From Verrucomicrobiales bacterium (GTDB lineage Bacteria; Verrucomicrobiota; Verrucomicrobiia; Limisphaerales; UBA9464), in the NCBI GenBank assembly GCA_027488845.1, contig JAIYBC010000038.1, positions 1-47,542 of the forward strand: a stretch of 47,542 bases of DNA, written 5' to 3'. Under the pieces are notes generated by a model. It did not search any database, was not told the origin of the DNA, and saw nothing but the letters and a program-made list of their open reading frames with translations. Numbering within the stretch: position 1 is the stretch's first letter; the number at the start of each line of letters is the position of its first letter. The position numbers were made by a program, and so were the translations under genes. Of the stretch, positions 1-47,542 are shown piece after piece.

Positions 1-1087
<1,087 letters not shown>

Positions 1088-1115
1088 TTGACACTCAAAG
1101 TGAGGTCACTAGAGT
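1088..1115 (+). promoter_or_regulatory. Candidate sigma-70-type promoter of the pseudopilin gene
   Basis: A perfect -35 hexamer TTGACA (1088-1093) is followed after 16 bases by TAGAGT (1110-1115), which matches the -10 consensus at four of six positions. It sits about 40 bases before the start codon at 1154, which would give a short leader. No clear ribosome binding site precedes that start. Confidence 0.45.
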
Positions 1116-1153
1116 CGCCGCCACCGTAAGCCCGTAAATCACTCACCAAACCT

Positions 1154-1903
1154 ATGAACCGTCTCCGCAAGAACCGTCTCGGCGCCTTCACGCTGATCGA
1201 ACTGCTGGTCGTGATCGCGATCATCGCGATTCTCGCCGGCATGCTCCTCCCGGCGCTGGCCAAGGCCAAGTCCCGTGCGAACCGCATCGCCTGCGTCAAC
1301 AACCAGAAGCAGATCGGCATCGCCCTCCGCACCTTCGCCGTTGATTTCAATGGCCAGTATCCGTGGCAGGTCGATCCCAGCCAGGGTGGCATCCAGTTGC
1401 CCGCCCTGAACGCGGCTCCGACGGCGACCAACACCCTCGCCGACGTCTACGCCACGATCTCCAACGAGCTCAGCACGCCGAAGATCGTCGTCTGCCCGAG
1501 CGACACCCGCCAGACGCTGGCCACCAACACCTGGGTGTTCGTGGCGCGCAACCTGGCCCTCGCCACCAAGGGCAAGGTGCCCAGCTACTTCCTCGGCATC
1601 AACGCCACGGAAGAGCAGCCCCAGAGCATCCTCGGCGGTGATCGCAACATCCTGAACACGAACCTGGCCGCCAACGGCATCATCAACACCCACAAGGTGC
1701 TGAAGGTCCTCTCGACCGCCCAGGCCGCCAACGCGACCATCCTCAACAAGATCGCGTACAACGCCCAGATCCACCAGAACGCCGGCAACATCCTGCTCGG
1801 CGACGGTTCCGTGCAGCAGGTTTCGTCCGGCCGTCTTCGTGACGCGCTCCGCGATGCCGCGAACACCTCGTCCGACCAGGACTTCTACATGCCGTTGGAC
1901 TAG
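1154..1903 (+). CDS. Type II secretion-like pseudopilin (prepilin-type N-terminal methylation protein)
   Basis: A protein of 249 residues. It begins with a short basic leader ([11 protein letters not shown]), then [20 protein letters not shown], the class III signal sequence processed by prepilin peptidase, whose Glu5 is present. The rest is a soluble domain rich in Asn and Ala with the sequence [22 protein letters not shown], typical of the large verrucomicrobial, lentisphaeral and planctomycetal family of G/H-like pseudopilins. The C-terminus has an [11 protein letters not shown] segment also common in that family. The role of these scattered pseudopilins is not known. No secretion-machinery genes are adjacent. 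Expression looks monocistronic: a candidate promoter precedes it and a strong terminator follows. Confidence 0.85.
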
Positions 1904-1930
1904 TTCCAAAACAGGCTTTCGGTCCTGACA

Positions 1931-1960
1931 AAAGGGCATCCTTCGGGATGCCCTTTTTGT
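1931..1960 (+). terminator. Rho-independent terminator after the pseudopilin gene
   Basis: The perfect 11-bp stem AAAGGGCATCC / GGATGCCCTTT closes a TTCG tetraloop (1942-1945) and runs into TTGTTTT. It begins 28 bases after the stop codon. Confidence 0.85.
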
Positions 1961-2179
1961 TTTCCGGCAGCCATTCCGGAAGCCGGCTGGACCGAACACC
2001 ACCTCAGCCGACATCGGTTTGGTGCAGGTCCTTTCGTCGGTCGGGAACACCAACCCCAAGGAGAAACAGATCGGAAGGAGTCCACCTCCACCCCGTGGGA
2101 TTGCGGGCGCCTCGGAACCACCGACCATAGCCCACAATCCAACCCGGACGTCCTCGCGGCCCGGAGATACCCAATACCG

Positions 2180-3154
2180 TCAGCCATTCCCGATCAGGTC
2201 GTCGAGGATCTCATCCAAGCTCCGGCGTGGGCGGAAGCCGGTGAGTCCCTCCAGCGCAGCGAGGCTGGGTCGACGGTGCAGCATGTCCTCGAAGCCCGGA
2301 CCGAAGGCCTCGGTATAGGGGATCGACTCGATCCTCGAGGCCGATCCAGTGCGAGCCACCACCCGTTCCGCCAACTCGTGGATGGTTACGGAGACGTCGT
2401 TGCCCACATTGACCACGCGACCGGCTGCTTGGGGGGTCCCCAACAACCGATAGACCGCCTCCACCGTGTCGAGCACATGGCAAAAGCAGCGGGTCTGTTG
2501 TCCATCTCCGTACACCCGCAATGGCGCTCCGATCCGGGCGGCTTCCAGAAACCGCGGAATCACCATGCCGTGGGCTCCCGTCTGGCGGGGGCCGACAGTG
2601 TTGAAGAACCGCGCGATGGTCACCGGCAGACCCCGTTCCCGCATGTACGCCAAGGCAAGGAACTCATCCATCAACTTGGAACAGGCGTAACTCCAACGTC
2701 CCAAGGTCGGCGGACCGATCAAGAGGTCATCCGTCTCGGTGAACTCCGTCTTGTTGCTCTTGCCGTACACCTCGGACGTGGAGGCGAGCAGGACGGGAAC
2801 CCCGGCCGGGGCCGCCGCCGCCAGGATGGATTCGGTTTCGCCCAGATTGGTCTCGATGGTCCGGATCGGGGACTTCATGACCAATTCCACCCCAACTGCC
2901 GCCGCGAAATGGACCACCGCGCGGGACCTCGCGACCTCCGTAGCAAGGTCCGTCCATTCGGAAACCTTGACCTCATGGAACCGAAAGCCCGGGCGAACCG
3001 AGGCGGCTTCCAGATTGCTTTGCCGACCGGTCGAGAGGTCGTCCACCACGGTCACCGCAAACCCCTCGGAAAGAAGGCGGTCGACCAGATGAGATCCGAT
3101 GAATCCGGCACCGCCGGTCACCAAAACCGGCCTGGAATCGGGAGAGATCGTCAA
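2180..3154 (-). CDS. NAD-dependent epimerase/dehydratase (extended SDR family)
   Basis: A protein of 324 residues. An N-terminal Rossmann fold carries GGAGFIG (GxxGxxG, about 14-20), followed by VVDDLSTGR, typical of UDP-sugar epimerases and UDP-glucuronate decarboxylases. The STSEVYGKSN segment (about 125-134) and the catalytic pair Tyr156-x3-Lys160 (SYACSK) are intact. Enzymes of this family act in the cytoplasm on nucleotide sugars, using bound NAD for transient oxidation at C4. The motifs place it near UDP-glucose 4-epimerase and UDP-xylose synthase, but the substrate cannot be fixed from sequence. The start at 3154 is TTG; no ATG lies upstream of the nucleotide-binding motif in this frame, so TTG is the best choice. 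No other polysaccharide genes are adjacent. Confidence 0.85.
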   Translation of the reverse strand: MTISPDSRPVLVTGGAGFIGSHLVDRLLSEGFAVTVVDDLSTGRQSNLEAASVRPGFRFHEVKVSEWTDLATEVARSRAVVHFAAAVGVELVMKSPIRTIETNLGETESILAAAAPAGVPVLLASTSEVYGKSNKTEFTETDDLLIGPPTLGRWSYACSKLMDEFLALAYMRERGLPVTIARFFNTVGPRQTGAHGMVIPRFLEAARIGAPLRVYGDGQQTRCFCHVLDTVEAVYRLLGTPQAAGRVVNVGNDVSVTIHELAERVVARTGSASRIESIPYTEAFGPGFEDMLHRRPSLAALEGLTGFRPRRSLDEILDDLIGNG

Positions 3155-3269
3155 AGGGGATCAGATTGAAGGAATGAAAGATCCCTGGGATGGCTGGCAA
3201 ACCAAGGACCCTACTGCGGAAAGCCAATGTCCGAAACCCAAACCAGGGCCGCTTTCCGGAGGATTCAGA

Positions 3270-3626
3270 TCAGGGCTTGCTGGGTATCGAAGTGGCGGCC
3301 GAGTTGGTGGTCGGGGGAAGCGGCTCCGGCTTGAGACCATACTTGGCGAGAACCGGCGCGTAATCCGATGAGCGAAGCCCAAAGGCCTTCAACTGCGCCA
3401 GCGCCCCACCGATTTGGGCTCGTTCCTCGCCCATCTGTCGCAAGGCCAGGTTCTGCGCGGCGATCTGGCGCCCCTGAAGGGAAACCTGACGGTAAACGAA
3501 GGCACAAAGACTGGCAGTCACCAGAAGCCCGCTGAAAAGGAGGATGCGAAAACCGGCGTTCAGCGATTCCAGTTCCTGACGGACATCCTGGATCTCCTCG
3601 GAGGAAGGTAAGGGGTCGGGGGACAT
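3270..3626 (-). CDS. Small single-span membrane protein with coiled-coil stretch (unknown)
   Basis: A 118-residue protein of unknown function. Residues about 27-46 (RILLFSGLLVTASLCAFVYR) form one membrane helix. A polar helix (QGRQIAAQNLALRQMGEERAQ) with coiled-coil character follows, then a conserved-looking YAPVLAKYGLKP segment and a Pro/Ser/Thr-rich tail. It starts at ATG 3626, 33 bases after the stop of the gene at 3660-4022. The two very probably form one transcript and share the same overall plan, as discussed in the findings. A bitopic inner-membrane protein is likely. Confidence 0.6.
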   Translation of the reverse strand: MSPDPLPSSEEIQDVRQELESLNAGFRILLFSGLLVTASLCAFVYRQVSLQGRQIAAQNLALRQMGEERAQIGGALAQLKAFGLRSSDYAPVLAKYGLKPEPLPPTTNSAATSIPSKP

Positions 3627-3659
3627 GATTCGAAGTCGATGTTTTCGGCGATGGCGGAC

Positions 3660-4022
3660 TCAGCGGCGGTTCCCAGAAGAAGCGGTGGGAGTGGAAGCCG
3701 GGATGCCAGTTGGGGCTCCCGGGCCGTTCTGGGTGACGCGGACGCCCAACTGCTGAAGGAGGACCTTCATGGCGGGGCTCCGTTCGGAGTAGACCGCCGT
3801 GTCCTGCAGCAGGTTCATGAACCCCTGCCGGACTTGGGCGGTTTCCTGTGCCCGCAGATTGGCTTCCACCCCGAGAAGGCCGATCTCACGGGTGCGGAAC
3901 ATCCAGACAACACAAAGACCACAGAACAGGAGCGCCAAGGCACCTTGGGTGGCGGCGAGCACCCGAGGGGATGGGGAACGCGTCATGGACGACGATCGTA
4001 GTGTCGGAGCACTGCGAACCAA
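3660..4022 (-). CDS. Small single-span membrane protein, paralogue-like neighbour (unknown)
   Basis: A 120-residue protein from the TTG at 4022, or 108 residues from the ATG at 3986. The TTG start is preceded by TAGGAAAGGC, a reasonable ribosome binding site, so I kept it; the ATG has no evident site. A membrane helix (ATQGALALLFCGLCVVWMF) is followed by a charged helix with Gln/Glu/Arg and a MKVLLQQLGVRV segment. The tail is rich in Gly, Pro, Ser and Thr. It is first in a two-gene unit with the gene at 3270-3626. Function unknown. Confidence 0.55.
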   Translation of the reverse strand: MVRSAPTLRSSSMTRSPSPRVLAATQGALALLFCGLCVVWMFRTREIGLLGVEANLRAQETAQVRQGFMNLLQDTAVYSERSPAMKVLLQQLGVRVTQNGPGAPTGIPASTPTASSGNRR

Positions 4023-4414
4023 GCCTTTCCTAGCCGACCTGCCACGGGCAAGCGGCGGGCGGCGAACGTATCCTGAAGGGACACGTCCCCAGACTACCGA
4101 TTCGGGAAGGTCTGGCCCGGCCGCAGGGGCTTCTTCACTCAGTCAGTGGGACGTGTCCCCAACGAGAGGAGGGTTGCGGGACTTGGGAAGGCTTCTTCAT
4201 GGGTGCACTCTTCCACGTTTCAGCCGATGCCGAAGGGGCACAGAAAATCCCAAAGATGCTGATGCGACGGCAGCCGGAGGGGCCTCCAAGGCCCACTCAC
4301 ACCTGGAGACCTCCCAAGGAAATGGAAAGGGAGTGTCGAGACGGCCTCAATGGGCACCGGCGCATGCCCAGTGACCGATCTGTAGAGGGGGAGAGGAGGA
4401 GATTACCCCGGAGT
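4023..4414. other. Intergenic stretch with a pair of inverted GGGACRYGTCCC motifs
   Basis: No convincing gene was seen. It holds two nearly palindromic 12-mers, GGGACACGTCCC (4078-4089) and GGGACGTGTCCC (4148-4159), which are reverse complements of each other with 58 bases between them. They could form a hairpin or be repeat-element termini. Confidence 0.5.
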
Positions 4415-4491
4415 TGGTGCGCGGGGCGGGGGTCGAACCCACAACCTTCGGCTTCGGAGACCGACGCTCTATCCAATTGAGCTACCCGCGC
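4415..4491 (-). tRNA. tRNA-Arg (anticodon CCG)
   Basis: The reverse strand folds into a full cloverleaf. The acceptor is GCGCGGG/CCCGCGC and the D-arm is GCTC/GAGC around AATTGGATA. The anticodon stem TCGGT/GCCGA encloses the loop CTCCGAA, giving anticodon CCG (reads CGG). The T-arm is GTGGG/CCCGC around TTCGACC. Discriminator A and an encoded CCA (4415-4417) complete it. The intact T-loop and acceptor leave little doubt. Confidence 0.95.
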
Positions 4492-4588
4492 AAACGAGGT
4501 CTGAACAGGTTAGGAACGTCCACGCTTCCGGGCAACAGGATACTTGTTGCGCCGTTGCCCCAGCCACACCGAAGACTAGGATGGACGC

Positions 4589-5155
4589 ATGCAGTCGGGA
4601 CGTTCCTTCGCGGGCCCCTTCATCGCCCTTTTCGCGGCGATGGCGGTGGGGTGGCTGATGCAGCCCGCCGATTCGCCTCCGATGCGTCTACCGACCCGCC
4701 CTGCGCCGTCTCCTGACTGGGAGCTGGTGGGCCTCGATGGACGCCCCGCCAAGTTGACGGACTTCAAGGGCCGCATCGTGGTATTGAATCTCTGGGCGAC
4801 CTACTGCATCCCGTGCGTCCGGGAAACCCCGGACCTGATCCGTTTCCATGAAGCCCAGGCGACCAATGGGGTCGTGGTGGTCGGAGTCGCCGCGGAAGAC
4901 GGCGCCCGTGAAACCGTGCCGCCCTTCGTGAAGGCCCACCGGATCCCCTACCCCGTGTATTACGCCGACCTGACCGCGATCGAGCAGTTCGGCAGCGTTT
5001 CCCTGCCCCAGACCTTCATCATCGACCGGGAGGGCATGATCCAGTCGCGGTTCATCGGCCGGATGCGCCGTCAGGATCTGGAGAAGGCGGTTGCACCTCT
5101 GCTGGCGGGGAACTTGACGAATGGCACCCCGGACACAGGCTCGGGCGTCCGGTGA
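4589..5155 (+). CDS. TlpA/ResA-like membrane-anchored thioredoxin-fold protein
   Basis: A protein of 188 residues. Residues about 9-24 are a membrane anchor or uncleaved signal. The periplasmic thioredoxin fold follows, with FKGRIVVLNLWATYCIPC: redox pair Cys73-x2-Cys76. The cis-Pro region SLPQTFIIDREGMI lies at about 140. Family members reduce or isomerise disulfides outside the membrane, for example in cytochrome c maturation, or act in stress defence. No cytochrome genes are near. Its stop overlaps the GTG start of the MFS gene by a few bases, so the two are co-translated. The ATG at 4589 was preferred because the anchor follows at once. The precise client is unknown. Confidence 0.85.
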   Translation: MQSGRSFAGPFIALFAAMAVGWLMQPADSPPMRLPTRPAPSPDWELVGLDGRPAKLTDFKGRIVVLNLWATYCIPCVRETPDLIRFHEAQATNGVVVVGVAAEDGARETVPPFVKAHRIPYPVYYADLTAIEQFGSVSLPQTFIIDREGMIQSRFIGRMRRQDLEKAVAPLLAGNLTNGTPDTGSGVR

Positions 5156-6528
5156 AACCCGACCGAACCGACGCCCCTGCCGTCCCCGACCTCCGTCCCG
5201 CCTACTGGTTCTCGGCCTTCAACGCCCTGTCCTTCCAGGTGGTCCTCGCGGGGCCGATGGTGCTGTACGCGAAGACGCTTGGGGCATCGGCGACGGTGCT
5301 TGGCATCGTGACCGGCATGATGCCGCTGTTGACGATCTCCCAGATCCCGGCGGCCAACCACATCGACCGGGTGGGATATCGGAGGTTCGTGATCGGCGGC
5401 TGGACCACCCGGGTGGCGTTCATCTTCCTCATGGCTTTGGTGCCGTTGTCCGGGGGGCTGCTTTCTCCGGCCGCCCGACTGGTCCTGATGCTGTTGCTGC
5501 TTTTCTGCTTCAACCTCTCCCGCGGGATCTCTTCGTGCGCCTGGCTTCCCTGGATCACCGGTATGGTGCCGATCGAAAGCCGTGGGAGGTACCTGGCCCG
5601 GGACCAGGTGTTCATGAACAGCGCGAGCTTCGCCTGTTTCCTCGTGATCGCGTTGTTGTTCGGTGCCGGCTCGGTCCTTCCGGTTCCACCGAGGGATTGG
5701 CAGTTCGCGCTCGCGTTCCTGTTCAGCGCCACCATGGGGGCGCTCAGCCTGCGGTTCCTGAGGAAGATGCCCGACACGCCGGTGCCTCCCGGTGACGACA
5801 ACCGGCGCCACGGGGTCCCTTGGCTGGAGTTGGCCGCGCACCCGCCGTTCCGCCGTCTGTTGGAACTCGACGCGATCTGGTCGCTGGCCTACGGCGGCCT
5901 GGCCACCTTCATCGTCGCCTTCCTCAAGGCCGGCTCGAACCTCGGCGACGGCACCATCCTCGCGTTGATGTCGGTGCAGTTCCTCGGCGGCCTTGGGGCG
6001 ATGTGGTTCGGCGGACGTCGGCTGGACCTCCATGGCAGCAAGCCCGCCTTCGGCTTCATCACGTTGACTGGACTGGTGGTGTGCGGCGGATGGTTCCTGT
6101 TGGCGGGGCGGGTCATGGAACCGGGGGCCGGATGGGTCCTCGCCCTCATCCTTCCCCTGGGATTGCTGAACGCCCTCTTCTCCGCGGCCAACAACCGCCT
6201 CGCCATGGCCATCGTGCCGCAGATGGGCCGGAACCACTTCTTCGCCCTCTACACGGTCGTCTGGCAGGTGACCCTGGGTCTGTCTCCGATGCTCTGGGGT
6301 TTGGTGATCGACCTGGTGGGCGAAGGAGGCGGGGTCCGGTTCGGCTTGGACTGGAACCGCTACTCGGTGTTCTTCGGACTTGTGGTGCTGGCGTTCGGAG
6401 CCGCGTTCCTGCAGTCGCGCCGACTCGAGGAGCCGCGGGCGGCCGGAGTGGAGACGCTGCTGCGTGAGATCTTCCTCCAGGATCCGCAGCGTGTGGTGAA
6501 CCGGATCCTCGCCCGCTTCGGCAGCTGA
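5152..6528 (+). CDS. Major facilitator superfamily transporter
   Basis: A protein of 458 residues with about 12 hydrophobic spans. The GTG start at 5152 overlaps the upstream stop codon (GTGA). An MFS-like loop between helices 2 and 3 (IPAANHIDRVGYRRFVIGG) and a large soluble central loop (FLRKMPDTPVPPGDDNRR) separate two six-helix halves. It resembles the MFS_1 exporters common in Verrucomicrobiota and Planctomycetota; the substrate is not predictable. The C-terminus has a short amphipathic tail (LLREIFLQDPQRVVNRILARFGS). It forms an operon with the thioredoxin-like gene. Confidence 0.8.
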   Translation: MKPDRTDAPAVPDLRPAYWFSAFNALSFQVVLAGPMVLYAKTLGASATVLGIVTGMMPLLTISQIPAANHIDRVGYRRFVIGGWTTRVAFIFLMALVPLSGGLLSPAARLVLMLLLLFCFNLSRGISSCAWLPWITGMVPIESRGRYLARDQVFMNSASFACFLVIALLFGAGSVLPVPPRDWQFALAFLFSATMGALSLRFLRKMPDTPVPPGDDNRRHGVPWLELAAHPPFRRLLELDAIWSLAYGGLATFIVAFLKAGSNLGDGTILALMSVQFLGGLGAMWFGGRRLDLHGSKPAFGFITLTGLVVCGGWFLLAGRVMEPGAGWVLALILPLGLLNALFSAANNRLAMAIVPQMGRNHFFALYTVVWQVTLGLSPMLWGLVIDLVGEGGGVRFGLDWNRYSVFFGLVVLAFGAAFLQSRRLEEPRAAGVETLLREIFLQDPQRVVNRILARFGS

Positions 6529-6685
6529 TTCCGGCGACCGGCAAAGGTCGCCGCCGGGAGTTCCCCAAGACCCGGCAGGAGTTGCCACGGAAATCGGCGG
6601 ACACCCTCGAAACCCCTGTAAAACGGGGCCTCCAACGCACTGGCACCCCTGCTGCTTCGGCCCTTCCGCACAAGGGATTCGAAGC

Positions 6686-7204
6686 ATGAGCACCAGCGGA
6701 CAGCCAGAACAGCTGTGGACCAAAATCGTGGAGGACTTCCGGGAGGCCTGCATCCTCCGGAAGAACGGCCGCCACGAGGAATCCAACGAACTCCTCCAAC
6801 ACATCCTGCCGGCGGAGATCGCCGAATGGTCCCGACTGCCCGTCGCGGCCGGGGTGAACCGGAGGGCGCGGTTGGAATCGATGTTCCGTGATGAACAGCG
6901 CCGTGTGGACGACGCGTTCTTCGTCCAACGCATCGTCACCAGCCAACTCGAGGAACACATCCTCCCGAAGCTCTGCTTCATGGTCGCGGAGGAGGTCCGC
7001 GAGGCCGTCCGAAACGATGTGCGCGCCTTCGGCTTCGCCGCGTCCTCGCCGCGCAACACGCCTGCAAAGGCACCCGCTGCCGAGCGCCCCCAAACCACTT
7101 CACCCTCCCGGCCGCGCGTCCGCTTCGACGACATCCCCGGCATGATCGACTCGATCCTGCGGGACCAGGGATCCGAGACCGGACCCGGCCTGCAAGCGGC
7201 CTGA
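6686..7204 (+). CDS. Unknown protein upstream of the MamK-like actin
   Basis: A protein of 172 residues with no family that I recognise. Residues 1-110 are predicted largely helical and charged (WTKIVEDFREACILRKNGRH; DEQRRVDDAFFVQRIVTSQL; EEVREAVRNDV). A low-complexity Ala/Pro/Ser linker follows (about 117-145), then a short acidic/hydrophobic tail, RVRFDDIPGMIDSILRDQ. A folded domain plus disordered linker plus short terminal motif is a layout seen in adaptor proteins. It is followed after 96 bases by the actin gene on the same strand, so it may be a filament partner; that is inference. The start ATG has AAGGGA upstream. Confidence 0.7.
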   Translation: MSTSGQPEQLWTKIVEDFREACILRKNGRHEESNELLQHILPAEIAEWSRLPVAAGVNRRARLESMFRDEQRRVDDAFFVQRIVTSQLEEHILPKLCFMVAEEVREAVRNDVRAFGFAASSPRNTPAKAPAAERPQTTSPSRPRVRFDDIPGMIDSILRDQGSETGPGLQAA

Positions 7205-7300
7205 CCCCCTTCGCCTGTAACAGCAACCAGAAGCACCGGCAGACCGACGACACAGGCCGTCGGCGCCAACCAGAGCAACTCGGTCAACACCAGGAAACAT

Positions 7301-8470
7301 ATGCGCAGCAGCACCCTCATGCCGTCGGTGGAACCGACGGACCGCAAGGCCGCCGTCAACGGACGCGGCATCACCCCGGCCGTGGCAGAGCCGGCCCGCA
7401 GGCCGACCGCCGTGTCCACCGTCCTCGTCGGTTTCGACTGGGGAACCAACAAGTCCTGCATCCAGGTGGTGAAGCCCGGAACGGACGGGATCGCGACGAC
7501 GGTCGTCCCCACCGTCGTCGGCTACGCCAAGGATGGGATCGTCGACGGCATCCTGCCCGGTGAAGGCCGCACCTTCTTCGGCGAGGAAGCCCTGAGGTAC
7601 CGCATGCACCTGCGCCTGGTGCAGCCGATGATCGACGGCGTCATCAACGACGTCGCCGCCTCCCGCGACTTCGCCCAGCACATCCGTTCGCAGATCGCGA
7701 GCGAGACGGGCACCGAGATCCGCGCCGTGATCGGCATGCCGGCCAACGCCGAACGCGCCGCCCGTGAGAATCTCCGCCAGGCCGTGAACGGCGTCTTCGA
7801 CCGGGTCCTTCTCGTTCCCGAGCCCTTCCTCGCAGCCCTCGGCTACCGCGACGAGTCGCGCCTCGGCCAGGAAGGCTACGTGGATCCCGTCAGCAACTCC
7901 CTCTTCGTGGACATCGGCGGCGGGACCACCGACGTCTGCATGGTCCAGGGCTACTACCCGACGGCCGAGGACCAGATCAGCTTCGCGTTCGCCGGCGACA
8001 AGGTGGACGCCTTGATCGACGAGGGCATCCGCAAGACCTATCCCGACGTCCAGCTCTCCAACCTCAAGATCCGCGAGATCAAGGAGAAGCACTCCTACGT
8101 CGGCAAGGCCGAGAACCCCGTGGTCGTCTCCGTCATCGTCGGCGGCAAGATGCGCAAGCTCGACGTGACCGCCCAGATCGGCGCGGCGACGGAGGCCCTG
8201 CTGATGGAGATCTACGAGGCGGTGAAGACGCTGATCGTCCGGGCGAATCCGGACACGGTGGCGGAGCTGCTTGAGAACATCGTCCTCACCGGTGGCGGCA
8301 GCCGCATCCGGAACCTCGACAAGGAGCTTCAGCGGCTCCTGACCGAGGAAGGCTTCGAGGCACCCCGGGTCCATGTGGTGGGCGACGGGTACAAAGAATT
8401 TGTGGCCAAGGGCGCGCTCAAGGCGGCCCGTCAGGCCAAGGAGACGCAGTGGCAGCAGATCGTCGGTTGA
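7301..8470 (+). CDS. MamK-like bacterial actin
   Basis: A 389-residue member of the actin/Hsp70 ATPase superfamily. The phosphate-1 loop is GFDWGTNKS (about 45-52), phosphate-2 is VDIGGGTTD (about 203-211) and the adenosine motif is LTGGGSRI (about 329-336). From memory of the family, several blocks track the magnetosome actin MamK more closely than MreB or ParM: FGEEALRYR, QPMIDGVIND, IRAVIGMPA, VPEPFLAALGY, TAEDQISFAFAGDKVD and ENIVLTGGGSRIRNL. MamK forms cytoplasmic filaments that position magnetosomes; no other magnetosome gene is visible here. An extra 40-residue N-terminal segment precedes the fold. The ATG at 7301 follows AGGAAA closely. The neighbouring small gene is the likely partner. 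Confidence 0.85.
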   Translation: MRSSTLMPSVEPTDRKAAVNGRGITPAVAEPARRPTAVSTVLVGFDWGTNKSCIQVVKPGTDGIATTVVPTVVGYAKDGIVDGILPGEGRTFFGEEALRYRMHLRLVQPMIDGVINDVAASRDFAQHIRSQIASETGTEIRAVIGMPANAERAARENLRQAVNGVFDRVLLVPEPFLAALGYRDESRLGQEGYVDPVSNSLFVDIGGGTTDVCMVQGYYPTAEDQISFAFAGDKVDALIDEGIRKTYPDVQLSNLKIREIKEKHSYVGKAENPVVVSVIVGGKMRKLDVTAQIGAATEALLMEIYEAVKTLIVRANPDTVAELLENIVLTGGGSRIRNLDKELQRLLTEEGFEAPRVHVVGDGYKEFVAKGALKAARQAKETQWQQIVG

Positions 8471-8524
8471 ACCGGCGGTAGGCCCCGCTTCCTCCCAGAG
8501 ACATCCTCCTGGTTGCTCCTCAAA

Positions 8525-8566
8525 CCGCCGCCGTGCACCTGCCTGCGCGGCGGCGGCCTTTCCTTT
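8525..8566 (+). terminator. Possible terminator after the actin gene
   Basis: The 9-bp stem CCGCCGCCG / CGGCGGCGG (8525-8533 and 8548-8556) closes a 14-base loop and is followed by CCTTTCCTTT. The stem is strong but the T-run is interrupted. Confidence 0.4.
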
Positions 8567-8658
8567 CGGCGGCGCCGTCTTCTTACGTCCCGTCCTGCGC
8601 GAGATGCGCCTTCTGGCTTCCCCGGACGGCCGGTGTCGTCAACCTGAGGCCGGTTCCG

Positions 8659-8997
8659 ATGAGCGCCTTCCCGAATCCCTTCCAGAATCTCGACTCCAGC
8701 GGGCTTCCGCCGGGCCCACCGGACAGCGCCCTGCCACCCGCTCCCAAGAAGAGCCGCGGCCGCGTCGACATCGTGCGCGAGAAATCCGGTCGCGGCGGGA
8801 AGACGGTGACCGTGGTGAAGAACTTCGTCGGGATCGGCCTGCCCGAGAAGGAGGCCTTGGCGAAGGCCATGCAGCGGAGCTGCGGCACCGGAGGCACGGT
8901 GAAGGAAGGCCGGATCGAGATCCAAGGCGACCAACGCGAGGCGGTCGCGCGCATCCTGACCGAGGCCGGCTTCCGCCCGGTGATGGCCGGTGGATGA
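8659..8997 (+). CDS. Translation initiation factor SUI1/eIF1-family protein (YciH-like)
   Basis: A protein of 112 residues. After a Pro-rich N-terminus comes the SUI1 fold: RVDIVREKSGRGGKTVTVVK, then GLPEKEALAKAMQRSCGTGG with the conserved GTGGTVKEGRIEIQGDQR block, ending in a helix. Bacterial YciH proteins bind the small ribosomal subunit and affect start-codon selection in vitro; their cellular role is poorly defined. I chose the ATG at 8659 because the length then matches the family (about 105-115) and GAGG lies upstream. An in-frame ATG at 8533 would add a non-conserved, Arg-rich extension and overlap the putative terminator stem. Confidence 0.85.
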   Translation: MSAFPNPFQNLDSSGLPPGPPDSALPPAPKKSRGRVDIVREKSGRGGKTVTVVKNFVGIGLPEKEALAKAMQRSCGTGGTVKEGRIEIQGDQREAVARILTEAGFRPVMAGG

Positions 8998-9197
8998 CCA
9001 CACGCCTACGGCCGTCTCAACGTCGACTGAGGGATCCGAACTTCACCACCGGACAGATCCGGATCCAGGGCGCGATCGCCTGAACGTAGGGACGAGGGGC
9101 AACCACGGATCGGCCAGCCGACCCCTCGGTGCCGCCCCAGTCCAATCGGAAGACGCCCGACGGCACCCGTTGCCGTGGCCAATGGCCCCCAGCCGAC

Positions 9198-11012
9198 TCA
9201 GTCCATCTTGTCGATCTCGTCGGCCCTGTTGCTTCCGGCCTTGGAGGCCATCCGGGTGCGGCTGCCGGTCATGCGGGTCTCCGCGGGATTGTTCGGCCGC
9301 AGCATGCGCTTCTGACGTTCCCGGTCGCCGGCGGTCTTCACGACGTGGATCGGCTTGCCGGTGTTGATGTCGAGTCCGGTGACGTACATCGCCGCCGAGC
9401 CGGTCATCGGCAGCGGGATGAAGTCCTGGACCTGTTGGAGGTTCCACTTCTCCTTCTTCAGGAAATTCTCCACCGCGCCCATCTCCTTCTCGCTGCACCC
9501 GGGGAAGCTCGAGATGAAGTAGGGCACGAGGTACTGCTCCTTGCCGGCCTCCTCGCTCAACTCGAAGAACTTGTCCATGAACGCCGGGAAGTCGCCGGCC
9601 GGCTTGCGCATGCGGCGCAGGACGTCGGGGTTCATGTGTTCGGGTGCCACCTTCATGTGGCCCGAGACGTGGTTCTGCACGAGTTCCTTGAGGTACTCCG
9701 GCGTCCGGAGCGCCACGTCCATGCGGATGCCGGACTGCACGAACACGTGTTTGACCCCCTTTTGGCCGCGGGCGCCGCGGAGCAGGTCGAGTCCGGCCTT
9801 CTCGTTGATCTCGAACACCGGGCAGATCGAAGGCCAGAGGCAGCTCGGCCGATGGCACTTCTTGCATTCCTCGGCATGGCCGTTGCGCGCGCCGTAGAGG
9901 TTGGCGGTGGGCCCGCCGAGGTCGGAGACGGTTCCACGGAAGCTGTCGGACTCGGTCAGCCGCCGGATCTCCTTGAGCACGGAATCCTGGGTGCGGCTGG
10001 AGAGGAACTTCCCCTGATGGAAGCCGAGACCGCAGAAGGTGCATCCACCCGGGCAACCGCGGGAGACGATCACCGAGTCCTTGATCGTGGCCCAACCGGG
10101 GATCGGTTCCTTGTAGCTCGGATGCGGGAGCCGCACATACGGAAGGTCGTAGATGGCGTCGAGATCCGGGCCGTCGAGGGGCATTGCCGGCGGCTCCTGC
10201 AGCAGGGCGCGGTTGCCGTGCATCTGGACGAGGCGGCGTCCGCTGTAGGGAGTCTGCTGCGCCTCGACCACCTTCGTCAGGCGCATCAGCAACGCCTTGT
10301 CCGCCTGCAGCTCCTCCCAGGAAGGCAGAATGATGCAGTCGCTGAAGTCGGACTCGGCGGTGGCCTTGGCCCCGAGAAACAGAGCGGTCCCGGGAATGCC
10401 GCCGAAGTCCTTCCGGCCGGCCTCGAGGCGCGAGACGATCTCCCTCACCGCCCGTTCACCCATGCCGTAGACCAGAACGTCGGCCTTGGCGTCGGCCATG
10501 ATCGACGGACGCAGCTTGTCTTCCCAGTAGTCGTAATGGGCAACGCGGCGCATCGACGCCTCCATGCCACCGAGGACGACCGGGACTCCGGGAAACGCGC
10601 GGCGGGACATCTGGGTGTAGACCAAGGCCGCGTGGTTCGGCCGCTTTCCGGGCGTGCCTCCCTCGCTGTAGACGTCCTCCTTCCGCTTGTGACGCGCCGC
10701 CGTGTAGTTCGACAGCATCGAGTCCAGGTTGCCCGCGGTGACGCCGACGAACAGCCGCGGCGTACCCATCACCTGCACGGAATCCGCACGGGTCCAATCC
10801 GGCTGCGCCACGATTCCCACACGCAGTCCCATCGCCTCCAACACCCGGCCGATCACCGCGGCGCCGAAGGACGGGTGGTCCACGTAGGCGTCGCCGGTGA
10901 TCAGGAGGACGTCCAATTCGTCCCAGCCACGGGCCTTCATCTCATCCCGGGTCATCGGAAGAAACGCTCCCGGCTTCCGGGACTTGGCAAATTGGATCGG
11001 GGACGACGACAT
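9198..11012 (-). CDS. YgiQ-family (UPF0313) radical SAM protein
   Basis: A protein of 604 residues. The N-terminus FLPMTRDEMKARGWDELDVL and ITGDAYVDHPSFG is the YgiQ signature, and a B12-binding-like fold precedes the radical SAM core. The cluster motif is Cys320-x3-Cys324-x2-Cys327 (GCPGGCTFCGLGF). YGARNGHAEECKKCHRPSC adds further cysteines of the family. The reaction is unknown for the whole family; a [4Fe-4S]/SAM radical mechanism is expected in the cytoplasm. The start at 11012 gives MSSSPIQFAKSRKPGAF, the usual distance before the conserved block; a longer frame upstream runs antisense to the AAA+ gene and is rejected. The C-terminus (TRMASKAGSNRADEIDKMD) is family-typical only in being basic. 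Confidence 0.92.
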   Translation of the reverse strand: MSSSPIQFAKSRKPGAFLPMTRDEMKARGWDELDVLLITGDAYVDHPSFGAAVIGRVLEAMGLRVGIVAQPDWTRADSVQVMGTPRLFVGVTAGNLDSMLSNYTAARHKRKEDVYSEGGTPGKRPNHAALVYTQMSRRAFPGVPVVLGGMEASMRRVAHYDYWEDKLRPSIMADAKADVLVYGMGERAVREIVSRLEAGRKDFGGIPGTALFLGAKATAESDFSDCIILPSWEELQADKALLMRLTKVVEAQQTPYSGRRLVQMHGNRALLQEPPAMPLDGPDLDAIYDLPYVRLPHPSYKEPIPGWATIKDSVIVSRGCPGGCTFCGLGFHQGKFLSSRTQDSVLKEIRRLTESDSFRGTVSDLGGPTANLYGARNGHAEECKKCHRPSCLWPSICPVFEINEKAGLDLLRGARGQKGVKHVFVQSGIRMDVALRTPEYLKELVQNHVSGHMKVAPEHMNPDVLRRMRKPAGDFPAFMDKFFELSEEAGKEQYLVPYFISSFPGCSEKEMGAVENFLKKEKWNLQQVQDFIPLPMTGSAAMYVTGLDINTGKPIHVVKTAGDRERQKRMLRPNNPAETRMTGSRTRMASKAGSNRADEIDKMD

Positions 11013-11056
11013 AAGCTCGCACCAGAAAAGCCCACATCCCCCGCCGAAGCAACCAG

Positions 11057-11093
11057 AAGCGGACTGTTTTTGTCCGCTTTTGAAAAAGCGGAC
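11057..11093. promoter_or_regulatory. Palindromic element between ygiQ and the AAA+ gene
   Basis: Three alternating copies of AGCGGAC/GTCCGCT occur here. The right-hand part (11072-11093) is a perfect 10-bp dyad, GTCCGCTTTT / AAAAGCGGAC, with a GA centre; the left copy AAGCGGAC (11057-11064) can compete for the same arm. It lies in the 136-bp region between divergent start codons. It could be an operator or mutually exclusive hairpins in the leader RNA. No known binding site is recognised. Confidence 0.45.
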
Positions 11094-11148
11094 GGGGGTG
11101 TATTCCATCGCGGCCGGGGCGGCCCCGCGGGTAGGTTCGCGGGAAGGC

Positions 11149-14100
11149 ATGAACGAGGACATCCGAGCCCTCATCGACGGCATCCGCCGGGGCCAGTACG
11201 AGGACGCGGGCGAGAAGATCGCGCTGCTGGCGGCGGCGATGCTGGAGCAGGCGACGGACCCGGCGTTGGTGGTGCATTTGCTGCAGGCGCCGCAGGAGCC
11301 GTTGCGTCGGGCGGTGCTGGCGTTCCTCGAGGAGCGACCGGAAGCCGTGCCGATGCCGGAGATCCTGCGGCGTCTGACCGACACCAGCGAACGGGTCCGC
11401 ACCGTTCTCGCCCGGATCCTCGGCAGGATGCCGGGATCGGAGACCACGGAGGCGCTGGGGCGCCTGGCGACGGATTCCAGCTCGGAGGTAAGGGAATCGG
11501 CCGTCGAGGCGGCGGCGGGGAATCCGGCCCTGACCGACGTCCTCCTCGGAAGGCTCGCCTCGGACTCCGACTGGGCGGTCCGACAGCAGTCCGCGAAGTC
11601 GCTCGCCGGCGTCGAGATCACCCGGACGGCGACGGGACTGCTGCGGGCGCTGGGGACGGACAGCGATGCGGACGTCCGCGGCACCTGCGCGGAGCAGCTG
11701 GAGACGGCGTTGGCCGCCGGTCCCGAAGGCGGCGGAACCGCCTGGGAGGTGGACTCTGAGGTGCTGCCGGCCGCGCGAAAGCAGGTCGCCGCGATGGAAC
11801 GCGTTCCCCGCCTGAAGGCGTGGCTTACCTCGAACACCGATTCGACGGTCGATCCGAGGGAACTCGCCCGCTTCGGCACCGACCTGACGACGCAGTCCAC
11901 ATCGGGTTCGCTCGCCCGCGGCTTCCGCCTCGAACGGGCCGTGGAAACCCTGGCCGCCCGCCTGTCCTCGCCGAAGCCGCGATCCGTCGCACTGATCGGG
12001 AGGTCGGGAACCGGAAAGACGACGCTCGTCCACGAGTTGGTGCGCTTCCTCGCCCGACCCGAGAACGGCGCGTGGCGGGTGGTGAGGATGTCGCCGACCG
12101 ACTTCATGGCGGGAACCCGCTATGTCGGGGACTGGGAGACCAAGGTGGCGGAGCTGATCGAGGCGGTGCGCCGACCGCGCCGGGTGCTGCTCTACATCCC
12201 GAACCTGTCGGACCTGGCGGCGATGGGACGATGGTCCAAGTCCGATGCGAATGTCGCCACGGCCCTCGCTCCGTACCTGGAGGACGGAAGCCTGGTGATC
12301 CTGGGGGAGAGCACGCTCGACGAGTTCGAGAGGGGCCTCGGTTCCGACCTCACGCTTCGGCGGCTTTTCGATCGGGTGCTGGTGGAGGAGCCCACCGTCG
12401 AGGAGACTCGCGGAATCCTCATGGAGGTCCGCGGATCGGACGAGGCGTTGCTGGCGGATTCGGTCCTGGGTTCGCTCCAGGAAATGGGCGAGGCCTTCCT
12501 GGGGCACCTGGCTCGGCCGGGAAGCTCGGTTCCGTTGCTGAGGGCGGTCCTCGCCGCGGCCCACGAGCGGGGCCGCCCCGTCACCCGGCGGGACGTGTTG
12601 GAAACCCTTTCGGTGTCCACCGGCATCCCGGCGGACCTGCTCGACGACGCGACGCCGCTGGATCCGGCCGCGATGGCGTCCTTCTTCCAAGGCCGGATCC
12701 TGGGACAGGACGAGGCGGTCGCCGCGGTGGCGGACACCGTGACCCTGATCAAGGCCGGTTTGAACGATCCGCAGAAGCCGTTCGCCGTCCTGCTCTTCGT
12801 GGGACCGACCGGCGTGGGCAAGACCGAGCTGGCCCGGGCCCTGGCGGAATACATCTTCGGGGATCCCGCCCGGCTCCAGCGCTTCGACATGAGCGAGTTC
12901 GCCGGCCCGGATGGCTTCGTCCGACTGATCGGAGGACGCGGCGAAAACGGGCTGCTGACCGACGCGGTGACGCAGCGGCCGTTCTCCGTGGTCCTGCTGG
13001 ACGAGATCGAGAAGTCGCATCTCAACGTCTTCGACCTGCTGCTCCAGCTCTTCGACGCAGGACGGCTCACGGACGGCCGCGGGCGAACCGTCGACTTCCG
13101 TCGGACCATCGTGATCCTGACCTCGAACGTGGGAGCCGAGTCGACGTCGGCCCCACTCGGCTTCGGACGTCAGGCGGACCGTGCCTCCGCGGACGGCGAC
13201 CGGACGTTCAAGGAGTTGTCGCGGTTCTTCAGGCCCGAGTTCCTGAACCGCATCGACCGCATCGTCGAGTTCAAGGCGTTGACCCTCGAGACGGCCGAGA
13301 AGATCGCGCGTCGCGAACTGGAGCTGGTGTTGCAACGCAGCGGCATCCGGCGCCGTGGCCTCGCGGTCACGCTGTCCCCCGAGGTCAACGCGCTGCTGGT
13401 CCGCGAGGGCTACTCCCGGCAGTTCGGGGCGCGGCCGATCAAGCGGACGGTCGAGCGGTTGGCCCTCCTGCCGCTCGCCCGGGCCCTCGCCGCCGGCGGC
13501 GCGGAACCGGGAAGCCTCGTGCATCTCCATCTGCGCGACGACGCCGTTTCGGTCTCGGTCACGCGTCCGCCGGAGTCTCCGGCTGTACCTTCGTCCAAGG
13601 TCGGTGGCGGCCGGAAACGTGGTCGCAATCCGGTGGAGATGCTGGGCCGACGGATCCTGGAGCTGATGCCGCTCGCGACTCCGTTGCTGGATTCGAAGAG
13701 CCGGCTGGTGGATTCGACCCGCACGCCCGATTTCCATCGGGACGCCGTCGCCAGGGCGCGCGTGTTCGACGAGATCGGCCGCATCGACCGCTTCGCGTCG
13801 CGGATCGCCGCGGTCCGGGACGGGATCGTCCGGCTGCAGTCCGACAGCGAGACCACCGATCCGGCCGAGGCGTTGGCGGAGTTGGAGTCGGAAGTGGAGC
13901 ACCTCGAGAAGGTGGTCGTGGCCGCCGACGATCCCGCGGGATTGGCGGATGCCTTCGTCCTGATCGTGCGCGTGCAGGGCCAGGGAAACCCCATCGAGGC
14001 GGTGGACTCGCTGATGGGAACCTATCTGGGAACGGCGACGCGACGGCGCTTCGAAGGCGGGATCGTGGGAACCCTCGACGAACCACGCCAGGACGCCGCA

Positions 14101-14613
14101 CTGCTGGAGATCTCCGGCCTTGGAGCCGCGGGATTGTTCCGCAACGAGGCCGGTCTCCACGAGTTCCATCGGCGGCGGCGGACCCGCAATCCGCGCAACG
14201 GTCGGGAGGAGACGCAGGACGACTCGACGCTGGTGCGGGTCGAGGTGGTCCCGGTGCTGGGCGAACCGCCGGCGCGATTCGCCACCCTCGTCCGATTGAA
14301 GGCGGTCGAAGGCCCGCCTTCGGAACGTCTGGGAGACCGGCCCGTGTTCCGGATCACCGGCTTCCATGAGGCGAGCATCCGATCCCTTTCCCTCGATTTC
14401 CCCGGACCGAGGACGGAGGCCTTGGAGCGGGCGGCCCGCTATTTCCACGCGCTGGTCGAGTCGAAACCCGGGAGCCCGCCCGACGGCCTGATCCGGCGCT
14501 ACGACATCGGCATCGGATCCAGGATCAAGGATCTGCGGACGGGCCGGACGACGAGCCGGCTGGCGCAGTTCTTCCGGGGCCGCATCGACCTTCCGGAAGG
14601 CGCGCCGGAGTGA
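11149..14613 (+). CDS. HEAT repeats + ClpB-like double AAA+ + degenerate release factor 2-like domain
   Basis: A protein of 1154 residues. Residues about 30-215 contain HEAT-like repeats (SERVRTVLARILGRM; SSSEVRESAVEAAAGN). The first AAA+ module has Walker A GRSGTGKTT (about 284) and pore loop GTRYVGDWE, but the Walker B acidic pair is replaced (LLYIPNLSD where ClpB has FIDE). The second module is ClpB D2-like with Walker A GPTGVGKTE (552-560), Walker B VVLLDEIEKSH, FRPEFLNRID and sensor-2 GARPIKR. It lacks the GYVG pore loop (RLIGGRGENGLLTDA). No long M-domain separates them. From about 845 on it parallels peptide chain release factor 2, ending SRIKDLRTG (about 1121-1129), but GGQ and the stop-codon reading motif are absent. 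The start ATG follows GGGAAGG. A ribosome-associated remodelling role is an inference. Confidence 0.85.
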   Translation: MNEDIRALIDGIRRGQYEDAGEKIALLAAAMLEQATDPALVVHLLQAPQEPLRRAVLAFLEERPEAVPMPEILRRLTDTSERVRTVLARILGRMPGSETTEALGRLATDSSSEVRESAVEAAAGNPALTDVLLGRLASDSDWAVRQQSAKSLAGVEITRTATGLLRALGTDSDADVRGTCAEQLETALAAGPEGGGTAWEVDSEVLPAARKQVAAMERVPRLKAWLTSNTDSTVDPRELARFGTDLTTQSTSGSLARGFRLERAVETLAARLSSPKPRSVALIGRSGTGKTTLVHELVRFLARPENGAWRVVRMSPTDFMAGTRYVGDWETKVAELIEAVRRPRRVLLYIPNLSDLAAMGRWSKSDANVATALAPYLEDGSLVILGESTLDEFERGLGSDLTLRRLFDRVLVEEPTVEETRGILMEVRGSDEALLADSVLGSLQEMGEAFLGHLARPGSSVPLLRAVLAAAHERGRPVTRRDVLETLSVSTGIPADLLDDATPLDPAAMASFFQGRILGQDEAVAAVADTVTLIKAGLNDPQKPFAVLLFVGPTGVGKTELARALAEYIFGDPARLQRFDMSEFAGPDGFVRLIGGRGENGLLTDAVTQRPFSVVLLDEIEKSHLNVFDLLLQLFDAGRLTDGRGRTVDFRRTIVILTSNVGAESTSAPLGFGRQADRASADGDRTFKELSRFFRPEFLNRIDRIVEFKALTLETAEKIARRELELVLQRSGIRRRGLAVTLSPEVNALLVREGYSRQFGARPIKRTVERLALLPLARALAAGGAEPGSLVHLHLRDDAVSVSVTRPPESPAVPSSKVGGGRKRGRNPVEMLGRRILELMPLATPLLDSKSRLVDSTRTPDFHRDAVARARVFDEIGRIDRFASRIAAVRDGIVRLQSDSETTDPAEALAELESEVEHLEKVVVAADDPAGLADAFVLIVRVQGQGNPIEAVDSLMGTYLGTATRRRFEGGIVGTLDEPRQDAALLEISGLGAAGLFRNEAGLHEFHRRRRTRNPRNGREETQDDSTLVRVEVVPVLGEPPARFATLVRLKAVEGPPSERLGDRPVFRITGFHEASIRSLSLDFPGPRTEALERAARYFHALVESKPGSPPDGLIRRYDIGIGSRIKDLRTGRTTSRLAQFFRGRIDLPEGAPE

Positions 14614-14940
14614 CCGGCTCCAACGCCGCGCTCCCGAGGTGAAATGCGGCGCCGAGAAACCAACTAGCCCCGGCGGAACCGGAGGCATCCATCAGCACGC
14701 GCCCAGGAGCGGATCCGCTTCCTCGGCGTCCGATGGACCGAGGACACCTTCCTGGATCACGAGGCGCCGGCACGGACGGCATCGAAATCGCCGAACGCAC
14801 CCGAGAGAGCCGGTTCACGGCAGCAAGACACCCCGCGTTGTCGGCGGTCGGTCCCCAGGGGAAAACGGCTCGGTCGTTCCCCTTCCCGTTCACCGCGGGT
14901 TGGCGGCCACCGTCGGAGCTCCTTTCCGACCGGTCGGCCC
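14614..14940. other. Intergenic gap between convergent AAA+ and LysR genes
   Basis: No gene, RNA or repeat was recognised. Short frames exist on both strands without family resemblance. Confidence 0.5.
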
Positions 14941-15873
14941 TCAAGCGGCTTCGGCGGTGTCGGGAATCGGCGTCAGGCAGTCCGCGGCGCTCCGGCAAAG
15001 CCCGATGAAGGTCTCCTCCGCCAGGGTCAGGCGCCGGGCACGCCAATGGAGCACGCCCCACTCGCGTCGTGCCTTGCGCCGGCCCAGGGGCAGCGCCACC
15101 AGGGAACCGTCCCGCAGCTCCCGTTGGGCCACCCAAGGAGCCACGATGCCCACCCCGAGGTTCAGCTTAACCAACTCCTTGATCGCTTCCATGCTGCCCA
15201 ACTCGATGACCGTGTTCAGCACGATCTTCTCCTCGCGGAAGTACTCGTCGAGGATCCGCCATGTCAGGCTCTTCCGGCTGTAGACCACCAGGTTCTGCCG
15301 TGCGACCTCGGCCCTCGGGACGGAACCGGACGCGGCCCACGGATGCAGCGGCGACGCGATGAACACCAGTTCGTCGCCGAACAGATGGGTGAACTGGAAC
15401 CGCTCGTCGGCCTTCAGCTCCATGCTCAACGCCAGGTCGGCACGGTTCGACTCCAGGACCTCCGTGGCCGCCAGCGTGTCGCACGGCTCCACGCTGATGT
15501 GGCTCTGCGGGAAGCTCTCCTTGAACTCCCGCAGCACCGGCGGAAGCAACGAAACGCAAAGGGTCACCGGGGCCGCGATCCTCAGACGCCCCACGCCCCA
15601 CTTCCCCAGGCGCTCGATCCCGGACCGCGCCGAGGACATCTCCAGCAGCACCCGCTCCGCGTGCTGCAACAGATGTTCACCCGCCTGGGTCAGCAACACC
15701 TTCTTGCCCAACCTGTCCAAAAGACGACATCCGATGTCCGTTTCCAGCGCCTTCATCGAGTGGCTGACCGCGGACTGGGTCAGGAAGAGTTCCCGGGCCG
15801 TCTGCGTGAAACTCCCAGTGCGGGCAAGGATGACGAAGGCCTGTAGCTGCCTGCTGTCGAGCGGAGACTTCAT
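14941..15873 (-). CDS. LysR-family transcriptional regulator of the nitrate island
   Basis: A protein of 310 residues. The N-terminal winged helix-turn-helix is SRQLQAFVILARTGSFTQTA through FLTQSAVSHSMKALETDIG. The effector-binding domain follows (LRIAAPVTLCVSLLPPVL; NRADLALSMEL; VKLNLGVGIVAPWVAQREL). It is transcribed away from the nitrate transport and reduction genes, with 95 bases between the start codons, the standard arrangement for a LysR protein that controls its divergent neighbour. Cyanobacterial NtcB is a precedent for LysR control of nitrate assimilation; the actual inducer here is unknown. TTCATGAA, a small palindrome, lies just at the gene start and could be part of an autoregulatory site. 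Confidence 0.9.
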   Translation of the reverse strand: MKSPLDSRQLQAFVILARTGSFTQTARELFLTQSAVSHSMKALETDIGCRLLDRLGKKVLLTQAGEHLLQHAERVLLEMSSARSGIERLGKWGVGRLRIAAPVTLCVSLLPPVLREFKESFPQSHISVEPCDTLAATEVLESNRADLALSMELKADERFQFTHLFGDELVFIASPLHPWAASGSVPRAEVARQNLVVYSRKSLTWRILDEYFREEKIVLNTVIELGSMEAIKELVKLNLGVGIVAPWVAQRELRDGSLVALPLGRRKARREWGVLHWRARRLTLAEETFIGLCRSAADCLTPIPDTAEAA

Positions 15874-15968
15874 TCATGAACCCGTTTCATCGGACCGATC
15901 AAAAGGAATCGGAGCATTAGACGGGCCGGACATGTCGCAAGGGCATCGATACCGCTTAGGAAGGGCCC

Positions 15969-17078
15969 GTGACGAAAGCCACGGCATCCAGGTCCGGCGC
16001 CCAGCCCGAGGGTTCGGCGATCCGTCTCGGCTTCGTCCCTCTCAACGACTGCGCGCCGCTCGTCGTGGCGGCCGAACACGGGCTGTTCCGGCGCCGCGGG
16101 CTCCGGATCCGGCTCTGCCGTGAACTGGGCTGGGCCAGCGTCCGGGACAAGCTCACCCACGGCGAACTCGACCTCGCCCACACCCCGAGCCCGATGCCGT
16201 TCACGCTGCGCTCGGGTCCGGTGCCCGAGGACGCCGTGACCGGCCTCGTCCTGAACCTCAACGGCAACGCCATCACCCTCTCCGAGGAGCTGTGGAAGGC
16301 CGGGGTGCGGGATGCCAACACCCTCGCCCGCCACCTGCGCGGCCTCCGGAACCACGTCCCCACCTTCGGCATCGTCTCCACCCAGTCCAGCCACGGCTAC
16401 CTCCTCCGCAAATGGCTGCTCCGCGGCGGAATCAGTCCCGAGTCCTGCCGCTTCGTCGTCGTGCCGCCTCCCCAGATGGCCGGACACCTCCGCGCCGGAC
16501 ACCTCGACGGGTACTGCGCCGGCGAACCCTGGAACACCGAGGCGGTCGCCGCCGGCGTCGGCTGGATCGCGGCCACCAGCTCCTCCCTCGAACCCCTCCA
16601 TCCGGAGAAGGTCCTCACCGCCCGCGCCTCGTTCTGCCAACGCCACCACGAGGAACACCTCGCCATCATCGCCTCCCTCGTCGAGGCCTGCCGCTGGTGC
16701 GACGATCCCGCGAACCACCCGGAGATCGCCGCGCTCCTCGCCCGACGCGAGTACCTCAACCTCCCCGTCGGACTCCTCCGCGGCGGATGGAGCGGCACCG
16801 TCGACCGCGGCCACGGCCACCTCGTCCCCGACCACGAGTTCACCGTCTTCCATCGCCACGACGCCAACGAACCCTCGCCGGACAAGGCCGCCTGGGTCGT
16901 CAACAACCTGCTCGAACCCGCCTCCAGGTCCGCGTTCCCGGCCCAGTCCCTGGGCCAGGTTTTCCGCATGGACCTCCACCAGGCCGCGGTCGCCCTCGTC
17001 CGCCCCTTCCCGTCCGACTCCTTCCCGACCCAACCGCCATCCCCATCCGCCCATGCCCCTGAAAACTCCCGTCGCTGA
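15969..17078 (+). CDS. NrtA/CmpA-family nitrate-binding protein without signal peptide (NasS-like)
   Basis: A protein of 369 residues from a GTG start preceded by AGGAAGGG. The fold matches the NrtA/SsuA-type periplasmic binding proteins: IRLGFVPLNDCAPLVVAAEH, WASVRDKL, and the hallmark VPPPQMAGHLRAGHLDGYCAGEPWN. The N-terminus (MTKATASRSGAQPEGSA) has no hydrophobic or twin-arginine segment, so it probably stays in the cytoplasm. NasS, the nitrate/nitrite sensor that works with the ANTAR antiterminator NasT, has this property, but no NasT gene is seen here. The C-terminus carries about 20 low-complexity Pro/Ser residues. It overlaps the next gene by 26 bases, so it is first in the nitrate operon. 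Confidence 0.8.
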   Translation: MTKATASRSGAQPEGSAIRLGFVPLNDCAPLVVAAEHGLFRRRGLRIRLCRELGWASVRDKLTHGELDLAHTPSPMPFTLRSGPVPEDAVTGLVLNLNGNAITLSEELWKAGVRDANTLARHLRGLRNHVPTFGIVSTQSSHGYLLRKWLLRGGISPESCRFVVVPPPQMAGHLRAGHLDGYCAGEPWNTEAVAAGVGWIAATSSSLEPLHPEKVLTARASFCQRHHEEHLAIIASLVEACRWCDDPANHPEIAALLARREYLNLPVGLLRGGWSGTVDRGHGHLVPDHEFTVFHRHDANEPSPDKAAWVVNNLLEPASRSAFPAQSLGQVFRMDLHQAAVALVRPFPSDSFPTQPPSPSAHAPENSRR

Positions 17079-18318
17079 CCTCAACCGCCGCCGGTTCCTC
17101 CGCAACACCGCCACCGGCGCCCTTCTCGCCGGTCTCCCCTCCGGCTGGACCGGCAGCGTCTTCGCAGACGACTCCCCGGAATCGCCGAACGTCCGCTTCG
17201 GCATCATCGCGCTGACCGACTGCTCCCCGATCGTCGTCGCCCACGAGAAGGGGTTCTTCAAGAAGCACGGCATCCAGTCCTCCGTGTCCAAGGAGGCCAG
17301 CTGGGCCGTCATCCGCGACAAGCTCCAGACCGGCGACAACCAGGCGACCCACATGCTCATCGGCATGCCCATCGCCTCCACCATGGGCCTCGGCGGTTCC
17401 GCCAAGAAGCCCATGGTCTACCCCTGGATGCTCAACCGGAACGGCCAGGGCATCACCCTCAAGGCCGACCTGGCCGGCAAGGTGAAGGAGGACCCCAAGG
17501 CGCTGAAGTCCTACGTCGAGAAGGCCAAGGGCATCGGCGAGCCGCTCACCTTCGCGATGACCTTCCCGCCTGGCACCCACGCCATGTGGATGCGCTACTT
17601 CCTCGGCGCCGGCGGCGTGAACCCCGACAAGGACGTCAACCTCATCACCATCCCGCCGCCGCAGATGGTGGCGAACATGAAGGTCGGCAAGATGGACGGC
17701 TTCTGCGTCGGAGAGCCTTGGAACGCACGCGCCATCGCCGACAAGATCGGCTTCTCGGCCATCTCGACCCAGGACATGTGGAAGGACCATCCGGAGAAGG
17801 TCTGCGCCTTCCTCGCGGAATACGCCGACAGGAACCCCAAGACCGTGAAGGCCGTGCTCAAGGCCCTCCACGAGGCCAGCGTCTGGCTCGACGACCTGGG
17901 CAACCGGCCCGAGCAGTGCGACATCGTCAGCAAGCCGAGCTACGTCAACTGCCCGAAGGACGTCATCCTCGGACGCCTGCTCGGCGACTACGACATGGGC
18001 GACGGCCGGAAGAAGAAGGACGACGCCTACATGATCTTCAGCCAGCGCAACTGCAACTACCCGCAGCCGAAGTACGTCGCCTGGTGGCTCACCCAGTTCC
18101 GCCGCTGGGGCATGGTCTCCGGCGCACCCGACTACGCCGGCATCGCCGCCAAGGTCGCACGGACCGACCTCTACGAGGACGCCATGAAGGAGATCGGCTT
18201 CGCCCATGGCGGCCGCAGCGACGCCCCCGAAACCCTCTTCGACGGCGTCACCTTCGATCCGAAGGGCGACCTCGAGGCCTACGCCAAGGGCTTCGCCGTC
18301 CACTCGCTCAAGGGTTGA
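17053..18318 (+). CDS. nrtA: Nitrate ABC transporter substrate-binding protein (Tat-exported)
   Basis: A protein of 421 residues. A twin-arginine signal, NRRRFLRNTATGALLAGLP, ends near SVFADD. The mature part has FGIIALTDCSPIVVAHEKGF, WAVIRDKLQTGDNQATHMLIG, and the nitrate-family hallmark IPPPQMVANMKVGKMDGFCVGEPWNA. It binds nitrate (or nitrite/bicarbonate in close relatives) and delivers it to NrtB. The start at 17053 (ATG) lies inside the end of the upstream gene; the frame is open much further upstream but those codons are antisense-like shadow of the first gene, whereas the Tat signal begins just here. It is the clear paralogue of the gene at 15969. The substrate assignment rests on the adjacent reductases. 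Confidence 0.92.
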   Translation: MPLKTPVADLNRRRFLRNTATGALLAGLPSGWTGSVFADDSPESPNVRFGIIALTDCSPIVVAHEKGFFKKHGIQSSVSKEASWAVIRDKLQTGDNQATHMLIGMPIASTMGLGGSAKKPMVYPWMLNRNGQGITLKADLAGKVKEDPKALKSYVEKAKGIGEPLTFAMTFPPGTHAMWMRYFLGAGGVNPDKDVNLITIPPPQMVANMKVGKMDGFCVGEPWNARAIADKIGFSAISTQDMWKDHPEKVCAFLAEYADRNPKTVKAVLKALHEASVWLDDLGNRPEQCDIVSKPSYVNCPKDVILGRLLGDYDMGDGRKKKDDAYMIFSQRNCNYPQPKYVAWWLTQFRRWGMVSGAPDYAGIAAKVARTDLYEDAMKEIGFAHGGRSDAPETLFDGVTFDPKGDLEAYAKGFAVHSLKG

Positions 18319-18426
18319 GCCCCTCCTGACCCGACCCGACCCGGCCGCGCGTCCCAACGGGGATGCGGCCCACCGCCGCCCTGCCAAGGCGCGCGGCCGG
18401 GACAACCCGCATCGAATCCGCACGCC

Positions 18427-19266
18427 ATGAAGCTCAAGAAAGCCGTCGAAACCCTCCTCTACCCGCTCGTCGGCATCGTCGTCAGCCTGCTCGTCTGGCA
18501 GGCGATCTCCGGCGGCGTCACCACGGCGAAGTCGCCGTCCGGCGAGATGGAGGAGGTGCGGACCGGACTCGTGAAGGACCTGCCCGGTCCGGCGGTCACC
18601 TGGGAACGGACGCGGAAGTACGTCGTCGAACCGTTCGCCAAGCGCGAGGAGCTCGACCAGGGCATCCTCCGCTTCACCTGGTATTCCCTGCTCATCGTCG
18701 CCAAGGGATACTTCATCGCCATCGTCGTCGGGACGCCCGTCGGGTTCCTCCTCGGACTCTCGAGGATGTTCACCCGGATGTTCGACCCGATCATCCAGGT
18801 CCTGCGTCCGGTGTCGCCGCTCGCCTGGATGCCCCTCGGCGTCGTGCTCTTCTCCGGCGCGGGCCGCAGCGCGAACGAACTCGGCGCCCTGTTCACCATC
18901 GCCGTCTGCGCCATGTGGCCCACCGTTCTCAACACCGCCGTCGGCGTCCGCGCGATCCCCCAGGACTACCTCAACGTGGCCAGGGTCCTGAAGCTCTCCC
19001 GCACCAAGACCCTCTTCAAGATCCTGATCCCGGCGACCCTGCCGTACATGTTCACCGGATACCGGCTGAGCCTCGGCATCGCGTGGCTGGTCATCGTCGC
19101 CGTGGAGATGCTCACCGGCCGCATCGGCATCGGGAACTTCCTCTGGAACGAGTACAACAACGGCCTCTATACGAGCATCATCCTCAGCATCCTCACCATC
19201 GGCGTCGTGGGCTTCCTGCTCGACCGCGCGATGAGCCTCCTCGAGCAGCGCTTCAAGTCCATCTAG
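18427..19266 (+). CDS. nrtB: Nitrate ABC transporter permease
   Basis: A 279-residue BPD_transp_1-type permease. A first membrane span (LLYPLVGIVVSLLVWQAI) precedes a soluble stretch, then the ABC permease core. RFTWYSLLIVAKGYFIAIVV and the EAA-like coupling loop (VARVLKLSRTKTLFKILIPATLPYMFTG) are typical of NrtB/SsuC/TauC. It would form the inner-membrane channel with the two ATPases NrtC and NrtD. It follows nrtA by 108 bases. Its stop codon at 19264-19266 directly abuts the inserted inverted-repeat element, which separates it from nrtC by 444 bases. Confidence 0.92.
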   Translation: MKLKKAVETLLYPLVGIVVSLLVWQAISGGVTTAKSPSGEMEEVRTGLVKDLPGPAVTWERTRKYVVEPFAKREELDQGILRFTWYSLLIVAKGYFIAIVVGTPVGFLLGLSRMFTRMFDPIIQVLRPVSPLAWMPLGVVLFSGAGRSANELGALFTIAVCAMWPTVLNTAVGVRAIPQDYLNVARVLKLSRTKTLFKILIPATLPYMFTGYRLSLGIAWLVIVAVEMLTGRIGIGNFLWNEYNNGLYTSIILSILTIGVVGFLLDRAMSLLEQRFKSI

Positions 19267-19712
19267 GAGGATTCATGATTCCCGATTCTGGATTCCCGAT
19301 TTCGTGCCGTCCTCCGCGTCGCCGCGAAGATCCGGACCAACTCCTCCGCCTCGGAGGCCAAGGCGCGGAGCCTCTGCTCCGGGAGCAGGCCGGCTTCCGC
19401 GATCAGCTCTATCCAGAAGTGCGACTCGTCCGCCTCCTCGAGGACGATCGAGATCTTGTTGGCGAAGTCCGCACGGGACTTCGAACGGAGGGCCGAACGG
19501 TAGTTGGCCGCCACGGACGTTCCGCTGCGACAAAGCTGTTGGGCCACAACCCTTCCCCGGACCGATTTTGGCAAGGCTTCGGCGAGCCGCATCACCCTCA
19601 CTGCGAAACGCATCGTACGGTCCTTCAGTTCCTCGGAGTCCACGGAGGCACAAGGCGTCCAGGGCCTCCGGCGTTCAATCGGGAATCGGAAACCCGGAAT
19701 CAGGAATAGCAT
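19263..19712 (-). CDS. Four-helix-bundle (23S rRNA intervening-sequence/S23-type) protein inside the nrt operon
   Basis: A protein of about 149 residues from ATG 19712, or about 126 from the GTG at 19643 (VDSEELKDRTMRFAVRVMRL), which fits the usual family start better. Family hallmarks are RTMRFAVRVMRLAEALPKSV, QLCRSGTSVAANYRSALRSK, ADFANKISIVLEEADESHFW, and a final helix EAEELVRIFAATRRT. These small pentamer-forming bundles were first found in 23S rRNA intervening sequences and also occur as Avd accessory proteins of diversity-generating retroelements; their cellular role is unclear. The gene lies antisense to the nitrate operon and reads through both flanking inverted repeats; its stop overlaps the nrtB stop. 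It looks like an inserted cassette. Confidence 0.8.
   Translation of the reverse strand: MLFLIPGFRFPIERRRPWTPCASVDSEELKDRTMRFAVRVMRLAEALPKSVRGRVVAQQLCRSGTSVAANYRSALRSKSRADFANKISIVLEEADESHFWIELIAEAGLLPEQRLRALASEAEELVRIFAATRRTARNRESRIGNHESS
19271..19301 (+). repeat. Left inverted repeat flanking the four-helix-bundle gene
   Basis: A 31-base sequence starting ATTCATGATTCCCGATT and ending GGATTCCCGATT. It matches the reverse complement of 19677-19707 at 25 of 31 positions. It contains the internal direct repeat GATTCCCGATT. It begins four bases after the nrtB stop. Confidence 0.75.
19677..19707 (-). repeat. Right inverted repeat flanking the four-helix-bundle gene
   Basis: On the reverse strand it starts ATTCCTGATTCCGGG and ends CCGATTCCCGATT, pairing with 19271-19301. 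It supplies CAGGAATAGC directly before the nrtC ATG at 19711, so the AGGA of the repeat doubles as the nrtC ribosome binding site. No target-site duplication was recognised. Confidence 0.75.
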
Positions 19713-20625
19713 GCCCTTCCTCCAGCTCTCAGGCGTCTCCAAGTCCTTCGGCCCGGCCGAGGCCCGCATCGACGTCCTCCATGACATCCAACTCTCCCTC
19801 GAACGCGGCGAGATCCTCGCCGTCGTCGGCTACAGCGGCTCGGGCAAGACGACCCTGCTCTCCCTCGTCGCCGGCCTGCTCCGGCCGGACCGCGGTTCGG
19901 TGACGCTCGACGGGCGCCCCGTCACCGGTCCCGGCCCCGACCGCGGCGTCGTCTTCCAGAACTACAGCCTCCTCCCCTGGCTCACCGTCGCCGAGAACAT
20001 CGCCCTCGGCGTCGACCAGGTGTTCGCCGACCGTGACGCGTCCTGGCGCCGCCAACAGGTCGAACGCCACGTCGCCATGGTCGGCCTCGCCCACGCCGCA
20101 AACCGGCGTCCCGCCGAGCTGTCCGGCGGCATGCGCCAGCGCGTCAGCCTCGCCCGCGCCCTCGCCATGGATCCCCAGGTGCTCCTGCTCGACGAGCCCC
20201 TCGGCGCGCTCGACGCCCTCACCCGCGCCACGCTGCAGGACGAGATCGGCCGCCTTTGCCGCGACTCCGGCAAGACCGCCCTGCTCATCACCAACGACCC
20301 CGACGAGGGCATCTACCTCGCCGACCGGATCATCCCGCTCGGCGCCGGCCCGCGCGCCACGCTCGGCCCCTCCTTCAACGTGGACCTCGCACGTCCCCGG
20401 GACCGCCGAGCCATGAACCACGACCCCCGGTTCCGCGAGATCCGGAACGGCGTCGTCCAATGGATGCTCGGACCCGGCGCCCGCCAGTCGGTCACCGTCT
20501 CCCGCAAGCTGACCCTGCCCGACATCGAGCCCGAGGACCTCGACGCGCCCCGGCCGCGCCTGGGCGGAGGCCGTCGTCCGGTGCGGCGCGGCGAACAACG
20601 TCGCGAGACCGTCCAGATTCCCTGA
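19711..20625 (+). CDS. nrtC: Nitrate ABC transporter ATPase with H-loop His replaced by Asn
   Basis: A protein of 304 residues. Walker A is GYSGSGKTT, the signature is LSGGMRQRVSLARALA and Walker B is VLLLDEPLGALDALTR. The switch region reads LLITNDPDEGIYLAD: the conserved H-loop histidine is asparagine. The last 50 residues are a basic/Pro-rich tail without the NrtA-like domain that cyanobacterial NrtC carries. It is one half of a probable NrtC/NrtD heterodimer under NrtB. The start at ATG 19711 uses an AGGA inside the inverted repeat; the frame is open upstream across the inserted element, but that part is antisense to the four-helix-bundle gene. The symbol follows gene order, not domain content. 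Confidence 0.88.
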   Translation: MPFLQLSGVSKSFGPAEARIDVLHDIQLSLERGEILAVVGYSGSGKTTLLSLVAGLLRPDRGSVTLDGRPVTGPGPDRGVVFQNYSLLPWLTVAENIALGVDQVFADRDASWRRQQVERHVAMVGLAHAANRRPAELSGGMRQRVSLARALAMDPQVLLLDEPLGALDALTRATLQDEIGRLCRDSGKTALLITNDPDEGIYLADRIIPLGAGPRATLGPSFNVDLARPRDRRAMNHDPRFREIRNGVVQWMLGPGARQSVTVSRKLTLPDIEPEDLDAPRPRLGGGRRPVRRGEQRRETVQIP

Positions 20626-20649
20626 CCCAACCCGCCCCCTTTCCGGCCC

Positions 20650-21549
20650 ATGAGCCACCACGTCGAACTCTCCAACCTCACCAAGTCCTACCCGACGCCG
20701 AAGGGCCCGGCGGTCATCGTCCGCGACTTCAACCTCAACATCCGCAAGGGCGAGTTCGTGTCCCTCATCGGCCACTCGGGCTGCGGCAAGTCCACCGTCC
20801 TCTCCATGCTCGCCGGGCTCAACCCGGTCACCGCCGGCGGCATCATCCTCGCCGGCAAGGAACTCGTCGGACCCGGACCCGACCGCGGCGTCGTCTTCCA
20901 GTCGCCCAACCTCCTCCCCTGGCTCACTGCCTTCGAGAACGTGCTCCTCGGCGTGGACCAGGTCTTCTACACCGCCTCCCGGGAGGAACGCCGCGACATC
21001 GCCGAATACTACCTCACCGTGGTCGGGCTCGGCGAATCCATGCACCGGCGCCCCGCCGAGCTCTCCCAGGGCATGCGCCAACGCGTCGGCATCGCCCGCG
21101 CCTTCGCCCTCTCGCCCAAGATGCTCCTGCTCGACGAGCCGTTCGGCATGCTCGACTCGCTCACCCGGTTCGAGCTCCAGGCGGTCCTCATGGAGCTTTG
21201 GGCCCGAAACAACATCACGGCGCTCATGGTCACCCACGACGTCGACGAGGCGCTCTACCTCAGCGACCGGATCGTGATGATGACCAACGGTCCCGAGGCG
21301 TTCGTCGGAGAGATCCTCGAGATACCATGGGAACGTCCCCGCGACCGGCGGCAGGTCCTGGAACATCCGGACTACTACCGTCTGCGCGAACACCTCATCG
21401 GCTTCCTCAACGTCCGGGCCTACACCCTCAAGGGCCTGACGCCTCCGGGCGGCGACGCCGGACACGGTCCCGCGGAACCCGCCCCGAAGGCCACCGCACC
21501 CAAGCCGACCGAGCCGGCTCCCATCCAACTCGAGGCGCTCGCCGCCTGA
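20650..21549 (+). CDS. nrtD: Nitrate ABC transporter ATPase
   Basis: A protein of 299 residues with a complete ABC ATPase: Walker [11 protein letters not shown]-loop [13 protein letters not shown], signature [17 protein letters not shown], Walker [17 protein letters not shown] and H-loop [15 protein letters not shown]. Conserved [10 protein letters not shown] in this and the preceding gene shows they are close paralogues. The C-terminus has a Pro/Ala-rich tail of about 40 residues. It starts 24 bases after nrtC. As the intact partner, it probably supplies the main catalytic site of the pair. Confidence 0.92.
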
Positions 21550-21626
21550 CAGGCTTCCCCAGAATCCCGGATCCCCGAACCCAACCAGCAACCCGACTCC
21601 CCCAACCCTCCGCAACCCACAACACC

Positions 21627-23195
21627 ATGCCATCACATCGACTCCCCGGCCTCGTCGCCCCGCTGCTCCTCGCCGCAGCCGTCCAATCCGCCCTCGGCAA
21701 CGACTGGACCGACGTCGGCTTCACCTCCCCGCTGGCCCCGACGCCCGGCTACCTCAACGAGTGGCTGCGCAAGGACGATCCGTACATGAACTCCTGGAAC
21801 GTCGGCGTCCTGTACTGGGGACGCTACGAGTCCAAGCAGAACGGCGGCTTCGTCGGCCCCGGCTCGCTCGCCGACTTCCGCCGGGATGTCGACAACGACA
21901 ACAGCTACTACCTCCAGCGCGTCGTTCCCCGGATCGGCTACACCGACAAGTGGTTCGAGGTCTTCGTGCAGGGACGTTCCTCCACCGCCACCGGCGACGA
22001 CCGTTCGTCCACCGCCAACGGCACGGTCAACGTGAACACCAACGGCGTCGTCACCTCCTCCGGCCCGACCGGCCGCGGTTCCAGCCCGGAGTCCGACGGA
22101 CCCATCGACCTCAACCAGGCCTACGTTTCCATCGGCAACCACAAGGAGTTCCCCGTCTCCCTCAAGCTCGGACGCCAGGAGCTGGTGCTCGGCGAGCAGC
22201 GCATCGTCGGCCCGCTCCTCTGGAACAACATCGGACGCCAGTGGGACGCCGCGAAGATGCGCTGGCAGAACCGCTGGTTCGCCGCCGAGGCCTGGAGCTC
22301 GCTGGTCGTGATGCCCGACGACAACGCCTTCAACAAGTCGAACAACAAGGAGGCGTTCTCCGGGCTCCAGATCACCACGAAGCAGCTCCCGAAGCTGTGG
22401 AGCGAGTTCTACCTGCTCGCCCGCAACGTGGGCCGCGGCGCCAACTCCGGCACCCGCAACAGCACGCCGCCGCCGTTCCGTCCGCCCGAGGCCCAGGACG
22501 TCTACACCGCCGGGACCTACCTCCGGAACTCCACCAACGACTGGCAGAACGTGGATTTCGGCGTCCAGGCCTACTACCAGTTCGGCAACTTCGCCGACTT
22601 CCGCGAGGCCGGCGGCAACGGTCCGCGTCGCGACCACAGCGCCTGGGCGGTCATCGGATCCGGCGGCTACACCTGGAAGGAATCGGCCCTCACGCCCTAC
22701 CTCGGCGCCGAGTACTCCTACGCGAGCGGCGACGGCAACCCGAACGACGGCAAGCACAACACCTTCGTCCACCTCTATCCCACCGGACACCTGTTCTACG
22801 GCTTCGCCGACTTCGCCTCGCTGCAGAACCTCCACAACATCCGGCTCCGCAGCGCGATCAACCCCACCGCGCGCCTCAAGCTGATGCTCGAGGGACACCT
22901 CAAGTGGCTCGATTCGGTCGACGACAACTTCTACAACGTGGCCGGACTCCCCCGCGGCGGCGTCGTGTACCAGGGTGCCGCGGCCCGCGGCACCGGCTAC
23001 GGCATCAACCCCGACGCCGGCTCCTTCGTCGGCACCGAGATCGACCTCGTCGCCCAGTGGCGGATGAACAAGTTCACCACCATCGAGGCCGCCTACTGCC
23101 ACTTCTTCCGCGGCGACTACATCAAGGACTCCCTCGCGAAGTCCGGATCCCAGGACGCCGACTACGTCTACGCCCAGGTCCAGGTCCAGTTCTAG
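21627..23195 (+). CDS. Outer-membrane porin, [18 protein letters not shown], for nitrate uptake
   Basis: A protein of 522 residues. It starts with a Sec signal (LVAPLLLAAAVQSALGNDW) and continues with alternating aromatic beta strands: YYLQRVVPRIGYTDKWFEVFVQGR, the family-typical LKLGRQELVLGEQRIVG, and a C-terminal strand ending YVYAQVQVQF with the terminal Phe of outer-membrane barrels. The pattern fits the [14 protein letters not shown]/OprD-like barrel family. Co-location between nrtD and nitrite reductase suggests passage of nitrate or nitrite across the outer membrane; this is inference from context. The ATG at 21627 is chosen because the signal peptide begins there; the frame is open far upstream as shadow. 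Confidence 0.8.
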   Translation: MPSHRLPGLVAPLLLAAAVQSALGNDWTDVGFTSPLAPTPGYLNEWLRKDDPYMNSWNVGVLYWGRYESKQNGGFVGPGSLADFRRDVDNDNSYYLQRVVPRIGYTDKWFEVFVQGRSSTATGDDRSSTANGTVNVNTNGVVTSSGPTGRGSSPESDGPIDLNQAYVSIGNHKEFPVSLKLGRQELVLGEQRIVGPLLWNNIGRQWDAAKMRWQNRWFAAEAWSSLVVMPDDNAFNKSNNKEAFSGLQITTKQLPKLWSEFYLLARNVGRGANSGTRNSTPPPFRPPEAQDVYTAGTYLRNSTNDWQNVDFGVQAYYQFGNFADFREAGGNGPRRDHSAWAVIGSGGYTWKESALTPYLGAEYSYASGDGNPNDGKHNTFVHLYPTGHLFYGFADFASLQNLHNIRLRSAINPTARLKLMLEGHLKWLDSVDDNFYNVAGLPRGGVVYQGAAARGTGYGINPDAGSFVGTEIDLVAQWRMNKFTTIEAAYCHFFRGDYIKDSLAKSGSQDADYVYAQVQVQF

Positions 23196-23210
23196 CCCGC
23201 CACCCTGCCC

Positions 23211-25031
23211 ATGTCCTCCCCCACCGAAACCGCACCGGGCGCCTTCGATCCGATCCAGCGGGAGTATCTCGCCGGGTTGTTCGCGGGGATCGCCCAGCGC
23301 GGGATCCATCCCTACGTGGGGACCATGGAGGGCACGGGGCTGCTGACTTCCGACCCCGCCGTGGGCGGCCCCAACCGGGCCGCCCCGGCGCAGGAGGAGG
23401 AGATGGTCCACGGCACGCCGGTCTCGGAACTCAACCGCCAGGAGCTGTGGAAGCACGAGCTGGCGGGGCTCGATTCCTGGGACCGCCTCGTCCAGCACGC
23501 CCAGGAGGACCGCTTCCCGGGCGACGCCGACAACTTCCGCTTCCGCTACCACGGGCTGTTCCACGTCGCCCCGGCTCAGGACAGCTTCATGATGCGGGCC
23601 CGCATCCCCGCCGGTGAACTCACCTCGGCGCAGATGCGCGGGATGGCCGACCTCGCCGAGGAACTGGGCGACGGCAAGGCGGCCGTCACCACCCGCTCCA
23701 ACCTGCAGGTCCGCGGCATCGCCCCGCGGCACCTCGTCGAGGTCGTCACCCGGCTCGTCCGCCTCGGACTCACCGCGAAGGGCTCCGGCGCCGACAACAT
23801 CCGAAACATCACGGCCTCTCCCACCGCCGGCTTCGACCCGCAGGAGCTGCTCGACACCCGGCCGTTCGCGCACGCGCTCCACCACTACATCCTCAACAGC
23901 CGCGACCTGTTCGACCTGCCGCGGAAGTTCAACGTCGCCTTCGAGGGCGGCGGGGCCGTGGACACCGTCGCCGACACGAACGACATCGGCTTCATGGCCT
24001 GTCGCGTTCCCGCGACGGCGTCCGGGCTCTCCCTGCGCGACGGCGCCGCCGCTCCCGTCGAACCCGGCGTGTACTTCCGCGTCGAGCTCTGCGGCATCAC
24101 CGGGCACCGGCAGTTCGCCAGCGACACCGGCCTGCTCGTGCGCCCCTCCGAGGCCGTCGCCGTCGCCGCGGCGATGATCCGCGTCTTCTCCGCCAACGGC
24201 GACCGGACCGACCGCAAGAAGGCCCGCCTGAAGTACCTCGTCGACCGCTGGGGCGTGGACCGCTTCCTCTCCGAGACCCAGGCCCGCCTCGCCTTTCCCC
24301 TCGTCCGCCTGCCGATGGACTCCTGCATCCCACGGCCGCCATCGGTCAAGCACGGCCACATCGGCGTCTACCGCCAACGCCAGCCGGGCCGGAACTACGT
24401 CGGCGTCGTCGTGCCGGTCGGCATCCTGACCGCGCGCCAGATGCGCCGTCTCGCCGACATCGCCGAAGCCCACGGCTCCGGCACGCTCCGCCTCACGCCC
24501 TGGCAGAACCTCATCATCCCCGACGTCACCGACGCCTTCGTCGAGTCCGTGCGGCGGCAGCTCGTCCGTGCAGGCCTCCACCACGAGGCGGACCACGTCC
24601 TCGGCGGCCTGGTCGCGTGCACCGGGAGCCGCGGATGCAAGTACGCCGGCACCGACACCAAGGGCCATGCGGTCGAGCTTGGGGGCTTCCTCCGGCGCCG
24701 GCTCCGCCTCGACCAGCCGCTCAACATCCACTTCACCGGCTGCCCGAACTCGTGCGCCCAGCACTACATCGGCGACATCGGGCTCCAGGGCGTGAGGGCA
24801 CAGGTCGCCGGCGAGAGTGTCGAGGCCTACCACATCGTCTTCGGCGGAGGCGTCGGCCACGACCAGTCCGTCGCACGCCAGGTGTTCACCAACATCCCGT
24901 GGACGCAGGTGCCGGAACTGCTGGAACGGGCGCTGCGGGCGTACCTCCGGGTCCGGGAGCCGGGCGAATCCTTCGCCGCCTTCACGCGGCGCCACGACGT
25001 GAAGCGCCTCCAGGAGATGTTCTCCGAATGA
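23211..25031 (+). CDS. nirA: Assimilatory nitrite reductase, siroheme/[4Fe-4S] (NirA-type)
   Basis: A protein of 606 residues with the duplicated nitrite/sulfite reductase fold. The first ferredoxin-like half has FMMRARIPAGELTSAQMRG and TTRSNLQVRGI. The second has GVVVPVGILTARQMRRLADI and RLTPWQNLIIPDV. The cluster/siroheme cysteines are Cys470-x5-Cys476 and Cys511-x3-Cys515 (CTGSRGC and GCPNSC). It reduces nitrite to ammonium in the cytoplasm with six electrons. The N-terminus, FDPIQREYLAGLFAGIAQRG, resembles that of the flavoprotein encoded next, whose start codon overlaps this stop (ATGA). Nitrite rather than sulfite is favoured by the nitrate transport and reductase context. Confidence 0.9.
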   Translation: MSSPTETAPGAFDPIQREYLAGLFAGIAQRGIHPYVGTMEGTGLLTSDPAVGGPNRAAPAQEEEMVHGTPVSELNRQELWKHELAGLDSWDRLVQHAQEDRFPGDADNFRFRYHGLFHVAPAQDSFMMRARIPAGELTSAQMRGMADLAEELGDGKAAVTTRSNLQVRGIAPRHLVEVVTRLVRLGLTAKGSGADNIRNITASPTAGFDPQELLDTRPFAHALHHYILNSRDLFDLPRKFNVAFEGGGAVDTVADTNDIGFMACRVPATASGLSLRDGAAAPVEPGVYFRVELCGITGHRQFASDTGLLVRPSEAVAVAAAMIRVFSANGDRTDRKKARLKYLVDRWGVDRFLSETQARLAFPLVRLPMDSCIPRPPSVKHGHIGVYRQRQPGRNYVGVVVPVGILTARQMRRLADIAEAHGSGTLRLTPWQNLIIPDVTDAFVESVRRQLVRAGLHHEADHVLGGLVACTGSRGCKYAGTDTKGHAVELGGFLRRRLRLDQPLNIHFTGCPNSCAQHYIGDIGLQGVRAQVAGESVEAYHIVFGGGVGHDQSVARQVFTNIPWTQVPELLERALRAYLRVREPGESFAAFTRRHDVKRLQEMFSE

Positions 25032-26815
25032 ACCCGCCTCCCGTCCCATTCCTGCCGGACTCCGCACCGTTCACGGCGGAACAGCGGGCCTACCTGAACG
25101 GATTCCTCGCCGGGCTCTTCTCACGCGTCCCCGGCCCGGCCGCAACCGCGGCCCCGGTCGCCGCACCGGCCCGGCTCACCCCGTTGGCGGTCTGCTTCGG
25201 CAGCCAGACGGGCACCGCCGAGGGTCTCGCCAAGCGCATCGCCCGCGAGGCGTCCAAGCGCGGCTTCGCCCCCACGCTCCACGACCTCGCCTCCGTCACG
25301 CCGGCCTCCCTCTCCGGCGAACACAGCCTGCTCGTCGTCACCAGCACCTACGGCGACGGCGAACCGCCCGACAACGCCAAGGCGCTCTGGAAGGCGCTCT
25401 CCGCCGCGGACGCCCCCCGGCTCGAACGGCTCCGGTTCTCCGTCTGCGGCATCGGCGATTCCAGCTACGCCCGCTTCTGCGGATTCGCCCGCGACCTCGA
25501 TTCCCGGCTCGCGGCCCTCGGGGCGACCCGTGTCGCCGACCGTGCCGACTGCGACACCGACCCCGAGGAAACCTTTCTCCGCTGGCTGTCCACGGCGCTT
25601 TCCGCCCTGCAACCCGCCAAGGAAGCCGGGCCGGAACCGTCCACCGCGGCCGTACCCACGACCGGATCCGCTCCCGCCGCCGGCGCGCCCGCAGCCCATT
25701 CGCGCTCGAACCCGTTCCCGTCGCGGCTGCTCGCCAACCGAAGGCTGAACGCCGCGGGCTCCGCCAAGGACGTCCGCCACCTCGAGTTCGACCTCGCCGG
25801 TTCGGGCCTTTCCTACGAGGCGGGCGATGCGCTCGGCGTCCTTCCGCGCAACGATCCCCAGCTCGTCGCCGAACTGCTCCGGATCCTCGGCGCGTCTCCC
25901 GACCTCCCGGTGACCCTGCCCGGCGTCGGCGGGATCCCCTTGTCCGAGGCGCTCCTGTCGCGGCTCGAGATCACGCGCATCCCGCGGCCGCTGCTGGAAC
26001 ACGTCGCGACGGCCTCGGGCGACGCGACGCTGCTCGCCGTCACGGCCCCCGATGCGAACGGCGCGCTGACCCGGTTCCTGTACGGACGCGAGATCGTCGA
26101 CCTGCTCGTCGCCCACCCCGATGCGCGTCCCGATCCGCAACGCTTCGTGGGAATGCTGCGGAAGCTCGCGCCGCGGCTCTACTCGATCAGCTCCAGCCCG
26201 AAGGCCCACCCGGGCCAGGTCCATCTCACCGTGGGCACGGTGCGCTACGAGAGCCTCGGGCGTCCCCGCTCCGGGGTCTGCTCGACGTTCCTCGCCGACC
26301 GCGTCGGACCGGACGCGACGGTCCCCGTCTTCGTCCACGTCAACCGCGCGTTCCGTCCGCCCCCGCCGGACCGGCCGCTGGTCATGGTCGGACCCGGCAC
26401 CGGCATCGCGCCCTTCCGCGCCTTCCTCGAGGAACGCCGCTCGGTCGGGGCCACCGGACGGAACTGGCTCTTCTTCGGCGACCAACGCTCGGCCACCGAC
26501 TTCCTGTACCGGGACGAGCTGGAGGGCTTCCAACGGGACGGCACGCTGCATCGGCTCGACCTCGCCTGGTCCCGCGACGGAGCGGAGAAGGTCTACGTCC
26601 AGGACCTCATGCGGAAGCACGCCGCGGAACTCCACCGCTGGCTGGAGGACGGCGCCGCCTTCTGCGTGTGCGGCGACGCCTCGCGCATGGCCAAGGACGT
26701 GGACGCCGCGCTGCAGGAGATCTACCGCACCGCCGGAGGACTCGGGACGGAGGAGGCCGCGGCGCGGGTCGACGCGCTGAAGGCGGAGAAGCGGTATCTC
26801 CGGGACGTCTATTGA
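25028..26815 (+). CDS. CysJ-like NADPH diflavin reductase
   Basis: A protein of 595 residues. A flavodoxin domain (CFGSQTGTAEGLAKRIA; TSTYGDGEPPDNAK; GIGDSSYARFCGFA) is joined by a Pro/Ala linker (about 200-225) to an FAD/NADPH reductase module (YEAGDALGVLPRND; RLYSISSSPKAHPG; VGPGTGIAPFRAFLEER) ending in KRYLRDVY with an aromatic C-terminus. It resembles the sulfite reductase flavoprotein alpha subunit and would pass electrons from NADPH through FAD and FMN. Its place between nitrite and nitrate reductase, and the N-terminal block QRAYLNGFLAGL that nirA shares, suggest it feeds the nitrite reductase. Supply to nitrate reductase is an alternative. Starts with ATGA overlap. Confidence 0.9.
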   Translation: MNPPPVPFLPDSAPFTAEQRAYLNGFLAGLFSRVPGPAATAAPVAAPARLTPLAVCFGSQTGTAEGLAKRIAREASKRGFAPTLHDLASVTPASLSGEHSLLVVTSTYGDGEPPDNAKALWKALSAADAPRLERLRFSVCGIGDSSYARFCGFARDLDSRLAALGATRVADRADCDTDPEETFLRWLSTALSALQPAKEAGPEPSTAAVPTTGSAPAAGAPAAHSRSNPFPSRLLANRRLNAAGSAKDVRHLEFDLAGSGLSYEAGDALGVLPRNDPQLVAELLRILGASPDLPVTLPGVGGIPLSEALLSRLEITRIPRPLLEHVATASGDATLLAVTAPDANGALTRFLYGREIVDLLVAHPDARPDPQRFVGMLRKLAPRLYSISSSPKAHPGQVHLTVGTVRYESLGRPRSGVCSTFLADRVGPDATVPVFVHVNRAFRPPPPDRPLVMVGPGTGIAPFRAFLEERRSVGATGRNWLFFGDQRSATDFLYRDELEGFQRDGTLHRLDLAWSRDGAEKVYVQDLMRKHAAELHRWLEDGAAFCVCGDASRMAKDVDAALQEIYRTAGGLGTEEAAARVDALKAEKRYLRDVY

Positions 26816-26825
26816 AGCGACCGCC

Positions 26826-28538
26826 ATGTCCCCACGCACCGGCATCGCCCAACTCCCCGAAGGGACGCCCCATGGACTGGAGCCGGTCAGGACGCTTGTC
26901 GACGAGTTGCTCGAGGACCAGCGCCGCCTGACCGCCGTCGAGCGCTTCTCGCAACGGCATGCCGACGCCAGGGCGCCGCTGCTCGAGTCGCACTACCGGG
27001 ATCTGCTGCCGCTGTCCGCGCCGCTTCCCGGCGAGCAGTACGCCTTCGAGGTGGACCTCGACGCCTGCAGCGGATGCAAGGGCTGCGTCACCGCGTGCCA
27101 TTCGATGAACGGTCTCGACGACAACGAGACCTGGCGCGAAGTCGGCTTCATCGTCGGCCACGCCGCCCCGAAGCCCTCCGGTCCGTTCCGGCCCTCGGCG
27201 GACGCCCCGGTGATCCCTTTGACCCAGGTGGTCACCACCGCCTGCCACCATTGCGCGGATCCCGGCTGCCTCAACGGCTGCCCCGTGCTCGCCTACGACA
27301 AGGATCCGGCCACCGGCATCGTCCGGCACCTCGACGACCAGTGCATGGGTTGCAGCTACTGCATCCTGAAGTGCCCCTACGAGGTCCCGAAGTATTCCAA
27401 GGAACGCGGCATCGTGCGGAAGTGCGATCTCTGCCAGGGACGCCTTGCGGCCGGTGAGGCGCCGGCGTGCGTCCAAGGCTGCCCGAACGAGGCCATCCGG
27501 ATCCGTCGCGTGCGGACGGCGGACCTGATCGCGACCCATCGTCCACAGGAGGCCGCGACGGCGAACACCTTCCTTCCGGGTTCGCCGGACCCGTCGATCA
27601 CCGCGCCGTCGACCCTCTACCGATCGCGCCATCCCGGGACCGGTCTGCGCCCGGCCGACCAGGACGTTCCGCGGTTGGATCCGCCCCACGTTCCGCTGGT
27701 GCTGCTGCTGGTCCTCAGCCAGGCGTCTGCCGGCCTCGCCCTCGCCCTTCCCTGCGTCGCCGGCTTCGCGGCGCCGACGGCGTTCCGGGTGCTGCTCGTC
27801 GCCTCCGGCGTCCTGCTGGCCCTCGGCATGGCCGCCTCGGTCGCGCACCTGGGCCGGCCCACGAAGGCCTGGCGCGCGTTCCTCGGATGGCGCCGCAGTT
27901 GGCTGAGCCGCGAGATCCTGGCCCTGAACCTGTTCGCCGGCGCCCTCGCCGCGGCGGCCGCCTCGGCCTGGATTCCCGCCTTCCAGGGACTCCGTCTTCC
28001 CTTGGCGCTCGCCGCCTCGGCCACCGGCCTGTTCGCGGTCTTCAGCTCCGCGATGGTGTACGTCGACACGCGCCGACCGGTCTGGGATGCGACGCGGACC
28101 TTCGGCCAGTTCCTCGGGACGACCGGCCTGCTCGGGGCAACGCTCACGGCCGTTGCCCTGGGTTGGACCGCGACGGCCGGACATCCGGAACTGCTCCCCG
28201 CGGTCCGCACCGCCGCGATCGTCGCGGCGCTGTTCCGCACCGCGCTGTTCGTGTGGAACCGCGTCTGCCACCGCGCCGCGCTCGCAGACCGTTGCTCGCC
28301 CGTCCACGCCAACGCCCGGGCCCTCGCGGAGCTGCTTCCCGCGGTGATCCCGGTGCGCAACGGGCTCTTCCTCGTCTCGACCGTGGCGGGGCTCGCCGCG
28401 CTGGCCGGCCCCGCTTCGTCTGCCGCGGCGTGGGCCGGACTTTCCGCCCTCACCACCGTCACCTCGGAACTGTTGGGCCGCATCGTCTTCTTCGTGACCG
28501 GCACCGCGCGACGCATGCCCGGAGGCATCCCCACATGA
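26826..28538 (+). CDS. DmsB-DmsC fusion: four-cluster ferredoxin plus membrane anchor
   Basis: A protein of 570 residues. Residues about 75-235 have cysteine groups of a DmsB/NrfC-type polyferredoxin: [64 protein letters not shown], enough for four [4Fe-4S] clusters. From about 285 on there are about eight membrane spans resembling the DMSO reductase anchor DmsC ([23 protein letters not shown] and [17 protein letters not shown] are typical). In DMSO reductase the anchor oxidises menaquinol. This would give the nitrate reductase quinol as donor. The stop overlaps the start of the catalytic subunit (ATGA). The order B-C-A in one fused and one separate gene is unusual compared with dmsABC. Confidence 0.88.
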
Positions 28539-30772
28539 CCGAACAGACAAAGGTCCCGGCCTCCGCACCGAGCGACTCCCTGCTGCGACGTTGGACCGGT
28601 CCCCAGACCTCCGACCTCGTCCTTTCGCCGGGGCGGTTCGGACTCGGACGCGTGCCTCTCCGCCTCGAGCCCGACGCGACCACCGGGATGGTGTGCGGCT
28701 TCTGCGCCACCGGCTGCGGGTTGCAGGTGCATCTCCGCGACGGGGAGGCCCTGAACCTCAGCGGCGACCCCGACTACCCGGTGAACCTCGGCATGGCCTG
28801 TCCGAAGGGTTGGGAGGCGCTCGCGCCGCTCCGTTCCCCGGACCGCGCCGTCACGCCGCTGTTGCGCAACCCGGCCACCGGCCAGATGGAGCCCGTCTCC
28901 TGGGTCCGCGCGCTGGACGAGTTCACGGTCCGGATGAAGACCGTCCAGGCGGCGCACGGCCCCCACAGCATCGCCTTCCTCAGCACCGGCCAGATCTGCA
29001 CCGAGGAGATGGCGCTGCTCGGCATGCTGTTCAAGTTCGGCATGGGAGGGCTCCACGGCGATTCCAACACCCGGCAGTGCATGGCCACCGCCCACGTCGC
29101 CTACAAGCAGAGCCTCGGCTTCGACGCCCCGCCCTACACCTACGCCGACTTCGAGCAGTCGGACGTGCTCGTCTTCGTCGGGGCCAACCCCTGCATCGCC
29201 CACCCGATCCTCTGGCAACGCGTCCTCCGGAACCCGCACCGTCCCGAGATCCTCGTCCTGGATCCCCGACGGACCGAGACCGCGATGAACGCCACGCAGC
29301 ACCTCGCGCTGCGGCCCAAGTCGGACCTCACCCTGCTCTACGGCATCGCCGCGGCCCTCGTCGCCCGCGGGGCCGTGGACCGGGACTTCGTCGAGGCCTA
29401 CACCACCGGCTTCGACGGGTTCGAGGCGTTCCTCGGGGCCTTCACCCCGGAACGGGCCTGCTCCGAGTCGGGGATCACCCGCGAGGCGTTCGACCGGGCG
29501 GTGGACACCATAGCCCGGGGACGTCGCGTCAGCTTCTGGTGGACCATGGGCGTGAACCAGGGCCACGAGTCCACGCGGACCGCCCAGGCCCTGATCGACC
29601 TCGCGCTGATGACCGGCAGCTTCGGACGCCCCGGCACCGGTGCGAACTCGATCACCGGCCAGTGCAACGCGATGGGTTCGCGGCTCTACTCGAACGTCAC
29701 GTCCCTTCCGGCGGGACGCGACTTCCGCAACGCGGAGCACCGGGCCGAGGTTTCGCGGTTGCTCGGGATTCCCGGGGACAGGATCCCCGACGAGCCCTCG
29801 CTCGCCTACGACCAGATCCTCGAGGGGATCGAGAAGGGCGACATCCGCGGGCTCTGGGTCATCGCCACCAACACCGCGCATTCATGGATCGAGCAGGACC
29901 GTTTCCGACGGCTGGTCGGGAAGCTCGACTTCCTCGTGGTCCAGGACCTCTACGCCTCCACCGACACCGCCCGCCTGGCCCATCTTGTCCTGCCCGCCGC
30001 GGGTTGGGGCGAGAAGGACGGGACGCTCATCAACTCGGAGCGCCGCATCGGCCTGGTGAAACGGGTGCTGCGGGCGCCGGGCGAGGCCCTGGCCGACTTC
30101 CACATCTTCCGGCTGGTCGCCGAAGCCTGGGGCTGCGGCGGGCTTTTCCGCGAATGGACCGACCCCGAGGCGGCCTTCGGCATCCTCCAACGCCTCAGCC
30201 GCGGCACCCCCTGCGACATCGCCGGGATCCGCGGTTACCGGCATCTCGACGAATGCGGCGGGATCCAGTGGCCCTTTCCCGAGACGGCCGCAGCCGGCAC
30301 ATCCGATCCGGTCCGCGAGCGGCGTCTGTTCGAGGATGGACGGTTCTTCACGCCGGATGGCCGGGCTCGGTTCCTGTACGAGGAGCCGCGGGGGGTTCCG
30401 GAGCCCGCCGACGCCGAGTACCCGTTCATCCTGCTCACCGGCCGCGGCACCAGCGCCCAGTGGCACACGAACACCCGTACGGAGAAGTCCGCGGTGCTCC
30501 GGTCCCTCTACCCGGCCGAGGTGTACTGCGAGATCCATCCCGACGACGCGGCCCGGCTGCGGGTGGAGACCGGCACCCGGCTCCGGATCCGCTCGCGTCG
30601 GGCGTCCATCGAGGCCCAGGCCTTCGTCACGCCCACCGTGCAACCCGGCCAGGTCTTCCTCCCGATGCACTACGTCGAGGTGAACCGCCTCACCCGCTCC
30701 ACCTTCGACCCGCATTCCCGTCAGCCGAGCTACAAGCACTGCGCCGTCCACGTCGGACGCGCGGCCGGCTGA
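28535..30772 (+). CDS. Molybdopterin nitrate reductase, catalytic subunit (NasA/NarB-like)
   Basis: A protein of 745 residues. The N-terminal [4Fe-4S] motif is Cys54-x2-Cys57-x3-Cys61-x27-Cys89 (CGFCATGCG to MACPKG). Molybdopterin-binding blocks include [52 protein letters not shown] and [18 protein letters not shown]; the last, with the catalytic Cys, is characteristic of assimilatory nitrate reductases. The C-terminal domain carries [17 protein letters not shown]. No Tat signal is present, so the active site faces the cytoplasm as in NarB/NasA. It converts nitrate to nitrite for the nirA product. It is the last gene of the nitrate operon and overlaps the DmsBC fusion by four bases. Confidence 0.92.
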
Positions 30773-30805
30773 CCCGGCGGACAGGGCAAGGCGGCGCGCC
30801 CAAGG

Positions 30806-33586
30806 TCAGAGGCTGCTCTCATCGCCGGGCCGTTCCGGGAACTGGAGCTTCAACACGGTCCCCGTACCCGGCGTGGAGTCGAGCGTCAGCGCACCGCGCA
30901 GCTCCGACGCCCTTTCGAGCAGGGTCACCATCCCGAAACCTTCCCTGCGCGACTGGGCGACGTCGAAGCCCCGTCCGTCGTCGGCGATCTCCAGGTGGAT
31001 CCAGCCGGCCACCGGACTGGGCTGGAGCCGGATGGTGATCCGGGTCGGCTCGGCGTGGCGGAGCGAGTTGGAGACGGCCTCGCGGACGAGGTTGGCCAGG
31101 TGGAGGACGCTCCGTCGTGGCAGGTTGCGGGTGTCGACGGCGATCTCGAGCTCGAAGCGGATCGGGAGGCTTCGCTGGAGACGGTCCACCAGTCCCTGGA
31201 GGATCTCGGCGAAGGTGCGGTGCGACGAGGACTCGTCCTTGAGCGTGAGCAGGAACTCGCGGAGTTCGACGAGGGTCTCCTGCACCAGCCGGTGTCCGGC
31301 CTCGACCCCTTCACGGGCGCGGGGCGGCTGCAGGTCCAGGTTCCGGAGGGCGTGCTGCAGATGGAGGCCCACCGCATAGAGGTTCTGAACCGTGCCGTCA
31401 TGCAGGTCCCGCGAGAGGCGGGCCCGCTCGCGATGGGCCTGCGCGAGACGCCGGTTCGCGGACTGAAGGCGGTGGAGCATCTCCGCCTGGTGTTTCCGCG
31501 CACGGATCTGGAGGAACAGCACCTGGGTGGCCAACAGGGTGAACACGGTCCCGCATCCCGACATCCAGAGCGCGAGACGCCGCTCCGACTGGTCCCGGAA
31601 ATGTTCCGTGGTCCATTGGTCGAACCAGAAGACGGAATCCTGGATCTCGATCCTGCCGGAGCGCTGGATGTCCGGATCCTCCGGACGGGCCGACCGGGGA
31701 TGACGGCGGGCGCTGTGATACAGGACGTCGCCCCTCGAGCTCCCGGCGGTGCCGGCGCGCACCTCCAACCCGAAATCCGGATGCGAGTGGGAGATCTCCG
31801 CGTCGAGGATCTCCCCGAAGTCGACGTCGACGAAGGCCACGCCCTGCCAGTCGGCCGGGACGATGCGGAGCGGATCCCGGGGCGGTTGGCGTTGGACCGG
31901 GGCGTAGATGCGGATGCCCCGGACCTCCTGGCCCCGCCATTCCGGAGGGGCGATCGGCTCAACCCCGGACGCGACCGTGCCGGCCAGCGCCAGCGCGAGA
32001 GCGACGCGTTCGGGCCCGGGACCGTCGGACGCGGCGCGGGGATGTCTCCGGAGCAGGTCCCGGCCCAACACGGTGTGGTTGGTCCTCCAGAACTCCTCGG
32101 GAAGCGACCGCGGCCGGTAGAGCACCACGGGAAGCCGGGGCTTGCCGATCAGCCGCTCGGGGAACGGATCGGCCGGGTCCAGCGGCGCCTCGATCCGGAA
32201 GTCGAATCCATGGCGGTCCGACCAGATCCGCGAGGCCGCGGCCTCGCCGCCGGCAGGAACCTGCTCGGCATAGCCGATCCCGGCGAACCCAAGCAGGGCT
32301 TCCTCCGCGCTCCGGGTCCGGAGCCACGGCCCCAATCCGTCCGGATCGCGCAGGCCCCCTTCGGCGATCGAATCCCGGAAGCCGTTCACCAGGCGGGTAT
32401 GGCCTCGGACCTGCGTGGTGATCGCCCGCCGGATCCGGGCGGAGATGTCCTCGGCCCGAGCGGCGTCGAGGCGTCGCGCCCGGGCGGACATCAGCTGGTA
32501 CGTGAGTCCCGTGAGGAGCAGTCCACCGCACAGCACGGCGGCGGCCGGACGGAACATCGGCTGGAACAGGGCCGGCAGCACGCGCCGCAGGGGAAGGGCG
32601 GCCTGCAGAAGCGCCAGGGAGACGACCGCACCCAGGGCCCAGGGCCAACCGGCACGGGTCAGGGCAACCCGGCGTTCGCGGCCGAGGAAGACCTCGGGGT
32701 AGCCGCCACGTCCGCGCTCCCACAGGGCCTGCACGGCGGTGCCGGGGAGCCGCTTCTCGAAGAGGACGACGTCGTCGTAGGCGACGTCGAAGTGGTTCTG
32801 GCCGCGGGCCGCGGTCTCGGCCAGCCAACGCCGGACCTCCCCGCCAGGGAAGCCTCTCCAACTGCCATACTCGCTGAGGCTGCCCCGCGGGGCCTCCCCA
32901 CAGAGCCGCAGGCTGGCATTGACCGGCTCGCCATTGCCCCAGCCCTGCCGGGCCGACAGCTCTCTTCCGTCGATCCGGATCTCCATCCACGCCGGATCCA
33001 CCGCCAGCGAAAGGTGGAACCAACGTCCCACCGGCACCGTGTTCGTGGTGGAGAAGGCGACCTTGTTCGTCCAGATGCCCGGAACCTTGGAATCACGGAC
33101 CCTCTGTTCGAAGAAGACCTGACCGTTCGTGACGCCCAGGTAGGAGCGGTACCCGGGCCCGGTGAGCGAGGCGAGATCGAAGGAGATCCGGGAGACCGGG
33201 GTGGCGTTGGAAGGGATCCGGGCCCAGAAGGCGAGGGTCCAGGCGGAAGCCCCCTCGGGAAACCGGCCGAGTTCCACGGTCGAGATCGGCGGGACCTGGT
33301 AGTGCCAGTTCCCGGACTCCTCGACGGCCACCGCGGAACCCCATCTCTCCAGGCGCATTCCATGGTAGGGATCCGACCATTCCCTTTCACCGGAACCCCA
33401 CAACATCGGAGTGCCGGCCGGCCATCCCTGGGGTCGGAGGCCGATCCACTGGGTGGTTCCGTACCAGACGAGGATGGCGAACAGCAGCAGACCCCAGGCG
33501 AGGCGGAACCGGGGATCCCACACGGGGACGTTCGGGGACGGCGACGGAGGTGATCCCTCACGTTCCTTGGGGTCGCCGTTTTTCAC
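30806..33586 (-). CDS. Sensor histidine kinase with LamG/concanavalin-like and CHASE-like sensor regions
   Basis: A protein of 926 residues from a GTG start that overlaps the response regulator stop (GTGA). Membrane spans are at about 29-48, 310-335, 345-367 and 671-696. Between the first two is a beta-rich region (ASAWTLAFWARIPS; GRWFHLSLAVDPAWMEIRID) resembling LamG/concanavalin folds. Residues about 373-614 resemble a CHASE domain (GFAGIGYAEQV; VAFVDVDFGEILD). The kinase is HisKA_3 type, RLSRDLHDGTVQNLYAVG with His729, followed by NSLRHA, IADDGRGFD and GFGMVTLLERA for ATP binding. NarX-like kinases of this type pair with NarL/FixJ regulators. The signal is unknown. It runs toward nitrate reductase with only 33 bases between the stops. 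Confidence 0.85.
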   Translation of the reverse strand: MKNGDPKEREGSPPSPSPNVPVWDPRFRLAWGLLLFAILVWYGTTQWIGLRPQGWPAGTPMLWGSGEREWSDPYHGMRLERWGSAVAVEESGNWHYQVPPISTVELGRFPEGASAWTLAFWARIPSNATPVSRISFDLASLTGPGYRSYLGVTNGQVFFEQRVRDSKVPGIWTNKVAFSTTNTVPVGRWFHLSLAVDPAWMEIRIDGRELSARQGWGNGEPVNASLRLCGEAPRGSLSEYGSWRGFPGGEVRRWLAETAARGQNHFDVAYDDVVLFEKRLPGTAVQALWERGRGGYPEVFLGRERRVALTRAGWPWALGAVVSLALLQAALPLRRVLPALFQPMFRPAAAVLCGGLLLTGLTYQLMSARARRLDAARAEDISARIRRAITTQVRGHTRLVNGFRDSIAEGGLRDPDGLGPWLRTRSAEEALLGFAGIGYAEQVPAGGEAAASRIWSDRHGFDFRIEAPLDPADPFPERLIGKPRLPVVLYRPRSLPEEFWRTNHTVLGRDLLRRHPRAASDGPGPERVALALALAGTVASGVEPIAPPEWRGQEVRGIRIYAPVQRQPPRDPLRIVPADWQGVAFVDVDFGEILDAEISHSHPDFGLEVRAGTAGSSRGDVLYHSARRHPRSARPEDPDIQRSGRIEIQDSVFWFDQWTTEHFRDQSERRLALWMSGCGTVFTLLATQVLFLQIRARKHQAEMLHRLQSANRRLAQAHRERARLSRDLHDGTVQNLYAVGLHLQHALRNLDLQPPRAREGVEAGHRLVQETLVELREFLLTLKDESSSHRTFAEILQGLVDRLQRSLPIRFELEIAVDTRNLPRRSVLHLANLVREAVSNSLRHAEPTRITIRLQPSPVAGWIHLEIADDGRGFDVAQSRREGFGMVTLLERASELRGALTLDSTPGTGTVLKLQFPERPGDESSL

Positions 33587-34260
33587 GGACTCGGACGTTG
33601 GCGCAGCCAAAGGGCGACGGCACCCGCACGGTTCTTCACCTCCAGCTTGGAGTAGATCGTGGTGAGCATGTTGCGGACGGTGCCCTCGGTCAGGAGCAGT
33701 TCGGCGGAGATCTCCTTGTTCACCTTGCCCTGGGAAAGCAGGGCGACGACGCGCTGTTCCTGGGGCGTGAGCCTCTGCAGGCGGCCCTTTGGCGTTGCGG
33801 CCACCGTCGAAGGCGGCCGGCGGCCCGGGAACGAGTTCGCCACCAGGATCCGCGTGATGACGGGATCGATCACCGCCCCGCCGCGGGCCACGGCCAGGAT
33901 CGCCGTGCCCAACTCGGCCTGTTCCAGGTCCTTCAGCATGTAGCCATCCGCACCGGCATCCAGCGAGTTGAGGACCGTCTCCTCGTCGCCGTAGGAGGTC
34001 AGCATGAGCACCTTCGGGGCGTCCGGCCGGGACTTGACCTGCCGGCACAGCTCGATGCCGGAAAGGTCCGGAAGCCGGATGTCGAGGATCACCACGTCGG
34101 GATTCGACTGCGGAACCAGCCTGAGCGCCTCCGCGGCCGTCGCGGCCTCCCCCACCACCTCGACCTTGGGTTCATCCGACAGGATCGCCCGGATCCCCAC
34201 CCGGACCACCGCATGGTCGTCCACCAACAACACTCGGACCGGCGTAAGGGGTGTGGCCAT
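33583..34260 (-). CDS. NarL/FixJ-family response regulator
   Basis: A protein of 225 residues. The receiver domain has acidic DD (LLVDDHAVVRVG), the phosphoacceptor Asp in VVILDIRLPDLSG, the Thr/Ser position in MLTSYGDEETV and Lys in GADGYMLKD. A LuxR-type helix-turn-helix follows: RLTPQEQRVVALLSQGKVNKEISAELLLTEGTVRNMLTTIYSKLEVKNR. It is co-translated with the sensor kinase encoded directly downstream. The target genes are unknown; an 11-bp inverted repeat 155 bases upstream may be an autoregulatory site. Confidence 0.93.
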   Translation of the reverse strand: MATPLTPVRVLLVDDHAVVRVGIRAILSDEPKVEVVGEAATAAEALRLVPQSNPDVVILDIRLPDLSGIELCRQVKSRPDAPKVLMLTSYGDEETVLNSLDAGADGYMLKDLEQAELGTAILAVARGGAVIDPVITRILVANSFPGRRPPSTVAATPKGRLQRLTPQEQRVVALLSQGKVNKEISAELLLTEGTVRNMLTTIYSKLEVKNRAGAVALWLRQRPSP

Positions 34261-34562
34261 GTAGGAACAGGGGAAGCGTTCGGAGTTCGGGTGGCCGGAG
34301 GTTGGACGAATCCCCGCGGGAAATCCATCGGCTCCGGAGGGATTCCATCCGACGGATTCCTTTCAACCGCTTCGATTTCCGCAAGCGTACCGCGTCCGGA
34401 AACTCCCCGGTACTGAGGAATGTCATGTCTGCGGGGTGACATTCCTCCGGAACCCGGGAGGAAAGTCGTAAGCGACACCCTTTGTGGGTCGAGGGGAACC
34501 TGTTAGACGGGGCCTGCAATGACTGAACCCGCAAGCGGTCCGGCGAAGCCCACGGGACTCCG
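34261..34562. other. Divergent intergenic region of the response regulator and an unknown gene
   Basis: No gene was seen. It contains the inverted repeat described separately at 34415-34447 and should hold promoters for both directions. Confidence 0.5.
34415..34447. promoter_or_regulatory. Perfect 11-bp inverted repeat, candidate operator
   Basis: GAGGAATGTCA (34415-34425) and TGACATTCCTC (34437-34447) are exact reverse complements with an 11-base spacer. Centre-to-centre distance is 22 bp, two helical turns, suitable for a dimeric regulator. It lies between the divergent starts of the NarL-like regulator and the gene at 34563. No T-run follows, so a terminator is less likely. Confidence 0.5.
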
Positions 34563-35195
34563 ATGATGCCCGGGGACGACGAGATCCCCTCCGTGTCCGG
34601 TCGTCCGGTTTCCGCTTCGTCGGTCGGCGGTTCGGGGTTCCAAGAGGTGTACCCGGATCCGCGCGAACGGGCGGCCCTGCTGTACGAACTGGTCTTTCGG
34701 CGCCTGCCTGAGGCGGCCCCGGATCCCGCCCGGGCCACCGTGGCCGAAGCGCGTTCGACGCTGTCCGCATTGCTGGAGGAATTGGTCCGGAAGCGGCGGA
34801 AGCTGGAGAATCCCACCGCACGGCCCTTCCCCTCGGACCTCACGGTGGAGGAGGTCCGCATCCTGGGACAAAGGGCACACCTGTACCGGTTGCCACATCC
34901 GGAATTCCTGCCGGGCGCCTACCTGATGCTCGTGCTTCCGCCGGGCGAGACGCGGGGCCCCCGATGCTTCTTCCTCGAGCGGACCGCATCGCCGTGGGGA
35001 CGCGACATCGGGAGACTGGCGTTCCTCGATTGGAACGGAGGCGGCCGGGTCGACGCCGGGATCGTGATCCAGCCGAACCGCGATGCCTTCCTGGGCGGCG
35101 TGGAGGTCGCCCTGCGCTCCTGGACCGATCGGCCGAGGAGGCAGGAAACGGGCTCCGAGGGGACAGCGGCGGAAGTCAGTCCACCGCGTCCGTGA
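34563..35195 (+). CDS. Unknown protein
   Basis: A protein of 210 residues that I do not recognise. Residues about 33-85 are helical and charged ([34 protein letters not shown]). The second half appears to be beta-rich: [53 protein letters not shown]. No signal or membrane segment. Its 3' end overlaps the convergent pseudopilin gene by 20 bases. Coding status rests on an uninterrupted frame from an ATG after a divergent promoter region; antisense frames here have no better claim. Confidence 0.55.
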
Positions 35196-35946
35196 ATTGG
35201 CCACGCCGCCAATCGTTGTCCCGATGGGTCCTCCACGTACGGTTGGTCCGACGCTGCTCCGCATGGCCGTCGCCGTAGGTGATGTTGGCGAGATCTCCTG
35301 GGTGCCGCCCCAGCAGGCGTGCCTGCTGGTTGGCGGATGCCGCGTCGTCGAACGCCCAAGGCTGCGGATACATGCCGCCCCGTGACGGGGAGCCATTGGC
35401 CCGCCCCGCATCGCCAAGCAGGATGAAGGAGGCCGGACTCGCGAAGGAGGAAGGGGGCGTGGTCTCGTTGAATCCGAAGTCCGGATTGGCCAGGTACCAG
35501 GACCGCTGCGACGCCCCTTCGAGGTTCGCCTCATTGTGGTTGTTCCCGTAGTCGGTGGTGAACCAGGCACCCGGCTTGGGGGCCTCCCAGCGGGGACCAT
35601 TCGGGCAACGGAACACGTTGGTGGCGGTGCCCAGGTACGGAAGCAGCAGCTGACGATAGGAATAGGGCGCCCGGGCCTCGGCCGTGTCCGGCGTTCCGGC
35701 AGGTGCGGTGCGTTCGGTGACCGACGCCGGAAACCGGTCCAGGTTGTCGGACACGTACAGGGTGTAGCCGATGCCGATCTGGCGGACGTTCCCGAGGCAC
35801 TGCGTCCGCTTGGCGGTGGATTTCGCCCGGGCGAGCGCCGGAAGGAGCATGCCTGCGAGGATGGCGATGATGGCGATGACGACGAGGAGTTCGATCAGGG
35901 TGAAGGCACCCGGGTCGGACGGCCTACGGGATGGATGGGAGGACAT
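35176..35946 (-). CDS. Type II secretion-like pseudopilin (prepilin-type N-terminal methylation protein)
   Basis: A protein of 256 residues. The leader [14 protein letters not shown] precedes [20 protein letters not shown] with Glu5. The domain [24 protein letters not shown] matches the same family as the gene at 1154, and the end holds the H-x-G block [21 protein letters not shown] seen in the family. It shares the leader almost exactly with the first copy, though the soluble domains differ. It follows the M14 gene by 102 bases on the same strand but with no functional link. Confidence 0.85.
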
Positions 35947-36048
35947 GACACGTTGGCTGAGATTCGGAGTCGCCTCCCCGTTTTCCGGGGTCGGTGTCCG
36001 TTGGATTGGAATCCTCCCGTGGTACGGGTCGGGGAAAGCGGGTTCGCC

Positions 36049-36915
36049 TCAGATGTTTGCGGCGACGGCTTGGAGGTAGCGGTTCTCGACCAGGATGGTC
36101 TTGAGAGCGGCGACCAAGGCATCGACCTGGCGGTGGAGCGGCGCCTTCTGCGGGGTCTCGAAGGTGATCTCGAACGGCGGTTGGGACTGGTTGGGAACGG
36201 ATTGGAGCATCCCCGGATATCCTTGGTGGATGATTCCGGACCGGGCGTCGAAACCGTCGATCACGACGCCATGGTTGCGGGGCAGGAAGCGTCCCGCCTC
36301 GAACAGCGCCGGCTTCAGCAGGTGCTCCGAAAGCACGTTGCCCTTCACGAAGCCGTACAGGCCGTCGCTGGTGTCGTCGCTGTGCAGGGTGATGATCCCG
36401 TGGAACGACTGCATCCAGATCTCGGACTCGAGGAACTTCACCTCCGGCTGCTTCGTCCCGGACCAGAACTCGCGGTTGAGGTCGCGTCCGCTCCGCGAAT
36501 GGCGGGTGCCGTCCTCGAAGCCGGTCGGGTTGCAGACGGGGTAGATGAACAACGCATAGCCCTCGGCGATGGACGGGTTGTCCTCGAGCGCCTGCAGGAA
36601 CCGGGGCAAAGCCAGGGCGCCGATGGGTTCGTCGCCGTGGATGGTGGCGAAGATGCCGATGCGCTGGACGTCCCCGCCGCCCTGCCGTCCGACGTACAGG
36701 TAACGCGGGAGGGTGTAGTCCTCGCCGTCCTGCTGGAAGCGTCCATGGGAGACGCCCACCAGGCGCCGCGACGACTCGGCGATGCGGTCGAGGGGCTCCA
36801 GGATCCGGCGGAGCGAACGCCGCGCGCCGGCCGCGGGCGTGCACGTCGACGCGGCGACCTGGGAGGCGGCGTCGAGGGCGGACGGGGAGGATTCCGGGAT
36901 CACGAGGGTGGACAT
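36049..36915 (-). CDS. M14-family zinc carboxypeptidase / AstE-AspA-like deacylase
   Basis: A protein of 288 residues. Zinc ligands are His93-x2-Glu96 (IFATIHGDEP) and His178 (ITLHSDD), and the general base is probably Glu253 (ITFETP). The substrate-binding block NPTGFEDGTRHSRSGRDLNREFW carries the Arg/Asn residues of the M14 family. Length and HGDEP favour the succinylglutamate desuccinylase/aspartoacylase group of amidohydrolases over digestive carboxypeptidases. No signal peptide was seen, so it is cytoplasmic. The gene follows the second sulfate-binding protein by 21 bases, which suggests co-transcription; a link with sulfur-compound acquisition is possible but unproven. Confidence 0.8.
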   Translation of the reverse strand: MSTLVIPESSPSALDAASQVAASTCTPAAGARRSLRRILEPLDRIAESSRRLVGVSHGRFQQDGEDYTLPRYLYVGRQGGGDVQRIGIFATIHGDEPIGALALPRFLQALEDNPSIAEGYALFIYPVCNPTGFEDGTRHSRSGRDLNREFWSGTKQPEVKFLESEIWMQSFHGIITLHSDDTSDGLYGFVKGNVLSEHLLKPALFEAGRFLPRNHGVVIDGFDARSGIIHQGYPGMLQSVPNQSQPPFEITFETPQKAPLHRQVDALVAALKTILVENRYLQAVAANI

Positions 36916-36936
36916 GGGGTTGCGGGGGAAAAGGGA

Positions 36937-37941
36937 TCAGCGGCGGCGTTCCTGGATGCGGTCCAGGAGGGAGCCCTGGGCGAAGAAGCGTTCCTGGATG
37001 GCCGGCCAGCCGCCGAAGTCCGCATCGGGATCGAGCAGCGTGGGCTTCGACTCGGATGGGACGGCCTCCGCGGCGGAAGGCCGGAAGCCGTGGCGGACGA
37101 AGATCTCCCGGGCCGCGGGCGTGAAGAGGAAGCGGACATAGGCCTGCGCGGCCTCGCGGTCCTCGGGGGAGGCGTCGCGACGGGAGACGACGGCGGTGGG
37201 GAAGTCGGCCCGGATGCTGACCGACGGAACCACCGTCTCGAAGTCGGGGTTCCGCGAATCCCGGGCCACGAGCGCGACCTCGGCCTCGAAGGTGAGCAGG
37301 ACGTCGCCGACACCGCGTTCCACGAACGTCGTCGTGGCCGCGCGTCCGCCGGTGTCGAGGACCGGCGCGCGACGCACGAGGGTGGCCACGAGTTCCTCCG
37401 CGGCGTTGGTGTCGCCACCCGTGCGCCGAAGCTCGGACCCGTAGGCGGCCAACAGCGAGTAGCGGCCGTTCCCGGAGGTGCGGGGATTGGGGAAGACGAC
37501 TTCCACGCCGGGCTTCGCGAGGTCGCTCCAGTCGCGGATTCCCTTGGGATTCCCCTTCCGGACGAGGAACACGATGGTGCTCCCGAACGGTGTGGAACGG
37601 TGCGGAAGCAACGTCCGCCAGTCGGCCGGCACGCGGCCCTTCCCGAGGCGGGCGATCTGGTCGAGGTCGGTCGCCTGGTTCATGGACACCACGTCGGCGC
37701 CCAAGCCGTCGATCACGGACCTGGCCTGCTTGGTCGAGCCGCCGTGCGACTGGCGGACCGTGATCCCGGAAGCGTGGTTCGAGCGCCACGCGGCGTCGAA
37801 GGCCGTGTTGATGTCGGCGAACACCTCGCGGGTGATGTCGAACGACACATGGAGCAGCGAAGCCCCCACGGCCGGCATCGCCAGGAGCGCCGCCACGAGG
37901 GCGGTCAGCAGCGGTGCGGACCCATGGAATCGAAGGCGCAT
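36937..37941 (-). CDS. Sulfate/thiosulfate ABC transporter substrate-binding protein (second copy)
   Basis: A protein of 334 residues. A Sec signal (PLLTALVAALLAMPAVGAS) precedes the Sbp/CysP fold: LLHVSFDITREVFADINTAF, the oxyanion motif [20 protein letters not shown], and [40 protein letters not shown] in separate stretches. It binds sulfate or thiosulfate in the periplasm. It lies 42 bases after the stop of the paralogue at 37984. The permease and ATPase genes (cysT, cysW, cysA) do not follow; an M14 gene does. Confidence 0.9.
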   Translation of the reverse strand: MRLRFHGSAPLLTALVAALLAMPAVGASLLHVSFDITREVFADINTAFDAAWRSNHASGITVRQSHGGSTKQARSVIDGLGADVVSMNQATDLDQIARLGKGRVPADWRTLLPHRSTPFGSTIVFLVRKGNPKGIRDWSDLAKPGVEVVFPNPRTSGNGRYSLLAAYGSELRRTGGDTNAAEELVATLVRRAPVLDTGGRAATTTFVERGVGDVLLTFEAEVALVARDSRNPDFETVVPSVSIRADFPTAVVSRRDASPEDREAAQAYVRFLFTPAAREIFVRHGFRPSAAEAVPSESKPTLLDPDADFGGWPAIQERFFAQGSLLDRIQERRR

Positions 37942-37983
37942 GGAGCGGGACGCGAGTCGGTTTCGGTCGGTCGGCTTAGGGCC

Positions 37984-38973
37984 TCAGCGCCTCTGGATCT
38001 TGTCGAAGCTCGCACCCTCGGCGAAATGGGCCGCATGGGCCTTGGCCCAGCCTCCGAACGTCCCGTCCACGGTGAACAGCTCCAGCTTCGGAAAGGTCTT
38101 CTCGAACTCCGCGGCGATCCTGGGGTTGCGCGGACGGTAGAAGTTGCGGCCGGCGATGCGCTGGCCCTCGTCGCTGTAGAGGTGGTCGAGGTAGGCCTTC
38201 GCGACCTCCTCGGTCCCCTTCCGCGCGGCGACCTTGCTGACCAGCGCGACCGGGGGTTCCGCGAGGATGCTGACGGTCGGCACGACGATCTCGAACCGTT
38301 CCTTGCCGGATTCCTGTAGGGACAGGATCGCCTCGTTTTCCCAGGCGATGAGCACATCACCCTGGTTGCGTTCGACGAAGGTGACCGTCGCGCCACGGGC
38401 ACCGGAATCGAGCACCGGAACGTTGGCGAACACCTTCTTCGCGAAGTCCAACGCGGCCGCGTCGTCGCCCTTGGACTGGCGCAAGGCATAGCCGTAGAGG
38501 GCGAGGTAGTTCCAGCGGGCGCCTCCGGAGGTCTTGGGATTCGGGGTGATCACCGACACACCGGGACGCGCGAGGTCCGACCAGTCCCGGATGTTCTTCG
38601 GGTTCCCCTTCCGCACGAGGAACACCACGGTGCTGGTGTACGGGGAACTGTTGTCCGGGAGATCCTTCTGCCAGTCGGCCTTCACCAGGCCGCCCTTCTT
38701 CGCGATCGCGTCGATGTCGAAGGACAGCGCCAGCGTCACGACGTCGGCCCTCAGCCCGTCGATCACCGAGCGGGCCTGCTTGCCGGAGCCGCCGTGCGAC
38801 TGCTTCACCGTCACCGTGTCCCCGGTCTTCTGCTTCCAGTGGCGGGCGAACTCCGCGTTGTAGGCGGTGTACAGCTCACGGGTGGGGTCGTAGCTGACGT
38901 TCAGCAGCTCGATGTCCTTGGCGAGGGCGGTGGCGAGAAGGCCGAGCCAGGAAATCAGGAGAATCGGACGCAT
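37984..38973 (-). CDS. Sulfate/thiosulfate ABC transporter substrate-binding protein (first copy)
   Basis: A protein of 329 residues. A short Sec signal ([19 protein letters not shown]) is followed by [40 protein letters not shown] and [19 protein letters not shown], the classic Sbp pattern. I chose the ATG at 38973 because the signal peptide begins there; an in-frame start at 39030 would add a polar extension. It follows the YezD-like gene closely (58 bases) and precedes the second copy. Periplasmic oxyanion capture for assimilation is its likely role. Confidence 0.92.
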
Positions 38974-39031
38974 ACGGTTCTGGTTTCGGGAAATTGGGGG
39001 TTCGGAGGGACAGGGAGACAACGGGGTCAAC

Positions 39032-39235
39032 TCAGGCTTCGGTCGAGGTCTTCGAGGGGATGCGGAACTTCTCCGTCCGCTCGATCTGCACCACGCGGCC
39101 CTCGTGCACCACGATCTGGATCACCCCGAACCGCAGCGAGGACACCTGCTGGCGCAAGGCGTCGAGCCAATCCGTGGCTCCCGGGACCGGGTTCTCCACC
39201 TTCACCGATGTCGAGTTTGACGACGGGGCGCTCAT
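39032..39235 (-). CDS. YezD-like (DUF2292) small protein
   Basis: A protein of 67 residues from the ATG at 39235. The core [33 protein letters not shown] is the DUF2292/YezD signature. These small proteins are often encoded next to sulfate or sulfonate uptake genes, consistent with the sulfate-binding genes downstream. Function unknown. It is first in the sulfur-related unit, reading away from the Rrf2 regulator. Confidence 0.85.
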
Positions 39236-39313
39236 CTCGGGAGCCAACTAACCATCGAATCTCTATTGAGTCAACCTGTTTGATGTAGATTCATCCTGTT
39301 CTCCTGAAAACCT

Positions 39314-39331
39314 CGTTTTCTTGAGGAAACG
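39314..39331. promoter_or_regulatory. Candidate Rrf2-family operator
   Basis: CGTTTTCTTGAGGAAACG is an 18-bp imperfect palindrome in the 146-bp region between the divergent YezD-like and Rrf2 genes, 51 bases before the Rrf2 start. On the minus strand TTGACT upstream of the YezD-like gene resembles a -35 hexamer. Rrf2 regulators commonly control divergent neighbours through such sites; the assignment is inference. Confidence 0.35.
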
Positions 39332-39381
39332 ATGGACTTTGAAACTTGATTGATGGACTCGGGATTCTAGGGTGGTGGCCG

Positions 39382-39843
39382 ATGAAGTTGACCGTCCGAG
39401 GGGAGTATGCGTTGCGGGCGCTGACCCATCTGGGTCTGAAGTACAGTGCCGGCGTGATCCAGATCCCGGTGATCTCGGCGGTGGAGAACATCCCGAAGCG
39501 CTTCCTCGAGCAGATCCTGAACGACCTGCGCACCGGCGGGTTCGTGGAAAGCCGACGCGGTGTGGCGGGCGGCTATCGTCTGGCGAAACCGCCGTCGAAG
39601 ATCCCCTTGGCGGCGGTCATCCGGCACATCGAGGGCGCCCTCGCGCCGATCGGATGCGTCAGCGAGAACTACTACGAGAAGTGCAACTGTCCGGACGAGG
39701 CCCGTTGCGCCCTGCGGTCGGTGATGAAGGAAGTCCGCGACGCGATCGCGAACAAGCTCGAGGGAACCACGGTCGCGGATCTCGTCGAACGGGCCGAAGC
39801 CCTGCGGGCGGCCAAGGATGTCGACTCGGACTTCGTGATCTAG
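39382..39843 (+). CDS. Rrf2-family transcriptional regulator
   Basis: A protein of 153 residues. MKLTVRGEYALRALTHLGLK begins the winged helix; IPKRFLEQILNDLRTGGFVESRRGVAGGYRLAK is the recognition helix and wing. The C-terminal region has four cysteines, Cys92, Cys101, Cys103 and Cys109 (GCVSENYYEKCNCPDEARC), arranged differently from the three-Cys [2Fe-2S] site of IscR; metal or cluster binding is plausible. The ATG at 39382 matches the family start. It faces the sulfate-binding genes, so control of sulfur uptake (as CymR does) is likely. Confidence 0.9.
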   Translation: MKLTVRGEYALRALTHLGLKYSAGVIQIPVISAVENIPKRFLEQILNDLRTGGFVESRRGVAGGYRLAKPPSKIPLAAVIRHIEGALAPIGCVSENYYEKCNCPDEARCALRSVMKEVRDAIANKLEGTTVADLVERAEALRAAKDVDSDFVI

Positions 39844-39865
39844 GCCAGGCGCCCCACCGGGCCGT

Positions 39866-41407
39866 TCACGGCTTCTCCGGCTCGCGGAAGGTCACGGTGA
39901 CCTCCTGCACCTTCGGCTCCTTCTCCGGCATCAAGGTCAGGAAGACCTCCACGGATCCTTTCGCGCCCCGCAGACGGAACCGCCCACGGAGCTGGTTCTC
40001 CGCCGTGAGCGGGGTGACCTCGACGATCGGGCCGGTCTTCGCCAGGAGTTCCCCACACTTGCGACGCCACCCGGTCTCGGGATGGTCGAGGAAGAAGTTG
40101 GACGCCAGGGCCTCCCGCTCGGCTGCGGAATCCCAGTCCTGCAGCAGACGCGCCACCTGCCCTGCCCTGCGTGCGAGGATCGGCGACGGAACCACCGTCC
40201 GCGCCGGAATCTTCGCGGCACCGACGAGGACCTCCATCGCCTTCACGTTGGCGGCGGTCATCGGGGCGTAGGTGCGGTTGCCGAAGGCGATCAGGGCCAC
40301 CCCGTGGTCCGGCAGGAACCGGAACTCGCTGCCGAATCCCGGCAGACCACCGGCGTGGCGGACCCAGATGATGCCGCGACTGTCCTGGTTCCAGCTCAGG
40401 CCGGTGCTGTAGCCGGCGGCCCGCGCCACGGGTTTGCCCTCCAGGTCGGAGAGGTCGGTCGGCACCGTGACCACTTCCCACGGCCGATGCATCTCGCGCC
40501 GGGTGGCCCGCCGCAGCGGAGCACGGTCCGGCTCGTTCCGGGGCGGCCAGGCGTCCAGATGGAAGGCCGCGTAGCGCGCGAAGTCGTCCAGCGTGGTGAC
40601 CATCCCGCCCATCGCGCCCCAGGCGCCATCGTGGAGCATCGGTTCCGCCAACCAGGCGCCATCCTGCCATCGGTAGCCATGGGCCAGTTCCCCGGAGGAT
40701 ACGGCGTCGATCTCGTAGACGGTGTTGGTCATGCCCAACGGCTGCAGGATCTCGCGGGTGACGTAGCGCTGGTAGGGCATCCGGGCCACGCGGGTGACGA
40801 TCCGGCCAAGCAGCGTGTAACCGAGGTTGGAGTATTCCCAGCGGATGCCGGGAGGATTGGAGAAGGTCAGCCCTTCACGGACCAGGGCATCCAACTGGGC
40901 GTCGGTCTCCGCGAGCTTGCGGTCCCCCCAGGGATCGTCCTGCGGAAAGCCCCCGGACATGCGCAACAGATGCCGGATGGTGATGACCGGGGAATCCGCG
41001 GTCGGAGCCTTCACCCGCCGGAACTCCGGCAGGTGCCGCGAAACGGGATCCTCCAGCGAGAGCTTCCCGAGGTCCCGCAGGCGGAGGATCGCCGCGGCGG
41101 TGAAGCTCTTGGACATCGACGCGATGCGGAACCGGGTGGACAGCCCCACCGGACGTCCCGACCCGGTCTCCGCGACACCCGCCGCACGGCGGTGGATCAG
41201 TTCGCCGTCCACGAGCACGCCATAGACGTAGCCCGGGATGTGGTTTGTGGCGGCGTGGTCGGCGTAGAGCGCGTCGAGACGCGGCAGCACCTCACGGATG
41301 CGTCGGAGGCGGTCGGGATCCTCGAACCGGGGCGGCGTGTACGGCGTCGCCCCATGGAGGACGACGTTGGCGACCCAGGAAGCGAGGAACAGCAGGAAGC
41401 ACCGCAT
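39866..41407 (-). CDS. Class C beta-lactamase-fold serine hydrolase
   Basis: A protein of 513 residues. A weak Sec signal (MRCFLLFLASWVANVVLHGA) is followed by the beta-lactamase/D-peptidase fold. Catalytic residues are Ser97-x2-Lys100 (SMSK), Tyr192-Ser-Asn (EYSNLGY) and the third motif His351-Ala-Gly (RHAGG). The C-terminal about 130 residues form an extra beta-rich domain. Such proteins are often esterases or D-aminopeptidases, and true beta-lactamase activity cannot be assumed. It is convergent with the Rrf2 gene. The ATG at 41407 follows the structured repeat region after nrdA. Confidence 0.85.
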   Translation of the reverse strand: MRCFLLFLASWVANVVLHGATPYTPPRFEDPDRLRRIREVLPRLDALYADHAATNHIPGYVYGVLVDGELIHRRAAGVAETGSGRPVGLSTRFRIASMSKSFTAAAILRLRDLGKLSLEDPVSRHLPEFRRVKAPTADSPVITIRHLLRMSGGFPQDDPWGDRKLAETDAQLDALVREGLTFSNPPGIRWEYSNLGYTLLGRIVTRVARMPYQRYVTREILQPLGMTNTVYEIDAVSSGELAHGYRWQDGAWLAEPMLHDGAWGAMGGMVTTLDDFARYAAFHLDAWPPRNEPDRAPLRRATRREMHRPWEVVTVPTDLSDLEGKPVARAAGYSTGLSWNQDSRGIIWVRHAGGLPGFGSEFRFLPDHGVALIAFGNRTYAPMTAANVKAMEVLVGAAKIPARTVVPSPILARRAGQVARLLQDWDSAAEREALASNFFLDHPETGWRRKCGELLAKTGPIVEVTPLTAENQLRGRFRLRGAKGSVEVFLTLMPEKEPKVQEVTVTFREPEKP

Positions 41408-41417
41408 CCCCGACGCT

Positions 41418-41602
41418 GGTTGAACCGTTCAACCGTTGGAAGGGTGGAGAGGCGGGCGGTGGTGGGTTGAAAGGTTGAAAGGTTGAAGGGCTGAAGCGGT
41501 GGAAGGTGAAATCAGCCACGAGGAGGCACCAAAACCGGCGCCAGCCCCCCTTCAACGTTTCAACCCTTCATCGCTTCAACCCCTCTCAACCCTTCATCGC
41601 CT
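41418..41602. repeat. Short-unit direct and inverted repeat array downstream of nrdA
   Basis: It starts with the perfect palindrome GGTTGAAC-C-GTTCAACC (41418-41434). Four 8-base units follow: GGTTGAAA (41465), GGTTGAAA (41473), GGTTGAAG (41481), GGCTGAAG (41489). Complementary units occur on the other side: CTTCAACG (41550), TTTCAACC (41558), CTTCATCG (41566), CTTCAACC (41574), then CTCAACCCTTCATCGC. The two arms can pair as a long imperfect hairpin around about 53 bases. It may act as the nrd terminator or be a dispersed intergenic repeat. Confidence 0.75.
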
Positions 41603-41614
41603 CCGCCACCCAAC

Positions 41615-44458
41615 CTACTGACAGGCCTCGCAGGTGCCGCCGTTGCGCATGGCCTCGATGGAGCACGCGGTCTTCTCCGCCTCGGTGAACTCGCGTGCCG
41701 GAATCGGACCAGGCGCCGCCACGCGCGCCGCGTCCCGATGCCCGGAATCGATGGCGCTGCGGTTCAGCGTGCGGAGGTAGTAGGTGGTCTTGAGTCCGCG
41801 TTCCCAGGCCTCGCGGTACACGAAGCTGGCCGTGCGCGCGTCGTTCTCCGCGAGCCACAGGTTCGTGCTCTGGGCCTGGTCGATCCACTTCTGCCGGACC
41901 GCCGCACACTGGAGGATCCATGTCGGCGCGATCTCGAACGCGGTCTTGTACAGGCGCCGGAGCTCGGCCGGGATCCGCTCGATGTGCTGGATGCTGCCGT
42001 CCTGGGCCTTCAGTTCCGCACGCAAGGCGTCGTCCCAGAGGCCGAGCGACATCAGGTCGCGGATGAGCGGGTCGGTGGTCCGGATGAAGTCCCCGCTCAG
42101 GTTCGACTTGGTGTGGATGTGCTTGTAGACGGGTTCGATGCAGGGCGTGGTGCCGAGGATGTTGGAAATCGTCGCCGTGGGGGCGATGGCAAGGCAGTTG
42201 GAGTTGCGCATGCCATGCTGGCGGATGCGCGAACGCAGTCCGTTCCAGTCGAGCCGCGACTCGCGGTTCACGTCCACCGGCATGCCGCGTTCGTTTTCCA
42301 GCAGCGCCAGGGTGTCCAGCGGCATGAGCCCACGGTCCCACTTGGAACCGGCGAAGGTCGGGTACTTCCCCCGCTCCGCCGCGAGCTGGGAACTGGCCTC
42401 GTAGGCGTAGTACGCGACCGCCTCGATCGACTCGTCGTTGAAGGCGACGGCGGCCTCGGAATCGAACGCGATGCGCTTCCGGTAAAGGGCGTCCTGCATC
42501 CCCATCACGCCCAGGCCCACCGGACGATGACGCCGGTTCGACGTCTCGGCGGCCTCCACCGGGTAGAAGTTGAGGTCGATGACGTTGTCCAGCATGCGCA
42601 TCACCGTGGCGACGGTCGCGCGGAGCCGCGGATGGTCGATGGCGCCGTCCGGCGTGAGGTGCTCCGCGAGGTTGACCGAGGCGAGGTTGCACACGGCCAC
42701 CTCATCCGAGGAGGTGTTGAGCGTGATCTCGGTGCAGAGGTTGGAATTGTGGATGACGCCCACGTGGTCCTGCGGGCTGCGCACGTTGCAGGGATCCTTG
42801 AAGGTGATCCACGGATGCCCGGTCTCGAAGAGGGCCTCGAGCATCCGCTTCCACAGCGCGAGCACGCGGACCTTGCGTCCCGCCAGGCGGCCCGACTCCA
42901 CCAGCGCCTCGTAGTGCTTGTAGCGCTCCTCGAAGGCGCGTCCGTGAAGCTCGGGGAGGTCCGGCGTCTCGTTGCCGCGGAAGAGCGTCCAGGTGGCGTC
43001 CTTCGGGAGGAGGCCGTCGGCGATGCCCTTGAGGCGCTTCATGAACAGGTCCGGGATCCAGTGGGCCGTGTTCATGTTGTGCGTCCGGCGGCGGTCGTCG
43101 CCGGTCTCCTTGCGGAGGTCGAGGAAGTCCTCGATGTCGTTGTGCCAGAGCTCGAGGTAGCTGCAGAGGGCGCCGGGCCGCTTGCCGCCCTGGTTCACGG
43201 CGAGGGCGATGTCGTTGCTGACCTTGAGGAACGGGATCACGCCGCTGGACTCGCCGTTGGTCCCGTGGATGTGGGAGCCGGTGCCGCGGACCGCGGTCCA
43301 GGAACAGCCGAGTCCTCCCGCCCACTTCGAGAGCATGGAGAACCGCCGCCAGGTCTCGGTGATCTCCTCGATGCTGTCGCCGCAGTACAGCAGGTAGCAG
43401 CTGGAGAGCTGGCTGTGCGGGGTGCCGGCGTTGAAGAGCGTCGGCGTCGAACTGCAGGCGCGGCGCGACTTGTACACCTGGTAGAAGTCCACCGCCCGGC
43501 GGCCGCGTTCCTCCTCCTTCTCGCCGAGCGCGAGCCCCATCGCGACACGCATCCAGAACACCTGGGGCGCCTCGAGCCGCACCTTGCGGTTGCTCACCGA
43601 ATCGGCGCGCAGGTGGATCAGGTACCGGTCGTACAGGGTCTGCAGTCCGAGGAAGTCGAAATGGAGGTCGGCGTATGGGTCGATCGCCTCGGCCAGCCGC
43701 GACAGGTCGAACGAGGCCAGCTTCGGGTCCAGTCGTCCCGCCTCGATGCCGCGCGGGATGGCCGCGAGGAACGAACGGCGATGCGCCTCCTTGAGACGGG
43801 CCATGCCGTCCGTCACCACCCAGGGTAGGGTCTCCTCGTAGATGAAGGTCAGCAGCACGCGCGCGGCGAAGAACCGGCTGTCGGCGTCGATGTCGAGCAG
43901 CGACTTGGCGTTGAGCACGATGGTCTCGCGACGCTCGGAGGGGGAGAGGTCGAGGGAGACGCTCCGCAGCAGCCGTTCCACGAGCTGGGTCTCGTCCAGC
44001 ATGAGCTGGAGTCCCAGCCGGGCGAAGGCCACGCGAGCCCGTATGTCGGCCATCAGCTCGACCGGGACCAGCTCCGGCTGGCGGGGCACCGGGAAGTGAC
44101 GCGAGGCCTCGACCTCACGCAATGCCACCCTGCGGGCCCGCTCCCGCGAATGCGCCAACGCCACGCGCGCCTGCCCCAACTCGATGAGAAGGTCCTCGAC
44201 CAGCGTGCAGAGGTCCTCGTGGTGCAGCAGCGACGGCCGTTCCCGGCGCAGCCGGAATTCCACTTCCGCCCGGAGCTGCCCCGGCAGATGCCCGACCGCC
44301 TGTCCGGCCAGGACGCAGGCCCGCTGCACGGCCTCCTCGATCTTGTCCCCACGCCACGGGACGATCTGCTCGGGCGTGCCCGGAAGCGCGGGTTCGATCA
44401 CGGACGGCAGGTCGCCGTGGGATTCGGCGACGGACGGGAAGAGCTCGGTGGCGGACAT
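41615..44458 (-). CDS. nrdA: Class I ribonucleoside-diphosphate reductase, large subunit
   Basis: A protein of 947 residues. It has the class I alpha catalytic set: Cys354 (QLSSCYLLYC) and Cys590 (VAVCNLASVNL) as redox pair, and the radical Cys575 in SNLCTEI with Asn573 and Glu577. The radical-transfer Tyr pair lies in KTTYYLRTLN, and the C-terminal shuttle pair is CEACQ (Cys943, Cys946). Residues about 30-110 could be a degenerate ATP-cone (VPWRGDKIEEAVQRA), since the usual first strand is poorly conserved. It makes deoxynucleotides from ribonucleoside diphosphates with NrdB and does not need B12. The gene follows nrdB by 60 bases. Confidence 0.95.
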   Translation of the reverse strand: MSATELFPSVAESHGDLPSVIEPALPGTPEQIVPWRGDKIEEAVQRACVLAGQAVGHLPGQLRAEVEFRLRRERPSLLHHEDLCTLVEDLLIELGQARVALAHSRERARRVALREVEASRHFPVPRQPELVPVELMADIRARVAFARLGLQLMLDETQLVERLLRSVSLDLSPSERRETIVLNAKSLLDIDADSRFFAARVLLTFIYEETLPWVVTDGMARLKEAHRRSFLAAIPRGIEAGRLDPKLASFDLSRLAEAIDPYADLHFDFLGLQTLYDRYLIHLRADSVSNRKVRLEAPQVFWMRVAMGLALGEKEEERGRRAVDFYQVYKSRRACSSTPTLFNAGTPHSQLSSCYLLYCGDSIEEITETWRRFSMLSKWAGGLGCSWTAVRGTGSHIHGTNGESSGVIPFLKVSNDIALAVNQGGKRPGALCSYLELWHNDIEDFLDLRKETGDDRRRTHNMNTAHWIPDLFMKRLKGIADGLLPKDATWTLFRGNETPDLPELHGRAFEERYKHYEALVESGRLAGRKVRVLALWKRMLEALFETGHPWITFKDPCNVRSPQDHVGVIHNSNLCTEITLNTSSDEVAVCNLASVNLAEHLTPDGAIDHPRLRATVATVMRMLDNVIDLNFYPVEAAETSNRRHRPVGLGVMGMQDALYRKRIAFDSEAAVAFNDESIEAVAYYAYEASSQLAAERGKYPTFAGSKWDRGLMPLDTLALLENERGMPVDVNRESRLDWNGLRSRIRQHGMRNSNCLAIAPTATISNILGTTPCIEPVYKHIHTKSNLSGDFIRTTDPLIRDLMSLGLWDDALRAELKAQDGSIQHIERIPAELRRLYKTAFEIAPTWILQCAAVRQKWIDQAQSTNLWLAENDARTASFVYREAWERGLKTTYYLRTLNRSAIDSGHRDAARVAAPGPIPAREFTEAEKTACSIEAMRNGGTCEACQ

Positions 44459-44518
44459 GGTGGACGGCGGATTCGGCGGGAAAGGGTTTCTGGGAACGGA
44501 AGACGGCGGCGCAGGGGC

Positions 44519-45688
44519 TCAGATCAGGTCGTCTTCGGCGGTGTTCTTCACGCTGCCGCTCGTCTGGTACTCGGTCACGCGCGTCTCGAAGAAGTTCTTC
44601 TCCTTCTTCAGGAAGATCACCTCGTCGAGCCACGGGAACGGGTTGGTCGTCACCTTCGACAGCGGCGCGAGGCCCACGCTGACCAGTCGGCGGTCGGCGT
44701 TGTAGTCGACGTAGGTGAGGAACTCGGCCTGGGTCATGCCCACGGCGTCCTCCGGCAGGCAGTCGCGCACGAATTCCTTCTCCAGCTCGACACCCTCACG
44801 CATGAAGTCCCGCAGTTCCTCCTGGAACTCCGGCGTCCAGATCGCGGGGTTCTCGTGGATCAGCTCGGTCAGGAGGTAACGGCCGAGGGCGATGTGGTTC
44901 GACTCGTCCCGCAGGGTGTATTGGAACATCTGGCCGATGCCGGTCATCTTGTTCTGCCGGTACAGCGACAGGATCATGGCGAACAGCCCGTAGAACTGCG
45001 TGCCCTCCATGACCTGGGAGATGCCGAAGAGCGCCTTCGCGAACTTCCGCTGGTTCACGACCTCGGTCAGGTCCAGGCCACGCTTCACCTCCGGCATGTG
45101 GCGGGTGATGAAGTCGTTCTTCCGACGGATGCTCGGGATGTCGTTGAACCGCGCCGTGACCTCGTCCTGGTCGATGTCGAGGCTGCTGATGATGTGCAGG
45201 AGCGAATCCATGTGGATGGACTCCTCGGCGATCCAGCGCAGCGCGGCGTGCTTCAGCTCCGCGGCCGTCAGGTTGTCCTCGATCGCGTGGAGGACGCTGT
45301 CGCCCACGATGCCCTCGGCGGCGGAGAAGTAGCCCACGCCCATCTCGATGATCCACCGCTCCTTCGCCTTGAGCGCACCGGAATTCCACTGGGTGCAGTC
45401 CTTGGTCATGTCGATGACGTCCGGCTCCCAGTGGTTGGCCTTCATCTGCTTGTAGATGCGGTAGGCCTCCGGGTACTTGAGCGGCAGCACGTTGAGCTCC
45501 GCGGTGCGCAGGCCGTTGATGACCCGCTTCGATTCCTTGCGCTGACGCGCCTTCTCGCGGTCGAGACGGAAGGTCTTCCCCCGGAACTCGTGGATCACAT
45601 AGCGGCCGTCGTCGCGTTCGGAGAACTCGGGTGTGCCCGACGCGGGGGACGGGGACATGGGGGTGGAGGCGATGGTGGCTGCGTTCAT
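44519..45688 (-). CDS. nrdB: Class I ribonucleotide reductase small subunit lacking the radical tyrosine (class Ic-like)
   Basis: A protein of 389 residues from ATG 45688. All metal ligands of the ferritin-like fold are present: Glu125 (FSAAEGIVG), Glu156-x2-His159 (EESIHMDS), Glu228 (VMEGTQFYG), Glu262 and His265 (RDESNHIALG). Where E. coli NrdB has the radical Tyr122, four residues after the His ligand, this protein has Leu163. The first ligand is Glu, as in Chlamydia trachomatis NrdB, and VGYFSAAE resembles the chlamydial sequence. These traits indicate a Mn/Fe class Ic-type enzyme. Near the C-terminus RVTEYQ may supply the relay Tyr. It is first in the nrdBA unit, behind a riboswitch. Confidence 0.93.
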   Translation of the reverse strand: MNAATIASTPMSPSPASGTPEFSERDDGRYVIHEFRGKTFRLDREKARQRKESKRVINGLRTAELNVLPLKYPEAYRIYKQMKANHWEPDVIDMTKDCTQWNSGALKAKERWIIEMGVGYFSAAEGIVGDSVLHAIEDNLTAAELKHAALRWIAEESIHMDSLLHIISSLDIDQDEVTARFNDIPSIRRKNDFITRHMPEVKRGLDLTEVVNQRKFAKALFGISQVMEGTQFYGLFAMILSLYRQNKMTGIGQMFQYTLRDESNHIALGRYLLTELIHENPAIWTPEFQEELRDFMREGVELEKEFVRDCLPEDAVGMTQAEFLTYVDYNADRRLVSVGLAPLSKVTTNPFPWLDEVIFLKKEKNFFETRVTEYQTSGSVKNTAEDDLI

Positions 45689-45874
45689 GGTCGGCGGAAT
45701 TCCCGTGGCGTCGCGCGCCAACGCGACGCGGGAACCGGAGCCTTCCTTGTCGAAGGCCCCGGCACCCGGCGATGACGAAGCGCCCGGGACTGGAAACCGC
45801 CAGCCGGGTTCGCCCCATCCGGTCCTTGGCGGGACCGTTGCCGTCCCGGAAAACGCCGGTTCGGCCCGATGAGC

Positions 45875-46045
45875 TCCAGCAAGCCGGTCTTCTGACTCCG
45901 GGGTCCTTCTACTTCGCCCGCCTTTCCGGCCTTCTGGGCCAGTGGCTCCGAGGGCGTTTCGTCACCCGTCACAGCGGCGCTACCGCGCGGGATTCGCACC
46001 CGCTTCCCGATTCTCCCACGACCTTGGTCGCAGGCACTTGCTGGA
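45875..46045 (-). ncRNA. Cobalamin riboswitch in the nrdBA leader
   Basis: The reverse strand carries the conserved blocks in order. The closing stem P1 is TCCAGCAAG (46037-46045) / CTTGCTGGA (45875-45883). Between the arms are GGGAAGCGGGTGCGAATCCC, GCCGCTGTGACGG, AGCCACTG, and the B12 box AGTCAGAAGACCGGC (45883-45897). Adenosylcobalamin or another cobalamin binding would normally lower expression. The gene downstream on the same strand is nrdB, starting 187 bases later. No obvious terminator with a T-run lies in between, so translational control or another mechanism is possible. Orientation excludes the divergent CbiX gene as the target. Confidence 0.9.
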
Positions 46046-46051
46046 TTTTGA

Positions 46052-46099
46052 CCACTACAGGTAGTGGCCCGATCGAAAGAACCCCACAATAGGCGGTCA
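46052..46099 (-). promoter_or_regulatory. Probable pair of NrdR boxes overlapping the nrdBA promoter
   Basis: CCACTACAGGTAGTGG (46052-46067) matches the published NrdR consensus ACACTATATATAGTGT at 11 of 16 positions and is itself palindromic. A weaker copy, CCACAATAGGCGGTCA (46084-46099), starts exactly 32 bp away, the usual three-turn spacing of NrdR box pairs. On the reverse strand TTGACC (46095-46100) and TTCGAT (46072-46077), 17 bases apart, may be the promoter elements. A start near 46065 would place the whole riboswitch in the leader. Confidence 0.6.
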
Positions 46100-46300
46100 A
46101 CCTACCCCGGTGCGTCAATGCGATTCGCGGCCGGGACGCATCAAAAAAGACGACGGAACTGCGGCATTTGCCTTGCCGGTGGGATTCCCCCGTTTTCCCG
46201 CAGGAAAACGAGGGCCAGACCGCTTGGACCCGCGCCCGGAGTAAGAATCCGGCCTTCCCTTGCCAGCCGCCGAAAGCGGACCAAGTCTTGGCCAAGCCCG

Positions 46301-47182
46301 ATGAACGAATTCCACGATTCCGCCCTGGTGCTGCTGGGACACGGTTCGACGCTCAACGCCGAGTCGTCGGTGCCCACGCTGCGACACGCCGCGGAACTGC
46401 GCCGGCGCGGGATCTTCGGCCAGGTGGTCACCGGGTTCTGGAAGGAGCACCCGTTCTTCTGCGGCGTCCTGCGTTCGGTGTTCACGCCACGGGTCTTCAT
46501 CGTCCCGCTGTTCATCAGCGAGGGTTACTTCACCGAGGAGGTCATCCCGCGCGAACTGGGCCTGGCCGGCCTGGGCCAGCTGGAGTTCCCCCGCGTGCAA
46601 AGACGCGGCGAACGGACCTTCCACTACTGCGGCCCGGTGGGAACCCATCCCAGCATGACCGCGGTGATCCTCTCCCGCGCCCACGGGATCGTCGAAGGTT
46701 CCCCGAACCCACCGGCGCCGGGGGAGACCTCCCTCTTCATCGCCGGCCACGGCACCGGCAACAACGAGAACTCCCGCCGCGCCATCGAGGACCAGGTGCT
46801 CCTGATCCGGAAGATGGGCGTGTACCACGACGTGCATCCGGTGTTCATGGAGGAGGACCCGCGGATCCAGGAGGTCCACCACCTTGCCGAGACCCCCAAC
46901 GCGGTGGTGGTGCCGTTCTTCATCAGTGACGGACTGCACAGCTTCGAGGACATCCCCGTGATGCTGGGCGCCCCGCCCGACGCGGTGCAGGAACGGCTGC
47001 GGCGCGGCGAACCGACGTGGACCAATCCGACCGTGATCCAGGACCGTCGCATCTGGTACACCCGGAGCATCGGCGACGAGCCGCACATCCCGGACGTCGT
47101 CCTGGAGCGCGTCCGCGAAAGCGCGTTGCTCGCCGCGGTCGAAACCCCCGGCGAAGTGCCCGGCATGCGGCTGGTCGCGTGA
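46301..47182 (+). CDS. CbiX-like sirohydrochlorin metallochelatase
   Basis: A protein of 293 residues with two chelatase-like halves. The first starts ALVLLGHGSTLN with metal-ligand candidate His14; the second has LFIAGHGTGNNENS with His150 and ends EDIPVMLG. FIVPLFISEGYFT and VVPFFISDGLHS are matching strands. CbiX inserts cobalt into sirohydrochlorin (B12 branch), and relatives SirB and CfbA insert iron or nickel. Here it could serve B12 or the siroheme of nitrite reductase; the metal cannot be told. The ATG at 46301 was chosen since the fold begins within 10 residues. It is divergent from nrdBA. Confidence 0.85.
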   Translation: MNEFHDSALVLLGHGSTLNAESSVPTLRHAAELRRRGIFGQVVTGFWKEHPFFCGVLRSVFTPRVFIVPLFISEGYFTEEVIPRELGLAGLGQLEFPRVQRRGERTFHYCGPVGTHPSMTAVILSRAHGIVEGSPNPPAPGETSLFIAGHGTGNNENSRRAIEDQVLLIRKMGVYHDVHPVFMEEDPRIQEVHHLAETPNAVVVPFFISDGLHSFEDIPVMLGAPPDAVQERLRRGEPTWTNPTVIQDRRIWYTRSIGDEPHIPDVVLERVRESALLAAVETPGEVPGMRLVA

Positions 47183-47237
47183 GGGTGCGGCATTGCTGCT
47201 GTTGCCCGACCGGCGGGACGCGCTAGCCTCGGATCCG

Positions 47238-47542
47238 ATGAAACGGTTCCCGTGGTTGCTGTTCCTGCCGCTCGCGCTGCTCCTCTCCGCCTGTCGCAGG
47301 GAGGAGTCCTCCCACGCCGGCGGCACAAACGCCCCCACCGCGGAGGCCGGATCCGAGGCCGAGGAAGTCCCGACCACCTACGAGGTCAAGGGCGTGGTCC
47401 GCAAGATCAACCCCGACCGCAACCAGCTCGTCGTGAAGCACGAGGAGATCCCCGGCTTCATGGCGGCGATGACCATGCCCTTCGATGTCCGTCCCACCAA
47501 CGAGATGTCCAAGGTGAAGCCCGGCGATCGCATCGCGTTCCG
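47238..47542 (+). CDS. Copper-binding CusF-like lipoprotein, 5' part
   Basis: The first 101 residues of a protein cut by the window edge. A lipoprotein signal, WLLFLPLALLLSAC, puts the lipidated Cys at about 20. After a Glu/Ala-rich linker comes YEVKGVVRKINPDRNQLVVK, then HEEIPGFMAAMTMPFDV, the CusF/YdeI-type copper-binding block with His and Met ligands. In related genomes such domains occur alone or fused in front of SCO-like proteins; the missing 3' part prevents a choice. It lies 55 bases after the chelatase gene. Confidence 0.85.
   Translation, partial: MKRFPWLLFLPLALLLSACRREESSHAGGTNAPTAEAGSEAEEVPTTYEVKGVVRKINPDRNQLVVKHEEIPGFMAAMTMPFDVRPTNEMSKVKPGDRIAF

Follow-up and report, generated by a model that had tools for sequence, protein, structure and literature searches.

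A double AAA+ protein of the Clp type fused to a release factor 2-like tail lacking GGQ and SPF

Much is known about both release factors and Hsp100 motors. According to the accessible part of PMC8745299, Clp ATPases dock on ClpP through an (L/I/V)-G-(F/L) tripeptide, and ClpC and ClpB are told apart by the LGF loop and the length of the M-domain (accessible part of PMC10149685). In eukaryotes, Vms1 is described in the accessible part of PMC6514570 as the peptidyl hydrolase of its pathway. Our literature search found no published fusion of a Clp/AAA+ protein to a release factor among open papers, where the combination of the two appears to be undescribed; the term 'ClpB' is absent from the main text of PMC6514570.

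The window analyzed here is a stretch of 47,542 nucleotides from a Verrucomicrobiales bacterium. Its forward strand carries an open reading frame at 11149-14613 that encodes 1154 residues, in which HEAT repeats, two AAA+ modules (named D1 and D2), a linker, and a tail resembling release factor 2 (RF2) follow one another. The frame and its coordinates were given correctly in the preliminary description of this DNA, and the start at 11149 agrees with the MN(D/E)(D/E)I start of the relatives. The fusion was found in 11 genomes. The HEAT repeats, which had been placed before D1, were confirmed in the window protein by the Pfam HEAT_2 match and appear as helical repeats with pLDDT 64-92 (per ten residues) in the full-length model. 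This model is poor overall (pLDDT 61.6, pTM 0.33, and below 50 pLDDT at the LGF loop) and was used for the HEAT region only. Two relatives (L016 and L018) begin at D1 without HEAT repeats, both near a contig end. No Clp N-terminal domain occurs among the 25 listed of the 53 Pfam matches of the window protein.

11149-14613, + strand: whole gene, 1154 residues (HEAT, D1, D2, linker, RF2-like tail)
11149-11718, + strand: N-terminal HEAT repeats, residues ~1-190 (Pfam HEAT_2, E 2.1e-14; modelled helical repeats)
11998-12021, + strand: D1 Walker A, GRSGTGKT (sequence)
12103-12138, + strand: D1 pore-1 loop, FMAGTRYVGDWE, aromatic residue retained
12178-12216, + strand: D1 Walker B position, RRVLLYIPNLSDL, acidic pair missing
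12802-12825, + strand: D2 Walker A, GPTGVGKT (sequence)
12922-12963, + strand: D2 pore-loop site, RLIGGRGENGLLTD, without GYVG and six residues shorter than in ClpB and ClpC
12988-13008, + strand: D2 Walker B, VVLLDEI (sequence)
13156-13164, + strand: LGF tripeptide, residues 670-672, at the ClpP-docking loop position (alignment)
13228-13257, + strand: D2 FRPEFLNRID (sequence), which we take to supply the arginine finger
13426-13446, + strand: D2 GARPIKR (sequence), presumably sensor 2
13549-13683, + strand: linker, residues 801-845, fast-evolving (omega 0.62)
13684-14592, + strand: RF2-like tail, residues ~846-1148 (profile, profile-profile, and structure comparisons)
14167-14226, + strand: stop-codon-reading site, SPF replaced by a basic loop that carries six inserted residues
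14302-14346, + strand: GGQ-loop site, AVEGPPSERLGDRPV, which aligns to the GGQ region in RF2
14518-14544, + strand: SRIKDLRTG, a conserved stretch of domain 4 that E. coli RF2 shares

The tail is almost certainly homologous to class-I release factors. It consists of a helical domain 1, a PCRF-like domain 2, a shortened domain 3, and a domain 4, and the RF2 layout noted in the preliminary description holds over the full length (~300 residues), well beyond the SRIKDLRTG segment, whose identity with E. coli RF2 was also correctly reported. Searches with the single sequence were weak, marginal, or negative: E 0.035 against Pfam PCRF, under the cut-off of that model; E 0.0011 against prfB (TIGR00020); four phmmer matches at E ≤ 1 among solved structures, none of them a release factor; and, at E ≤ 1 in its own genome, a sole match to the tail itself, so that the RF2 of that genome was not recovered. 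Such values would suit a likeness that arose by chance or is confined to short motifs, a reading to which we give next to no weight, since the profile, reversed-control, and structure comparisons reject it. A hidden Markov model of 58 RF2 sequences matched the window protein just as weakly (E 0.015), though it matched the relative L015 with 2.4e-13, the best of 252 decoys reaching 6.5. A profile of six tails matched solved RF2 structures with E 6e-19 and RF1 with E 4e-11, and the best of 252 decoys against the tail profile reached E 0.27. Alignment of the tails with the 58 RF2s by hhalign gave 98.8% and E 1e-16 over 299 columns, with reversed controls below 1%. In a blind profile search, all 29 best-match loci inspected, besides the tail itself, were GGQ-bearing release factors. 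The structural comparison proposed in the preliminary description, that of the tail model with E. coli RF2, gave a Z score of 21.1 over 301 residues, and the 50 Foldseek matches listed for the model were all RF1/RF2-type, mitochondrial release factors, or PrfH.

The origin of the tail probably lies in RF2 and not in RF1 or an older branch. The six-tail profile scores nearer RF2 than RF1, but a quick tree of 32 rows places seven tails outside both groups on a long branch. GGQ and the stop-codon-reading motif SPF, both reported missing at the outset, are indeed found in none of nine tails. Among 128 RF2-conserved columns (defined from 20 RF2s) the tails keep 27, and the retention is uneven: 4/47 around SPF and in domain 3 versus 23/81 elsewhere (Fisher p 0.007), or 3/42 in the SPF region and domain 3 versus 21/76 elsewhere with a slightly different RF2 set. 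The absence of both ribosome-active motifs from 9/9 tails, the few conserved columns kept, the long branch outside both RF1 and RF2, and the unconserved gene neighbors (see below) would fit a release-factor fold reused off ribosomes for protein binding or oligomerization, in a Clp-like remodeller of some other client. We consider this alternative plausible though doubtful, given that a basic loop, (R/K)xG(R/K)E, persists at the codon-tip site in seven of the nine tails and that the prediction still arranges the helical domain 1 and domain 3 as in release factors.

The tail is under purifying selection. Its omega is 0.135, and that of its last 119 residues is 0.089, as low as that of D2 (0.090), against 0.62 for the linker; the reading frame is intact in members that are 45-57% identical. 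These observations make it very improbable that the tail is a functionless relic of a decaying fusion, as might otherwise be suggested by the two best Foldseek matches, in which it shares 19% identity with RF2.

Both AAA+ modules carry the lesions that had been reported for them. The acidic pair of the D1 Walker B is lost in all ten copies covering the position, and the aromatic residue of the D1 pore-1 loop is retained in all ten copies covering that site. The aromatic pore loop (GYVG) of D2 is lost in 11/11 copies. Two hydrolysis-competent modules with aromatic pore loops, as in ClpC and ClpA, are not found in the fusion protein, given the absence of the D1 Walker B and the D2 GYVG. The loss of these two elements favors a weaker remodelling activity over strong, processive unfolding.

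The picture of a full-length RF2 relative without GGQ and SPF behind a doubly lesioned AAA+ pair stands, and the 'ClpB-type' label attached to it does not. ClpB is the best-scoring of the NCBIfam Clp models for the window protein, at a score far under the cut-off. In a quick AAA+ tree built without bootstrap from sampled ClpB-, ClpC-, and ClpA-like rows, with Clp group labels assigned by us, the seven fusion-family rows form one clade and the 14 Clp rows another (SH-aLRT 100 each). Judged from sequence and model, the fusion protein is a double AAA+ protein of the Hsp100/Clp type whose clade is distinct from the sampled ClpB-, ClpC-, and ClpA-like rows, and within these 7 and 14 rows it is not placed among ClpA or ClpC. 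The P-loop spacing is 268-269 in 7/7 family members measured (268 in the window protein) versus 402-406 in six of the seven ClpB-like clade rows, the seventh (L094) having 283; the M-domain spacing is thus absent. The ClpP-docking tripeptide occurs in none of the seven ClpB-like rows compared and, as (L/V)GF, in nine of the 11 fusion copies, the exceptions being LAF in G458 and TGF in G1133. The LGF of the window protein aligns with the VGF of ClpC and with the IGL that a ClpB chimera carries from ClpA.

Because the M-domain spacing is absent and most copies have the docking tripeptide, the ClpP protease is a possible partner, one that the preliminary description did not mention, and the same genome encodes ClpP together with ClpB-like and ClpC-like genes. 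From these motifs we put the partnership only slightly short of an even chance. In ClpA and ClpC, ClpP lies on the C-terminal side of D2, where six C-terminal arms might stand in its way. The tripeptide in 9/11 copies, together with a retained fold that has lost both motifs, could also point to a decoy arm that binds RF2 partners such as RF3 or ArfA-type adaptors, which the ring would remove or degrade to tune termination or rescue; with these candidate partners only hypothetical, we regard this as improbable.

Among 14 regions (near-identical ones left out), no adjacent neighbor is common to two, and no conserved operon was found. Outside the fusion gene, 11 ORF pairs match at E 1e-8; ten involve window ORFs at 19504-21720 or ORFs of L107 and L092 that are ABC-type-ATPase-like or overlap such ORFs, this label being our reading of the L092 ORF. 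L018 adjoins a gene for a TraC/TraG-type conjugation ATPase. No match was found for the window tail in plasmids or for the L015 tail in phages, and on viral contigs 113 stretches fitted a pattern, none of which was confirmed. A role in anti-phage defence was rejected, with 12 of 13 PADLOC matches being generic ones to the AAA+ part and the remaining one, a weak match to WGR_XIII (E 0.0056), falling on the HEAT repeats. No release-factor tail was detected by hmmsearch, run with the tail profile, in the Clp-like paralogues that occur in tandem (L092, L093, and their kin). Two paralogue groups, compared without L135 and L136, which are members of the window family, scored 69% and 65% when the profile combined RF2s and tails (1.2% and 0.4% for the reversed controls) and 60% and 7% with RF2 alone (0.1% and 1.4% for the reversed controls). 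These values are suggestive of further decayed release-factor tails, which the divergent tandem paralogues of the same order may carry.

Taken as a whole, the reading we tentatively prefer, while holding it somewhat below an even chance, is a ribosome-docked, ClpC-like remodeller whose arm is a release-factor scaffold without termination chemistry. In the hexamer, D1 would bind ATP without hydrolysis and D2 would act as the ATPase. The release-factor-like arms, on their flexible 45-residue linkers, would anchor the ring to the A/factor site of the ribosome, where they would neither read stop codons nor release peptides; whether the protein docks on ribosomes at all is, in our judgment, evenly poised. 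The A-site tether and the part in nascent-chain quality control suggested in the preliminary description are conjectural. ATP use would then remodel or extract cargo at this site, such as a stalled factor, a nascent chain, or a ribosomal protein, and the extracted cargo may pass to ClpP via the LGF loop. In favor of this combined mechanism are the whole-tail homology, the uneven retention of RF2-conserved columns, the low omega of the tail and D2, and the alignment of LGF with the docking tripeptide in a genome that encodes ClpP. Several observations weigh against it. The D2 pore-loop and D1 Walker B losses speak against a strong unfoldase, LAF or TGF replaces the tripeptide in two of 11 copies, no conserved neighbor gene points to translation, only 27/128 RF2-conserved columns are kept, and the tails fall outside RF1 and RF2 in the tree.

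Compared with known systems, the protein combines features of several. It shares with RF2 (prfB, TIGR00020) the fold and layout over ~300 residues and SRIKDLRTG, and differs in lacking GGQ and SPF, in its shortened domain 3, and in its fusion behind two AAA+ modules. From ClpB it is separated by its P-loop spacing (268 versus 402-406 in six rows), its docking tripeptide, and its pore-loop and Walker B lesions. It resembles ClpC and ClpA in having two AAA+ modules, (L/V)GF at the ClpP-docking loop, and a P-loop spacing near the 283 of L025; unlike them, it has no D1 Walker B or D2 GYVG, and it bears a HEAT N-terminus and a release-factor tail in a separate clade. PrfH is a weaker structural neighbor of the tail (Z ~9) that retains the catalytic glutamine and has no domain 1, according to the accessible part of PMC6514570. 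Dom34 and the inactive baeRF-1 families are release-factor relatives that also lack the catalytic glutamine; they belong to the aeRF-1 superfamily, and no AAA+ fusion is described for them in the same accessible text. In eukaryotic ribosome quality control, Vms1/ANKZF1, of the aeRF-1 superfamily, likewise pairs a release-factor-like protein with an AAA+ motor, Cdc48, as two separate proteins (accessible part of PMC6514570). The fusion would place in one polypeptide the pairing that eukaryotes make with Vms1 and Cdc48, and a termination factor would have become a component without catalytic activity. Should the arm dock on ribosomes, the protein would be a machine of bacteria in which the ribosome is linked directly, with no tagging step, to an AAA+ motor and perhaps also to ClpP. 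It is less likely than not that no AAA+ motor known before carries a ribosome-docking arm of its own made from a dead release factor, and that this one enters the A/factor site of stalled bacterial ribosomes and delivers what it extracts to ClpP, as a one-protein counterpart of Vms1-Cdc48.

The gene under study is intact, and Pfam bears out the HEAT repeats of the preliminary description in its product, with AAA_2 at residues 544-704, ClpB_D2-small at 711-792 and a weaker AAA module ahead. The gene and its flanking genes are as follows.

11149-14613, forward strand: intact gene, 1154 aa (HEAT repeats, AAA+ modules D1 and D2, linker, release factor 2 (RF2)-like tail)
Upstream, opposite strand: radical-SAM gene (Radical_SAM_N), which we take to be YgiQ-like
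Downstream, opposite strand: LysR gene

No recurring adjacent neighbor was found among the 14 regions compared, outside near-identical genomes. Farther upstream, 7301-8997 holds an MreB/actin-like gene and, after it in the same orientation, a SUI1-domain gene; ahead of the MreB-like gene is a 172-aa ORF (6686-7204) that has overlapping ORFs on the other strand and no Pfam match at E 1e-6. Downstream, the LysR gene diverges from genes for an NMT1-like substrate-binding protein and an ABC-type permease (14941-19266), with a long ORF (16312-18318) in between.

The two AAA+ modules each carry a loss, both anticipated earlier. D1 keeps Walker A and the aromatic pore-1 loop but has lost the acidic pair of Walker B in all 10 copies covering the site; D2 keeps Walker A and B and lacks the GYVG pore loop in 11/11 copies, with a six-residue gap at this site relative to ClpB and ClpC. 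ClpB and ClpA are the top NCBIfam rows, each far under its cut-off. The label "ClpB-type" is not upheld: the P-loop spacing is 268-269 in the seven family members measured versus 402-406 in six of the seven ClpB-like rows (283 in the seventh, L094), and a quick tree of 27 rows falls into three groups, namely seven family members, 14 Clp rows and six rows of paralogues. The spacing is 335-337 in six ClpC-like rows and 283 in the comparison locus L025. The Clp protein of L094 (14299-16530) groups with ClpBs, yet has the spacing of 283 and lacks a docking tripeptide. At the ClpP-docking loop, the LGF of the family aligns with the VGF of ClpC and the IGL of ClpA in a ClpB chimera, and no counterpart was found in the ClpB sequences aligned. 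Among 11 copies the tripeptide is LGF in seven, VGF in two, LAF in G458 and TGF in G1133. The genome itself encodes ClpP, a ClpB without the tripeptide and a ClpC-like protein (L110) with MGF, off the usual (L/I/V)G(F/L).

A single sequence says little about the identity of the tail, and its relatives changed the picture. The window protein alone yields PCRF at E 0.035 (Pfam) and prfB at E 0.0011 (NCBIfam); a single-sequence phmmer search of solved structures found no release factor, and the tail searched against its own genome at E up to 1 found only itself, the RF2 gene, though present, being unmatched. An alignment of six tails, searched blind through 387 genomes from the phylum with an E cut-off of 1e-4, matched 283 (best E besides the own gene, 4e-15). 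Apart from the own locus, all 29 matched loci listed encode a release factor with GGQ; 28 of these have SPF and one is RF1-type. A separate set of 30 RF2 loci was likewise matched. With an E cut-off of 0.01, the tail profile matched 39 solved structures: 38 release factors, led by an RF2 at 6.3e-19 and with RF1 reaching 4.2e-11, and one GCN4 construct (E 0.0039). In reverse, an HMM of 58 RF2s recovered family members L015 (2.4e-13), L016 (3.4e-10), L018 (4.4e-9), L004 (1.5e-7) and L017 (0.0028), and the window protein at 0.015, the best of 252 decoys scoring 6.5. Profile-profile comparison of tails with RF2s gave 98.8% and E 1e-16 over 299 columns (reversed controls 0.3% and 0.4%), and nine tails gave 99.0% and E 2.3e-18 (reversed 0.3%). 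The proposed whole-RF2 layout is confirmed, and the likeness extends beyond SRIKDLRTG across the tail; in the blind search the longest alignments begin at model position 2 or 3 and reach 313 of 319.

The predicted structure agrees. AlphaFold2, given the window tail aligned with sequences of five relatives, produced a model with pLDDT 80.5 and pTM 0.79 (five models span pLDDT 80.5 to 47.2); the full-length model is poor. Foldseek lists 50 matches with E no higher than 0.001, every one an RF1, an RF2 or a mitochondrial RF except the last, PrfH (rank 50). In a second structure comparison the tail model has the release-factor fold, matching E. coli RF2 (1gqe) with Z 21.1 over 301 residues at rmsd 6.7, while unrelated chains begin at Z 6.5; 207 residues match pre-accommodated RF2 (5mdw) at 3.3 Å.

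GGQ (peptide release) and SPF (stop-codon reading) are both missing from 9/9 tails, as first noted for the window protein; the one GGQ within a family protein (G458) sits in the AAA+ part. In the window protein AVEGPPSERLGDRPV aligns with the GGQ region, and SPF is replaced by a basic loop bearing a six-residue insertion, which is shortened in L018. Of 128 columns in which 20 RF2s agree to 90% or more, 27 are kept (residue in five or more of nine tails): 1/13 around SPF, 3/34 in domain 3, 11/39 in domain 2, 10/31 in the final part of domain 4 and 2/11 in domain 1. The SPF surroundings and domain 3 thus retain 4/47 versus 23/81 elsewhere (Fisher p 0.007, for a split picked after viewing the alignment). 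Between the window gene and L017, a single pair (Nei-Gojobori), omega is 0.135 for the tail as a whole and 0.089 for its final 119 residues; the value is 0.090 in D2 and 0.62 in the linker. HEAT repeats are absent from two members and the tail from none, members having been found partly via tails. These sequence comparisons indicate that the tail scaffold is held under selection, with the stop-codon-reading and peptidyl-tRNA-cutting parts gone.

The family is sparse. The tail reaches E 1e-20 or better in 6/50 genomes of its taxonomic family, in its own genome alone among the phylum sample of 387, and in 1/292 and 1/297 genomes of the phyla of L018 and L016, each match being the query genome itself; counting L015 and two from another search of 293 genomes, at least 11 genomes carry it. 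L016 and L018 were recovered from metagenome bins that carry the labels Acidobacteria and Obscuribacterales, which may reflect either misbinning or transfer, though the L018 member has a TraC/TraG-type conjugation ATPase gene (3804-6629) on its downstream side. Scores favor RF2 as the nearest relative of the tail and its probable source. A quick tree of seven tails, 17 RF2s and eight RF1s (32 rows) shows three groups with the tails inside neither release-factor group, so they may instead stem from RF1 or an older branch. Two further loci, L092 (8423-17274) and L093 (7814-14558), hold tandem genes in the same order for divergent Clp-like double AAA+ proteins, whose D2 lacks GYVG where read. Such a paralogue is matched at E 1e-85 in 13/293 genomes, two of them (G1091, G1133) via window-family members. 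The C-terminal regions of these paralogues score 69% and 65% against a mixed RF2-plus-tail profile and may be decayed release-factor-like domains.

The simplest use of the tail would be to position the ring at the A site or factor site of the ribosome; the main rival is that its fold has been reused for binding something other than ribosomes. The linker joins the release-factor module at its N-terminal domain, which in a ribosome-bound release factor faces outward, and the ring could therefore remain outside. D2 would be the working ATPase, and D1 an ATP-bound ring still gripping through its pore loop. The LGF loop suggests delivery to ClpP; the lost D2 pore loop, and C-terminal arms that may clash with ClpP, count against a protease of the classic ClpCP kind. 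We infer docking, ATPase roles and ClpP delivery alike beyond the release-factor-like tail itself. No description of a Clp/AAA+ fusion to a release factor was found among the open papers listed by our literature searches, and "ClpB" is absent from the main text of a release-factor family review (PMC6514570). The modules are known; their union and this Clp clade appear to be new.
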